Assembly (NCBI GenBank): GCA_027405735.1
Contig: JAPEHQ010000011.1
Span: 868,001 to 932,000, forward strand
Source: Mucor racemosus
Taxonomy: Eukaryota; Mucoromycota; Mucoromycetes; Mucorales; Mucoraceae
Reading direction: 5' to 3'
Length of the DNA stretch: 64,000 nucleotides
Shown here in pieces: positions 1-64,000 of this stretch (position 1 is the stretch's first letter; each line of letters begins with the position of its first letter). A program made the position numbers and the translations under genes. The notes under the pieces are model-generated. The model was not told the DNA's origin. It did not search any database and saw only the letters and a list, made by a program, of their open reading frames with translations.

Positions 1-681
1 TTTTTTAGATTAATATTTTCAAGAGTGGATATTGTAGATTAGTTACCAAAAATTCAGGATAATTGTCTTGCATAATCTTGATGATTTCCTTTGTAGCTGC
101 TTTAGCATTACTTGAACGACCAAAAAAAGAGGCATTGTGATAGTCATGAATAACGACCATGGAATCAGTATTGACAAAATCAATCAATTGAACACCTCTT
201 TCCATAACTTGAACTCTCCAACGAATAAATTTGTCTTTATCACCAAATACTTTTTCTTGATCAATATCACCATAAAAATTATAACAAACAGGACGACCTT
301 CTTTGTCTGTCTTGTAAATATAACTAACTGATCCTAAAATACTATCATCAATAGCTTCATCTAAAAGGTTATCTGCTCCGAAATCTTTTCTCCAAATCAA
401 AGTATCAGTCAACATTTGAGTAGCTTTAGTCAAATCAGAATCTCTGTTTTTTTGATTGATTGTTAGTATATTTCAAAATATCATTCATTTTTCGCTTACC
501 TGGCTCTGATAAACTTGACTAAAAGAACATCAAGCTTGGGATCGCTTGATTCTTGATCAAGTGCAATATCCCAAAGCTTATATCCTTCAGAAACTTGTGC
601 TGCTTGCTTGATATCGTTCAAATTAGCCTTTAATTTAGCCACGACTTCCTTTTCAGCTGCAGTAATAGGTTGAATAGCCAT
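1..681 (-). CDS. Sfh5-like CRAL-TRIO (Sec14 family) phosphatidylinositol-transfer protein, 3' part outside window
   Basis: Exon 1 is 681-500 and exon 2 is 443-47. A GT donor follows at 46, so the gene continues past the left edge. The first intron (499-444) runs from GTAAGC to CAG. Splicing restores the usual CRAL-TRIO N-terminal line: a KFIRAR motif, then DSDLTKATQM and LIWRKDF. After that come the beta strands of the lipid pocket (SVSYIYKTDKEGRPVCYNFY). Exon 2 ends in YPEFL, the point where Sec14-type proteins continue into the lipid-binding core. The acidic N-terminus with a short LWD motif resembles yeast Sfh5, which moves phosphatidylinositol between membranes. Family assignment rests on motif recall; the lid helix and C-terminus are not visible. 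The start is the only in-frame Met before the conserved region and is preceded by an A-rich leader. Confidence 0.75.
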
Positions 682-2336
682 TATTATTTATTATAAAAAA
701 AAGAAAACAAAATAAGGAGAATGAGAGAAAGAAAAAAAAACTTTTTTTTTTTTTTTTTTTTTCATATGTGGAAGCTTCTTTTTTTAACAAGTTTAAAGGT
801 ACCACAAATAGAACGAGTTGTCACACCCGATTAGCATCGTGGTATGCTTTTTTTTCCACAATATAAATAAAATCCATCATGTTTGATAAATTAATTTGAT
901 GTTTATACACATTTTCATATAATTAACCACATTGGAAAGTAAGAAAAGGTTTTTGCATTAAATATTTTTTCTCTTATCAAAAACAGAAGAAGAAAACCAA
1001 TCAAATGAAAATGTCATTCATATGCCTTGTACACCCTCAAAAGAAAATAATTATTCATCCATGTAGCACTGTATATTTATCAGATCATCTCTTTGTTATA
1101 AGAATTTTCTTGAAATTTATAGTTAAACTTTAATTTAAACAAATAGCGTATACTTTAATTAACAATTATATGCTTGTTAATTAATTACGGAAACATTAGA
1201 ATTGCTGCGTGTTTACTCGCATGGTATATATACGGTATATCACAATTGAACCGATTTGGTACCAACGATAATCAACCGGTAACGATGCGGAGCATATTTT
1301 AACCGGCCAGTTTTAATTCTACAGACCATATCTCCCAATTGTATCCATATTATCTTTTCGTAACTTTTGTAAAATTTAATGAATGAATACATTTTTTTAA
1401 ATAATGAAATACCTATAATGAAATCAAGACACCAATGCACAAACTTTAAATCAATTTTCAATTCAAAGCCTCAAGAAATATGCAACGTTTCAGCGATCAA
1501 ACAAATCAAAATAGTTATGCATTTCTGTCAATAGTAATGGTAAATGCGTTTATCAATTAATTAAAAGTGCTAAAAATAATCGTTATGCCATTCATTGCCG
1601 CGAAAGGATCAAATACAAATCAAAAAAATGCACAAAAACTATCACAACTGCATTCTGAGCTGAAACAGTACACTGTGTTACAGCCACAAAAAAAGACGTT
1701 TTGATATAAAATGCAATATAATTTCGACATTACTTCATACCTGTCTACTAAGAGAATGATTTAAATTATATAAACACAAATATATTATATAATATATACC
1801 TTCAATTAATCAAAAAACTGCTGAAACCATCCAAAACGCGGCATTTTTGAAGGATTGTTTTATACACTTTTTGCATAAATCTGAAGCTCAAAAGGGGTCA
1901 GAACTATTTCTTGGATCACATACCTCCTTGCTATATTTTTATCTCGGATATTTGGGGTGATGAAAAACATGATCAACGTCGACCTCCAGACCCTTACAAG
2001 TATAGGCAAAAATCGACCAAAATCAGTTTTTGCTCATTTTGACCCCAAAAATGGGGTTTTTTTACTATACCTTCTTAAGTCCAAAATGACCAAATTTCTT
2101 TGATATATCACATGAAATCATTTATTTGACTATTTATTAGTCTTAAAATAGACTTTTGTGGGTAAAACCGTTTTTTCTATTTTTCCAAATTGTGAATTTT
2201 TTTTAGTGTAAAAAGTTAAAAAAAATGCCGTCATTCGAAGCAGAATGCAAAGTTTTATCTATAATCATTATAGAGCATAGTAGATTCATATAGTAATTTC
2301 CAAAGCAATTCGCGAAATAGTGCCGCGGATTTTCCA
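682..2336. other. Intergenic, AT-rich, no gene recognised
   Basis: Likely promoter of the CRAL-TRIO gene near 682-900, with a homopolymer T run at 741-762. A 73-codon minus ORF at 1240-1461 has no recognised domain. The stretch 1880-2336 has several T-rich near-repeats and may be an old repeat into which the LINE inserted. No coding region is supported. Confidence 0.5.
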
Positions 2337-2353
2337 AAATGACATTTTTTTTT
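2337..2353. repeat. LINE target-site duplication, 3' side
   Basis: Copy of AAAATGACATTTTTTTT next to the poly(A) tail. It merges into the T run, so the exact length (10-17 bp) is uncertain. Confidence 0.85.
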
Positions 2354-2486
2354 TTTTTTTTTTTTTTATGGGATGAAAGTTTTAAATTTTATTTAAAAAA
2401 AGAAAATTGAAACTCATCATAGTGATGGACAAGGTGTATACTAGGTAAAGTGACCTGCCATATTAGTATCATATATATATATTATC

Positions 2487-5400
2487 CTACAAGTCATTCA
2501 TATTAGACATTCTATATAGCTCTGAGCATATTTTCTTTGAGACTATTGTGCTGTTAAATGGCACTGAGTTGAGCACATGATTGAAGTGATGAAACCATAT
2601 AAGGCGTGTTATCGTTGAGAAAATGTCGTATATGTTGATGTGTATGTCTAAATTGTATATATAGTATCTGGACAGTTTTAAATTTTTGAAGTCATGATAA
2701 GTCTGTTGAGGATTTACCACTCTTGGGTACCCAAGAAACTTGTTGAAAATTTCCTGCCATATATCTTTTTTGTGTGCACACGAGATCAACAGATGCATAC
2801 TGTCTTCTCTAAGATTGCATAGGTGGCATTTGTCTGAATCAATATCTTTCATTTGCATGTTGTAAAGGAAGGACTTGGATGGTATTCTGTCATGGATAAC
2901 TTTAAACCAAAGGTTTCTTGCTGTGTGATGCATATTTGTCTTGTAAAATTCTGTCCATTGTTTTTTGGATATATTATTGTTGTAACCTTTTGGTATTATT
3001 AAAGGAATGCCTTGATTTAGGATGTATCTTATACGTTTTTTCTTCTGATCCAGCAATGGCTTCTTGTTGACATCTTGTATTAGTTTAGAGTATTCTGATA
3101 AATCATTTGATTCTTCAAAAAAATTTTCTATGGAATTGTTTTCCATGTATTGTTGGAAAAAATGATTGTATTTAATGTGTTGTTCTCTTTCAAGTCGAAT
3201 GATTTTTGATAACACTTTAGGTTTTTTGCATTCTTGTCTTGGTTTGTAGATTATGGATTTTGTCAAAGGAGTGTATTGAAAGAAGTCTTGTACCTTGCTT
3301 TGTTTGATTGTGGCAGTATTTATATTTATTAATTCATTATTGAGTTGTTCCTTGTTGCATATGGTGGTGAACGGCAGCGAGAGAAGTATTTTAGGTGATA
3401 TTTTTATTTTTTCAGCATCCGGTTTGCATTGTTCTATACAAGAGTCTATAGCTTCGAAGATGTTGTGAAAGGAGTGTAAACCAGTAAATGAACTTTTGTA
3501 ACGAGATTCAGGAAACAGAAGAGGCACTTCATGGTGAGGTGTATCACATCCATTTTGAAGGGCAAATACCATCAAGCTATATAAATGGCTAGGTACTGGA
3601 TTTGGAGTTCCACTCACACTAAGTAACGCATTGATGTATCTAAGTTGTAGCATCTTCTGTTGCACTGATATGTTTAGCAGGCCTAATCCCCCTTCGTTTT
3701 TTGGCAGATAGAAGACATCCTTCTTCACTTGGATTCGTCTGTCATCAACAATATATTGATAGATAATGGAATTCAATCTTGAAGTAACCACCTTTGGTAG
3801 GTTGGTTAGTCTTAGGACATGCCACAGTTTTGATAGTATCATTGTGTTGGCCACAGTTGCTCGACCATATACTGATATCTTTCTTTCTTTATAAAAGTTG
3901 ACAGTTGCTTGAATTTTTCCACTAATGTTGTCCACAAAGGTATCTCTTTGTTGATTGTTGAACCAGAGAGGGTAGCCTAGATATTTAAGATAGCCTGTAC
4001 TTGAATTATCAAACCATTTCATCCGTTGATTGTTTGTGATATAGTTCCGTAATTCTGCACCTTTATGACCCACCATCTTACTGCCATGGAGGGGAAACGC
4101 GACCGACTTATCTAAGTTGATTTTAGAATTTGACGCCTTGCTATATCCTTTCAAGCAATCTTCAATTGCCAAATATTCAGCTTTGTTTTTTGCAAAAATT
4201 AGTATATCATCAGCATAGGCTAGTAGCTTAATTGGTTTTGGAGAAACCATGTTCATAGAATTTTGACTGCTTGGTTTAGTTGATTGCATAGTGTACCCAG
4301 TTACAGCTTCATTATTAAGGATAGAGAGTAGAAATGGCTCTATCGCAAAATTAAAAAGAAGAGATGAAATAGCATCACCTTGTCTTAGGCCTCGTTTTTG
4401 TTTAATTGGATTTGTTAGAAAACCATTGACATTGACGAATATTTCATTGTTGAAGAACAGATTTTGGATGCATTGAATGATGGACTCAGGGATACCAAAT
4501 TTTTCTAGGACCTTGGTCAGATAGTATGGATGAACTCTATCATAGGCTTTATGGTTGTCTAGCATTATACCAACATATTCAGTGAACTCGGATTTATTCA
4601 AACCTTTGCATACTTTTGAGTTTTCAATCATGAGGTTTAATGAAAACCCTTGATCTCCAATAAATCTTTGTGGCATGAATCCTGTTTGGAAGTTATTAAT
4701 CAGCTGTGAAGCTATTCCCATGAGTCTGGAGTTCAGAATCCTAGTAAACACTTTGCAGTCGGTATTGATTAGAGAAATCGGCCTCCAGTTTGACAAATCT
4801 GACAAATCGCCTTTCTTTGGTAGTAGGATAATACATGCCTGTTGCCAAGATTTAGGAATAATTCCATATTTCAATGCATCATTGTACACCTTTTCGACAA
4901 TTTCTTTACATCTTGGGTGAATCATTACAATATTGAGAATTTCATATGGCAATCCATCCAAACCAGGGCTACTTTTACGTGGACTTCGTTTTGCACCTTG
5001 TTTGATCTCTTCAAAAGATATGTCTTGTGTAATTTCCTCAGTTTCCTCTTTAGAGATGGATTTGTTAATGTGGTTCAGTATTGCATCTAAACAGTTAATA
5101 TCTATTCTTTCTTCAGTGTACAACTTAGAGTAAAAAGATTCTGCTGCTCCAATCTTAGAATCCTTATCATTGCAATCAGTTCTAGTATCCGGGTGTTTGA
5201 TCATATTGAGGGTACGAGCTTCTCTTCGCTGGTCAATGGTTCTTTTGATATATGACGGCGAGTTTTCGTTGTTCTCCATCCAATACTTTCCTGATCTCAA
5301 CCTTGCAATGTCTGTCTTTTCCTTTTGTAATTTTGAAATTTGTGTTTCAATATCAGGCAGTAGTATATTCAGACATTCTTTATTATCACGGTATAACCTC

Positions 5401-6407
5401 AAGATACGGTTCCTCTCACTGTTTAGTTTCTTCAGTGTTGTCTCTCTGATTTGGTTGGTAGTGCGACAGAAATTAGTTGTAACTTTTTTGACCATATCCT
5501 TAAGACAATCCCATTGGTCTTGAGTTGACAGTTCAGGATTTAGCTTGTTTTGAACGTAGTTTTCTATTTCTCTATTCAAAATGCTAACATATCTTTTGTT
5601 CTTACATAGGTAAGGATTGGCTCTCCATATACCTTTTCCACAGTTATACATTTCTATAGTTAAGGTCTTGGTAAGTAGTGCATGATCGGTAAATTCCTGA
5701 CCGAAAAATTCTACATCTCCACCATTCATCCTTTGAAAGAGCTCCTTCCCGGCAAACATGTAATCTATAGTCGAGAGAGAGATACGTCCTTGTCTATTCT
5801 GTCTACATGTAGGCCCATATCCTTCTCCTTCTTGGTTCATACAGTCTTTCATATATCCCGCCATAAATTGGACTAACTCCTTGCTTTTACGTATTCTGGA
5901 TCCATGTCTGCTACCACTATCAAAACTGTAATTAAAGTCCCCTGCCATAATCAAATGTGGAAGAATCTCTGGCATAGATAAAAGTATGTTAACTATATCT
6001 TTAAAAAGATTATTCCTCTCTTGTCTTTGAACATGTCCAGAGTGTGCATAAATGTTCATGATGTAAAATGGTGTCGTAGGATTGTCTACAAAGGTAAGTT
6101 TGGATAAAATCATTCTTCCATCTGTAGATATCTTGATTTTCTCAAGGTTAATTGCATTGTTAAAATTAATGATGGAACAGTGTTCAGTCCATATTGCTTG
6201 GTGATATTTAAATTTGATTTCCATATTGTTGATTATTTCTTCAAACGAGTGATTTGGTATGTTGGTTTCCTGACATAGTAGGATATTTAATTTCTTGTTC
6301 TTTAACATAGCTATAAAGTCGTCTGTAGTTGATTGTTGAGATTGTTTGTATAGACTTCTGCAGTTGACAGAGCCTATATTGATGTTAACATATTTGGTAT
6401 TATTCAT
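2487..6407 (-). CDS. LINE ORF2: AP-like endonuclease, reverse transcriptase, zinc-binding C-terminus
   Basis: A 1306-residue polyprotein that nicks target DNA and reverse-transcribes the element RNA at the nick. The endonuclease occupies about residues 1-245, with the Mg-binding glutamate in LLCQETN, the AGDFNYS motif and a final TDHALL. The reverse transcriptase lies at about 490-780: the NWRPISLIN finger motif, LDNHKAYDRV with the first catalytic Asp, KRGLRQGDAISSLLF, and the YADDILIF catalytic box. Near residue 1200 is a CCHC cluster (CHLCNLREDSMHLLISC), the zinc-binding region typical of L1/Tx1-like ORF2. No RNase H domain is evident. The frame is unbroken. The start Met lies 29 bp after the ORF1 stop in the same transcript, so ORF2 is probably translated by reinitiation. 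Confidence 0.92.
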   Translation of the reverse strand: MNNTKYVNINIGSVNCRSLYKQSQQSTTDDFIAMLKNKKLNILLCQETNIPNHSFEEIINNMEIKFKYHQAIWTEHCSIINFNNAINLEKIKISTDGRMILSKLTFVDNPTTPFYIMNIYAHSGHVQRQERNNLFKDIVNILLSMPEILPHLIMAGDFNYSFDSGSRHGSRIRKSKELVQFMAGYMKDCMNQEGEGYGPTCRQNRQGRISLSTIDYMFAGKELFQRMNGGDVEFFGQEFTDHALLTKTLTIEMYNCGKGIWRANPYLCKNKRYVSILNREIENYVQNKLNPELSTQDQWDCLKDMVKKVTTNFCRTTNQIRETTLKKLNSERNRILRLYRDNKECLNILLPDIETQISKLQKEKTDIARLRSGKYWMENNENSPSYIKRTIDQRREARTLNMIKHPDTRTDCNDKDSKIGAAESFYSKLYTEERIDINCLDAILNHINKSISKEETEEITQDISFEEIKQGAKRSPRKSSPGLDGLPYEILNIVMIHPRCKEIVEKVYNDALKYGIIPKSWQQACIILLPKKGDLSDLSNWRPISLINTDCKVFTRILNSRLMGIASQLINNFQTGFMPQRFIGDQGFSLNLMIENSKVCKGLNKSEFTEYVGIMLDNHKAYDRVHPYYLTKVLEKFGIPESIIQCIQNLFFNNEIFVNVNGFLTNPIKQKRGLRQGDAISSLLFNFAIEPFLLSILNNEAVTGYTMQSTKPSSQNSMNMVSPKPIKLLAYADDILIFAKNKAEYLAIEDCLKGYSKASNSKINLDKSVAFPLHGSKMVGHKGAELRNYITNNQRMKWFDNSSTGYLKYLGYPLWFNNQQRDTFVDNISGKIQATVNFYKERKISVYGRATVANTMILSKLWHVLRLTNLPKVVTSRLNSIIYQYIVDDRRIQVKKDVFYLPKNEGGLGLLNISVQQKMLQLRYINALLSVSGTPNPVPSHLYSLMVFALQNGCDTPHHEVPLLFPESRYKSSFTGLHSFHNIFEAIDSCIEQCKPDAEKIKISPKILLSLPFTTICNKEQLNNELININTATIKQSKVQDFFQYTPLTKSIIYKPRQECKKPKVLSKIIRLEREQHIKYNHFFQQYMENNSIENFFEESNDLSEYSKLIQDVNKKPLLDQKKKRIRYILNQGIPLIIPKGYNNNISKKQWTEFYKTNMHHTARNLWFKVIHDRIPSKSFLYNMQMKDIDSDKCHLCNLREDSMHLLISCAHKKDIWQEIFNKFLGYPRVVNPQQTYHDFKNLKLSRYYIYNLDIHINIYDIFSTITRLIWFHHFNHVLNSVPFNSTIVSKKICSELYRMSNMNDL

Positions 6408-6436
6408 AAGTATTGTTGATATTTATAGATCAGAAA

Positions 6437-8014
6437 TTAATCTGAATGTTCAGATATTTCTTCTTCATTGCTAGCACCTACTGGAGACACAAATATGTCT
6501 TCCGTTGCTTTTATTACTTTGCTATCATTGGTGCCCTTTTTCTGAGGCGTGGTAGGCTCAACCGATCCAGGAGATATAGCATCATTCAGACGTCTCTTGG
6601 ATGTGTTGATCTTAGACGGCTTGAGTTGATCCTTACTTGTAGTTGAGTTTAAACCTCTATTTGCGGTGTCCGAAGATTGGCTTGATCTCAGCAATCTTGG
6701 TGCCCTCGAAGTCGAAGCAATATTCTTCTTAGCATGTTGAATTTGCTTTTCCCCTTCTTGATTAATTTGCACCCCGACATTGTCATCCTCATTGATATTA
6801 GGTTCGAAGTTCCCTTCATTCAATTCTGAAGCGACATCTTCCTCCCTGGTTCCAATCACAGTATTTTCTTCATTAGTTTCGGCTTCAGTGCCTTTAGCTG
6901 ATTCAGTGACAACATCTTCCATGTTTTCTTCTTCCACAATGTTCCTGGTTTCTTCATTCTGTTCCTCTACCGAGGCAGCTAACACTTCAAAAGTATTGTT
7001 AGAAGTGAATTTTGCATTAGGATTACCTCCTTTCAACGCATCCAATAGATTAACTTCCATGCCACTAGATTTAGCTTGGTTTATATCACCATTGTCATTC
7101 AAATCTTGATACTTGGAAGTTTCCTTGTTTCTAAGGTCCTTTTTGTTCCAGGGAGCAGCTGGACAGTCGGCCTGTAAATGGTTAGGGCTCCTGCATCGAT
7201 GGCAAAGTTTTCGCTGCTTCTTGGGGCAATCATACTTGATGTGATCATCCGAATGACACTCAGGACAAATGGGCTTCATGTTTGACCATACTAGGTGAAG
7301 GGCTGTTCCCTCATAGCCAATAAGCTGTACCTGAGGAGTAAGGTCAGCTGCATAATTTTTTAATTTATCCCTGTTAAGAGTGACAAAGCCTCGGCCAGTA
7401 AACCAATCATGATCCTCCACCTTCGTCAATCCAATGTTCAGGATATCGCCGTATCTTTCAAATGTCTTGACAAGAGATTCCATCAACGCATCCTCATCAT
7501 CAAGAGGGATCTCAGTAATTCCAACCCGAATTACTTGAGATGTACTCGTCAAGGTTTTACTAACTTCAATAGCTTTACCTTCCACTACAAATTCCTTTAA
7601 AAGCGCATCTTTGCATTCCTTTTCAGTAGAGAAGCTAAGTTCGACAACTTTTCGCTTGTTCTTTCCAATAATTCTTGGTTTCATACCTAAGCTGTTGGGA
7701 TATTGCTCTCTCATGATACCTAAGAGGGTCTTATCTTTGAACACCATTCCAAGGAATTGAGAACAATCAATGACGATAGAGTTTTTTTCCTTCGCTTCAA
7801 TGAAAGTCGAGTTGGATGTTAAGGTTTTAAAACATTCCGTATTATCCACATCTGGAGTAACATTGAATGCGTGTCGTTTTTGAAATTTGATTGCATCTGT
7901 GAAAGACTGATATGTAAATGGTTTGTTGCTTGGATTATGGCTAGAATCCAACGTTGATCTACCCTGTGAGGTAGATTCTCGCATTAAAAACTGATCTTTA
8001 GCGGAGAAAGCCAT
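6437..8014 (-). CDS. LINE ORF1: RNA-binding protein with two CCHC zinc knuckles
   Basis: A 525-residue protein expected to coat the element RNA. Residues about 160-245 look like an RRM-type fold (VIRVGITEIP at the start, FTGRGFVTL near the end). Two zinc knuckles follow at about 250-284: CPECHSDDHIKYDC and CHRCRSPNHLQADC, both C-x2-C-x4-H-x4-C. The remaining C-terminal part is acidic, then Ser/Thr/Lys-rich and probably disordered. The start codon sits one base inside the target-site duplication, so there is essentially no 5' UTR in this copy. Either the element lacks one, or truncation happened to end at the start codon. The reading frame is intact. Confidence 0.85.
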   Translation of the reverse strand: MAFSAKDQFLMRESTSQGRSTLDSSHNPSNKPFTYQSFTDAIKFQKRHAFNVTPDVDNTECFKTLTSNSTFIEAKEKNSIVIDCSQFLGMVFKDKTLLGIMREQYPNSLGMKPRIIGKNKRKVVELSFSTEKECKDALLKEFVVEGKAIEVSKTLTSTSQVIRVGITEIPLDDEDALMESLVKTFERYGDILNIGLTKVEDHDWFTGRGFVTLNRDKLKNYAADLTPQVQLIGYEGTALHLVWSNMKPICPECHSDDHIKYDCPKKQRKLCHRCRSPNHLQADCPAAPWNKKDLRNKETSKYQDLNDNGDINQAKSSGMEVNLLDALKGGNPNAKFTSNNTFEVLAASVEEQNEETRNIVEEENMEDVVTESAKGTEAETNEENTVIGTREEDVASELNEGNFEPNINEDDNVGVQINQEGEKQIQHAKKNIASTSRAPRLLRSSQSSDTANRGLNSTTSKDQLKPSKINTSKRRLNDAISPGSVEPTTPQKKGTNDSKVIKATEDIFVSPVGASNEEEISEHSD

Positions 8015-8015
8015 G

Positions 8016-8032
8016 AAAATGACATTTTTTTT
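8016..8032. repeat. LINE target-site duplication, 5' side
   Basis: Second copy of AAAATGACATTTTTTTT, lying one base outside the ORF1 start codon. It fixes the 5' end of the element at 8015. Confidence 0.85.
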
Positions 8033-8413
8033 GGTTCTGGCGATCGAACGAAAATTCGGCGTTTTAATTTCGTTTCACACTGTGAAATCATGCTTTAAAA
8101 GCATAGAATATCTTTTCAAAAAATGAATTGCTGTCTAACCAATAAAGCAACAAAAAATGGACACATAAACTTTGTATGTTGCGCATTATATGCATAAAGT
8201 AAAATCCATTGAAGCATTTTATATGATGGGCTGGTGAATCAAATTATCCGTTGCAGCTCCTTTTTTCTTGCTCTCACTGGACGGCTGAAAAATCTTGCGC
8301 AATTATATAGAAGAAAAGAGCATATTTTCAAAATTTTGAGGTTATTGTTTTATTAAAACTAAAGTAATGAAAAACTTGGGAGGTGGATAAAAAAAATAAA
8401 AAAAAAAAAAAAA

Positions 8414-8444
<31 letters not shown>

Positions 8445-8460
8445 AGATATACAATAATAA
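8033..8460. other. Intergenic between LINE and UGPase gene
   Basis: Contains the 3' flank of the UGPase gene. A poly(A) then (GA)n simple repeat at about 8393-8444 may lie in its 3' UTR. No gene is seen. Confidence 0.5.
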
Positions 8461-10322
<1,862 letters not shown>

Positions 10323-10487
10323 CCTTGTTAAATATTTTAAAATGAATTGAAATGAAAGAGAAAAAAAGAGAAATATAAGCTAAAAAGGCTATTTATATTT
10401 CAATTTTGTTTAGGTAATACAAATAAACCCCACCCCCACTCAAATAAAAAGGTAAATTCATCTTTCGGATCAATAAGGATTACTTTA

Positions 10488-11490
10488 TTAAGATTGGATT
10501 TCCTTAATTTTAGCCTTTAACAATTCATCAATGGATTTATTGTATTTATCTGTCAAATTTTGTACCTATTTATATGATAAATTAATAAAAAAGTTGATGA
10601 CATTTTTAGTCATGTTCAAACTTACAGATTTCTCCAATTTTTTGATTTCATCTGCAGATTGATGCTTGGAATCATGCTTCAATTGCTTCATACCATCTTG
10701 ACGAAGAGATCTCACCTTGTGCTTGGTCTGTTCACCTGTTGTACTGACAAGCTTGGCCATTTTATCACGAGATTCCTTGGTTGGTCTAATGTCCAAAATT
10801 GATTAATTATGTACATCTTATCTGGATTTACATATGACTTACTTGGGAATAGGCACCCTAATCACTTTATTATCTATAATAGGATTCAAATTTAATCCGG
10901 CCTCGCGAATACTCTTGTCTACAGCCGACGTGTACTAAATTCATAGGTTTATTAAGATACTATTCCTCATTATTATTCAAGACAAAACTTACATCACCAT
11001 CATGAACAGTAACCAAGAGAGTTTGAGGATCTCTAATGGTAACTTGAGCAAGATCTTTTAAAGAGAAATGAGAATGTTCAATGCGAACACGAACATTATC
11101 CAATAAAGCTGTATTGATGTATTAATATAAGCATATCTCGTACATACATACATTTAATCAAAACTTACATGGGTTGGCTCTTCCCATTCGCATTACACCT
11201 AAATGTTCTTTTAATTGAGTAATCAATTTCTCATATTTCTCTTGAGTTTGCTTTTCGTTGAATTGACGGACAACTTCTCCTTCGTCTTCATCAGCTGTAG
11301 CTGCTGCCTTGGATTCAGCGTTGGATTTCTTTTTATTATCTTTACTCTTCTTTGCATAAAAACGTGTAGCAGTTGCTGTAAAAACAGGTTGTTGCCAAGC
11401 GACTCGGACAATGGTTGGTCTAACTGAAGCAGAGATTGCTGCTCTTGGTAGTTGAGATGAAACGAGTGATCTGAATAAACGAGAGGACAT
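10488..11490 (-). CDS. RRF1: Mitochondrial ribosome recycling factor
   Basis: Splits post-termination ribosomes in mitochondria together with EF-G2. Five exons: 11490-11169, 11108-10993, 10934-10843, 10785-10626 and 10565-10488. Splicing gives the RRF line MRMGRANPSLLDNVRV, then VTIRDPQTLLVTVHDGD, NPIIDNKVIRVPIPKPT and REAGLNLNP-type blocks. The C-terminal helix has RSLRQDGMKQLK and ends DELLKAKIKEIQS. The N-terminus (MSSRLFRSLVSSQLPRAA) is rich in Arg and Ser without acids, a mitochondrial targeting sequence, followed by a Lys-rich linker. An upstream in-frame Met at 11544 would add 18 residues. The internal Met at 11490 was preferred because it begins the targeting peptide. All junctions keep frame. 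Confidence 0.93.
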
Positions 11491-11636
11491 TTTCAACAAA
11501 ATATGAAATAAAATTGGAGAGTTTTTGTTAAAAATGAAGGGCAAGGGTATTCATAGTAATTAGACACTAGTAGGAAAAAGCGCCGATTTAATGAGCGTGA
11601 ATGATGGTATAAAACATACAATAAATTTATTCATAT

Positions 11637-13176
11637 TTATTGCATTAATGCTTCAATGTCTTGTACTTCTTTAGGTACAACAGTGAAATTTTCAATTCCA
11701 TTACATGTGATTAAAACTGTATCTTCAATGCGCACTCCACCAATAACTCGATACTGATTGATTTTATCCACATCAAAATACTGACTGTAGTCTGAATTCT
11801 TGGTCCATTGATCAATACTTACATTATTGAAATAAAGACCTGGCTCAACAGTAATCACCATATTTTTATCCAGTGGTTTTTGAAGTAAATGAAGTGGAAA
11901 TCCCTTTCTTTTAATGTCCAAAATACTGATTTCTTTACCTCCAACATCATGACAATCTAAGCCTACACTATGCCCCGTCCCTATTGTTGAATGTATATGT
12001 AATCAGAATGTGTGCACCCATGACTAATTTAAAAGATCCTTCTAGATACGAATTTATATACTTGCCATGAAAATAAAATGCGCGATAAACCCCCAATTGT
12101 ACAAGCTCTTTTTCATCACCAATTAAAATACCAATTTTCACTAATTCATGGCACAAGATACGTACTACCAAGTCATGCATGTCCTTCCAGAAAACTCCCG
12201 GTTTCAATCGTGCCAGTACAGCCTTAATAAAGAGTTAGTTTTTTGTTGTTGTTGATCATTAATAAGCATTCTATGGTTTTACATTTTGAGCTTTCAACAC
12301 AATATTATAAATTGTTTTTGCTTCATTTGAAAACTTTGTTGACACTGGAAATGTTCTTGTCACATCACTTCCATAACAACGATATTCTCCTCCTGCATCA
12401 ACTAGTACAAGTGCATGCTGGTCATTTGGGATTATTTTATCATTGTCTATATAATGCAAAACTGCTGCCCTTGGTCCAGATGCTATAATTGGAATATAGC
12501 ATTGCCTGGAAAGGCCATTCTTTCCACATGTCCATCGAAATCTTGCTTCCAATTCTGCTTCGTTGATTTTTTGGCCTTGTCTATATTTCTCTCCACAATG
12601 CGACATTAAATTCATATGAGCGTGAGATGATATATGTGCTGCATAACGTAATAAGGAAATTTCCCATGGGAATTTAGTTAGTCTCGCTTCATGTACAGCA
12701 GCTTTAAGATGTTCTCTATCTATGCGTTTCTCAAATTCATTTGGAATGTAGCTAGTATAGTCTACATTTGTAATATCCAATGTAAAAATAAATTTTGGTT
12801 CCAGATGTTTTAGAAATTCCTTGAGTTGTGTATCTAATAAAATATGATCTACATTGTATTTTTCCATTAATGCTGCATCAGGCTCTGGTATGCCTTTCCA
12901 AAGTTGCTCCGCTTTGGGGGTGTCTGGTCGAATCAAATAAATCGTATCGGATTCTAATACTATCACAATATGATATCCAGCTGCTTCTACTCCTGTCAAA
13001 TAAGAAAAATTGCTTTCTTGACGAAAATCCAGCTCTACATCTGTATCATCTCGTGTATGCGTTATGCCTCCTCGGTGATAAATGATTCCATTTTCTACTG
13101 GTAAATTTTGCTTTACTTTCAAGTAATGTTTACGAGTATTAATTTTTTCTTTTGAGGGAAATGTTCTTGAACCCAT
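11637..13176 (-). CDS. Xaa-Pro dipeptidase (prolidase, peptidase family M24B)
   Basis: Cytosolic metallopeptidase cleaving Xaa-Pro dipeptides. Exons are 13176-12283, 12222-12066 and 11980-11637, giving 464 residues. The N-terminal creatinase-like domain includes YHRGGITHTRDDTDV and FSYLTG. Metal ligands of the pita-bread fold are visible: Asp in VDAGGEYRCYGSD and in the same motif's second Asp, His in HGTGHSVGLDCHDVGG, Glu in ITVEPGLYF, and Glu in VRIEDTVL. Intron 2 (12065-11981) begins with GCAAGT rather than GT. Only this GC donor keeps the frame and joins FHG to TGHSVG without an insertion. Intron 1 has a weak GTAAAA donor. The gene heads a compact minus-strand cluster. Aminopeptidase P is a close alternative, but length and motif order favour prolidase. 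Confidence 0.92.
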
Positions 13177-13518
13177 CTTGGTCTAGACACGATAAAAAAA
13201 AAAAAAAAAGAAAGGTAGAGAGAGAGAGAGAAAATAAAAATTCGATCAATGCTTGGGGCTGTTTTTCAGATGCTTTGTCGTAAATTTTTTCTCTCACGCT
13301 ATATACCGTAGTGCAATGAAGAGATAAGCAAAATGCAGGCACATAGATTTTGTTTCAGAAATCAATTGTAGACTAAAAACTGAATTATAAGATGCGCTGT
13401 ATCGCAATATCCCATCCTAGTAAAAACAGTAGCAATATAGTGAATGTTGGTTTATTTGTGATTCGATGATTGTATATTTTGCATTGAACGCCTATACTCT
13501 AGTACTTACCAATAATAG
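13177..13518. other. Promoter-side intergenic of prolidase gene
   Basis: A poly(A) run and (GA)n tract at 13193-13232 lie just upstream of the prolidase start codon, likely in its 5' leader. Nothing else is recognised. Confidence 0.4.
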
Positions 13519-13870
13519 TTATATCATAAACACAACGTGATCACTATAGCTACATTTAGTGCTATACCTAAGATTTACAATGGCTGGTTTCGTGTTTTTT
13601 TTAGGATGTAAATAACGGCAATGGCGTTTGTAATTAGATATACTTTTGGATGTAATGCTGCATATTCTGCAGTAAAAATTGGGGTAATTTCTGTCAGGAT
13701 ATCCAGTTTTTCGTGGTCTCATTCCATGTGTAGATTTGCAATGTTTACAAAACGATCGACAAGTATTTAAAGATCTACAATAACTTCTCGCATTGTTCCA
13801 ATTTAGATTTTTGAACTTCCTTTGATGTTTATAGTGTAAATTTTGACGATAAGCTTGCCTATAGAAAGTC
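13519..13870 (-). pseudogene. Fragment of an unclassified zinc-finger-like protein
   Basis: An open stretch of about 115 codons after a CTATAG acceptor-like site at 13871. No start Met is seen in its first part; the first in-frame Met is at 13722. It carries a C2H2-like unit, YCRICSITSKSISNYKRH followed by CRYLH, and an upstream Cys/His pair (CRSFCKHCKSTH). This could be an internal exon of a gene whose other exons I cannot find, or a decayed copy. The product is unknown. Its flanks are AT-rich and noncoding. Confidence 0.35.
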
Positions 13871-14430
13871 GCTCATTTTCTCAACACATATTCGGCATTA
13901 TAGTAAGCAACATATCGTATGCTTCATGAAAAAAGAAATGCCTACTCGAAAGAAAAAGATCAGCATAAGAAATAAACTGAATATATACAAGACAATCAGG
14001 TGTTTTGAATTAATTAATAGTTAAAAAGGTAATGTCTACTAATCAAAATAAACAATTGATGAAATAATATTGTTTACCTGAAAACATGTTTTTTATTTGT
14101 ATTCACTAAACAATTTATTCGGCGTAGTTTTCATATAATCAGACAGTATCATTAATTAATGTCAGATACGTTAAACATATTCGGCAATTAGACGATACCA
14201 TCAACTAATTAGATACTCCAAATATGTATGGAGCCTCCACCATGTATAATCATTTATGCATATTTGCTCCTCAAATTATTCAAAAATCCTTTTGAAGCCT
14301 TGATTAATCATTGTGTTTACGCAATCAGTCAATCAATAAGCATTAAACATGTATATATGTTATATAAACGCATTATATCATTTGATCTGTACAAAATTCA
14401 TTCAACATTGCCACAGCTACAAATAACAGT
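13871..14430. other. AT-rich intergenic, nothing recognised
   Basis: Short ATTCGGC-type words recur at 13900, 14118 and 14182. No coding evidence. Confidence 0.4.
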
Positions 14431-15450
14431 TAATTGACCAAGCATGGTTACTACAGTGATTGTTGTTAAATTTGAAAAAGAATATCAATGCACAGCTTAA
14501 AATTTAATATCAATTTTTAGCAGGATATATCTCGAGAGAATATTAAGCTAGGGCAATGTCAGTAAAGCTTAGAAAAGACTTATTTTTTTATTCTCTACAA
14601 TATATTTCAGTTTCAAATGATTTGGAGAATATTTTTTTTTAAAATGTCAAAAATGGACATATTTTGGCATGATTTTCACTGAATAAAATGGGATGAAGGC
14701 AATACTGGTTTGCAAGTTTGGTACGATGTAGTAGTACTCATGCGCGGCTATCTAAATTATTTTTCTAGTCAAAAAATATTGATTTTTGGTCGAGAAAATT
14801 GAGATTGAATGATTGATTTTTGGTCATACAAAAAACGATCCATTTTGGACGAGGGTATACAAGAATAAATTTTTGGTTTTACAAAAAAAAACCAAAAAAA
14901 ATTAATATCCCCACCAAAAATAGGGCTACAACTACGTATAAATACCCATTCTGTAGATAATTTTGCTGCGCATAACGTAAAAATAAAATATTTTAGTATT
15001 GTATTTGGATAAAGGATACTTTTTGATCAAAAACCGTTAAAATTTGATATTAAGTTTACTAGAGATTTTATGAGAAAAACATTTTTAAAACCTACACAGA
15101 TCGATTCAGAATTAAAACTGAACCCAAGATATTTAATACGTTAGTTCAACTTACTATGCATTTTTATGAGCAATTAAACATACAAGTTTTTTTTTGGATT
15201 TTTTTTCCATTTGAACACTTTTTTGAATTGAAGCTCAGTCACCTGTGCATATCTGATTATACAATTTTATATGGTGATATTCAAAATTGGAGCGTGCCCC
15301 CATTTCAATAGATAATCAGGAAATAAAAAATGTAAGATATACTTGAGATGCTACAGAATATTAACAAATGACCTATTTCTATTCATCTTGATTTTTCAGC
15401 GAGTATAAAGGCTTCAAAAGTAAAACACTTGTTTTTCCCCCGCTTAAAAT
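14431..15450 (+). repeat. Repeat superfamily 'GAGGGTATACAAG', copy G1
   Basis: About 1 kb repeated in direct orientation at 16060-17090. Shared text includes a GATTTTTGGTCATACAAAAA block, a GGACGAGGGTATACAAGAAT core at 14858, TAGGGCTACAACTACGTATA, and GGAGCGTGCCCCCATTTCAA at 15291. No long ORF. It looks like a noncoding dispersed repeat of unknown class. Confidence 0.8.
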
Positions 15451-16059
15451 CTCAATCTAAGATGTCAAATATCTCGAGATTTTATAAGCTTGCGAATAAT
15501 AGTTTCTAAGCTAAATCTTCTTGTTTTTCAATGATTTATTACATATTAAAGTTTCAGGGATGGTTTTTTTTTTTTGGACCCCCAAACCTCATAATTGTAA
15601 ATCCTGTTTTGTTTTGTTTTTCTATTTTGTAGTTTTAACAATCTGGAGAATTTTCACATTTTTTTACAAAAGTATCGCTAGGGATTAGGCAACCAAGTTT
15701 TCTGGGGTAAAATTGGCTGCTAAAAACGAATCTGCAATTCATTTTATTGTATCTATCAATTTCGTCAAGATTTTTGCGGTATAAAATTTGCTGGATTCTA
15801 GTATATACGCCTATGGCAACCCTTAAATTCCATTATAAAATGTTACTTGAGCGCATAATAAAAGTTGCTGAACAGATTATCTCTCACATTTTGATATATA
15901 ATTCTAAACGTCAAGTCTAGTTTCAACAATTTCAGAGGACAAAATAAGTTAAAAAATGTGAATATTTGTACTGGTAATCAATTTTAATAGAAACTTGTTT
16001 TCAAAAACAGTATCCATCTATTCAACATTATTGTCCCGGCTACGAAATTTATTAAATGA
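15451..16059. other. Spacer between G1 and G2 repeats
   Basis: AT-rich, with weak similarity to the repeat units. No gene seen. Confidence 0.4.
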
Positions 16060-17090
16060 AGCAAGGATGGTTACTATAGTGATAGCTTCATAAATTTGAA
16101 TGATGCAGAAATGGCCAGCTTAAAATTGAAAAAGCGCATTTGGAATGAAAATAAGTCAAGAAAATACTAAGGTATTGCAATGATGGTTATTAAGTAAAGT
16201 CTAGATTATTTTTTATTCTCTACCAGGATATTTAGTTTTTAGATCGCTGTGAAGACTTTTTTATTTTTTTATAACTTTTGTGAGAGTACTTTTTCTGTTA
16301 TAGAGATCCATGAAGGGATGACTAGTATGCACAGCTAAAGCCATAGGATAGTACTCATTAGCGTCTATCTAACGAATTTTACCTCGTCAAAAAATATTGA
16401 TTTTTGGTCGAGAAAATTGAGATTGAATGATTGATTTTTGGTCATACAAAAAACGATCCATTTTGGACGAGGATATACAAGAATAAATTTTTGGTTTTAA
16501 AAAAAAAACCAAAAAAAATTAATATCCCCACCAAAAATAGGGCTACAACTACGTATAAATACTCATTCTGTAGATAATTTTGCTGCGCATAACGTAAAAA
16601 TAAAATATTTTAGTATTGCATTTGGATGAAGGATACTTTTTGATCAAAAACCGTTAAAATTTCACATTGAATTTACTAGAGATTTTATGAGAAAAACATT
16701 TTTAAAGCCTACATATATCGATTCAGAATTGAAAATTGAACCTAAAACATTTAATACGCTAGTTCAACTTACTATGCATTTTTGTGAGTAATTAAACATA
16801 CAAGGTTTTTTTTGGATTTTTTTGGATTTTTTTTCCATTTGAACACTTTTTGAATTCTAGCTCAGCCACATATACATATCTGATTGTACAATTTTATATG
16901 GTGATATTCAAAATCGGAGCGTGCCCCCATTTCAATAGATAATGAGGAAATGCAAAATGCTAGGCTATACTTGAGATGGTATAGAATATTACCAAACAGT
17001 TCATTTGTTTGTATTCATTATCCTAGTTCTCCAGTAAGTATAAAGGCATCAAAAATGAAACATTGTTTTTCCCCGCTTAAAAACTCAATC
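16060..17090 (+). repeat. Repeat superfamily 'GAGGGTATACAAG', copy G2
   Basis: Direct copy of G1, offset by roughly 1.6 kb and diverged by substitutions and small indels. The core reads GGACGAGGATATACAAGAAT at 16463. Together with G1 it forms a long tandem-like duplication. Confidence 0.8.
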
Positions 17091-18167
17091 TAATTAATGT
17101 CGATATTGAATTCTATATCGGTGAGTTATCTCGCATGCTTGGCAATAGAAATTTTTGTTATAAATATCTGGGTCCAGGTCGATATTCTTTATGAACTTTT
17201 GCCTGCACTTTGTCATGAACCAATCCATGTTGTTTTATTAACAATGTAAATTTATGCTTTTTTTTACAAATAAGGCAGTAATAGATGTAGTTTTGTGCAC
17301 TCTAATCAATGGTTTCTTCTGTTATACGTTTTAAATAAAGAAGTTTGTAATGTATTTTTTGTCAATATTATACTGTACCAGGAACTAAACTTGAAAGAAT
17401 CGCAGACTTTGCCATATTTCCCAGCTTGACCTCAAATTATATATATATATTTTTTGTAATTAACATCATTATTAACATGATTACTATATATTATACTGCT
17501 CTTGTTTAAATATGATATACTTTTGAGTTGAGTCTGTTTCCGTTTGATGTTTTCGGTTAGATTATTAACATTCGAGTCTTCTTGTTTTAGTCCAGCATCA
17601 TTATTCAATAAGTGAAAAAACATTTACGTACTGAAAACATTCTTTTGGATTTAGTGTCAGAATTTGCTTTATGAAATTGGAAGAATCAATGGCTGACCTT
17701 TCTATCTTGACCTTAACTGCAACATCACGCTTGGCCCTATTTCTCAGTTTCATTTTGTTTTTAGAATTAAACAACAGCGAATAGTCATTTGTAAAAGACA
17801 AAACGCATACTACTATAGACCGTTTTATCTCATGTGAGGTTCAAAATGTGCGTTTTATGCCAAAATACCAAAATGCGTAAAACTGGACAATCAAGCACTT
17901 TATGCAGCTTCAACATATTTTATGTAAAGTATCAAAATATAAAATATAAACATATAGAAACACTCTTCAAAATTGCTAAAAGTGTAACATTATGTCAACA
18001 TGCAAAGGGAGGAGTAAAGCAAAACAATTATTAGAGAATTTCACTCATTTGGAAATTATTATATAATGTAATTGATTAGGGAACCTCATACTTGAAAGAG
18101 AGAGAGCTGGCGCTGTGGACTGTGGACTGTGGACTATCGTCTATTTTCCATCAAGTCTTGATGTTGC
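17091..18167. other. AT-rich intergenic with short unexplained ORFs
   Basis: A minus ORF at 17601-17801 (66 codons, basic) could splice at CTTTTCAG-like ends to one at 17432-17623, but no domain is recognisable. A short tandem GTGGACT (about 3.5 units) is at 18114-18135. Confidence 0.3.
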
Positions 18168-18889
18168 TGCAGTAAATAATGAAGTTGTTGTTCACTTAAA
18201 TATAAAAATGTAAAAATAGAAGCAGTAGAAATACAATTATAATCAGCTAAAGTTTTTATTACAAAAGATTTCTGAAGATTTAAGATAACTGAAAAAGTAT
18301 GAGGGTATCTATAGTGATTTGGAGAACTTGGATAATACCATCAAACTTGAGTGGATTCATATTTACTATTTAGTGATCTTCTAGTTTTGAGTATATTGTT
18401 ATTGATTTAATATTTTAAGGGGTAAATCATGTAGAGTATTGATCATTAGGAATTGATGTCAAGTGTGACAATATCGAACTTTTTGGAAATGGTTGTTTTG
18501 TTTATTACTGTTATTATATCTATTTTATTTAACCTTGAATTAAGGAGTAATTTTATATATGCTTGAATCTTATTTATACTGATAGTGCAACTTCAATATA
18601 GATGAGTAGTTGACTAAATTGATATATTTGTTTATTAGTATTATTGATTTGGATAGAGTCCTGTTTTGATATATATGTCATTTTTGTAATTAATTGCACC
18701 GTGATCAAGGAGGGCGCTATCATGTATACGACATGTATGGTTCAAAAAGATATTTCATATTTTTTAGCATGCGTTTGTTATACAGTAGGGATGCTGTCGA
18801 GCCCAGCTTATACTATTAAATTTGGCTAGTAAAACCCGGCTCGACACCAACGCTAGTTTGTTATTATGTTCAATTGAAGCGTTTGTTTA
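18168..18889 (+). repeat. Dispersed repeat family F, copy F1
   Basis: Matches 47350-47980 in the same orientation over its whole length (for example GCAGTAGAAATACAATTATA and TTGATATATATGTCATTT). F1 is interrupted at 18782-18856 by a small insertion that F2 lacks. A (TTAA)n microsatellite follows at about 18888-18916. Confidence 0.85.
18782..18856. mobile_element. 75-bp hAT-like miniature element (MITE) inserted in repeat F1
   Basis: Flanked by an exact 8-bp duplication TTTGTTAT (18774-18781 and 18857-18864). The uninterrupted site, with a single TTTGTTAT, is present in F2 at 47942-47949. The ends form an imperfect inverted repeat: GTAGGGATGCTGTCGAGCC against the reverse complement of GGCTCGACACCAACGCTAG, 15 of 19 matching. 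An 8-bp duplication with TAG-type ends suggests the hAT superfamily; no transposase can be seen. Confidence 0.8.
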
Positions 18890-18956
18890 TTATTAATTAA
18901 TTAATTAATTAATTATGCATAATTTATGTTAATTAATAACTAATAACCTTGATAGA

Positions 18957-19990
18957 TCCAACTCAAAATTACTCTGCATTTTTTTTTGAGCGAAAAATAT
19001 TGAATTTTCGTCGAAATAATTAAAATAATAGTTTTTGTCACAGCTTATAACCTATCATAACGGGGTCCCAAAATCGATATGAAAAAATGGACGAAAAATG
19101 ATTCAAAAAACAAAATCGTTTAAATGTTCATGAACTGCAAAGTAAGTAGACCTAGCGTATTAAATGTTTTTTGTGCAGTTTTGGATTCTGCATCCATCTA
19201 AATAAAAATTAAACAAATATTTCACATTAAATTGCGCGCAAAATGTAATTGAAATTTTGAAGGTTTTTTGAAGATACTCGTCACTTTTTATAAGTATATT
19301 TAAAATGTAATAAACTGAAATAATGCGCAAAAAAATTATCTATCGATCGAGCTATTGCAAAATGTTGTAGCTACTTTATTCGTAGAGGAAACAACATTTT
19401 TGTAAAAAAAATTTCTGTTTCAAAATTTGGGATGAGGGTATACAAGGGGAAAATGGACGCCAGAAATGGAGGTACCTTTTTGTAAACATTTTTGAGGATA
19501 TCTCCACGAAAAATCAATATTTTGAAAAACTCTAAATTGGACCTGAGAGAGCTCAACGAGCTCAACGAGCTGGATGACATGAATGCAAAAAAAAATGTTG
19601 CTCAATTTAACCAATATTTTGAAACCTGCTATAGAAATGCTGAAAAAATGAAAAAAAATAAAAGTGCTCAGAATTTTTTTATATTAAAATATGTTATAGA
19701 ACATCTCAAAAAAAGTAAGCTTTATTATTAAAAAGTGTTAGTATAGCTTAATTTTTTCTGGAGATATGAAGCTTCAAAGTTTTCAATTCTTTAGCAGTGA
19801 AATGCGCGTAAAAAATCTGAAACATTAGCGCTGAAAAATTAATATCAACTGCAAAAAAATAGGATATATCCGGATACTCGTTTTTGGATTAAAGTTAAAC
19901 ATCTCAGGTACATTGGCATATAATTTTTTCTTGGTATTATTTAGCGAAAAAAAAAGTAGAGCAGGGATGAAAAATGAGATCCAGTTTTGA
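18957..19990 (+). repeat. Repeat superfamily 'GAGGGTATACAAG', copy R1
   Basis: Contains the core TTGGGATGAGGGTATACAAG at 19426 and a conserved stretch ATCTCCACGAAAAATCAATA at 19500 followed by an open frame (19492-19731). The open frame includes SPRKINIL and ELDDMN words also seen in the palindrome arms. A related copy is inverted at 29340-30250. Confidence 0.75.
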
Positions 19991-21021
19991 AGAAAAAAGC
20001 AATGACTAATTCATATCTATTTAGCAGTGTCAAAGATATATCCCAAAAAGCGTATAGTATATATTACTCTTGTTATTAGAAAAAGTGAGGCGCTCTGCTT
20101 TTGAAGATTGAGTTGCATTTTCATTGAAACATTCAATTCATCCATTAAGCTTATTGGATTCGGTATAAAAATATGGTTGATTTTCTCAAACAATAACTTG
20201 CATGGATGTAAACTTTTATGAGTTTATTCTCATTCATGATACATTATTTAGAACATCGAAATAACTATTTATTATTGCAAAATATTGGGTGTGTAAACTT
20301 TAATTTAGCTAAGTTTAGTTTTTGGAAAGGAAGGAAGCAAGCAGAAGTTGCTTACTTTCCTGTGTAAGACTTTAATTTATAATTAAAATATCTATCCGAT
20401 GCATTATATACTTCTTCGGTATATAATGTTAATATTTTTTCTGTCAATAGTGCATATTTATGATAAAGGTTCTCCAGCTATAATTTTGTTATGTAGCATA
20501 TCTAAATTAATGCAACTTTTTTATACTCTACGGTTTGATCTGCTTTTATAAAAAAAAATTTTTTAGGCATATTAAAAAGAGATTGATTTCTTACATTTCA
20601 ATGACAAAAAGCTTTCCTTCCAATAAACTGTGGCAATAAATCTCTTACCTGCTCGTTCAAACTTGTTGCGTGTATGCAATATCTACATTAATCAAGAGAC
20701 CTCAAATGTTTTAAATTAGCAACTTTAGTCCATTTAAACTAGATTCATGCATTCGTTTGAGTATATCTACTTTATCAACATGTACATATACATGTACATA
20801 TAATACTCTTATGCTCTTTTTTATGTTGCATATCAAACTGTGGCTGTTGAAGCGGCGATATCCAACAGCAACAACAATAGAACCCGACGTACCCGGCAGA
20901 AAACCACCGGAGCATCGTCGAACTGTGCGTCACACAAAGAAACACGCATGCTAGTTTTTTTTTATATCATCTAACAAAACCAAAATCCCATCGAGAATAG
21001 TAATTCGATACACTTTATACA
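19991..21021. other. Intergenic, upstream of eIF3a gene
   Basis: AT-rich until about 20850, then a short GC-richer stretch just upstream of the eIF3a start, likely promoter and leader. A 65-codon ORF at 20757-20954 is not supported as a gene. Confidence 0.4.
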
Positions 21022-24000
21022 ATGGCACCCTTCTACGCTGTAAAGTCGGATAACGTCCTCAAGAGAGTCGAAGGTTAGATTTAGCAGATAGATGAATGAA
21101 TAGATGAATAGAATTTTGATGGATTAACGATGACTTTATAATAGAACTTCAATCTGTTGGACAAGATGAAGCTGCTTTGCAAGCTCTTCACGATGTTGTA
21201 CTTTCCAAGCGTTCTCGTAGCAACCCTATCACTGTTATGGAACCTATTATGCTCAAGTATGTTGAGCTTTGTGTTGAACTCAAGAAGGGCAAGATGGTTA
21301 AGGAAGGTCTTCACCAATACCGTAATATTGCACAAAACACCAGTGTCAACTCTATCGAAACCATTATCAACAAAATGCTTTCTCTCGCCGAAGAAAAAGT
21401 TGCTGAGGCTCGTGCCAAGGCTGATAAAATCGCTGTCGATGTTGAAGATTTAGAAGCTTCCGAAACTCCTGAATCTATCATGTTGAGCACTGTTTCCGGT
21501 GATCAAAGCAAAGATAGAACTGATCGTGCTGTTGTTACCCCATGGCTCAAGTTTTTGTGGGAAGCTTATCGCACTGTCCTCGATATCATGAGAAACAACT
21601 CTCGTTTAGAAACTCTTTACAACGCTGTTACACTCAAAGCTTTCCAATTTTGTTTGACTTATGATCGTAAGACTGAATTCCGTCGTCTTTGTGAAATTCT
21701 TCGTAACCACTTCTTGAATGTTGCAAAGTATTCTCATCAACCTCATGCCGTCAACTTGAACGATCCCGAAACTCTTCAAGCTTATTTAGAATCTCGTTTT
21801 GCTCAATTGAATGCTGCTGCCGAATTAGAATTATGGCAAGAAGCTTTCAAGTCTGTTGAAGATATTCACACTTTGTTGACTACTTCTAAGCGTCCTCCTA
21901 AGCCTGTCATGATGGCTAATTATTACGAAAAACTTACCAAGATCTTCATGGTCTCTGATGATTACTTGTTCCACTCTGCTGCTTGGAACAGATTCGCTGC
22001 TATTGAGCGTGTTGTCAACAAGAATTTAACTGATAGTCAACAATCTAGCATGGCTTCTATTGTTTTATTGTCTGCTCTTGCTATTCCTATCATTACTACC
22101 ACCAAGACTCGTCCTGGATACGTTGAAGCTGATGAATACCGTGTTCAAAAGTTGAACCGTCTTTCTATGCTTATGGGTTTGAATGCTCATCCTACTCGTA
22201 CTGGTTTATTAAAGGAAGCCCTCAACAAGAACATTTTATCTCGTGTTCGTCCTGAGATCCGTGATCTCTACAATATTCTCGAAGTTCAATTCCACCCCTT
22301 GTCCATTTGCAAAAAGATCAACCCTATCATGACCAAGATTTCCGAAGATGCTAGTTTAGCCAAGTATGTTCGTCCTCTTCATCAAGTCATCTTGACTCGT
22401 CTTTTGCAACAACTCTCTCAAGTCTATACCACCGTCAAGTTAGACTTTGTCTTGAACCTTGCTTCTTTCCCTGCTCCTTTCAACTATGATGCTGCTACTA
22501 TTGAAAAGTTCATCATGAACGGTTGTAAGCGTGGTGAACTCAATATCCGTATTGATCATGCTTCTCAAAGTCTTATTTTCGAAACTGATCTCTTTGCTCC
22601 TCCCAAGGATACTGTTACTGAAGGTATTCAATTACAATCTTCTCCTGCTGATTTGATGCGCACACAATTGTCTCGTCTTGGTGTCAGTTTGCATGCTGTT
22701 GTTCAAATGATTGATCCCTCTGTCAAGGAAACTGCTGTTAAGGCTAAGCAAGAAGTTGTCCAACGTGCTTTAGCTGGTGCTGAAGAAGAACACAAGAAGG
22801 CTTTGGCTCGTAAGGTCATTATTGAGCGTCGCAAGGAAGTTATTGAAACTGAAATTGCCCGTAAGGAAAAGGCTGCTGCCCAAGAAAAGGCTGCTGCTGC
22901 CGCAAAGAAGGCTGAAGCTGAGAAGAAGCGTGTTGAAGAGGAAGTTAAGCGCCGTGAAGAAGAACGTATTAAGCGTATTCAAGATGAGGTTCAACGTGAT
23001 CAAGCTAAGCGTATTGCTGAAGAGATTAGTAGCAAGACTGGTTTACAATTGAAGCCTGAGGAAATCGAACAATCCGATGTCAAGACCTTATTAGATTTGA
23101 AGGTATCTCGTCTCCAAACTGAACAAAAGGAATTGAGCGATCGTCTCAAGCAAATTAGTAAGCGTATTGATCACACCGAACGTGCTTACAGAAAGGAAGA
23201 AATTCCTCTTTTGGAGAAGGATTATGAACAACAACAAAAGACTGATAAGGCATTCTACGAAGCATCTCGTAAGGCTGAATTAGCTACTTCCAAGGCCAAG
23301 TTTGAAGATAACATGAAGCTCAAGAACCGTTTCTCTCGTATCATTGTTGATTATAGAAGCTACAAGAGTAAGATTGAAGCTGCTCATAAGGAAGCTACTG
23401 ATGCTAAGCTTAAGGCTGCCAATGAAGCTATTGAAAAGGAGAAGCAAGAAAGAATTGCCCAATGGCGTGAAAAGAAGGCTGAAGCTGATAGACTTCGCAA
23501 GCAAGAAGAAGCTGAAATTGCTCGTCGTGAACAAGAAGAACGTGAAGCTGCTGAAGCTGCTGAAGCTGCTCGTATTGAAAAGGAAGCTAAGCTTGCCAAG
23601 GAGAGAGAAGCTTATGCTAAGGAACGTGAGAGACTTGATGAAATTGCTAGAAAGCAACGTGAGCGTGAAGAAGAAGTTGAGCGCAAGATTGCTGCTGATA
23701 AGGCTGCTGCTCTTGCTAAGAGTAACACTCCTCCCCCTGTTAGAGCTGCTTACACTCCTCCTGGTGCTCGTACCGGTGATTCTGCTGCTGCTGGCGGTGG
23801 ATGGAGAGCTCGTGAAGCTGGTCGTGCAGCCTCAACTGCTGCATCTTCTACTCCTGAACGTTCTGAAGCTGGTGCATGGCGTAATGTCAGCCGTAATACT
23901 AACAATGATCGTTTCTCTCGTGATTCTGAACGTCGTGAAGGCAGTAGTTTTGGTGGTGAACGTCGTACTTTTGGTGATCGCCGTGAAGGTAGTGGTTATG

Positions 24001-24194
24001 GTGGAGATCGCGAGCGTCGCGAAGGTAGCGGTTTCGGTGGAGATCGTGAACGTCGTGAAGGCAGTGGTTTCGGTGGACCTCGCCGTGAAGGTAGTGGTTT
24101 CGGTGGTAACCGTGATGATCGTCGTGATGAACGTCCTCGTGGTGGTGCCAGAGGTGCTGGTGCTGGAACTCGTGAAACTGAAAGAAAATGGTAA
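21022..24194 (+). CDS. TIF32: Eukaryotic translation initiation factor 3 subunit a (eIF3a/Tif32)
   Basis: Scaffold subunit of eIF3, bridging the 40S subunit to initiation factors. Exons are 21022-21073 and 21145-24194 (1033 residues). The short first exon supplies MAPFYAVKSDNVLKRVE, and splicing gives EELQSVGQDEAALQALHD, the conserved N-terminus of the family. Residues to about 500 are helical repeats plus the PCI region (FDLNLASFPAPF-type segment, then a winged helix at about 430-490). Residues about 540-890 are a long charged coiled coil of Lys, Glu and Arg. The tail from about 940 has degenerate repeats of the form RREGSGFGGDRE, a Gly/Arg-rich RNA-contacting end that recalls the repeats of animal eIF3a. 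Codon use is clearly biased, as expected for a highly expressed gene. Long ORFs in other frames here are shadows. Confidence 0.96.
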
Positions 24195-25614
24195 TTCATT
24201 TCTCATGTCATTTAAAAAAAGAAGTATAGGGGTAAACTCTATATTGTTCTTTTTGTTTTAATAATTTAGTACATTTTGTTGTTTTTTCTCTTTAATAAAT
24301 CGATTCCATTGTATTTTTCTACATGTTTCATATGTCACACAAAAGTTCAATAATGTTTAATTGATGACTTTATTACTTAATTTCCAGAAATCAAAAAATA
24401 TTTGCATGAATTTGATATGTTGATTGAGTTGGTCAATGCATTTAATAGTGATTCCGAGTTTGAAAATACGTAAAATTAATCCTTTAAAAAGGGACAATTA
24501 TAACGTTTTTCTTTTTTCGATTCCGAGGCATAATTGCTACTATCCTAAATATCCAGATCTTGAGCAATGTTACGTCAATATACAGTAAATATTAAAACTC
24601 TAGACTGAACAAGTGAATAAAAAGCAAACGTCATTAAGAACGATACGATGAGGAGGCAGAATTATTGAAAGAGGAGCCAAACGTTGTCTTTAAATAGAAA
24701 ATGCCTAATTGATGGTGCATGTATTCTATATGTTTATAATGAATTGCATTGTGTGCAATATATGTATGCATGTCTTACTGATACTTGTCATACAACACAA
24801 CAATGAAATGAAGGCATTGTAATATAAATATGATTATAACGAGCTGTGCTACATACGATAGTATGATGTTCATCCATTTAAACTTCCCCACCTCCCTTTT
24901 GAAAGGTGTATTTTCCCCTTAAGATGATAGTATAACTTGTTGTCACTTGTACTATACGAGAAGTACATTGCCACGAAATCATTCTTATTCGTATAGTTTG
25001 CTTGTATTGTTGTCTAGTCCAGAAATCAATCCATATACAACAGAAGAAAAATTGTAAATTTCCCCTTAAAATCATATAATTGCAATAGCGTACAAAAAAA
25101 AAGGTTACTTGACATTGCCCCTCCCCCCACCCCTCTCCTTTGCTTTCGATTTCCCCTGAAAGAAAATTATTCATTATTTGTTCTAGTTTATATATAATTT
25201 ATGAATTGAAATGTTAGCTATCAAATAGTATATATAATATACTACGGAATCATTTATTAATCATCATCTTTACTTAAAGGAACTTCATGCTAAATTCTCG
25301 CATTATTCAAATAGATTAGAGGCGAAAAGGCAGAAGTTTCTCCTAAAGAAATTCCCCTTTCACCTATTCTCTTTTTTTTTTTTTTTTTTGATTTGAACCT
25401 CCCCCACCCTCCCCCCTCAACATTCCAATTCATTCATTCAAACTGAATAATTAGAATTATAGATCACATATAAATCATTATATATAAAAGGGAAGATCAT
25501 CCTTTTTTTTTACCTCAATTCCTTTTTTCTTTCTCTTTTTATTTACCACATATAAACATTAACATAAATACAAAAAAAAAAAAAAAAAAAAAAAATCAAC
25601 ATTTACCCATCAAC
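24195..25614. other. Intergenic between eIF3a and homeobox genes
   Basis: The first 100 bp hold an AATAAA signal at 24294. From 25360 there are pyrimidine-rich tracts, a C-rich stretch at 25397-25417 and an A run at 25570-25593, likely the leader of the homeobox gene. Confidence 0.45.
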
Positions 25615-26735
25615 ATGTCATATACAGATAATTGTAGTATTCGGAAGTCGTCGGGAACAAATCCGAATCTATATGAAGACAACAATAATAACAAAAACTT
25701 CAGTCCAAACTTCTATAATCCATTTGAAATAAAGCATAGAAGACGTACTTCTCGTGGCCAATTCAAAATACTTGAAAAGGCATTTAATAATAATCCAAAG
25801 CCAAATGGCAAAATCAGACAAGGATTAGCTGAAAGTCTATCAATGACACCTAGAGGAGTACAAGTATGGTTTCAAAACAGGAGAGCAAAAGAAAAACAAG
25901 TGAATAACCATATCAAAAAAGATAGTAATCCACCTAAACAATATCAACTACAACAACAGCAGCAACAGAATGTAAATTACATTCCAGTTCAACTCTCTGC
26001 TTCGAATATGATCCATAGTAGATCACAATCATCTTCATCTTCATCTTCATCTACAAACAAACCATGGATAAGTGATAATTCAACTGTAAACGATGATGAA
26101 GAAGAAGATTTTACAGCAATCAATACACCACCAAATAATCAATCGTCTCAGGTTCCTTTAGAAGCTGATAATAAATGGTGGATGAACCATGGTGCTAATA
26201 TGGTGCCTTTTATCAATCACCAGACAACAGCAATAGAGATAAAACCTGATCCCATTACTACTCAAACCATCGCCACTACTGTTGATAATGCTGTTAATTT
26301 GAATGCATGGTCTACTACGACTAGCAACAATTACTTTAATCAACCATTTTTACCAATGACAGATATGAATACTATGACAAGTCATGAATGTGCCATGAGA
26401 TCTTTACCAAATAGCAATGTTGTTTATTGGATTCAATCTACTCAAATCATGAATGATAGCTTATTATTGGATGACTTGTTGGTAGATGATGGTAATAAAT
26501 CTATGAATATGTGTCATAAAATATATTCTTATCCTTTACCAATGCCACTTCAACAAGATGAGACATATTGGACAGGACAGCAGGTATAGTAACTCGTGAA
26601 GGGTATATTTTTACACCATGTGCTAATAATAGTTCAAACTAGATTATGCGTCGCCTTTCCGAGCCTAGTCAAGAGGCATCCGAGCTTGAACTGATGAACT
26701 CCTATAATAATAATTATTCAGCAATGATTATGTGA
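25615..26735 (+). CDS. Homeodomain transcription factor
   Basis: Nuclear DNA-binding protein of about 353 residues. The homeodomain occupies roughly residues 42-97. It has the KHRRRTSRGQFKILEKAF first helix, a short loop with NPKPNGKIRQGLAESL, and the recognition helix RGVQVWFQNRRAKEKQ with the invariant W, F, N and R. The rest is low complexity: a Q-rich tract, Ser runs and acidic DDEEED, as in fungal activators. An intron (26584-26642, GTATAG to CTAG) adds the terminal 30 residues beginning IMRRLSEPSQE. Without it the protein would stop after TGQQV. The leader has a long A run. The target genes are unknown. Confidence 0.9.
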
Positions 26736-27430
26736 AAACGATGCTACAAAATAATACGTTTTCTTCCCTTCTTCCTCTTCCTCCTCCTCCCCTTATTTTT
26801 ATTTCTGACGATATGCCATCTTTTATGAATCTCCCTATATACAAATTTTATTTCTTTATTTCTTTATACCAATACTATATGTCCTTTCAACATCACCCGG
26901 CCGGGTCACTTTTTACTTAAGTATTTACCTATGAATCCTCAACTTTACCGAGTTTCTTCTTTCTTCTTCTTTTTTAACAACACTCCCTATTATTTATTTA
27001 TTATATTATATTTATTTCTAAGACTCTGTATGTATTTATTGTACAAACATATATACATATACATCGTTTTATTTCTGCTTTGGTTGTATACACTTGAATA
27101 AACTATATAAAACCACATAAAGTTGTGATATGACGTATTTGAATGTCAGACAAGAGTGTATATGTAAACGTATACATCTAACACATCCCACGGAACAAAT
27201 TGGGAGTGTATCATAACTATACTAAAGAACCTCACTACCCTACATGTAACTGAAACCAAGTTTGAATTAATATTTAGTCATTGTTTAATATTGAACTGAA
27301 TACCTGTTGATTTCATGCGATTTATCAATGGGTGACACAACAACAAGCTTTTGATTTGTCAAAACATGAGCTTGCGTGTCTCGATTAGCCTTTTTTTCCT
27401 TTTCTTTTCTCGTTCAAATAGCAAAAGAAA
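26736..27430. other. Intergenic with 3' end of homeobox gene and promoter of UCH gene
   Basis: Pyrimidine-rich 3' UTR at 26760-27000, with AATAAA at 27098. No other gene. Confidence 0.45.
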
Positions 27431-28526
27431 ATGAGTAATTCAAATGATACCAAAAAACCAGAGCTTAGATGGATTCCTCTCGAATCTAATCCTGATGTAA
27501 GTAATTAGTCAACTGATTTGTTATTCTCATTGCTCAACTATTATGCATAATGAAGGTTTTGAACAAGGTAAATGGTGAATTACATATTATACTATGTATG
27601 CAGCCTAAAATAAATCAATCATAGATTATTCACAATCATAACGTTGATAAAAAATGGGGGTTTGTAGATATCTGTGGTAAAAATAAAAATAAAATAAAAA
27701 TAAAAATAAAAAAAGATCTACTGTATTATTTATCTGAAATACCTAAATTTTAACGATAGGTTTTGACCATGATGCATTGACCATGATCCCAAGACCTACT
27801 GCAGCAATAATTTTCTTGTTCCCAGGAACTCCAGCATACGATGATTTTCGAAAAAAAGACGAAGCCTATCTCAAACTCCATAAACAAAAAGTGAGCGAAA
27901 ATGTCATTCACTTCACACAAACGATTAGAAATGCATGCGGCATGATGGCATTGTTGCATAGCTTGTCAAATAATAGGCATCTTGTTGGTTAGTGAGCTTT
28001 TTTAATCGCCCTGAATTTCATTTTTACTAAATCCACAAATACTTAGGCAATGGTTTATTCAAGGGTATATTTGATGCAACTCAAAAAATGAACGCTAATG
28101 ACCGAGGAGAATATTTGGAATCTTGTTTTGAATTGGCAAATGTTCATTACAATAGCGCTTGTTCAGGCCAAAGTCATGTAAGTTTATTGTTTTAATATTA
28201 AATGCTGCAGAAATTAACATGTATATGTGTATATGTATGTGTGTAGACTCCTGACGTTGCTGATGCTTGCACGAACCATTTCGTTAGCTTTGTGGAAGTC
28301 GATGGAGATATTTATGAATTGGATGGTGGTAGATCTTTTCCTGTCAATCACGGAAAATGCGAAGATTTCGTAAAGGTATATTTACATGTATTTTTAAATT
28401 TTGGAAATGCACTGTGCTCAATTCTTATGAATTCAGGACACTGCCAGAATTATGAGAGAATTCATTACCAGAGATCCAAATGAAAATAATTATAGTGCAA
28501 TTGCATTTGCTAAACTCGAGGATTAA
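27431..28526 (+). CDS. Ubiquitin carboxyl-terminal hydrolase, UCH family (Yuh1/UCHL3-like)
   Basis: Cysteine protease that removes small adducts from the C-terminus of ubiquitin. Seven exons: 27431-27496, 27556-27567, 27625-27676, 27760-27987, 28047-28177, 28247-28375 and 28437-28526, giving 235 residues, normal for the family. Catalytic elements: Gln in HFTQTIRNACG, Cys in the same motif, His in DACTNHFVSFV, and Asp in DIYELDGGRSFP. The N-terminal WIPLESNPD and the MIPRPTAAIIFLFPGT block are conserved. Exon 2 is only 12 nt (VLNK). It is required to reach the next block and keeps frame. Intron 3 holds an (AAAAT)n-type run. Start chosen as the only Met before WIPLESNP. Confidence 0.95.
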
Positions 28527-29339
28527 ACTTTAATAGTTTATTGCTAACCCAAATTAGTTATACGTCTTCCAAACTTTAATAAAAGTAATTGGTACGATAT
28601 TTGCTATGAAAATTAAGCAAATCAAGATTCAATCTTGATTTACATGTTTCTGGATAATCGGATCAGTTGCATGCAACTGAAAGTTTAAACATACTAATGT
28701 CAGTATGAATAAATCACTTGGACGCTTCACCATTCAAAGGCCTAATGGGAAGCGCAAGTGGCGCTCTCCACGACTAAGCAAAGCTCGATCAGGGAATTCA
28801 TATTTTAGGCTATTACGTCAGGTTTAAAAGAGTTAGCTCTAGCTCATAATGCATGATTCAGCTACTCAATTACTATAGCGTTATCTTGTGGTATCTTAAG
28901 TATTTGTATGATATTTTTTTTTGGAATGATTACTCACAAAAAATTTAGCACTTTTTCGAGAATATCATTTCTGAGTGAATTTACTCGTTCCTTATTTTGA
29001 GAAAATATTTTGGTTCAGTTCCCCTCGAAAAATGATGCATGCTAAATTTTCAGTGATAGGTTTGGTTCAAGTACTTTAATAATAAACCAAAACATATAAA
29101 TTTGTAACATTACACATGTTAAAACGTTTTTCCATATAATTTGAAGGTGTACTAGATTGATAGAAGTTCTATTCCAAAAAATCGATTTTCCAAGTCGCTA
29201 CTCTTCAAAACCAGAATGTGCAGCCTTCTCAATGACTTTCCCCATACTAAACTACGCTCACAAAATACTTTAGACACTGTTAAATGTATATGAATTGATC
29301 GCATTATGCTATCTGTTCTTAAAGTCATTTTATATCTCA
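28527..29339. other. Intergenic, nothing recognised
   Basis: AT-rich with a moderately GC-richer patch at 28727-28800. No coding evidence. Confidence 0.35.
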
Positions 29340-30250
29340 CGGAAGACTCAAAAACACGTAAAATTCACAGCTTTTTTCTTTAAAACTGGGTCTCACTTTT
29401 CATTTCTGCTCTACTTTTTTTTTCATTAAATAACATCAAGAAAACGTTATACGCCAATGTACCTGAGGTGTTCAGCTTTAATCCAAAGACAAGTATTCGG
29501 AAATATCCTATTTTTTGCAGTTGGTATTAATTTTTCAGTGCTAAGGTTTCAGATTTTTTACGCGTATTTCACTGCTAATGGATTGAAAACTTCGAGGCTT
29601 CATATCTCTAGAAAAAATTAAGCTATACTAACACTCTTTAATAATAAAACTTACTTGTTTTAAAGCGCTCTATAACATATTTTAGTATAAAAAAATTCTG
29701 GGCATTTTTATTTTTTTTTCATTTTTTTTTTTGGCATTTCTGTAGTAGATTTCAAAATATTCGTTAAATTGAACAGCATTTTTTTTACATTCATCTCATT
29801 GATCTTGTTAGGCTCTCTCGAGCCCAGTTTAGTTTTTCTCAAAGTATTGATTTTTCGTGGAGATATCCTCAAAAATGTGTACAAAATATACCTTTGCTTC
29901 TAGCTCAATATTCCCCTTGGCCCTTGTATACCCTCGTCCCAAATTCTGGATTTCAAAAAAAAATTGGACAAAAATCTCGTTTTCTCTACGAAAAATGTAG
30001 CTAGAAGGTTCAGTAATAGCTGATTCGATAGATAATTTTAATGTACATTGTTTTATTTACTTATACTTGAAGCAGGCTTGATAAAAAGGAAAGTATTTCT
30101 GAAAAACCCTAAAATTTCGATTGCATTTACAAGAAAATTCATATAAAGCATGTCTTTAAAATCCATATGAATAAATAAAGAGTTAAAAGTTGTACTTAAA
30201 ACATTTAATGTGCTAAATCAACTTGCTACGCATTTCGATGCATTATTTCA
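29340..30250 (-). repeat. Repeat superfamily 'GAGGGTATACAAG', copy R2 (inverted)
   Basis: Reverse complement matches R1 over its length: CCAAATTCTGG near 29940, CTTGTATACCCTCGTCCC at 29924, and the TATTGATTTTTCGTGGAGAT block at 29845. Frame is broken relative to R1. Confidence 0.75.
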
Positions 30251-31439
30251 CTTTTTGATTTTTGATATGATTTTTTATCAGAAAGCGAACAAATTGATAT
30301 TTTAACCTCAGATGTTTATAAGCTATAATATGAAGTTTTTTATTCTCTCAATATTATTATTGGCAAAATAAAAAACATCCGTTTGATCGTATGCACACAC
30401 AAGGTAATGCTTATTACGATATCTTTTGTTAAAATAACTTGAAACTCCACTAAAATATGCTTGAAAACTACTTAAATTGCTTGAAAACACTTAAACATGA
30501 TTTAAAGTCTTCTTAGTCTACTGGAAAACTATATACTAGCAATCTTTTGAGAACCACTGATTGTAGTTTCCAATGCGCTCATTTCAGGGTTAGGGGCATC
30601 CTTATCCAGAGGACTTAAGGAGGATCAGCAATACCCCCATTGTATTCTCAAATGAATATTTGTATTATGGATCTAAGAAAATTATGGTATCTCAAAATTA
30701 AAAATATCAGCTGTTGTTTAGAATATAAAACTTTATAAAACTTATCTTTTAAAATTACCTTCCCAACAAGTTAGTATTATTTTGGACCACCCCTTACTCG
30801 CTGGTATATTAAAGATCAAATTGCCAAGTGGAGGTATTCTCGCTAGATGAGTTGAAATTCTTTTGAGGATGTAACTTTAAGACTGTATATCGCAAAGGCA
30901 TAGTAAATAAAACTGTCTGCAGTGGAATTACATACTAAAAAGCTTGATAATTACAAAAAAAAATAACCTTATTTACAAATGTCACTCATGAGCATTCATA
31001 CCACTAGAAATACAAATACAATGATAGTGAACAAACACATGCTAAAGATATGAAATACTATTAAAGTATACCTATAATGTGAATGATAGCACTCCTGGTC
31101 ACTATGCAATCAATTACATAAATGGCATGCATTATTACCAAGAAGCGTTCTATCTAAATCAGTAAATAACAATAGTAAAGATACCAACTTAGCTAACTAA
31201 TTCTTTGTGTCATAGTTGCACCACCAGTATAAATAAAATTTCAAGTATATAAAATGTATTCCTTAAAATTTAAAGTTACGTAAAATAAATATAACAATAG
31301 TCAATCATGCACAAAAGACATGTTCAATTAAGAACTTTCGGTTCCTGATCTATTATTGTTTACTTTTTTCTGGGTTTGACATCCGATTTGAAAATGATTC
31401 ATTAGCTCCTAGCTATAACAATAGGGTTTCAAAATTAGT
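30251..31439. other. AT-rich intergenic, nothing recognised
   Basis: Noncoding; includes a small GC-richer segment at 30577-30650 that I cannot assign. Confidence 0.3.
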
Positions 31440-31800
31440 TTGACAAATCGACCAAAAAATGATAAAAAAAAACAAAATTGCTTAATAGGTCCCGAACTTC
31501 AAAGTTAAACTAGTGTGCTAAATGGTTTTTGTACAGTTTTAAATTCTGCATCCACCTAAATAAAATTTAGACAAATGTTTAACATTAAATTTTGCAAGAA
31601 ATGCGATTAAAATTTCGGAGGTCTTTTGAAGATACACATCACCTTTTATAAACATGTTTCAATATAAATTAATTACAACAGCAATGTGCAAAAAAATAGC
31701 TATCAATCGAGCCATTGCTGAACCTTCTAGCAGCATGTTCGTAGATAAAACGGGATATTCGTCGATTTTTGTCCAAATTCAGAATTTGAGATGAAATTAT
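31440..31800 (+). repeat. Repeat superfamily 'GAGGGTATACAAG', partial copy R5
   Basis: Matches the first part of R1 (for example AATTCTGCATCCACCTAAAT at 31541 and TCAATCGAGCCATTGCTGAA at 31704), then diverges at the core. Confidence 0.65.
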
Positions 31801-32514
31801 GACCTATTACAACTAAGAATTATAACAGTATGTAAGGCTGCCATTTGATAGTCAAATAGACTCTATTCGTTTTGCCTCAATGTTTTGGGCAAAAATATTA
31901 GGACAAAACGTTTAGGCCATATTTTTTCGTCAGTCAGATCTTCGCTACAAATTCTTTGTTCCTGAGAGTTATATGTAGATAACAATTATCTCCAGTACAA
32001 ATAAAATAAAGACTACAAGTGATTATATCACGGAGAACGTAGGGTCTTTATTATTAAGTTAAAAAAAGAAGCCTGGAGTCATCAGGTCCTGGATTCTAAA
32101 AGCATTTATACCATTTCAATTCCATTTGGATGTCAGGTTCAATATGGGATTGAAATGAGATTTAACATAAATAATAGGCAAAAACCTACAGTTCCTTCGC
32201 TTTCCCCCATACTTCAGTTATTATTTTAGTGCTCTCTGGCTTACAGAATAAATATCTATCAATATTCATTATTTGTTTGAATTAAAGGTACCAATCTATT
32301 GCATATTGTGCGCCTATGGTGATTTATTTTTTTACATGAATGAGAGTATGTTATATTACATTTGATATAGATTAGAAAAAAATACAGTCATTAGTTGCCT
32401 TGCTGGTTAATGGGGGGCTGATCGCTCAGTGATTACTGATTATAATATGTGTGTTGCATAAAAAAGTACTTTGTATCACAATAATAATATATATCAAAAG
32501 TCGATAAGCTGATA
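31801..32514. other. AT-rich intergenic left of the palindrome
   Basis: No genes and no clear repeat. Confidence 0.3.
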
Positions 32515-33901
32515 TGCGTAGATAGTAGAAAGTGATAATTATACAAGGAATGCTATCCCAGATTAGTTAGCTCATTTTTACAATAAAAATTACAATGCAA
32601 CTCAAAAGGCTCATTATTAGCTTAAAAGTTACTATAATAACCTGTGAACGTAACACAGAATTTGGAATGAGGGTATGCACAACATTATTTTTTTTGAGCA
32701 AAGCCGAGGATATTCTTTTGTACACATTTTCGAGGACATCTCCACGAAAAATCAATATTTTGAAGAAATTTAAATTGGGACCTAGAGAGCTCAACGAGGT
32801 TGATGATATGAATGTAAAAAAACTCTACACAATTTAACGAATATTTTGGAATCTATTACGAAAATGTCAAAAAAAAGAAATAAAAAAAAAGATGTCCAGA
32901 GTTTTTCAAACTCAGATATGTTAAAGAGAATTTTAAAACAAGTAAGTTTTATTAAAAAAAAGTTTTAGGATATCTTAATTTTTTGCAGAGATATTAAGGC
33001 TCAAAGTTTCAATTTTTCATATTTAAGCTGTAAAAACCAAAGTTGGAAGAAAAAATTATCGGTTTTTCCGAATTTATTCGACAGATGCTATAGTAATAGT
33101 CTGTAGACAATTAATTGTTATTTGTAGCCCTTAAAAATCTGTATCAAATCAAACTAATTTCAGCAAGAGGTTTTTACGATTTTTGGATGGGGGTTGGGGT
33201 CAAAAAACAAGAGTACACCTTCAAATCTTCGTTACTCCTTGAAAAATTAATTTTTTTGAAAAAACTAAAAACGGATCTATATATATTGCTGCTAGCAATT
33301 ATTTTTATGGAACTGACATTTTGTTTGATAACTTACTAGAAAATGATATTAATAATTTATACGTTTTTGGTGTGTTTTATGAGGTAAATCCTTTGAATTT
33401 TTATTTTGGCTCTATTTGTATCTAACAAATGATATGCCTATTATATAGACAAAAAACTTTTATTATACTTGCAAGTAATGTCTATTTAATAAAATCAATA
33501 GATATGCTTGTTTTACTGATACTCCTATAATTTTTTGAACGGCTATATCTCCGCAAAAAAAATAGCTAAAAATATATGAATAGCACCATAGTAATTGCAG
33601 CACTATCTTGTATTAGAATCCACTTTTACCTCAGCACATGAAAAAATTTATGGGAAAAATGTTGGAGATCTGATTTTAGGAAAAAAAAAACCATTTTAAC
33701 TTGTGGAGTGTAACTTTTTAATTTGTGGAGTGTAACTTTTTGACGTATGGAGTGTAACTTTTTGACGTATGGAGTGTAACTTTTTTTAATTTATGGAGTG
33801 TAACTTTCTTGACTGATGTCTCTCAATCCCTTCAAGTCGACCTAAATTACTTTAAAATGCTCCAAATAATAATGATTTAATACTGCCCAATCGGTGAATA
33901 A
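32515..33901 (+). repeat. Left arm of a 2.87-kb near-perfect palindrome
   Basis: Pairs with 33999-35385 (paired coordinates sum to 67900). Outer part is a copy of the R superfamily (ATCTCCACGAAAAATCAATA at 32739). Inner part carries five tandem TGGAGTGTAACTTTTT units. An open frame at 33115-33339 (74 codons, SARGFYDFWMGVGVKK word) is mirrored exactly in the other arm. A short spacer of about 97 bp lies between the arms. Confidence 0.93.
33701..33810 (+). repeat. Tandem repeat, five units of about 21-25 bp
   Basis: Unit TGGAGTGTAACTTTTT followed by a variable 5-9 bp (AATTTG, GACGTA, TTAATTTA). Mirrored at 34090-34199. Confidence 0.9.
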
Positions 33902-33998
33902 ATTTTGTACGATTAATTAAAACAGTTTATATTAAACAGTTTAAATGACGGTTTAAACGATAATTACCGTATGTTAAAAAACTAATTTTGGGCAACAT
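33902..33998. other. Spacer (loop) of the palindrome
   Basis: Not palindromic as a whole, with short AAACAGTTT/GTTTAAAC-like words near the axis at 33950. Confidence 0.8.
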
Positions 33999-35385
33999 TT
34001 ATTCACCGATTGGGCAGTATTAAATCATTATTATTTGGAGCATTTTAAAGTAATTTAGGTCGACTTGAAGGGATTGAGAGACATCAGTCAAGAAAGTTAC
34101 ACTCCATAAATTAAAAAAAGTTACACTCCATACGTCAAAAAGTTACACTCCATACGTCAAAAAGTTACACTCCACAAATTAAAAAGTTACACTCCACAAG
34201 TTAAAATGGTTTTTTTTTTCCTAAAATCAGATCTCCAACATTTTTCCCATAAATTTTTTCATGTGCTGAGGTAAAAGTGGATTCTAATACAAGATAGTGC
34301 TGCAATTACTATGGTGCTATTCATATATTTTTAGCTATTTTTTTTGCGGAGATATAGCCGTTCAAAAAATTATAGGAGTATCAGTAAAACAAGCATATCT
34401 ATTGATTTTATTAAATAGACATTACTTGCAAGTATAATAAAAGTTTTTTGTCTATATAATAGGCATATCATTTGTTAGATACAAATAGAGCCAAAATAAA
34501 AATTCAAAGGATTTACCTCATAAAACACACCAAAAACGTATAAATTATTAATATCATTTTCTAGTAAGTTATCAAACAAAATGTCAGTTCCATAAAAATA
34601 ATTGCTAGCAGCAATATATATAGATCCGTTTTTAGTTTTTTCAAAAAAATTAATTTTTCAAGGAGTAACGAAGATTTGAAGGTGTACTCTTGTTTTTTGA
34701 CCCCAACCCCCATCCAAAAATCGTAAAAACCTCTTGCTGAAATTAGTTTGATTTGATACAGATTTTTAAGGGCTACAAATAACAATTAATTGTCTACAGA
34801 CTATTACTATAGCATCTGTCGAATAAATTCGGAAAAACCGATAATTTTTTCTTCCAACTTTGGTTTTTACAGCTTAAATATGAAAAATTGAAACTTTGAG
34901 CCTTAATATCTCTGCAAAAAATTAAGATATCCTAAAACTTTTTTTTAATAAAACTTACTTGTTTTAAAATTCTCTTTAACATATCTGAGTTTGAAAAACT
35001 CTGGACATCTTTTTTTTTATTTCTTTTTTTTGACATTTTCGTAATAGATTCCAAAATATTCGTTAAATTGTGTAGAGTTTTTTTACATTCATATCATCAA
35101 CCTCGTTGAGCTCTCTAGGTCCCAATTTAAATTTCTTCAAAATATTGATTTTTCGTGGAGATGTCCTCGAAAATGTGTACAAAAGAATATCCTCGGCTTT
35201 GCTCAAAAAAAATAATGTTGTGCATATCCTCATTCCAAATTCTGTGTTACGTTCACAGGTTATTATAGTAACTTTTAAGCTAATAATGAGCCTTTTGAGT
35301 TGCATTGTAATTTTTATTGTAAAAATGAGCTAACTAATCTGGGATAGCATTCCTTGTATAATTATCACTTTCTACTATCTACGCA
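33999..35385 (-). repeat. Right arm of the 2.87-kb palindrome
   Basis: Reverse complement of the left arm. The arms are not fully identical (for example GAGGGTATGCAC at 32669 against GAGGATATGCAC on the other strand near 35225). A pure sequencing or assembly mirror is therefore less likely. Confidence 0.93.
34090..34199 (-). repeat. Tandem repeat in right palindrome arm
   Basis: Reverse complement of the five-unit tandem in the left arm; here AAGTTACACTCCA-type units. Confidence 0.9.
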
Positions 35386-35759
35386 CATTACTGTTTTACC
35401 AAAACTGGAAGCTGAATCAAACGATTATGAAGAGGATGAGATCCGAAGATTTGCCGCTGGTCATGTCTGCTTCGAAATGTTGCAGGACGTCAGGGGTAGC
35501 TTTGCTCCTTTCAGCAAAGTAAAGAAAATCTATCCCTGGAATATTTATGTCCAAAATCAACTGAAGAAACAAAGGAAAGTAAAGCAAAAAAGAGGTTCTC
35601 TGATGATGATTTTTTGAAAAAAATATCTGAAAATTTTTCTGATTTGAAGAAGAGTAACCCTGAAACAATCAAGGAATTGGCCCACGTTGCCAAAACTGAA
35701 AAGGAAAGGTCAGCTACGGTTGATTTACAGCTCAGGCATGAACTGTTCAAAAGAGAATG
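35386..35759 (+). pseudogene. Frameshifted fragment of an unrecognised protein gene
   Basis: Begins exactly where the palindrome ends, without a start codon. The first frame reads EEDEIRRFAAGHVCFEMLQD. After about 35550 the coding signal moves to another frame with KKRFSDDDFLKKISENF and TEKERSATVDLQLRHELF, a basic helical stretch, then a stop. Either one frameshift or a missed intron separates them. No family recognised. Confidence 0.45.
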
Positions 35760-35959
35760 AACTACTTCTAACAAAACTATCGCACTCATATTATCATGAT
35801 TCGAGCTATTGATACAAATCATGTTGTATTGTGTCCTTCTTTAGTTGCTACTAACTTCAGTAAGTCAACTCGCAAAATTAGATTGAAAATGCTTGCCAAC
35901 AACTAACCTATATATCGAAGACGTTGCTCAGCATTCTTATGCAGCTGATATTGCAACAA

Positions 35960-36712
35960 AATTACTTACAATGAAGCTTACGACATTTCTTGAGAAACAA
36001 ATTAGATGGCTTGAACAATGCGGTACAAGTAAAAGCGGAGCTTTTACGTAATCTACACGTTAATGTCAATGCAAATACTGTACGTAGGGTCCTTTGGGAT
36101 AATGGTTTAGGCACATTACCTAGGGTAAAAAAGCCATAAATCAGTGATGATAATGCCAAGGAGCGTTTCCGCTGGTGTAAAAACAGAATTAATTGGACAT
36201 TGGAGGACTGGAAGCGTATTGCCTTTATTGATGAGGTCAGAATTAACTGCTTCAACTCCAATGGTCAAATTTGGTGCTGGAAAAGAGACAACGAGGAGAT
36301 AAAAACCATGGAGGTGGTCGCATCATGGTTCGGAGTACTATTTCTTGGCCTCTGGTGTTAGTTGGTTGTGCAAGATCAAAGGTAATATGAACTTCAAACT
36401 ATATAAAACTACTGTTGATGATAATTTGGAGAAATCCATTAAAGACATGTGTCAAAAATTGAAGTTGCGTCATAATCAAGTCATCCTTCAGCAAGACAAT
36501 GATTCCAAACACACTTCCAAGTTAATGAAATAACACTTCAAAGCAAAAAAATATGAAATAATGCCATGACCAGCACAATTCTCAGACCTTATCCCCATTG
36601 AAAATATGTGAAGGTAATTGAGAATCCGCTAACGAATACGATATATCTCCAAAAGGCATCAATGATCATTGCGACAGAACCCAAGAGATGTGGTATGATA
36701 AAATGACAATTG
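35960..36712 (+). pseudogene. Tc1/mariner transposase remnant (copy 1)
   Basis: Related to the element at 54318-55953. Readable DDE pieces in changing frames: FIDEVRIN at about 36220, LQQDNDSKHTS at about 36487, and a PIENM word at about 36597. There are stops and frameshifts throughout. The N-terminal helix-turn-helix part and both ends are missing. It is cut off on the right by an LTR D fragment at 36713. Confidence 0.8.
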
Positions 36713-36790
36713 TGTCGTATATTTTCAGGTCTGATAAATAACACTTAAAAAGAATACAATTAAAAGAAAATGAGTAACAAATCAGCTCTT
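36713..36790 (+). repeat. LTR D fragment
   Basis: TGTCGTATATTTTCAGG start identical to the LTR at 43491; only about 80 bp remain. Confidence 0.7.
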
Positions 36791-37045
36791 CAACAATGGT
36801 ATTCGTTTAATTTTAAAATATATATTTATCTTTGTATTCAGATACATATGGCATTTTTATTCGAAAAAGGTTTCTTTATAAATTGTTTTCATATTTCTAA
36901 GAAAAAAAGGAAATGGGTATTTTAAAATTTCAAAAAAGAATTATTTTTTCAATGCTTGCATCATTCTTCACTTTGCTACTAAAAAGATATGGACGTATTA
37001 CCGTCAAGGGATACAAGATAATACGCTCCATAGTCGCATTGGGTT

Positions 37046-37140
37046 AATATATTTACCATTACTATTTAGTAGAAATGACACTTCACAATACTGTCATAAC
37101 TGTTATGTACCTATAGCCAAAGGCTACCGTAACAATCAAA
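37046..37140 (+). repeat. LTR A tail followed by LTR A head (stacked fragments)
   Basis: TTAATATATTTACCATTACT at 37046 resembles the 3' end of LTR A (copies at 38237 and 44527). It is followed after a few bases by TGTCATAACTGTTATGTACC, the start of another copy at 37092, which breaks off after about 45 bp. Confidence 0.6.
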
Positions 37141-37326
37141 TGCAAGTTCATAACCGCGACAAACTAACCATTAATTGAATTCTTTCATAGAACACCTTCC
37201 GAACCTCGATTCATCCAAATGTTCGTTTAACTACCCGTGTGAACATCACCAAGCTTAAATCAAACTGGAACTCCTCACCACAGATCGCTGTTTCAATACA
37301 TCTTTTGATTATTCCATCTTGAAAGC

Positions 37327-37875
37327 TGTTTAAATATACACAATGAATAACTAGAAAATAAAGTTAAAACTAGATATATTTATTGAGTATATTGTAGGTA
37401 AAAAAGATAATGAATCCATCTCCAACGATATCAGGATTCAGGGTATTTATATGTTTTGGAAGCGTGGATATAGAGTCTACAATACAGCGTGTATGAAAGG
37501 ATGATTTCATCGTCTTGAAGAACTAGTTGATTACAACATGATGATATAATAGGTTGGCCATAGCAAGTTTAGTAGGATACGACCAACTTAAGTATATAGG
37601 ATATTCTTACTTAATTAACTTTAGATAGTGAATGTTTATAAAAATGGAATAGTTGAATTCCATTTCCACGAACGAGCTCATGATTGGCTCACTTCAGGAT
37701 CTCAGGCTACACCATTTCATCATAGACTAAATGTTGTAACATAACTAAATGAAATAAAATTGGCATACATCATTATCACCTCATACTCATTATTCTATGC
37801 TAAGAATAATGTCTAAATAATCCTTTGAGCACTTCTACTAGTAATACATGTACCCAGTATAGTCTATGTCCTAAA
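37327..37875 (+). repeat. Dispersed repeat family E, copy E1 (uninterrupted)
   Basis: Starts with TGTTTAAATATACACAATG and matches 43165-44250 apart from the LTR D insertion there. Probably an LTR, but its 3' end is unclear. Confidence 0.75.
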
Positions 37876-38236
37876 AAAAAGCGTCATTAAAACTTCAAGT
37901 AAAACCTTTTCCGCTTCTAAGTAAAAATACAGACTAATAGAATACATGATAACAAATTCAACACCGTTGAGAGAATCCGAATTCCATCGCTAGATCTTGT
38001 ATAAAAATTCTTGAAGAGGTTAAACACCACTTAATTCCATAATTCCACTGAATCAATTGCTTCCAAATTTTATACAATACACCTTCAATATAATTCCAAT
38101 CTAAACATACACAATTATAACCACAATAACCACCAATTCAATCCAAAATGTAGATACAATCATTTAAAAGACAGTTTCCTTTTATAGAAAGATTTTCCAC
38201 AGGTTTACCCATCAATAAATACGCATGTATCAATAT

Positions 38237-38530
38237 TGTCATAACTGTTATATACCTATAGCCGAAGGCTATTAGGTATTTTAGTTATGTTTTATATGTT
38301 TAGTCTGTAAGGAACAATTATTAATAAATGTAGTAGCAATAGATTTATATTAGAAAGAAGCTAAGTTTATTATTGAAGTATATAACATGAGCTTATACAG
38401 TATACTCATAACTAGTAATGACTAAATACCGAACAGATCTATCGAACCGAACAGGTCGGAATGCACGTGATATATATCACGTGAGCTTAATATATTTACT
38501 ATTACTTTTTATTAAGAATGACACTTGATA
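38237..38530 (+). mobile_element. Solo LTR A1, immediately upstream of tRNA-Asn
   Basis: Starts TGTCATAACTG and ends near ACACTTGATA. Flanked by AATAT at 38232-38236 and 38530-38534. Matches the copy at 44527-44815, including the palindromic CACGTGAT...ATCACGTG block. It ends about 11 bp before the tRNA gene. Confidence 0.8.
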
Positions 38531-38541
38531 ATATCACTAAA

Positions 38542-38615
38542 GCTTCCGTGGCGCAATTGGCTAGCGCGTCTGACTGTTAATCAGGAGGTTGGTGGTTCAA
38601 GCCCACCCGGGAGCG
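38542..38615 (+). tRNA. tRNA-Asn (anticodon GTT)
   Basis: The acceptor stem GCTTCCG pairs with CGGGAGC. The anticodon arm CTGA-CTGTTAA-TCAG gives GTT. The T arm contains GGTTCAAGCC. No intron. A T run (Pol III terminator) follows at 38616. Confidence 0.95.
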
Positions 38616-40222
38616 TTTTTTTTTGCATTTCATTTTATTTTATGTTTTTGTGTTGTCGTGTCATGCAATGTTGCAAATCGAACTGCAACTCTCCTTTTTT
38701 TTTCTTAAATAAATTACTATCAATCAAAAATAAACAAACAATCTTGATCCCCAAAAATTATATTATACTGTTACAAATCGAACATTTATTATTTGAATAA
38801 ACTCTTTTTTTTTGTTACCCTTGAACTCATCTTTCCAAATCTGTCACAATCTGTCAAAAGTAAAATCAAACACAAATTCAAAGCACGAAGGCTTTGTAAC
38901 AACACCCATATATTCATACAGATTCCTTTTTAATCAAACTTCTGGAGACTCGACTCTCTTTAATCCATAAATTTATTATATAATCCCTGCATTCAAGATA
39001 CGACAACCATTTGATCTTGCCATGACTCACAATTGCTCTTATTTTGCCCCAATTATTGGAAGGAGATCAGTTAAAGATTGATCTCGAACATATTATCTAC
39101 CTAGACATAGAAATTATTAGAAACAATTAGAAATTATACAATTATTATAAAAAGGAAGCTATAGACTTCAACCAAATAAAGAGCTATCTTATATCTTACA
39201 TACTTTATATCATATCTAAATTGCTCGCTATTCTATTAGTTAGGAGCTCAATTATCTTTTATCCTTTTATATTACTTTACATTATATACTAGATCCCTTG
39301 AACTGTCTTTAGAAGTTCATTGTACCTTTTTCACATTTACATCTTTCGTTTTATATACATTTATATAAAACATTTACTTATTAGTTGGACAACTATAAAC
39401 CTGGTGCTCATTGAATAGACAATTACTGCTCTGGCAATATCTATTTTATTTACTTTCAATCCTACTTTCTCTTATTACTTTATCACTTTCACTAGTTACC
39501 GCTCGTAACAATATTATACTTCCAGATTCTAGTTCAGAAGTAACAAAAATCATACACGAAATTCACCAAACCTTATATACTATTGATTTAATCTCCCATT
39601 GTATTATTTTACAACTCATACAAAAAGAACAACAGATTCAATTACCATAAATACAATATACCTGAATATTGACAGGATCAATATCTGAAATCTTTGCCTA
39701 ATCTTTACAAATCTTTACTCAGTGATTATAAATCAACACATATTCATGGAAATATACTACGGATGTAACCACATCTCATATCACCACAATCTACAAACTC
39801 AACTTTTTCTTTAGATGTCATCAGTAAAGACATTTTATTATCGAATTCAAACATTATCAACATTAAGGATGCTCTAGCAGACAAACATTAGTATAAATAA
39901 CAATATTTAAAAAGAACAATTAATAAGCATATCTTATTTCTTACCTATATTTTGATTATATACTATTTTCATATTATTTTGATATTCTTTACTTTACATT
40001 TACTATTTTATAAGATCCATTAAACTATTTTCTCTATATTTTATTGTACATTTCTTTACTTATTTCGCTTTGTATTTTATATAAGACATTTATGTAGTTG
40101 GACAACTTAAAACCTGGTGCTCATTTAATAGATATAACTGCATTGGCTATACTCTATTCTCTTATTCTTCATTTCTTATTCACTTTACTACAATCTCAAT
40201 TGTAACAGCAATTTAGGTATTT
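38616..40222. other. Repeat-derived AT-rich region
   Basis: Holds two direct copies of a segment with GGACAACT(T)A...ACCTGGTGCTCATT (39388 and 40102). A third, inverted copy is at 40445-40510. Likely internal parts of degraded retroelements. Short hydrophobic ORFs (39411-39650) have no recognisable domain. Confidence 0.5.
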
Positions 40223-40331
40223 TGTTACACAAATCAAAATAGTATAAATAGCAGATTCAAATGTCAAACTCAATAAACAATGTCTTTTAACTTATAACTG
40301 AATTATCTAATTACATTTATTATTATTATCA
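40223..40331 (+). repeat. Short LTR-like repeat C (about 109 bp)
   Basis: Runs TGTTACACAAATC to TTATTATCA, with a TATA box (AGTATAAATAG) and AATAAA inside. An inverted, shortened copy is at 46362-46453. Confidence 0.55.
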
Positions 40332-40699
40332 CGACACTTGGGCATGTCTTACAGTAGATTCAAATAAACGTACACAAAGATTATATTGTAACAAATAATG
40401 TTTATAACAGCGATGTGTTGAAAGTAAATAAAAGAAAGTTAATACAGTATTGCCAATGGAGTAATATCTATCAAATGAGCACCAGGTTTTTAAGTTGTCC
40501 AACTGCATAAATGTCTTATATATAATATAAAACGAAATAAGTAAAGAAAAATAAGAAATGTACAATAAAATATATAGAAAATAGTTCAAGGGATCTTGTA
40601 ATATAGCAAATATAAAGAAAATGATACCAAGAATAATATGTAACCGAAAATATAGGTAAGAAATGGGCATACTCGAAATAACTGTGGCATTTCTCAATT
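40332..40699 (-). other. Degraded retroelement segment, inverted copy
   Basis: Reverse complement resembles 39940-40190. A 134-codon hydrophobic minus ORF (40329-40733) spans it and the next LTR; I see no evidence that it is a gene. Confidence 0.45.
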
Positions 40700-41223
40700 T
40701 GTTGTATGCCGACCTAGTATCATATGTTATCACCTTCTACAGTATCAATGCATCTTACAACCTATTGACTACGACATGTATTGAAGTGCAAAGTCTTGAT
40801 ATCGGACATAAGAAACTCCTAGCGTACTAAATTTAATCTAGTAATTACCAAGAAGGCTTGGATCTCAATTATGACACCATATTATTTCATTACAGCGGTT
40901 AATCAATCAAGTAGCTATCAAATCAATATCCAAGTACATTTAGTGCATAATTGAAACAAGGCAACTCATAAGCTCCGCGAGCACGGTTAAATTATGATTG
41001 ATCATTTCAATCCATAGATTATATCAAATAAATCTAATGGTTTAATAATGCCTTAAATTACATCTCAGGATCTCAATATCAAATCAATATAAAAGGGCAT
41101 ACTTTTATATCTAAATAAACGATATCTTGTTCTTATTATACAGTTGAAGAGCTGATTCATTACTCATTTTTTTAATTGCATTCTTTTTAAATGTTATTCA
41201 TCAGACCTGAAAATATACGATAG
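40700..41223 (-). mobile_element. Solo LTR D, minus orientation
   Basis: Reverse complement matches 43491-44024 end to end (TATTTTCAGG start, CATACAACA end). No clear target duplication. Confidence 0.75.
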
Positions 41224-41299
41224 TCATGTATGTTTTACTTTTATAAATTCTTTAAAATTTTTGATTTTGTAGACTTTTTTTTGAATTTGGTTGTGGTAT

Positions 41300-41960
41300 T
41301 TTATACTGTACTTTCCAAGTTAAACCCGTTATTAGGCTAATGTTTGACGGTATGTTGCATGTTGTTGATCTATCAGAATTAGGAATTATCAAATTACCAA
41401 TTTAGAATATCTGTCAAACCATGATGTTCAACATGCAAGTCAAGCAAGGTCATATTCCATACGTCTATCATCATGCTACTATTGAATCGTAGAAGCATGA
41501 TTCTAATATATCCACACAATATCCAAATGCTCATTCTAATTTTACTATCACTCACATTTAATACACTCATTCAATTAGTATATAAACCCCCTCTATAAGC
41601 TCATAATAAAACGGTACTTTTTTATTTGATTAATTTTATACAATTTACCTTTCGATAAATCAGTTTTACTATATAATTTACATAGAATAAGCCGTTGAAT
41701 AATTAGTAATACTGTCGAACCTTACTTTTTGTATGAAACTTTGATACCTGCACCTCAAAGCTGCTTGAGATATTTAAACAGCCGCGTCCGGGCTGTCCGG
41801 TAATTTTCTCTAAAAATTTATAACTTGGAAATATTATTAGAAGGCCGCGTCCGGGGGATTATTCGGCATTTTTTTTTGGAAGAATGACTATTGGCAAAAA
41901 TGTAGATTACACATTCAATTAATAATAAATAATAAACGAAACACCCTTTTTTGAAACCAC
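41300..41960 (+). repeat. Dispersed repeat family H, copy H1 (with extra 300 bp)
   Basis: Shares AAGTTAAACCCGTTATTAGG (41319) and GCCGCGTCCGGGCTGTCCGG (41782) with 56600-56990. Between these, H1 has about 300 bp absent from H2, with an LTR-like AGTATATAAACCC/AATAAA arrangement at 41577-41610. The block after TACTGTCGAACCTT resembles pogo-type ends, unproven. Confidence 0.65.
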
Positions 41961-42203
41961 ACTCAGGGTTTATAAATGAGCCAAGAAAACCTGTAGATCC
42001 AGTTTCTTTTCTTTTAGTGTTAATCATTTTAATTTGAGTATGTAGCACCTGCATCACTAAAACTGGTATAAACAATGTAAGAACACCAACCTTCCTTCAA
42101 CCAATGTTCACCGATCTTTAATATTAAAAACTATTTTATTAACTTATCATTTTGACCATAATATTTATTCGCTTGTTGGTGACTCTAATTGAGATAATGT
42201 CTA

Positions 42204-42867
42204 ATGTTATCAAAGATGAATATAATAATGCTGTTACTGACTTTGACTTGGACGAGTTTTTATCAACTCGAACCTCAATTGATGCATGGTTTTGAACAAC
42301 TATCCCCAAGTGCCGTCAAGTCTTTGAAGTTTAAAAAATCTGCTGCTATGGCGCATGAAGACTTTAGACTTCCTTTGCAATATTATAACTCTGTCTATAA
42401 TTATGCAAATTACATTGGTTGCAGTAGCGGGCTCAGTATTGATTACCTCAAGAGCTTAGGCTATATCCAGGTTGACAATACAATGGATACAAGTCAGCGG
42501 AAAGTAGCGTAAAAAATCACCGTGGCTCTTTTGTCTTGGCTTTTCTAGAAGCAAGATTGGTGCTTTGTGTCCAGCACAGATTCAGTACTTTTTCCGCCAT
42601 GAGGTAGCAGTTATAAATACACAAAATGAATTTGTGGATGTAACCCATACGTTTGCTTTGGTCAAGTGGTTTAAGCCACCTCATCTCGAGCTTCCTTCCT
42701 TCCAAATTGCTAATAAATACATAGAGTTATGCTCTTGTGGATTTGAAGAACCATCTGCTATGTCAATTATTCTAGTGCATTACATCCATTTTCCAATTGC
42801 CATCAAATTGAATTATATCGACAACATGCATGCTTTCGTAAAAATGCCAGAACAATTGATAATTTAA
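42204..42867 (+). pseudogene. Broken ORF of unknown repeat-associated family
   Basis: Frame one (42204-42509) includes LPLQYYNSVYNYANYIG. After a stop, a second frame (42565-42867) reads CPAQIQYFFRHEVAV, VTHTFALVKWFKPPHLELPS and ends PEQLII. The parts look like one protein split by a frameshift. The second part resembles the C-terminal halves of repeated hypothetical proteins of Mucoromycota, by memory only. Function unknown. Confidence 0.4.
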
Positions 42868-43164
42868 TGTTGCTTCTGCTTTGTTTTTCTCTCTCTTCTT
42901 ATCTTTGATACTTGATGCCTGGACATCAGCATGGGTTTATATGATATTCATCAATATTATATAAACCTCGGAATTAGTGTGCTTCGACCTTCTCGTGGAT
43001 AATTCTGCTAAGGCCATGATAAATTTTTTTACGTGGTAACCAACAAAGCACAACAAAATGTAAGAATTTATATTATGAATATCATGAGCTTTTTAATGCC
43101 TTCTTTTTTTTAGTACTTTATATATTTGCTGATTCATCTACAGACTACTTCTGGTGCCCTGGTG

Positions 43165-44250
43165 TGTTTTAATATACACAATGAATAACTAGAAAATAAA
43201 GTTAAAACTAGATAGATTTATTGAGTATATTGTAGGTAAAAAAGATAATGAATCCATCTCAAACGACATCGGGGATCCAGGGTATTTATATGTTTTAGAA
43301 GCGCGGATATAGAGTCTACAATACAGCGTGTATGAAAGGATGATTTCATCGTCTTGAGGAACTAGTTGATTACAACATGATGATATAATAGATTGACCAG
43401 AGCAAGTTTAGTAGGATACGACCAAGCTAAGTATATAGGATATTCATGCTTGATTAACTTTAAACAGTGAATGTTTATACAAATGGAGTATGTCGTATAT
43501 TTTCAGGATTGATAAATAATACTTAAAAGCGAATACAATTATAAAAGAATGAGTAATTAATCAATTCTTCAACTGTATAATAAAAACAAGATACTGTATC
43601 GTTTATTTAGATATAAAAGTATGCCCTTTTATATTGATTTGACATTGAGATCCTGAGATGTAATTTAAGGCATTATTAAACCATTAGATTTGTTTGATAG
43701 TAATCTATGGATTGAAATGGATCAATCATAATTTAACCGTTCTTGCAGAGCTTGTGAGTTGTCTTGTTTCAATTATGCACTAAATGTACTTGGATGTTGA
43801 TTTGATAGCTACTTGATTGGTTAACTGCTGGGATGAAATAATGTGGTGTCATAATTGAGGTCCAAGCGTTCTTGGTAATTACTGGATTAAACTTGATACG
43901 CTAGGAGTTTCTTATATCCGATATCAAGACTTGCACTTCAATACATGTCGTAGTCAATAGATTGTAAGATGTATTGATACTGTAGAAGGTGATAATGTAT
44001 GATACTAGTAGGTGGAATACAGCAGAATAGCTGAAATCCATTCCCAGGAACGAGTTCATGATTGGCTCAACTTCAGGATCTCAGGCTACACCATTTCATC
44101 ATAGCTTAAATGTAACACAACTAAATGAAATAAAATTGGCATACATCATTATCACCTCATACTCATCATTCTATGCTAAGAATAATGTCTAAATAATCCT
44201 TTGAGCACTTCTACTAGTAATACATGTGCCCAGTCTAGTCTATGTCCTAA
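43165..44250 (+). repeat. Dispersed repeat family E, copy E2, split by LTR D
   Basis: Matches E1 on both sides of an LTR D insertion at 43491-44024. Confidence 0.8.
43491..44024 (+). mobile_element. Solo LTR D inserted in E2 (about 534 bp)
   Basis: Runs TGTCGTATATTTTCAGG to AATACAGCA. Flanked by GAGTA (left) and GAATA (right), a 5-bp duplication with one change. E1 shows the site without it. Contains AATAAA-type and TATA-like words. The other copies are at 40700 (minus) and 36713 (fragment). Confidence 0.8.
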
Positions 44251-44482
44251 ACATGGTGAACTACTTTCAAATACTGTAGAATTAGTTGCAAATCTTATAT
44301 TCTTTGTATTTAAGCATAAAATGAAAAATTACCGAATAAAGATCAGATGTTGTATGTTAAGAATTACTGCTTCTTGGGCACTCACCACTTTACTATTATC
44401 CTTACCACTATAAAATATTTTGAAGGTGTATTAGGGATCTCTAATACAACCTCAGACGCATATAAGATGTAGTGGCTGCTAA

Positions 44483-44522
44483 TATAATTACTACTACTAT
44501 TTATTAAAAATGACAATTAATA
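44483..44522 (+). repeat. Remnant of an older LTR A 3' end
   Basis: AATATAATTACTACTACTAT and following bases resemble the LTR A tail, directly before the next copy. Confidence 0.5.
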
Positions 44523-44526
44523 AAAT

Positions 44527-44815
44527 TGTCATAACCGTTATATACCTATAGCCGAAGGCTATCAGGTATTTTAGTTATGTTTTATATGTTTAGTCTGCAA
44601 GGAACAACTATTAGTAAATGTAGTAGTAATAGATTTATATTAGAAAGGAGTTAGGTTTTATTATTGAAGTATATAACATGAGCTTATATACCCATAACTA
44701 GTAATGACTAAATACCGAACAGATCTATCGAACCGAACAGGTCGGAGTGCACGTGATGTATATCACGTGAGCTTAATATATTTACCATTACTATCTATTT
44801 AAAATAACACTTGAC
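44527..44815 (+). mobile_element. Solo LTR A2, immediately upstream of tRNA-Glu
   Basis: Starts TGTCATAACCG and ends AACACTTGAC. About 90% like A1 by eye. It ends 11 bp before the tRNA gene. Confidence 0.8.
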
Positions 44816-44826
44816 ATAATATATCC

Positions 44827-44898
44827 TCCTCAATGGTCCAACGGCTAGGATTTATCGCTTTCACCGATACGGCCGGGGTTCGACTCCCAGTTGGGGAA
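44827..44898 (+). tRNA. tRNA-Glu (anticodon TTC)
   Basis: The acceptor stem TCCTCAA pairs with TTGGGGA. The anticodon arm TATCG-CTTTCAC-CGATA gives TTC. T loop TTCGACT. The T stem has one weak pair. No intron. A TTTT run comes later (44902). Confidence 0.9.
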
Positions 44899-44959
44899 TA
44901 TTTTAGTAAAACTTATTTTTGATGTGCGTGTAGCTTGATTGTTTATTTTTGTTAACAAT

Positions 44960-45113
44960 TGTCAGGTACACCCAGACTTTGTGTGTAACCTTTTTGATTA
45001 GTATAGAATATCAAAACATATAATAATAATAGAGATCATCTTCTATCTCATATATAATCTTTTGTTTACATTTATTTAAATCTACTGTAAAACATATATC
45101 TCAGCACACAACA
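44960..45113 (+). mobile_element. Solo LTR B1, downstream of tRNA-Glu
   Basis: 154 bp from TGTCAGGTACACC to CAGCACACAACA (TG...CA). Lies 61 bp after tRNA-Glu. Matches B2 at 46454-46588. Confidence 0.75.
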
Positions 45114-46361
45114 CAATAATGTCTTTTTTTATTATTCGACTTCATGCATTAGTTGGCGAAAAGTTAACTTACTGTGATCTGTGATACTTTGCATAGTTAT
45201 ATCTTAAAAAAAGTTTTCTTTTAAGGTGTATCCACATTGTTGTAATGGATTGGTTATGAATGGGTACTCAATCTAAAGGAACTCACCTGTAATAATCTGT
45301 GATCTTGGATAATATTATCGTAAAAAAAAATAATATGCTAATGATATGATTTTTAATAATATTAGAAATTGATGTTCTTGTTTGTAAATTAGGTATGTAC
45401 ATTCATATATTAAGGAAATTAAATAAGGAGGATGTAAAGAGTGCAGTAAAATAAGGGTGTGAAAAAGCGATAAAGAATACTATTAAAATCCTTTTTTATT
45501 AAAATATGCATAATGTGCAATAAAATTGTTATATCAAAGGATACTAATATAAAAATACTCTGCTAAAAGATACATTTTATTAATTCTTTGATGCTTCGTA
45601 TTTATATGTTTTCTAGATAGTTATATGATTATTCATATTATTAATGAATTGCCGGGTATTGAGGTACTTGATATGATTTGTTCCCAAATCATATACAATG
45701 AAATTTGTAGAATTGGGAACCTGTGATTGTATCATTTGGATAAGATGTAGGATTGCTTATGTTTCATTGTTGCCAAGTGTTCCTGAAGATTCCTGATAGT
45801 CGCTGTTAATGCTAGTGGTTATGTATGACATTTAGTATGAGTTACTAAATGTCATGCCATGTTGGATTTCAATAGTTGTTCCTGGACTTCTACATCTGGG
45901 TAAGCTTCTGATATATCAAAAATGGTTATTCTACCATTCTACGTCTCTATTTATATTATTTGTTGATTATTTACTATCTGGCAATTGTATTGCAATTACC
46001 AACGATTCCATTAATTTTGAGTATAAATGTTGGGTTGTTTGGTTATTGATTTGGTGGATTAAGAACGGTATTTTAAATATATTCTGTCAATCATGCTTTC
46101 ATAACAGTCTTTACTTGTTCTACCTGATGAGCATGTACTTTTTGTATTTTTTATTTGGGATATCCCACATTACTTTAGTATTTAAACATCTCTTATTCGA
46201 GTATTATACCCTTGCTATCTTCATGCAATCATCTATTTACTATACAGTCTTATCTTTGATAGCATGGTTTCAATGAAATGACATTTAATTTAGGTATTTT
46301 ATGATGCGAATCTAGCTTAGTTCACTTCAAAGAGAAATAGAGACAGATACTTCTAAACTGT
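45114..46361. other. Repeat-derived region with a hydrophobic ORF
   Basis: A 140-codon plus ORF (45854-46276) encodes a very hydrophobic, Phe/Leu/Tyr-rich chain with several possible membrane spans. It is similar in composition to the ORF at 40329-40733. It sits in repeat sequence and has no recognised domain; a protein-coding role is doubtful. Confidence 0.35.
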
Positions 46362-46453
46362 GGTGATAACAATAAATGTAGTTAGATAATTTAGTTATAA
46401 GTTAAAAGACATCGTTTATTGAGTATGACATTTGAATCTGCTATTTGTACTAT
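46362..46453 (-). repeat. LTR-like repeat C, inverted partial copy
   Basis: Reverse complement of most of 40223-40331, cut off at 46453 by LTR B2. Confidence 0.6.
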
Positions 46454-46588
46454 TGTCAGGTACACATAGACTTTGTGTGTAACCTTTTTAATTAGTATAA
46501 AATATCGAAACATATAATAATAATAAAGATCATCTTTTATATACATTTATTTGAATCTACTATAAAACAAATATCTCAGCACACGACA
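46454..46588 (+). mobile_element. Solo LTR B2, downstream of tRNA-Phe
   Basis: 135 bp from TGTCAGGTACACA to CAGCACACGACA. Lies 53 bp beyond the 3' end of tRNA-Phe, which runs on the minus strand. Confidence 0.75.
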
Positions 46589-46641
46589 TACAAAGAACAG
46601 AATATTACGTAAGCAAAATGCAAAAAAGTGCAAAAAATGAA

Positions 46642-46714
46642 TGCGGCTAAAGTGGATCGAACACCTGACCTTTAGATCTTCAGTCTAACGCTCTCCCAGC
46701 TGAGCTATACCCGC
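46642..46714 (-). tRNA. tRNA-Phe (anticodon GAA)
   Basis: Anticodon arm TTAGA-CTGAAGA-TCTAA, D arm GCTCAGCTGGGAGAGC, T loop TTCGATC. The acceptor stem GCGGGTA against TAGCCGC has a G.G mismatch at the fifth pair, so it may be a diverged or pseudo-tRNA. Confidence 0.85.
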
Positions 46715-46780
46715 TTTTCATGTTTTTCTTGACTATAAAGAAAAATATATCAAGCAAAACAATAGTTTTTCACACTGCAA

Positions 46781-47240
46781 CTACAGAGCGTATTCCCTCG
46801 TATTCCCTGCAGGTAATACGCCCAGATTTTTTTTTAGTGTAAAGAAAATTATGTAAGCAATGAAAGAATTTGAAAACATTGTAATATAATGGTAATATTT
46901 TCAAAATGAGCAAATAAAAAAAGGTTTAAGAATAGAGAGAGCCTGTAGATGAGCGTAAAATGTTGAATAAAACGTTGGAGTATGCATGTAATATGCGAGT
47001 TCCATCACCATAATATGAGCGTATTACTACACCGTATTTCACTGTAAAGTAATATGTTCGTATTACCATTTACTGAATACGGAGGTAATATGTTCGTTTT
47101 ACCATGCGTATTCCCTGCGTATTCAGCGAGAATTAGTTGCAGTGTCATCATCATCATGCGCTCATACTGCGACTGTTGTCCGTATTGCCTCCTTTTCCCT
47201 TCAGTTAATACGTCCATATTTTTTTTTCAGTGGCAGAGTA
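46781..47240. repeat. Region rich in GTAATAC/GTATTAC motifs, possible DNA element
   Basis: Many inverted short words (GGTAATACGCCC, GCGTATTACTACA, AATACGGAGGTAATATG, TTAATACGTCCATA). Near both ends there are TTTTTTTTAGTG/TTTTTTCAGTGG words. A related stretch is at 36990-37040. No transposase seen. Confidence 0.35.
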
Positions 47241-47349
47241 AATACTGCAAGCAGTGACAGTATGATAAAATATTTGCTTGCCTCTGGGTAGGTTTTTTAA
47301 AAATGAATTTTTTCTGAAATTCCGAAATACTCTGATTTATCGAGACTTT

Positions 47350-47980
47350 GTTGCAGTAAATAACGAAGTTATTTACTAAAATAAAAAAATATAGAAAATA
47401 AAAGCAGTAGAAATACAATTATAATCAGCTAAAGTTTTTATTACAAAAGATTTCTGAAGAGTTAAAATAATTGAAAAGTATGAGGGTATTTATAATGATT
47501 TGGAGAACTTGGATACCATCAGACTTGAATGGATGTATATTTAGTAATCTTCCAGTTTTGAGTACATTGTTATTGATTTGATACTTTTAAGGGGTAAATT
47601 GTGTAGAGCATTGACCATAAGGGATTGTATGTCAAGTGTGACAATATCGACCTTTTGGGAAATGGTTGTTTTGTTTATTTCTGTTATATCTATTTTATGT
47701 AACCTTGATTTTTAAGAGGTAGTTTTTATATGCTTGAATCGTATTTATATTGATAGTGCAACTTCGATATAGATGAGTAGTTGACTAAATTGATATCTTT
47801 GTTTATTATCATTATTGATTTGGATAGAATCCTGTTTTGATATATATGTCATTTGTGTAATTGATTGCGTCGTGATCAAGGGTGCTATCATCTACACGAC
47901 ATGTATGGTTCAAAAAGGGTATTTCATATTTTTAGCATGCGTTTGTTATTGTGTTCAATTGAAGCGTTTGTTTATTATTG
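47350..47980 (+). repeat. Dispersed repeat family F, copy F2 (empty site)
   Basis: Matches 18168-18889. Has a single TTTGTTAT at 47942-47949, where F1 carries the 75-bp insertion. Confidence 0.85.
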
Positions 47981-48059
47981 TTGTTCATATTTCAAGTGGC
48001 ATCATATCTTATGAGCGACACTTGGAATTTAGGTTGTTTTATTTTTATTAAGCGTTTTT

Positions 48060-48580
48060 AGTATGTTATTCCACTGCATTTGTAAATTAAAACCAACGTA
48101 AAACGTACCGTTTATTAGAATGAATTAAATATGGGTTTATATAGTTATTGGAATTGTGTGATAATATCTAATGGACAGGGGTCCATTGGATGTGACAATA
48201 AAAATTGATGTATCATTCTTAACCGGATATCAAATTCAAAAGTAAAACAATAGTTCAGGAACCGAAATCCAAGTCTATCAAACATCAACGGAACCACGGT
48301 TCCAGCATGATATTACAGCATGACATTAAAGCATGATGTTCCACCATCATGCCACATTAGTATAATAGATAACACTTATAATCCTTATCACATCATCATT
48401 TTCCTCAACTCAATTAGTATATAAACCCTCCTTATTTTTTTTTAATAAACGATATCTCTTTACTTGATTAAATTTCTAGTTTTATTTAACATAAAAATAT
48501 TTTGGTAAATCAGAAATTATTATTTGTGAATTAGTTGATACAATAGCTAATAAAAAATAAATACAGTAAAAAAAAAACGA
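48060..48580 (+). repeat. LTR-like sequence with TATA and poly(A) signals
   Basis: AATTAGTATATAAACCCTCC at 48412 followed by AATAAACG at 48444, similar to 41573-41612. Boundaries not fixed. Confidence 0.45.
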
Positions 48581-48586
48581 TAGGAA

Positions 48587-48818
48587 TGAAATGTCAAAAC
48601 GGTCTTGCCAAAATATTACACTTTTTATTAACAATACATCCAGAGGATGTATTTATATACTTTTCATTATAACTATTACACAGAATTACTATCTAAGAAC
48701 ATTACACCAATTTACTAAGACGCATGTGAATCAACGTGTACACCTGTTGATTTACTATAATACCGAATATTGACTGCGACCTTGAATGTGCGACCTAGGA
48801 TATGATATTGACATAACA
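48587..48818 (-). repeat. 3' LTR of chromovirus
   Basis: Identical by eye to 56038-56269. Confidence 0.95.
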
Positions 48819-49123
48819 CCATCCCACACCAACATAAGCATTATGTGATAAAAGATAGTGATAGTTGTTGTAGTTTGTTGTAATTGTAATTTGTGTATAA
48901 GTTGGTTGACATAACGTGAAAAAAAGAAAAAATAAAAAAAATAAAAACGGCAATATTGTTGATATATGATAATGTACTTCTTGTTGATTGATCTTCGTTG
49001 TACAATAATATAAACTTCAAATTTAGATATTCAGGGGCAACCATTAAAAACCTCACATTCCAAAAACCCAGTGGGATCAAAAAGGAAATGTTAAAAGGAA
49101 AAGGTATAGCCTTCATCTAACAT

Positions 49124-52100
49124 TTAAATCGTATCTTCTGCTAATAATCTTTCACGCTTCTTCTTGGACTTCTCCTCGCGTGTAGCAATCTTTCTTGTAT
49201 TAATTGATTTAGGAGCTTGCTTTCCCTTACTATTAGATTGCGTATTAGCATCTACTCTCGCCCAATAATGTTTAATAACATCAGGAGAATCAAATGATGC
49301 TGGTGGTTCCCAAGAATCATGATCTTCTGTGAAATTCTTCCATCTTACTAAATATTCGTAATTGGGTGGAGTACCTCTATGCTTTATAATAGCTTGTACT
49401 TCATACACATCTGAGTTATCTTCCTTTGCATCATTCGTGCTGATCAACTTGATCTGTTGTGTAGGTACATCTCTAGCTAAGAATGTATCAGTTTTATCAG
49501 TAAGAATATAGCTTCCATTTTTTGTTATTCCATGTATATAAAATGGGCCTTCATAGTTAGGATCAGTTTTCCTATTATTATTTTCTATATTCTTGATCAT
49601 AACAGTAGATCCAATTGGATAAGGTTTCTCCAAGATTCTATGTCTCTTTCTAAAGTAATTACTATCCTTATCCTGTGTCTTTAGTATTTGGTCTCTAATT
49701 GCTGGAACAATAATTCTATCAATTAAATCGAGCTTCTTTTTAAATGCTTCCACATCGATTTCTCTTTCATGAAGTGTAGGTTTATCTCCTCGATAATCCT
49801 TAAATTCATTAGGTGCTCTATGAAACATTACCATGAATGGCATCATCCCATGTAGTCTAGATCTATGTACATTTAAACTTAATGCTGTTCCATTAAGGTA
49901 CAAATCCCAATCTTTACTACGACCTTCCAACATCTTTATAATTATTGTTTTTGCAGACTTTACTGCAGCTTCACAGCAACTATTACCTTGGGGCGTAAAT
50001 GGTAAACTTGCTCTATTCTCAACCTCAGCATGTTTAAGTATCTTTTCAAGTAATTTATTATGGAATTCTGCACCTCGATCATGACCAACGATACGTGGGT
50101 AGCCGAACAATGAAAAGATAGATACCAATTCCTTTGCAACAGTAGTAGCTGATTTATCTGGAATTGCACGTAAGATAATAAATCTCGAGAATAGATCTAG
50201 CACTACTAATATAAAATTATTTCCCCTTGGTGTAGTGCAATCAAATCCACCTAGATCAAATACAACATGATCCATTATCCCTTCAGGAGCTTCTTGCTTT
50301 GGTGGATGGTAGACATGCTTAGCTAAATTGAACTGTCTGCATTCATGGCAATTTGATATATATTTCGTAATATCTTCCCTTAAGCCTTTCCAATGCATAT
50401 TCAAATCTTGGTGTATAACTTGCTCCATTGCATGAATACCGAAATGCCCAAGTAAATGTGTTTTTTCTAATATATTTTGTTTTTCTTCATCACTTGCAGG
50501 CGTTTCATAAACATCTAAATGACTAACGCAGAATAATAACTCTTCGTTCTTATTCTTCAATTTGTTTACATACGCTGTCAATTTAGCGTTATTAAAAAGA
50601 TCAGAGGTTTCCCTCGGAATGATTACTTTTGGTGATCCGGAGATAACGGAAGTATCGCATGCAATAAGGTTATCATGTGCTTCCTTAAGTTTATCTTTCC
50701 CCTTATTCACAACATGTAATTTCCTCTTTTTCTTTTCTTCTACTACATTGTCTACTACATGCTTTCTCTTTCCTTTAACCTTTGTATCAATATCTTGTTT
50801 AACTAAATTCTTTTCATTAACATGATTTTTAATTAAACGCTTATCACCACTCTCCACCAGCGTATTGTATGGCCAGAAAAGACGCGATAAGGTATCAGCC
50901 AAGATATTGTTAATGCCACTACAAAAGGTAATATCAAAATCCATTTCAAAAATTGTATCATAATAGTTCTCAACCATTCGATCCAATTTAGGTTGCGAAT
51001 GTAGAAATAAAATACCACGATTATCCACAAAGAGATGGAATCGTCTTCCATACAACCATTGATGGAACTTTTTAAATGCATAGACAACTGCAGCTAATTC
51101 TCGTTTGGAACTTCCCCATCTTTGCTCTGATGGACTCAAACTGCGTGCAATAAAACCAAGATATTTTATTTTATTACCAATAACTTGATACATTGCAGCG
51201 CCAATTGCATAGGCAGAACTATCAGTAACAAAACAGATTGGATAATGTAAGTTAGGCACACTCAACACTGCTGAGCTGACTAATAATTCTTGCAATTGCT
51301 TCATTAATTTAGTATGTTCTGGTGTCCATACTTTAGTAATCTCAGGTGCATTTCTCAATTTATCTAGTGGTGCTGTCAACATCGACAAGCGTGGCAAATT
51401 AGAACGAAAAAAGTTAATCAATCCTAAACGTGAACTCAATTCACGGCTACTTTTAACGGTAGGTTCCCAATCCAAAACATTTGAAACCTTTCGAGGATCT
51501 AATGCTAAACCCTCACTAGATAAGCAGAAACCCAATATATAAATGCTCTTTTGCGCAATATGCAATTTTTCAGTATTTATACGTAAGTTTGCTTTAGTCA
51601 AGCGATCGATAACGATTTTAACTAGTTCTGTATGCTTTTTCAGGTCGTTTTCAGTATGTATAGTGACATCATCTATAAAGTGAGTGGTAGTATCACTGAT
51701 ATCAGCAAACAAATTAGAAAGTATTTTTTGTGCGTGCGATGAGACCATAGTCAATCCGTACGGGCAGTGAGAGAAGGACCACGTCAATCCCTCCATATCA
51801 GTGAACGTCAAATACGATCTTGACGATCTGGATATTTTAAAAGCATGGAAACATTGCGATAAGTCAATGACAGTATAGAGCGAATGCTTCGACATCTTAC
51901 GATGCAAATCACTTATCAAGGGCAATGGGAAACGTTCAAGTTTCTCAGGATCTAATGCATTATTTATCAAACGACAATCAATTACCACACGGTGCTCTTT
52001 TCCAGTGTATTCACCATCACTATTTTTCTTTCGTACAGTAAAAATTGGAGAATTATGAGGTGTATTAGGTTTTGCTCTTTTAATCACACCATTTTCTCGC

Positions 52101-54241
52101 CATTTTTCAACTTGTTTTTGAATAACAGGTCGCAATGCTTCAGCAATTGGAAATTGTCTACGACATGTATTCGCAAGTGGGGTATCTTTCTTTATGGGCA
52201 ATGTAATTTCACTACCAGGAATATTACAATATGCTTTAGGACTAATACTAGTATTTGCATCAATAAATGGTTGTAATTCGTTCATCATAATTTTACGTTC
52301 TTCTTCAGATCCATAAGGATCTTCATTTGGTTTATAAGGATTGGGTTCAATCTTTGGTATTTCATAACCAACACGATCTGACCAATCTGCTGCAATATTA
52401 CCTAACGTAATACCAACTTTATACAATAAATCCATTCCAAATACACAATGGACATCGTCAAATAAATCAAAAACTTCAAATTTTGAATGAACAATTTTAG
52501 AACCATAATTAATTATAAGCTCTTCTTCAGTTTGACCCTTACGATCTACTACACTGTTATTTTGTGCCAATTTAATAATACCATTTTTATTACAAATATT
52601 TAAATTTAGAAAAGAAACTAATTGTGGTGAAATTGCACTAAACGTGCAACCAGTATCCAACAAAAACCAAGTGTTGACCTTGATGCCAGCGCTTGTTTCT
52701 AAAATAACAGGTAAATAAAGAAGACCATTAGTATTCATATTATTATTAGGCATCTTCCTAAAATAATCACTATCAAATTGCTTACATTCACTATCGGTAT
52801 CCATTTGAGATACTTCTTTTCCCTTTTTCTTTGGGGCAGCAATAGTGGCCACAGCAAAATGTTGGTCACTTTCATCATCAGATGAATCATCAGTGTCTTC
52901 AGTAACACGAGAAGGAGTAGGCACGATAGACTTCTTCTTTTTCCCATGAACAGTGTTCTTGGTATTCTTCTTGCACACTGCTTTGTGCGCATACGTGAAG
53001 GGAGTAAATCCACAATCAAAGCATTTTGGTGTATCACCACCATTATTTGCTTTTTGTTTGGTATGGAATTTACCAGCTCTTCTTACTGGCTTTTTTGCAA
53101 AACCATTGTATTGTTTACCAATACGATTACCAGCATTATGATTACCATTGTAACCACCACGAGAAGATGAACCATAATGGCCACCTTGTTGCTTCAACTG
53201 CCTAATTATTCTCTGGGTCAGTTCTTCTTCTTTTCTGTGCTTTTCCTCTCGGTAATAACTATCACGACGCAACAAATCGTAAACACTTCGAAGCTGAGAG
53301 ATTGCATAATCCAAAGTATCCTTCTCTTTATCTCTCGATTGAGAAATATTCAATGATACAGGACTATACAAATCCACATCAAGACCCTTCAACAAATAAT
53401 CAGTCAAACTAGTGTTCTCAGTAACACCAGCCAAGTCTTTCAACGTTGTAAACTTGTCGATATAGACTTCTAAGCTTTCACATTTCTCCAATTTCAAATT
53501 TTTCAATTTGTTGAGAGCAGCTTTCTTTTCCTCAGCCTCAGAAGGACTATACTTAGCCTTCAACTTGGACTTAAATTGACCCCAAGAAATACTAGGGTAT
53601 CTCTCGATTACTTCACGAGTCCAAGAAGCCATCCCAGTCGACATTTTGGGCTTTATGATTCTTTTCCAGTTTGCTTCAACTGAAATTGAACGAGATTCCA
53701 ATACATCTTCGAACTGAGTCAAACATGCGTCCATACTTTGAAAAATGAATTTCTTGGTATTAAACTTATGTCCTTTCCATTGTAAAAATGGAGTGTCAGA
53801 AGGAACTAACGATGATTCACCCGTGGCAGTACCCATCATGGTACTTTCATCAAATAAAAGATCATAATTCTCTTTTACCAGTTTTAACTGACGTTTCAAG
53901 GCACTTGCTTTTGAGGCTAGAGTACCATTATCAATATGCTTAATTGATAATGCAGTTGCATTATACAACTGAACTCGCAGTTGTTTGATTTCATTCAACA
54001 GCTTCACTTGATGTTCCTTTCCTAGGAAAGTAACTTCTTGAACACCATGGTCAAGATCAAGTTCACTATCACTCATGATAGTATCATCATCCATAGAAAG
54101 AGCGTCATCGCTCAATTCCTTGGTAATACGAGCGTCTTCGCTACAAGTATTATAGTTATCATGCAGAGCATCATTGCTCAATGCATCATTTACATCTTGT
54201 CCCGAAGACAAAGATGAACCAAGATCAAAATCCATATCCAA
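49124..54241 (-). CDS. Gag-Pol polyprotein with C-terminal chromodomain
   Basis: A 1705-residue fused ORF. Gag-like helical region at about 150-330 (GMASWTREVIERYPSISW). Degenerate zinc-knuckle region near 410 (CFDCGFTPFTYAHKAVC). Aspartic protease with D529 in FLLDTGCTFS. RT with VVIDCRLIN and the catalytic FIDDV at about 857. RNase H begins at FVTDSSAYAIG (about 1005). The integrase has an HHCC region and a core D1329, D1388, E1424, with the usual 58 and 35 spacing. Chromodomain at about 1612-1660 (YEYLVRWKNFTEDHDSWEP), which can guide insertion to modified chromatin. The frame is unbroken. The same frame stays open upstream of the ATG to the Tc1 insertion at 54317 (a TGTSATKARQ-type stretch). 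Coding may once have extended there, although no upstream ATG is visible. Confidence 0.93.
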   Translation of the reverse strand: MDMDFDLGSSLSSGQDVNDALSNDALHDNYNTCSEDARITKELSDDALSMDDDTIMSDSELDLDHGVQEVTFLGKEHQVKLLNEIKQLRVQLYNATALSIKHIDNGTLASKASALKRQLKLVKENYDLLFDESTMMGTATGESSLVPSDTPFLQWKGHKFNTKKFIFQSMDACLTQFEDVLESRSISVEANWKRIIKPKMSTGMASWTREVIERYPSISWGQFKSKLKAKYSPSEAEEKKAALNKLKNLKLEKCESLEVYIDKFTTLKDLAGVTENTSLTDYLLKGLDVDLYSPVSLNISQSRDKEKDTLDYAISQLRSVYDLLRRDSYYREEKHRKEEELTQRIIRQLKQQGGHYGSSSRGGYNGNHNAGNRIGKQYNGFAKKPVRRAGKFHTKQKANNGGDTPKCFDCGFTPFTYAHKAVCKKNTKNTVHGKKKKSIVPTPSRVTEDTDDSSDDESDQHFAVATIAAPKKKGKEVSQMDTDSECKQFDSDYFRKMPNNNMNTNGLLYLPVILETSAGIKVNTWFLLDTGCTFSAISPQLVSFLNLNICNKNGIIKLAQNNSVVDRKGQTEEELIINYGSKIVHSKFEVFDLFDDVHCVFGMDLLYKVGITLGNIAADWSDRVGYEIPKIEPNPYKPNEDPYGSEEERKIMMNELQPFIDANTSISPKAYCNIPGSEITLPIKKDTPLANTCRRQFPIAEALRPVIQKQVEKWRENGVIKRAKPNTPHNSPIFTVRKKNSDGEYTGKEHRVVIDCRLINNALDPEKLERFPLPLISDLHRKMSKHSLYTVIDLSQCFHAFKISRSSRSYLTFTDMEGLTWSFSHCPYGLTMVSSHAQKILSNLFADISDTTTHFIDDVTIHTENDLKKHTELVKIVIDRLTKANLRINTEKLHIAQKSIYILGFCLSSEGLALDPRKVSNVLDWEPTVKSSRELSSRLGLINFFRSNLPRLSMLTAPLDKLRNAPEITKVWTPEHTKLMKQLQELLVSSAVLSVPNLHYPICFVTDSSAYAIGAAMYQVIGNKIKYLGFIARSLSPSEQRWGSSKRELAAVVYAFKKFHQWLYGRRFHLFVDNRGILFLHSQPKLDRMVENYYDTIFEMDFDITFCSGINNILADTLSRLFWPYNTLVESGDKRLIKNHVNEKNLVKQDIDTKVKGKRKHVVDNVVEEKKKRKLHVVNKGKDKLKEAHDNLIACDTSVISGSPKVIIPRETSDLFNNAKLTAYVNKLKNKNEELLFCVSHLDVYETPASDEEKQNILEKTHLLGHFGIHAMEQVIHQDLNMHWKGLREDITKYISNCHECRQFNLAKHVYHPPKQEAPEGIMDHVVFDLGGFDCTTPRGNNFILVVLDLFSRFIILRAIPDKSATTVAKELVSIFSLFGYPRIVGHDRGAEFHNKLLEKILKHAEVENRASLPFTPQGNSCCEAAVKSAKTIIIKMLEGRSKDWDLYLNGTALSLNVHRSRLHGMMPFMVMFHRAPNEFKDYRGDKPTLHEREIDVEAFKKKLDLIDRIIVPAIRDQILKTQDKDSNYFRKRHRILEKPYPIGSTVMIKNIENNNRKTDPNYEGPFYIHGITKNGSYILTDKTDTFLARDVPTQQIKLISTNDAKEDNSDVYEVQAIIKHRGTPPNYEYLVRWKNFTEDHDSWEPPASFDSPDVIKHYWARVDANTQSNSKGKQAPKSINTRKIATREEKSKKKRERLLAEDTI

Positions 54242-54317
54242 AGATACAGATTGAGAAGTAGTACCAGTAGCAGGCTGACGAGCCTTGGTAGCAGAGGTAC
54301 CAGTAGCTTGTTTAATA

Positions 54318-54529
54318 CAGTGAGTCGCAAAACCCTTTCAATAATTTGGAAATTTGAATGAAAATAACCATAACTTTCTCAGTTTCAATCGGAGATACAC
54401 TAAATTTCTATTTTAAATAATTCAAACGTTTTTAAATTATTTTCAAAAAGTCCGATTTAATTAATTAAAGTTCCGCAAAAACTATGCAAGTTTAAAAAAA
54501 GGTACATCATTGAAAGGGTTTTGCACGCA
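54318..54529 (+). repeat. Left terminal inverted repeat of Tc1-type element
   Basis: Pairs with 55742-55953. Confidence 0.9.
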
Positions 54530-54677
54530 CAGGCTTAAAATTACAATTTTGTAACCCCTAACTTGTACATTAACGCTGGATATCTTATAAAACAGAGAAA
54601 TATGCGGAAAATATATGAGATGTTTTTCAACTTTTACCCTGCCTTTTTCACTAGCAGTTTCAAGCAAAATCATCAAG

Positions 54678-55706
54678 ATGAAAACTGTATCGGATGCCAA
54701 ACGTAATGACGTTATCTCTCTGTTAAATTCAGGCCATAACGTATCGAAAATTGCTCGTCATGTAGCTGTTAGTCAAGCCACAGTATGTCGTATTAAAAAA
54801 AAGGCCTGTCCTGACCGAGAAAAACTTAAAGGAGACCGACCATCTAAGCTGACTACTGCGGATATGAGATATTGTGTCCATAAAATCACCAAAGGTGGCT
54901 TGGATAATGCGTTACAAGCCAAAAAAGAGCTTCATCGTAATGTACACGTTAATGGCAGTGCGAATACTGTACTAGGGCTCTTCGGGATAGTGGTTTAGGC
55001 GCATTACCTAAGATAAAAAAGCCAGAAATTAGTGATGAAAATGCAAAGGATCGCCTCCGCTGATGTAAAAACAGAATTGATTGGACTTTGGATGACTGAA
55101 ACCGTGTTATATCTACTGATGAGGCTAGAATTAATTGTTTTAACTCGGATGATCGAATTTGGTGCTGGAAAAGAGACAGCGAGGAGATAAAACCTAAGCA
55201 TACCAAAAAACAAGAAAAATGGAGATGGTCGTATCCTGATTTGGAGCTCTATTTCTTGGTCTGGTGTCGTTTGGTTGTCCAAGGTCGAAGGTAATATGAA
55301 CTCCAACCCATACAGAACTATTATTGATGATGATGTGGAGAAATCCATTGACGATATGTGTCAAAAATTGAAGTTGCGTCGTAATTAGGTTATCCTTCAA
55401 CAAGACAACGATTCTAAGCACACCTCTAATTTAATGAAAGAAGACTTCAAAACAAAAAAATATGAAGTAATGTCATGGCCAGCGCAATTTCCAGACCTTA
55501 ATCCCATTGAAAATATGTGGAGGTTATTGAAAATCCGCCTAAACGAATACGATACATCCCCAAAAGGGATGAATGATATTTGGGACAGAACTCAAGAGAT
55601 TTGGTATGACAACATAACAGTTGGGCAATATCAAAAAGTTATTTCGAGTATGCCTCATCGTGTAAAAGCTTGTATTAAAGCAAAAGGTTATGGTATTGAT
55701 TATTGA
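54678..55706 (+). pseudogene. Tc1-type transposase, degenerate (copy 2)
   Basis: The N-terminal paired-like helix-turn-helix is readable (VISLLNSGHNVSKIARH, SQATVCRIKKK). The frame then shifts near 54975. The catalytic core is scattered over frames and stops: STDEARINCF at about 55115, QQDNDSKHTS at about 55398 and DLNPIENMWRLLK at about 55496. There are at least three in-frame stops, so it could not have moved itself. The last open piece (55434-55706) ends in a KAKGYGIDY tail. Confidence 0.88.
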
Positions 55707-55741
55707 CTGCATTTAAATAAGCTTCAATTTTTTTTTGATAA

Positions 55742-55953
55742 TGCGTGCAAAACCCTTTCAATGATGTACCTTTTTTTAAACTTGCATAGTTTTTTCGGAG
55801 CTTTAATTAATTAGATCGGACTTTTTGAAAATAATTTAAAAACGTTTGAATTATTTAAAATAGAAATTTAGTGTATCTCCGATTGAAACTGAGAAAGTTA
55901 TGGTTATTTTCATTCAAATTTCCAAATCATTGAAAGGGTTTTGCGACTCACTG
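55742..55953 (-). repeat. Right terminal inverted repeat of Tc1-type element
   Basis: Pairs with 54318-54529. Confidence 0.9.
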
Positions 55954-56037
55954 TAGTAGTGTTGTTGCTTATTTTAAAAAGTAAAATAGTATGAGTTGTT
56001 TAGAGTATAATAGAAGTTTTTAGGTAGATTAAAAAAA

Positions 56038-56269
56038 TGAAATGTCAAAACGGTCTTGCCAAAATATTACACTTTTTATTAACAATACATCCAGAGGATG
56101 TATTTATATACTTTTCATTATAACTATTACACAGAATTACTATCTAAGAACATTACACCAATTTACTAAGACGCATGTGAATCAACGTGTACACCTGTTG
56201 ATTTACTATAATACCGAATATTGACTGCGACCTTGAATGTGCGACCTAGGATATGATATTGACATAACA
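56038..56269 (-). repeat. 5' LTR of chromovirus
   Basis: Identical by eye to 48587-48818; flanked by AGGAA. Confidence 0.95.
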
Positions 56270-56599
56270 AGGAAGTCAAATAGAATATAGTAATCTTTAT
56301 TGACTTTTAAGAATAAACTGAAGAGCTCTGTTATTTTGTCCTGAGCTCCTCTTTATATATATATTTCAAATCTATTCTAATTTCGGTATTCATTCCTATT
56401 ACAAATATTGTTATTTTCTATTATTCAAGTTTGTTAGTAGTGATTCCATATCACATAGCGAATACTGTTCTAGTCTATATAATTTTTATAGGAATGTTAT
56501 CTTGGAATGAATGATAATAATTGTCGATTCCAAATTAAGTAACTCTTTTAATTTAATAACAGATGAAATAGGGATAATAGCGTGCCTCAACTACAGTAC

Positions 56600-56990
56600 A
56601 TCTTATACTTTCCAAGTTAAACCCGTTATTAGGCTAATGTTGGACAGTATGTTGTATGTTGTATTTTATAATTTACATAAAATAAGCCGTTGAATAATTA
56701 GTAATACAGTCAAACCTTATTACTTTTTGTTTGAAACTTCGATACCTGCATCTTACAACTGCTGCTTGAGATATTTAAACAGCCGCGTACGGGCTGTCCG
56801 GTTATTTTTCTCTAAAAATTTACAGCTTGGAAATATTATTAGATGGCCGCATCCGGGGGTTGTTCGGCAATTTTTTTGGAATAATAGTGACCATTATTGG
56901 CAAAAATGTGAATCACATATTATTCAATTTATAATAAACAAAACACTCTTTCTTAAAGCCACACTTAAGGGCTTATAAATGTGCCAAAAA
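56600..56990 (+). repeat. Dispersed repeat family H, copy H2
   Basis: Matches 41300-41365 and 41665-41960 without the 300-bp middle part of H1. CAGTCAAACCTTATTAC at 56706 after TA could be a transposon end. Confidence 0.65.
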
Positions 56991-59338
56991 AATTCTGTGG
57001 ATCTAATTTATTTCTTTTAGTTTCAATCTTTTTAATCTGAGCTGAAAAAGTAAGTATGATAGTAATTCTACTTTTGATTATAATTCTGAATATTAACACT
57101 ATTTTATTAGGAGGTTGTCCATCTCATTCATGAAGATCTTTTGTTCATAAAGCACTACTGTATAATAATTACAATACATGTTTATTAACAAATTTTCTAC
57201 TATGTTAGAAACTAACGTGAGGCCCTGATTGCTGATTTCAATTCCCTAAAAAAATACCCAGTAGGTAAATAATTCGTATCATTTTATATGAATAGCAATT
57301 GACCTGATTTGAATTAGCCAAACCATATAGATGCTGTCTACGTAACGTAATAAATATTCTTTCATAATATTATTTTCATATTGAAATAAAGGAATCTATA
57401 ATTATTTGGTCTTTAAGCTTGCTGTATCTTCTCTGATAAATATCCTGATACCCACCAGTTGTTGGAAAGTGGTAAGAGCAAAATAAATCTTGCAAAAATG
57501 TGTTGCTTATCAATTCATAAATTTTGATAACTGGTATACATTGGTATTACCCTGAAAAGTCTTTTATTTTGAAGTGCTATGTTCTTAATATATATACATG
57601 TTCATCTATTTTCAAAGGCTTGTCTATTGTTTCTAGAAGTAGTCGCAGTAAAACACCACAGTGGTGATACAATTTACCTTCAGAGAATTTATAATGCATC
57701 AAATTAAATATTAAGCAAGAGAAAATTATATATATGTTATTACTACCACTTTAGATATATTACCATAGTTTTTTTATAACCAATATTTGTTTGAAAAAAT
57801 TCTGTATTTTAGATTCTAGTTTAAGGCATAGTTTGACCTGGCGAGGCGTATAAATTATGCTGAGTTTAGGAGATATTCGGATTTCTTCACTAGACACTGC
57901 AAAAAACACAATAAGCTTCACTTGCTGAACGAAAATGTATAACTTTTGCTTTGTAGTAATTTTACTGTCAAATTTCAGATAAAACTTGACTAATAACCTA
58001 ATATCAATTTCGTTTTTGAACTAGTAAATTTTTAAATTCTTCAATGTATTCAAATAATGACCAACTAAATTGTTTATCAACCCAAAGAAGGTATTTTGTG
58101 TCAAATACCAGACCTATAAATTGTTTATTATTTTTTCATCAAAATTCAATATTCTCTTGTGAAATGTAAATTTTGTAGGTTAAAAGCTTTATTTACTAGT
58201 ACTAGAACAACGTTTAGACGCAAAATTGTAAAATATTCCCTAAAAAATGAATTTTTTGGGCAATTAAATGCATATTTGACTAAATAGTTCCATCAAAATT
58301 TTTGATATATAAATTATACTCAAAAATTTCAGTTTAATGTATTATCTGCATACAGGCACAGCTAATTAGTCTTGCATTTAGTTTACATTACAGCAAGTTA
58401 AAATATGACCGTGGATTTATATGCCATAGGTCAAAATGTTTTGGATATATGCATACCGTACATCAATAGCTGTGGCATGTACACATAGGAATACCGCACC
58501 AGTAAAAATTTAAAGCTACTACATTGTATGTATACCTATAAAAGAGAGTATTTACTCCTTTTTGTAATGGTTTGAAATAATCTTGTACATGTGAATGTAC
58601 ACATCAATAGATATACTTTCCCCTATCAAAGCGCAAAAAGTGTAAAAAAATACATGCAGTATGTAGCAGCAAATTCACTTTTATATATGGATGTTGTCTT
58701 AGGGCTATGCTATTTCATAATATTTCTTTGTAAAATTATCAAATTTATATTTTCGATAGTCATGTAAAGAAACCTACATTTGAAAGGAGACAAGGTAATT
58801 TTACAATAGATTTATAACAAATGATAGGTTTAATAATAGGCACGGTTACTCTAGAAAGTAAGAAAAAAAAAAAAAGAGACAGAGAGAGAGAAAGAGAGGA
58901 GACTTTGCTCTTCGGCAAAACACCACAGACTACATAGAAAACCAACAACAAAGAAAAGAGAAATTTATTTGGGTGGTAAATTGAGAATAGGAGAATTGGA
59001 GCGGTTTATTCGTAAATGAAAGGGGACACGGCTCTTTGAGGGTTCCGCGTATAGTGAGGAGATTCTATCAATGGTATTCGTTGTGTTAAAACATGAGTAA
59101 ATCATTGTTACGATCAACAATATAGTATTATCTTTACAGATACGTTGTAAAATACTACTTCATATACATTATTTTTAATTATTACATCATTTGATCCATC
59201 TTGAAACAAAATATGCAACTCACATCAACGTTAATAATCTCTCCAAACCCTTAATTTTAGGGAGGAATAAGCATCATATAAAACATTCAAAATTATTATT
59301 AAACCAAAGGGATATAACCTTTTCTTAATTGTTGTACA
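56991..59338. other. AT-rich intergenic upstream of kinase gene
   Basis: No gene. A poly(A) then (GA)n tract is at 58862-58900. From 59000 the sequence is probably promoter and leader of the kinase gene. Confidence 0.4.
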
Positions 59339-61423
59339 ATGAAACCAAACAATTATGAAAAATTACCAGAAAGAGTGAAAAAGAATCCATTGCAACAATC
59401 AATACCAGAAGAAATCAACGATAATGATAAAAACCATCGACACATTCGAGGTACCTTTTCCGAAAGCCTACAACCACTCAAAGTAAATACGATTCAACCA
59501 CAACAAAACCACACGTCTAGACCACCAAAATCACCATTAAGACCTCGAACCATGATAGCAAAATCTTCCATACCAACTAGACAACATAGATCAAGCTCAA
59601 TTTCTTCTACAACATCATCCATGTTCTCAGTATCTTCTTCCTCATCTACCGTCAAAACACCCATGAGTCCGCCTACACCTACATGCTCAGAAAAATCCAG
59701 TCTTCGTAAACGATATACCGATCAAACAGCAGAAGCACCAATTATGGCAAGAAAATCAATATCAGCTACAACAACAGCAGAATCAACACGAAAAGATCCA
59801 CAAATTCAACAAGGAGATGAAGAGAGTGGCAGAAAACTTGCATTGCAAGATGAAGATGGAAATATAATTGCAAATTATCAATTGGGTAATTGCATAGGAA
59901 AAGGACAATTTGGATCAGTGTATAGAACACTTGATTTAGCTACAGGAGAAGTAGTTGCAATTAAACAGGTTAAAGTAGAAGATGAAAATTTGTACCAAGA
60001 CATGATGAAAGAAGTAAACATTCTCAAAACATTATCGCATAGAAATATTGTAAAATACGTTGGATTTATTCCAAACCAATACAATTTAAACATTGTATTA
60101 GAATATGCAGAAAATGGATCGCTAATGTCTACATTGAAAGCATTTGGCGCATTTCCAGAGAAGCTAGTGGCTTCATTTTGTGCTAAAATATTGAATGGTC
60201 TTTGTTATTTGCATGAAAATCAAGTGGTGCATTGTGATCTGAAAGCTGCAAATATTTTGACAACTAAAACAGGCGATGTAAAATTAACTGATTTTGGCGT
60301 TTCACTTAACCTTAAAAAAACAGTAGATGCAGATACCATATCCGGCACACCAAATTGGAGTAAGTTTGTAATATCTGTGCATACATGTTTATTTAACTGT
60401 ATAAATATAGTGGCACCTGAAGTAATTGAATTAAAAGGAGCGACAACTAAGTCGGATATTTGGTCATTGGGATGTACATGTATTGAATTGGTTACTGGTA
60501 AACCACCTTATAGTGATTTATTAGCAATGTCAGCCATGTTTCATATTGTAGAAGATGAGTATCCACCATTTCCAGAGAATATATCTCAAGAAATGAAGGA
60601 TTTTTTGACTTGCTGCTTTCAAAAGGACCCAAACAATAGGAAATCAAGTTTAGAATTACAAAATCATCAATGGATAATAATGAACCATCAACAAAAGCAA
60701 CAACAACAAAAAAAGAGGGATTCATCAGCATCTTTTTCAACAAGATATAGTATGACACCTTCTATGAAATATCACTCTTTGAATGCTACAACAATGCAAC
60801 AACATCAATATCTTCATGAATCAACCATAACAACAGTCGAAGACAATAGTACAACCAGTAGCCATCAATTTATTGAAACACCGTTTGATAAAAGTAAATG
60901 CAATATATGCCATGAAATTATGACACAAGGTTCAATATTCTGTCAAGGTAAGATTGCCTATATAAAATCGTAAATATTTTTTATATATATAACAAATCCA
61001 ACATAGTTTGTTCACTTGCATGTCATAAAGAATGTAAAAAAATTGCATTTTCATGTCCACCCAAATTGAATAACGACCAACAACCCACATATCAAGATGT
61101 AAGCAAAAAAAAAAAAAAAAAAAAGGACGCACAGCCAGATCAGATACTAATACTCTTTTACATAGTGGACATCATGTACCAAAGTATACAATAGAAAAGA
61201 AACCAACAAACAACGACTTAATGGTAGTGCAACATTACCATTATCTTTACGTAATCATCCGCAATCAGAAAGCATTAGAAAATATGCTCGTGCTCTTAAT
61301 CTAAGCAGGCAAGAACAGATAGCACTTTGTGAAAATCCTTCATTACTTGAGTCAATGAACAATAAGCCAACAAAGAAACTTTTAAAGTTAGGAGGAAAAG
61401 AAGAGCAATGCAACATAATGTAA
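59339..61423 (+). CDS. Ser/Thr protein kinase of the Cdc7/SepH septation-initiation type
   Basis: Exons 59339-60359, 60411-60947, 61007-61098 and 61166-61423 encode 635 residues. The N-terminal 175 are low-complexity, Ser/Pro-rich. The kinase domain (about 180-435) has GKGQFGSVYR (P-loop), the VAIKQVK lysine, VVHCDLKAANIL, DFGVSLNL and GTPNWMAPEVIELKG. The last is split by an in-frame 51-nt intron. These words fit the SIN kinase Cdc7/SepH, which triggers septation. The catalytic loop reads HCD instead of HRD. After it comes a Q-rich linker and a Cys/His cluster (CNICHEIMTQGSIFCQ, VCSLACHKECKK) like a C1 zinc domain. It ends CNIM, a possible CaaX signal. Shorter than typical SepH. A MAP3K-like kinase is the alternative. 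Confidence 0.85.
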
Positions 61424-61577
61424 ATCAAACACACACTTTAGGAGTATGCCTGTTTCGGAATACCAATAATGTTCAAATTTCATTAAAAAACTAAAAAGAG
61501 GGTTTTCTTTTTCCTCTTCTTCTTTTCCCTTCTTACTTTTTTTTTTCAGTTAAAAAAAAAAAAAAAAATCAATAAAA
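61424..61577. promoter_or_regulatory. Compact intergenic between kinase and Ral genes
   Basis: 154 bp with a CT-rich tract (61503-61550) and an A run just before the ATG. It must hold both the kinase 3' end and the Ral promoter/leader. Confidence 0.5.
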
Positions 61578-62287
61578 ATGGCTAAAGCTAAAGCAAAGCA
61601 ATCTCTTCCACTTCATAAAATTATTATGGTTGGTTCTGGTGGTGTAGGAAAATCAGCCCTTACATTACAATACATGTATGGTGATTTTGTTGAAGAATAC
61701 GACCCTACTAAAGCTGATTGTAAGAATGGAAAATTCTCGCTAAAAAATAGCAATATAACTAACAAAAACTTGTTTATAAAGCTTATCGTAAGAAGGTTGT
61801 ATTAGATGGCCAAGAGTGTCAAATTGATATCTTGGATACAGCAGGCCAAGAAGAATATGCAGCAGTAAAGTGTTTATAATCCACCATGTCGTAGTATTAC
61901 AATATATTTATGTGCTATTATTAGATTCGTGATAATTATTATAGATCTGGCGAAGGTTTCCTTTGTGTTTTCTCTGTTTGTGAACAAGAATCTCTTGAAC
62001 ATACCCAAGAATTTCGTGATCAAATTTTGAGAGTTTTGGATGATGAGACAATTCCCTTTATTTTAGTCGGTAACAAGGTGGATTTAGCACATTTACGTAA
62101 AGTACCTGCAACAGAAGCAAATTCATTAGCAAGTGAATGGCATTGTCCTTATGTTGAAACTTCTGCAAAGACTAGACAAAACGTTGAAGAAGTCTATACA
62201 ATGTTGATGAGACAAATTAGAGATAGAAAAGCTAAACAACAACAACAGAGTAGTCCAGACAAGGATTCTTGTTGTGTTATTCTTTAA
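61578..62287 (+). CDS. Ral-type small GTPase (Ras superfamily)
   Basis: 195 residues from exons 61578-61719, 61782-61864 and 61925-62287. GTP-binding motifs: GSGGVGKSA (P-loop), DPTKADSYRKK (switch I, as in Ral), [15 protein letters not shown] (switch II), NKVDL and ETSAK. The unusual [17 protein letters not shown] and [13 protein letters not shown] segments match Ral rather than Ras or Rap. The C-terminus CCVIL contains a geranylgeranylation-type CaaX (CVIL). Ral proteins act in exocyst-driven secretion. The leader has a pyrimidine tract ending TTTTCAG at 61550, which may be a 5' UTR intron acceptor. Only 154 bp separate it from the kinase stop codon. Confidence 0.92.
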
Positions 62288-63434
62288 ACAGAAAAAATCC
62301 CCTTACTTGATCTTTCTCCCTCTATTATCCCCTCCTCCTCCCTTTCGTGTATTATCAAATTCTAATTCTACTCTCTTTCACCAGAAACTCTATTTTTCTC
62401 TATATAATCATAATATCTTTTATCATGTTTTAAATAAAATACTTGGTATATATATATAATTTCTCCGTTTTTTGATAGAAAACTCGTTTTTTATGTAATA
62501 TATTAACAATGTTGCACGTTTTTCTATATTCAATTCAGCATTGCTGCATGCGAACCATTAAGATAAGTTTATGTACCTTTCTTTTTTTTTTTTTTTATCT
62601 CATTCTCAAATGTAAATCCCTTTTTAAAAATCATGTCCCTACATATAAACTTTGACATTTGTAATTGACTGCAGCAACTCTAAATTATTGATATCCTATT
62701 TAAGCGGCCAAGGCCGAGGAAAAAAGCTTTTGAGTGTCGGACAAAAAAAAACAGAAAAAAAAGGAATCTCAAAAGAATATTTGACATCTTCAATGAATTG
62801 TTACAAATGTTAAAAGTATGATAAACAGATAAACTCAATTGTAAAATGTAGCTTACCATATCAACTTTGATTATAATATTTCGTTTTTTTCTTAAACCCC
62901 TTTTTCGTATCGATAGTTTGCTTTTCATTTGGTCTCTTGTTAAACAAGTTTATTAATTTAAAAGCTATGACCTGTTGTAAGATGTTACAATAACGAGCAA
63001 ATACATAAGCGGATATGCTGATATATGTCAAGTATAGATGAGTACTGTGCTATTGCAATTGCAAGGTTTCCTTACATAAAGATACCTTAAATTTACGATA
63101 GAAGATCAGACTTGATAAACGTGACCTACATTGGACCCTGATGGTTACCATGACAACATATTGCACTTTTACTTATTTATTGCCAAAGCAATATGCTTTT
63201 ATCAGATTCTCAGATAGTAGCCAAGCTCTTTAATGCCATGAATTGCTACATGCAATACACCAAGATGACGTGTGACGCTATCCGAACAAAGCAACGCAAT
63301 GAGAATCTAACCTCAACCAACCCAATCAACCGACCTAAAGAACAATTTTTTTCGTGATAGCTAAAACCAAACCAAAATTTTTTATATAAGCTGGCTTTAA
63401 CATAAACAACATATAATAATAATACATAAAAAAA
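62288..63434. other. Intergenic between Ral and Prp46 genes
   Basis: CT-rich 3' UTR up to 62400, AATAAA at 62434. AT-rich beyond. No gene seen. Confidence 0.4.
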
Positions 63435-64000
63435 ATGGTTGCCGCTAAACGATCAGCACCCAAAGAAGATGTTGTAATGGAAACACCAAAAATAAACGAT
63501 CAACTCGATGACATGTTGACCAATTCTGCCAAAAAGACCAGAATTATGTTTTCAACAGCCTACAGTCAAGCAGCAATGGATGAACAAGAAAGTCAACGTG
63601 TTAAATTAACCAGCAAAATCCATGACGAATATCAAGATCTTCGTACACTTCCCGAAGCTTTAATAAAGCAACAAAAAGAAGCAGCTAAAGCTCGTATGAA
63701 GGCTAAATCAACTACAATGGAAGAAGTCTCCAACGATGACGATGGTAATACAGACGAAAAGACAGCCGTTTCTCAATTGATAGATTCTATACCTGAAAAA
63801 ACATTAAATCAAGAAGAAGGAGTAGTTGCTCTTCGTAGTAAAGATCAATTTACAAGTGATATTTTTGGAGATACATTAGCAGGTAGTGGATCACTTGTTC
63901 GTCGTGCCCGAGCAAAGACTATTCGACCAGTCTGGCATGCACCATGGAAGTTGATGCGTGTTATCAGTGGTCATTTAGGTTGGGTTCGTGCTGTTACAGT
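63435..64000 (+). CDS. PRP46: Pre-mRNA splicing factor Prp46/PLRG1 (WD40), 3' part outside window
   Basis: The first 188 residues of an open frame with no stop before the edge. MVAAKRSAP starts an acidic, disordered N-terminus with DEYQDLRTLPEALIKQQKE, a block found in PLRG1. Then comes the signature APWKLMRVISGHLGWVRAVT, which opens the first WD40 blade. Prp46 belongs to the Prp19 complex and acts in spliceosome activation. ATG chosen because it lies directly after an A-rich leader and gives the full conserved N-terminus. No intron is visible in this part. Confidence 0.9.
   Translation, partial: MVAAKRSAPKEDVVMETPKINDQLDDMLTNSAKKTRIMFSTAYSQAAMDEQESQRVKLTSKIHDEYQDLRTLPEALIKQQKEAAKARMKAKSTTMEEVSNDDDGNTDEKTAVSQLIDSIPEKTLNQEEGVVALRSKDQFTSDIFGDTLAGSGSLVRRARAKTIRPVWHAPWKLMRVISGHLGWVRAVT

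Follow-up and report, generated by a model that had tools for sequence, protein, structure and literature searches.

LTR A, a repeat of ~294 bp with TGTCA..TGACA ends and a 4-bp target duplication, stands just before tRNA genes in Mucor racemosus and is best read as what remains, in the form of solo LTRs, of a Ty3/gypsy-type retrotransposon family. We put a probability of roughly 0.92 on this reading, in which the family is one of at least four (A, B, C and D) in a guild that integrates at the start region of RNA polymerase III (Pol III) genes. In the window (the whole 64,000-nucleotide stretch analysed), the first-pass annotation had placed two solo copies about 11 bp before tRNA-Asn and tRNA-Glu, and the gaps came to 11 and 10 bp (Table 1). 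The copy at tRNA-Glu ends one base beyond the 44815 given there: the BLAST match stops at 44814, and the last bases, TTGACA, finish at 44816. Traces of older insertions were borne out as well, with an old LTR A tail and AAAT before this copy and, near 37046-37140, an A tail, ATAC and the head of a second A. Element C, truncated at the tRNA-Asn locus, elsewhere has TGATA..TATCA ends and a length of ~1.15 kb.

Table 1 Features at the window loci; gaps run from the LTR end to the mature tRNA
Feature	Position	Strand	Source or detail
Old LTR A tail, then ATAC (37088-37091)	37044..37087	+	
Second LTR A head, broken off after ~35 bp	37092..37126	+	
Element C, 5' truncated, split by LTR E	37132..38232	+	
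LTR E (control family), inserted in element C	37328..37873	+	
Target duplication ATAT, 5' side of LTR A	38233..38236	.	
LTR A, solo	38237..38530	+	
Target duplication ATAT, 3' side of LTR A	38531..38534	.	
tRNA-Asn(GTT), LTR A gap 11 bp	38542..38615	+	ARAGORN
Downstream repeat H, 57 nt beyond tRNA-Asn	38672..38790	+	
Second LTR E copy, split by an insert	43166..44249	+	43166-43490 and 44025-44249
Old LTR A tail, then AAAT (44523-44526)	44479..44522	+	
LTR A, solo; TAAT (44817-44820) directly after	44527..44816	+	
tRNA-Glu(TTC), LTR A gap 10 bp	44827..44898	+	ARAGORN
Motif T1 of the tRNA 3' flank, GTGCGTGTAG	44924..44933	+	
LTR G (TGTCAGGTACAC..), 62 nt beyond tRNA-Glu	44960..45113	+	
LTR I and LTR G, downstream of tRNA-Phe	46359..46588	.	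LTR I 46359-46454; LTR G 46454-46588
tRNA-Phe	46642..46714	-	
Control element F, chromodomain Ty3/gypsy	48585..56269	-	LTR matches 48585-48818 and 56036-56269; ORF 49124-54235

This positioning is confirmed well beyond the window. Genome searches for LTR copies scored the best candidates only; the stretches fetched contain 63 three-prime-intact LTR A ends, or 59 once duplicated segments are set aside. Mapping them against tRNA genes, as the first-pass annotation had proposed, placed 38 of the 63 at a distance of 9-12 bp before a tRNA gene, across 17 anticodons and in a single orientation relative to the tRNA in 38/38. Chance would give ~0.08 matches for 63 ends, an estimate that takes all 3128 first-look tRNA candidates as genes and 21-bp windows covering ~0.12% of 53.2 Mb; the link of LTR A to tRNA genes is therefore not due to chance. 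Twenty of the remaining ends adjoin another LTR, one adjoins a tRNA-like repeat and four have no clear target, one of these four belonging to an element that adjoins tRNA-Leu with its opposite LTR. The control LTRs had no such link: none of 40 E and none of 40 F copies lay within 40 bp upstream of the 63 listed tRNAs, against 7/41 for A, and none of 20 fetched LTR F copies lay within ~150 bp of a tRNA.

The same spot upstream of tRNA genes is used by three further families, B, C and D. The ends of A, B and C lie 9-12 bp before the mature tRNA and reuse one base position, and D lies 1 bp nearer the tRNA. Where these LTRs are stacked, the junction between neighbours (D left aside) is exactly 4 bp in 21 of 28 cases and some other length in 7, for which independent draws with a match probability of 0.35 give a binomial p of 2e-5; an LTR followed by D is separated from it by 5 bp in 5/6 junctions, and D is separated from a following LTR by 3 bp in 4/4. 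These junctions, together with the 20 A ends that directly precede another LTR, bear out the earlier suggestion of repeated insertion at one spot. Flanking tetranucleotides also recur within a nest (AATC at locus C7; AAAT at loci C2, C20 and C19), and the tRNA-side (3') copy of adjacent A-A tandems was nearer to the query than its partner in 6/6. Over 43 gaps, the distance from LTR to tRNA depended on the isotype (permutation p 0.002), which makes the ruler specific to the gene.

Orientation, counted as same/opposite over matches that are followed by a tRNA within 8 kb, is 63/0 for A (of 74 matches), 15/0 for C (of 17) and 11/0 for D (of 14). For B it is 13/3 (of 29) and hence not fixed. D appears to be inserted antisense, judging from the CCHC knuckle and purine tract of one element; its gag ORF was without a Pfam match.

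Some copies stand away from recognised tRNA genes. Several B copies had no tRNA within ~140 bp, and some nests (e.g., L077, L079 and L087) had none within the fetched stretch. A and B copies also sit at one position of a dispersed repeat, termed tRNA-like by eye only. At least 40 copies of it carry no insertion, and such uninterrupted copies bear out the 4-bp target duplication. All Rfam matches to this repeat fell below the family cut-off, and we do not count it as a fifth Pol III target. We likewise rejected 5S and other Rfam Pol III genes as targets of the tRNA-less A copies: at gathering thresholds, a scan of 14 loci with such copies gave three tRNAs only. Fifteen further stretches, mostly with B or D, gave zero Rfam matches at E up to 1.

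Element B supplies the coding evidence for the guild. Its ORF at L048 encodes gag, RVT_1, RNaseH, H2C2 and rve in the domain order of Ty3/gypsy elements (Metaviridae), with no protease model matched, and the closest PDB match of its pol is Ty3 (7q5b, E 5e-119). B also has the TG..CA LTRs (TGTCA..TGACA), target duplication (AAAT), primer site and polypurine tract of this group, with ATTGGTAGCA after the 5' LTR and GAAGGGGGGTGA before the 3' LTR; of these features, LTR A has the ends and the duplication. No Pfam chromodomain was found in B, which sets it apart from the chromoviruses and from control element F of the window, where Pfam detects one. None of 26 B relatives, hand-chosen from 120 listed, had a Chromo match, and some more distant listed relatives outside the chosen 26 carry PF00385. 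A low-confidence model of the B relative P0002 (mean pLDDT 60.6) has one C-terminal barrel followed mostly by disorder, with a long helix predicted ahead of the integrase barrel. The LTRs of a B copy at tRNA-Glu differ at 1/335 sites, so this insertion looks recent.

The best reading is that integration is Pol III-targeted and works like that of Ty3 and Tj1, in keeping with the Ty3-like insertion first proposed for these loci, and A lands in the narrow interval, from a few to about 15 bp before mature tRNA genes of many isotypes, that is typical of Pol III-targeting LTR elements of the Ty3, Tj1 and DGLT-A type. A itself would be of Ty3/gypsy type, and its integrase complex would be anchored to the initiation machinery of Pol III, probably through contact with TFIIIB placed by TFIIIC, as its position suggests. 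New copies would land between an older element and the tRNA gene, shifting older ones upstream, and most would afterwards collapse to solo LTRs via LTR-LTR recombination.

Random insertion, followed by purifying selection that spares only copies at harmless sites just upstream of tRNA genes, would leave old solo LTRs as survivors, on the general reasoning that survival implies selection has acted. We consider it highly improbable, since harmlessness predicts neither the reuse of one base pair nor a fixed orientation, E and F persist elsewhere in the same genome, the dispersed repeat is entered at the same point, and B copies whose two LTRs hardly differ already occupy the site. Spread of the arrangement by segmental or tandem duplication, or by gene conversion of LTR A-bearing tRNA loci, draws on four pairs among the 63 ends that duplicated segments do account for (C3 inverted repeats; C8/C31) and on LTR E, which lies upstream of LTR A at both window loci. 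It is nevertheless extremely improbable as the general cause, given the 17 anticodons and insertions with their own flanking tetranucleotides; flanks are non-homologous at the two window loci, and differing nests and tetranucleotides indicate the same elsewhere. For the window loci themselves we rejected tandem duplication because their flanks lack similarity: neither the 1 kb following LTR A nor the 1 kb preceding LTR E is similar between the two, and the short E-to-A stretches have a single common match of 20 nt, inverted. The earlier view that duplication poorly explains the common LTR position thus holds for the flanks compared.

A further possibility, compatible with Pol III-targeted integration, is that LTR A is non-autonomous and mobilised in trans by an integrase that another family, such as B, supplies. 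LTR A may be so mobilised because our search found no autonomous A: a pattern of A tail plus primer site gave one match, with 1 mismatch, that was not LTR A. In L053, 4 kb of sequence separating two A copies was without homology to B pol. A and B agree in their ends (TGTCA..TGACA), in the 4-bp duplication and in the target base. We nonetheless regard this as somewhat unlikely, since the fixed orientation of A against the mixed orientation of B means that their integration complexes behave differently, and the genome searches behind the missing autonomous A covered best-scoring candidates.

Ty3 duplicates 5 bp of its target, whereas the duplication here is 4 bp, as given by repeated tetranucleotides and uninterrupted repeat copies, and A, C and D differ from it further in their fixed orientation. 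In Ty3 a vestigial chromodomain touches Brf1; B lacks a Pfam chromodomain, and the low-confidence model has no second barrel. Likeness to Ty3 lies in the gag-pol order of B, the best PDB match of its pol and insertion upstream at the tRNA start region, where Ty3 of Saccharomyces cerevisiae inserts (PMC8632968); the helix in the P0002 model may also recall the extended linker of Ty3 (PMC8632968). Such likeness need not mean Ty3, because of the 4-bp duplication, the fixed orientation of A and an A integrase that was not found. Tj1 of Schizosaccharomyces japonicus inserts 5-11 bp upstream of the mature tRNA and always faces the same way at Pol III genes (PMC4600332); it resembles A in both the narrow interval and the single orientation (63/0, counted in LTR polarity). 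However, Tj1 has a 5-bp duplication and is forward only (PMC4600332), whereas here the duplication is 4 bp, D is apparently antisense with a 1-bp offset, and B goes both ways. In Dictyostelium, DGLT-A lies 13-33 bp upstream and Skipper-2 downstream of tRNA genes (PMC5911963, PMC5006619), so that one genome, as here, holds LTR elements on both sides; DGLT-A, however, takes either orientation, Skipper-2 has a diverged chromodomain and the hosts are unrelated. Closest in host are the Ty3/gypsy elements of Rhizopus oryzae, also of the Mucorales, with frequent tRNA-gene co-localization (PMC2699053), although the accessible text does not state their position, orientation, duplication length or nesting. 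Co-localisation with tRNA genes is thus already in print for Rhizopus, and the targeting habit is known from a few other organisms.

The downstream side of tRNA genes is also occupied. Families G, H and I recur 40-160 bp downstream, in counts from tRNA loci fetched mainly via A, where these families were also defined. A conserved element lies ~23-31 nt past the tRNA in three forms, T1 (GTGYNTGTAG), T2 (GAGACGTT) and T3 (TTACGTAA), of which we found no description in print; it suggests a hitherto unrecognised downstream element in the tRNA genes of these fungi. We tentatively propose, as a possibility rather than an expectation, that tRNA genes of the Mucorales serve as landing pads on both sides, with at least four families upstream and others downstream. 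Upstream, family-fixed orientations at the same base (A, C and D fixed, D reversed with a 1-bp shift) would then mean that integrase-TFIIIB docking geometry differs heritably between families. Downstream, families would land just beyond the 3' motif, which may bind a guiding host factor.

These families bear on what governs the direction of integrase docking at Pol III genes. In 2015 the authors of the Tj1 report stated that, among wild-type LTR elements, they knew of none besides theirs whose orientation is fixed (PMC4600332). Here, families of fixed and of free orientation share one target base at the same genes within a single genome, alongside a reversed family 1 bp off, and the contrast offers a natural way of searching for the integrase residues that determine direction. 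The LTR stacks are an ordered record of serial insertion, and landing that is near-base-exact, stacked and family-directed about ten bases before tRNA genes is seen here in unusually clean detail.

Solo LTRs of family A end 11 bp before tRNA-Asn and 10 bp before tRNA-Glu, as the first-pass annotation had proposed to within a base, and the older LTR A fragments it had described nearby were present on re-examination. The window spans positions 868001–932000 of contig 11 in a genome of 53.2 Mb and 54 contigs, and searches of that genome extended this observation. LTR A copies were collected by three DNA searches, with 40 scored of 108, 81 and 87 candidates, so that the copy number is a lower bound; 87 loci were merged into 68 stretches covering 243 kb and 52 tRNA genes. 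These stretches hold 74 LTR A matches, 63 with an intact 3′ end, and mapping against tRNA genes upheld the suggested position: a tRNA gene lies at a corrected gap (LTR end to mature tRNA) of 9–12 bp downstream of 38 of the 63 ends, in identical orientation in all 38 and with 17 anticodons represented. Duplicated segments (inverted copies on contig 3, and duplication between contigs 8 and 31) account for four pairs among the 63 ends, three of them within the 38, leaving 59 and 35 without them.

Among the other intact ends, 20 run into a further LTR (of family A in 8 cases, B in 5, C in 3 and D in 4), one precedes a tRNA-like repeat, and four are followed by no recognised sequence. One of these four belongs to the distal LTR of an element that has TATC on either side and adjoins tRNA-Leu with its other LTR; in another, a tRNA-like fragment comes next. 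Some nests in which A runs into an LTR (L077, L079 and L087 among them) have no tRNA within the short stretch fetched. For the control family F, no tRNA was found within about 150 bp of the 20 copies fetched (of 40 listed, 623 candidates). In a second comparison, against the 40 bp upstream of the 63 best-scoring tRNAs of the genome tRNA listing, we found 7 of 41 copies of A, 0 of 40 of F, and 0 of 40 of control family E (350 first-look candidates in the genome), which was assessed in this comparison alone. Separately, three A copies (L032/L054, L033, L060) are split near LTR position 250 beside TTAA by inserts beginning GCCACTACAGC or CACTGCAACTA, and a B copy (L046) is split by a CACTACAGC insert.

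Features of the window and LTR families that share the tRNA upstream site
Feature	Window position	Description
LINE-like pair	2487-8014 (minus)	adjacent long ORFs (1306 + 525 aa); by eye, endonuclease, RT, zinc-knuckle ORF1
Inverted repeat	32512-35388	perfect, 1396 bp, 85-bp spacer
LTR A before tRNA-Asn	38237-38530	
Palindrome inside LTR A	38464-38483	20 bp, perfect, CACGTGATATATATCACGTG
Downstream repeat (G/H/I)	38672-38790	
LTR A before tRNA-Glu	44527-44816	
T1 motif	44924-44933	
Downstream repeat (G/H/I)	44960-45113	
Downstream repeat (G/H/I)	46359-46588	
Element F	48585-56269	chromodomain Ty3/gypsy; identical 234-bp LTR matches; open 1703-aa frame
LTR B		TGTCAGTATC..TATCTGACA, 335 bp
Element C		TGATAAATG..TATCA, about 1.15 kb
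LTR D		TGATAC..GTAACA, about 370 bp

Families B, C and D all occur in the same nests as A, for example A-D-B-A-tRNA-Gly (L049; joins AATC or ATC), D-A-C-B-tRNA-Asp (joins AAAT or AAT) and C-D-A-C-tRNA-Ser. Each 4-bp LTR–LTR join reads as a target duplication, and on that reading the next element went in between the older element and the tRNA. We scored 38 distinct junctions of at most 20 bp with readable ends. Joins not involving D measure exactly 4 bp in 21 of 28 cases (the others 5 bp in three, then 7, 8, 9 and 10 bp); if sites were instead drawn independently from the distribution of 46 gaps, the match probability would be 0.35, against which 21 of 28 gives p = 2e-5. The join is 5 bp before D in five of six cases (3 bp in one) and 3 bp after D in four of four, which indicates that the usual D site lies 1 bp closer to the tRNA. 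Across 43 gaps, size sorts with the isotype of the tRNA (permutation p = 0.002) and, together with the reuse seen at junctions, this points to a gene-specific feature as the ruler, which would be consistent with the position of TFIIIB.

The ages of stacked copies were compared through their identity to the query. In all six adjacent A–A tandems, the 3′ copy is nearer than the 5′ copy to the query, the window's own copy (94.5/90.5, 93.8/93.7, 92.6/92.2, 93.2/84.9, 94.8/84.8 and 94.2/81.5%). B copies proximal to the tRNA are 93.5–100% identical to the query and distal ones 84–94%, with four exceptions. Two of these are short pieces of 47 and 29 nt with 100% identity, and the other two, at 97–100%, are far LTRs belonging to full-length elements. 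The B element before tRNA-Glu (L048) has one difference between its LTRs in 335 positions.

Orientation was scored as same or opposite for every match whose fetched stretch holds a tRNA no more than 8 kb downstream of it, a count in which fragments of one insertion may recur and whose oriented A matches are a different set from the 63 intact ends. The counts were 63/0 for A (of 74 matches), 15/0 for C (of 17), 11/0 for D (of 14) and 13/3 for B (of 29), where for A and C orientation means LTR polarity rather than coding strand. As its coding strand is known, B inserts in both directions, and we observed it directly in reverse at tRNA-Thr and tRNA-Ser and forward at tRNA-Glu, -Gly, -Ser, -Asp and -Arg. 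The sole D element with an internal region carries a gag zinc knuckle on the opposite strand and, on that side, a purine tract; if that strand holds family-wide, all 11 D matches would lie antisense to their tRNA. The authors describing Tj1 stated that they were unaware of any other wild-type LTR element that inserts in a fixed orientation (PMC4600332).

The L048 element encodes gag, RT, RNaseH, an H2C2 zinc finger and an rve core in a single frame of 1972 codons, in which no chromodomain or protease match was found. In PDB it matches Ty3 best (7q5b, E = 5e-119). Among the matches listed, the closest named relatives of its RT–integrase part come from Mucor velutinosus (90%) and Parasitella parasitica (89%), which makes the host very probably a Mucor-like fungus of the Mucorales. 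A Pfam chromodomain was found in none of 26 relatives hand-picked from 120 listed; some more distant listed relatives, outside those 26, carry one. The structure model of a relative 96% identical to B (P0002; mean pLDDT 60.6) predicts a 40-residue helix, one C-terminal barrel, one helix and then mostly disorder. In Ty3 the C-terminal barrel contacts TBP and a vestigial chromodomain contacts Brf1 (PMC8632968). A second contact in B, if one exists, may have to sit elsewhere.

Repeats are also found downstream of the tRNA genes. Non-duplicate tRNA loci with 250 nt or more of downstream sequence number 44, and in 26 of them a match to family G, H or I starts at +40 to +160. Of 49 starts within 1 kb (some I elements counted twice), 40 lie at +40 to +160, nine farther and none nearer. 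The three families were defined in the loci where they were counted, and the figures describe those loci rather than genome-wide enrichment. H shares the tRNA orientation in 14 of 14 matches at +40 to +160, and one G copy and one I copy show a CGACA end followed by a TTGGTAGCA primer site. A 3′ motif occurs in 42 of 47 tRNA loci (35 without loose T1 variants), 23–31 nt downstream and beyond the T-run, with one doubtful variant at 34: T1, GTGYNTGTAG, in 23 loci; a looser T1 variant in 7; T2, GAGACGTT, in 8; and T3, TTACGTAA, in 4. These classes were picked after inspection, and the independent figure is the genome count for T1 alone, in which a B-box–spacer–T1 pattern matched 46 times and the reversed pattern had 0 matches. 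Of the 46 matches, 27 lie more than 700 bp from every one of the 47 listed A/B places, which makes it unlikely that the motif is left over from those LTRs.

Ty3/gypsy elements are already published as co-localising with tRNA genes in Rhizopus oryzae, a member of the Mucorales (PMC2699053), and Pol III starts are published targets of Ty3, Tj1, Tyl elements, Beta and DGLT-A (PMC5911963). For Mucorales, as judged from listings and the openings of abstracts in the open-licence literature, we found no report of serial stacking exact to the base, of opposite orientations fixed by family, of the 4-bp duplication or of a tRNA 3′ motif.

A dispersed tRNA-like repeat serves as a further target. One point of this repeat, of which at least 40 uninterrupted copies exist (40 scored of 182 candidates), is occupied by both A (L017) and B (L068/L072, L075, L078); L108 is also among the loci grouped under this repeat. 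Comparison with uninterrupted copies gives target duplications of AAAC (L017, L075) and AGAC (L068/L072). By eye the repeat contains a B-box-like GGGTTCGAAACTC, and every match in an Rfam scan of it fell far below cut-off. If the repeat is transcribed by Pol III, the target would be the machinery, not the tRNA itself.
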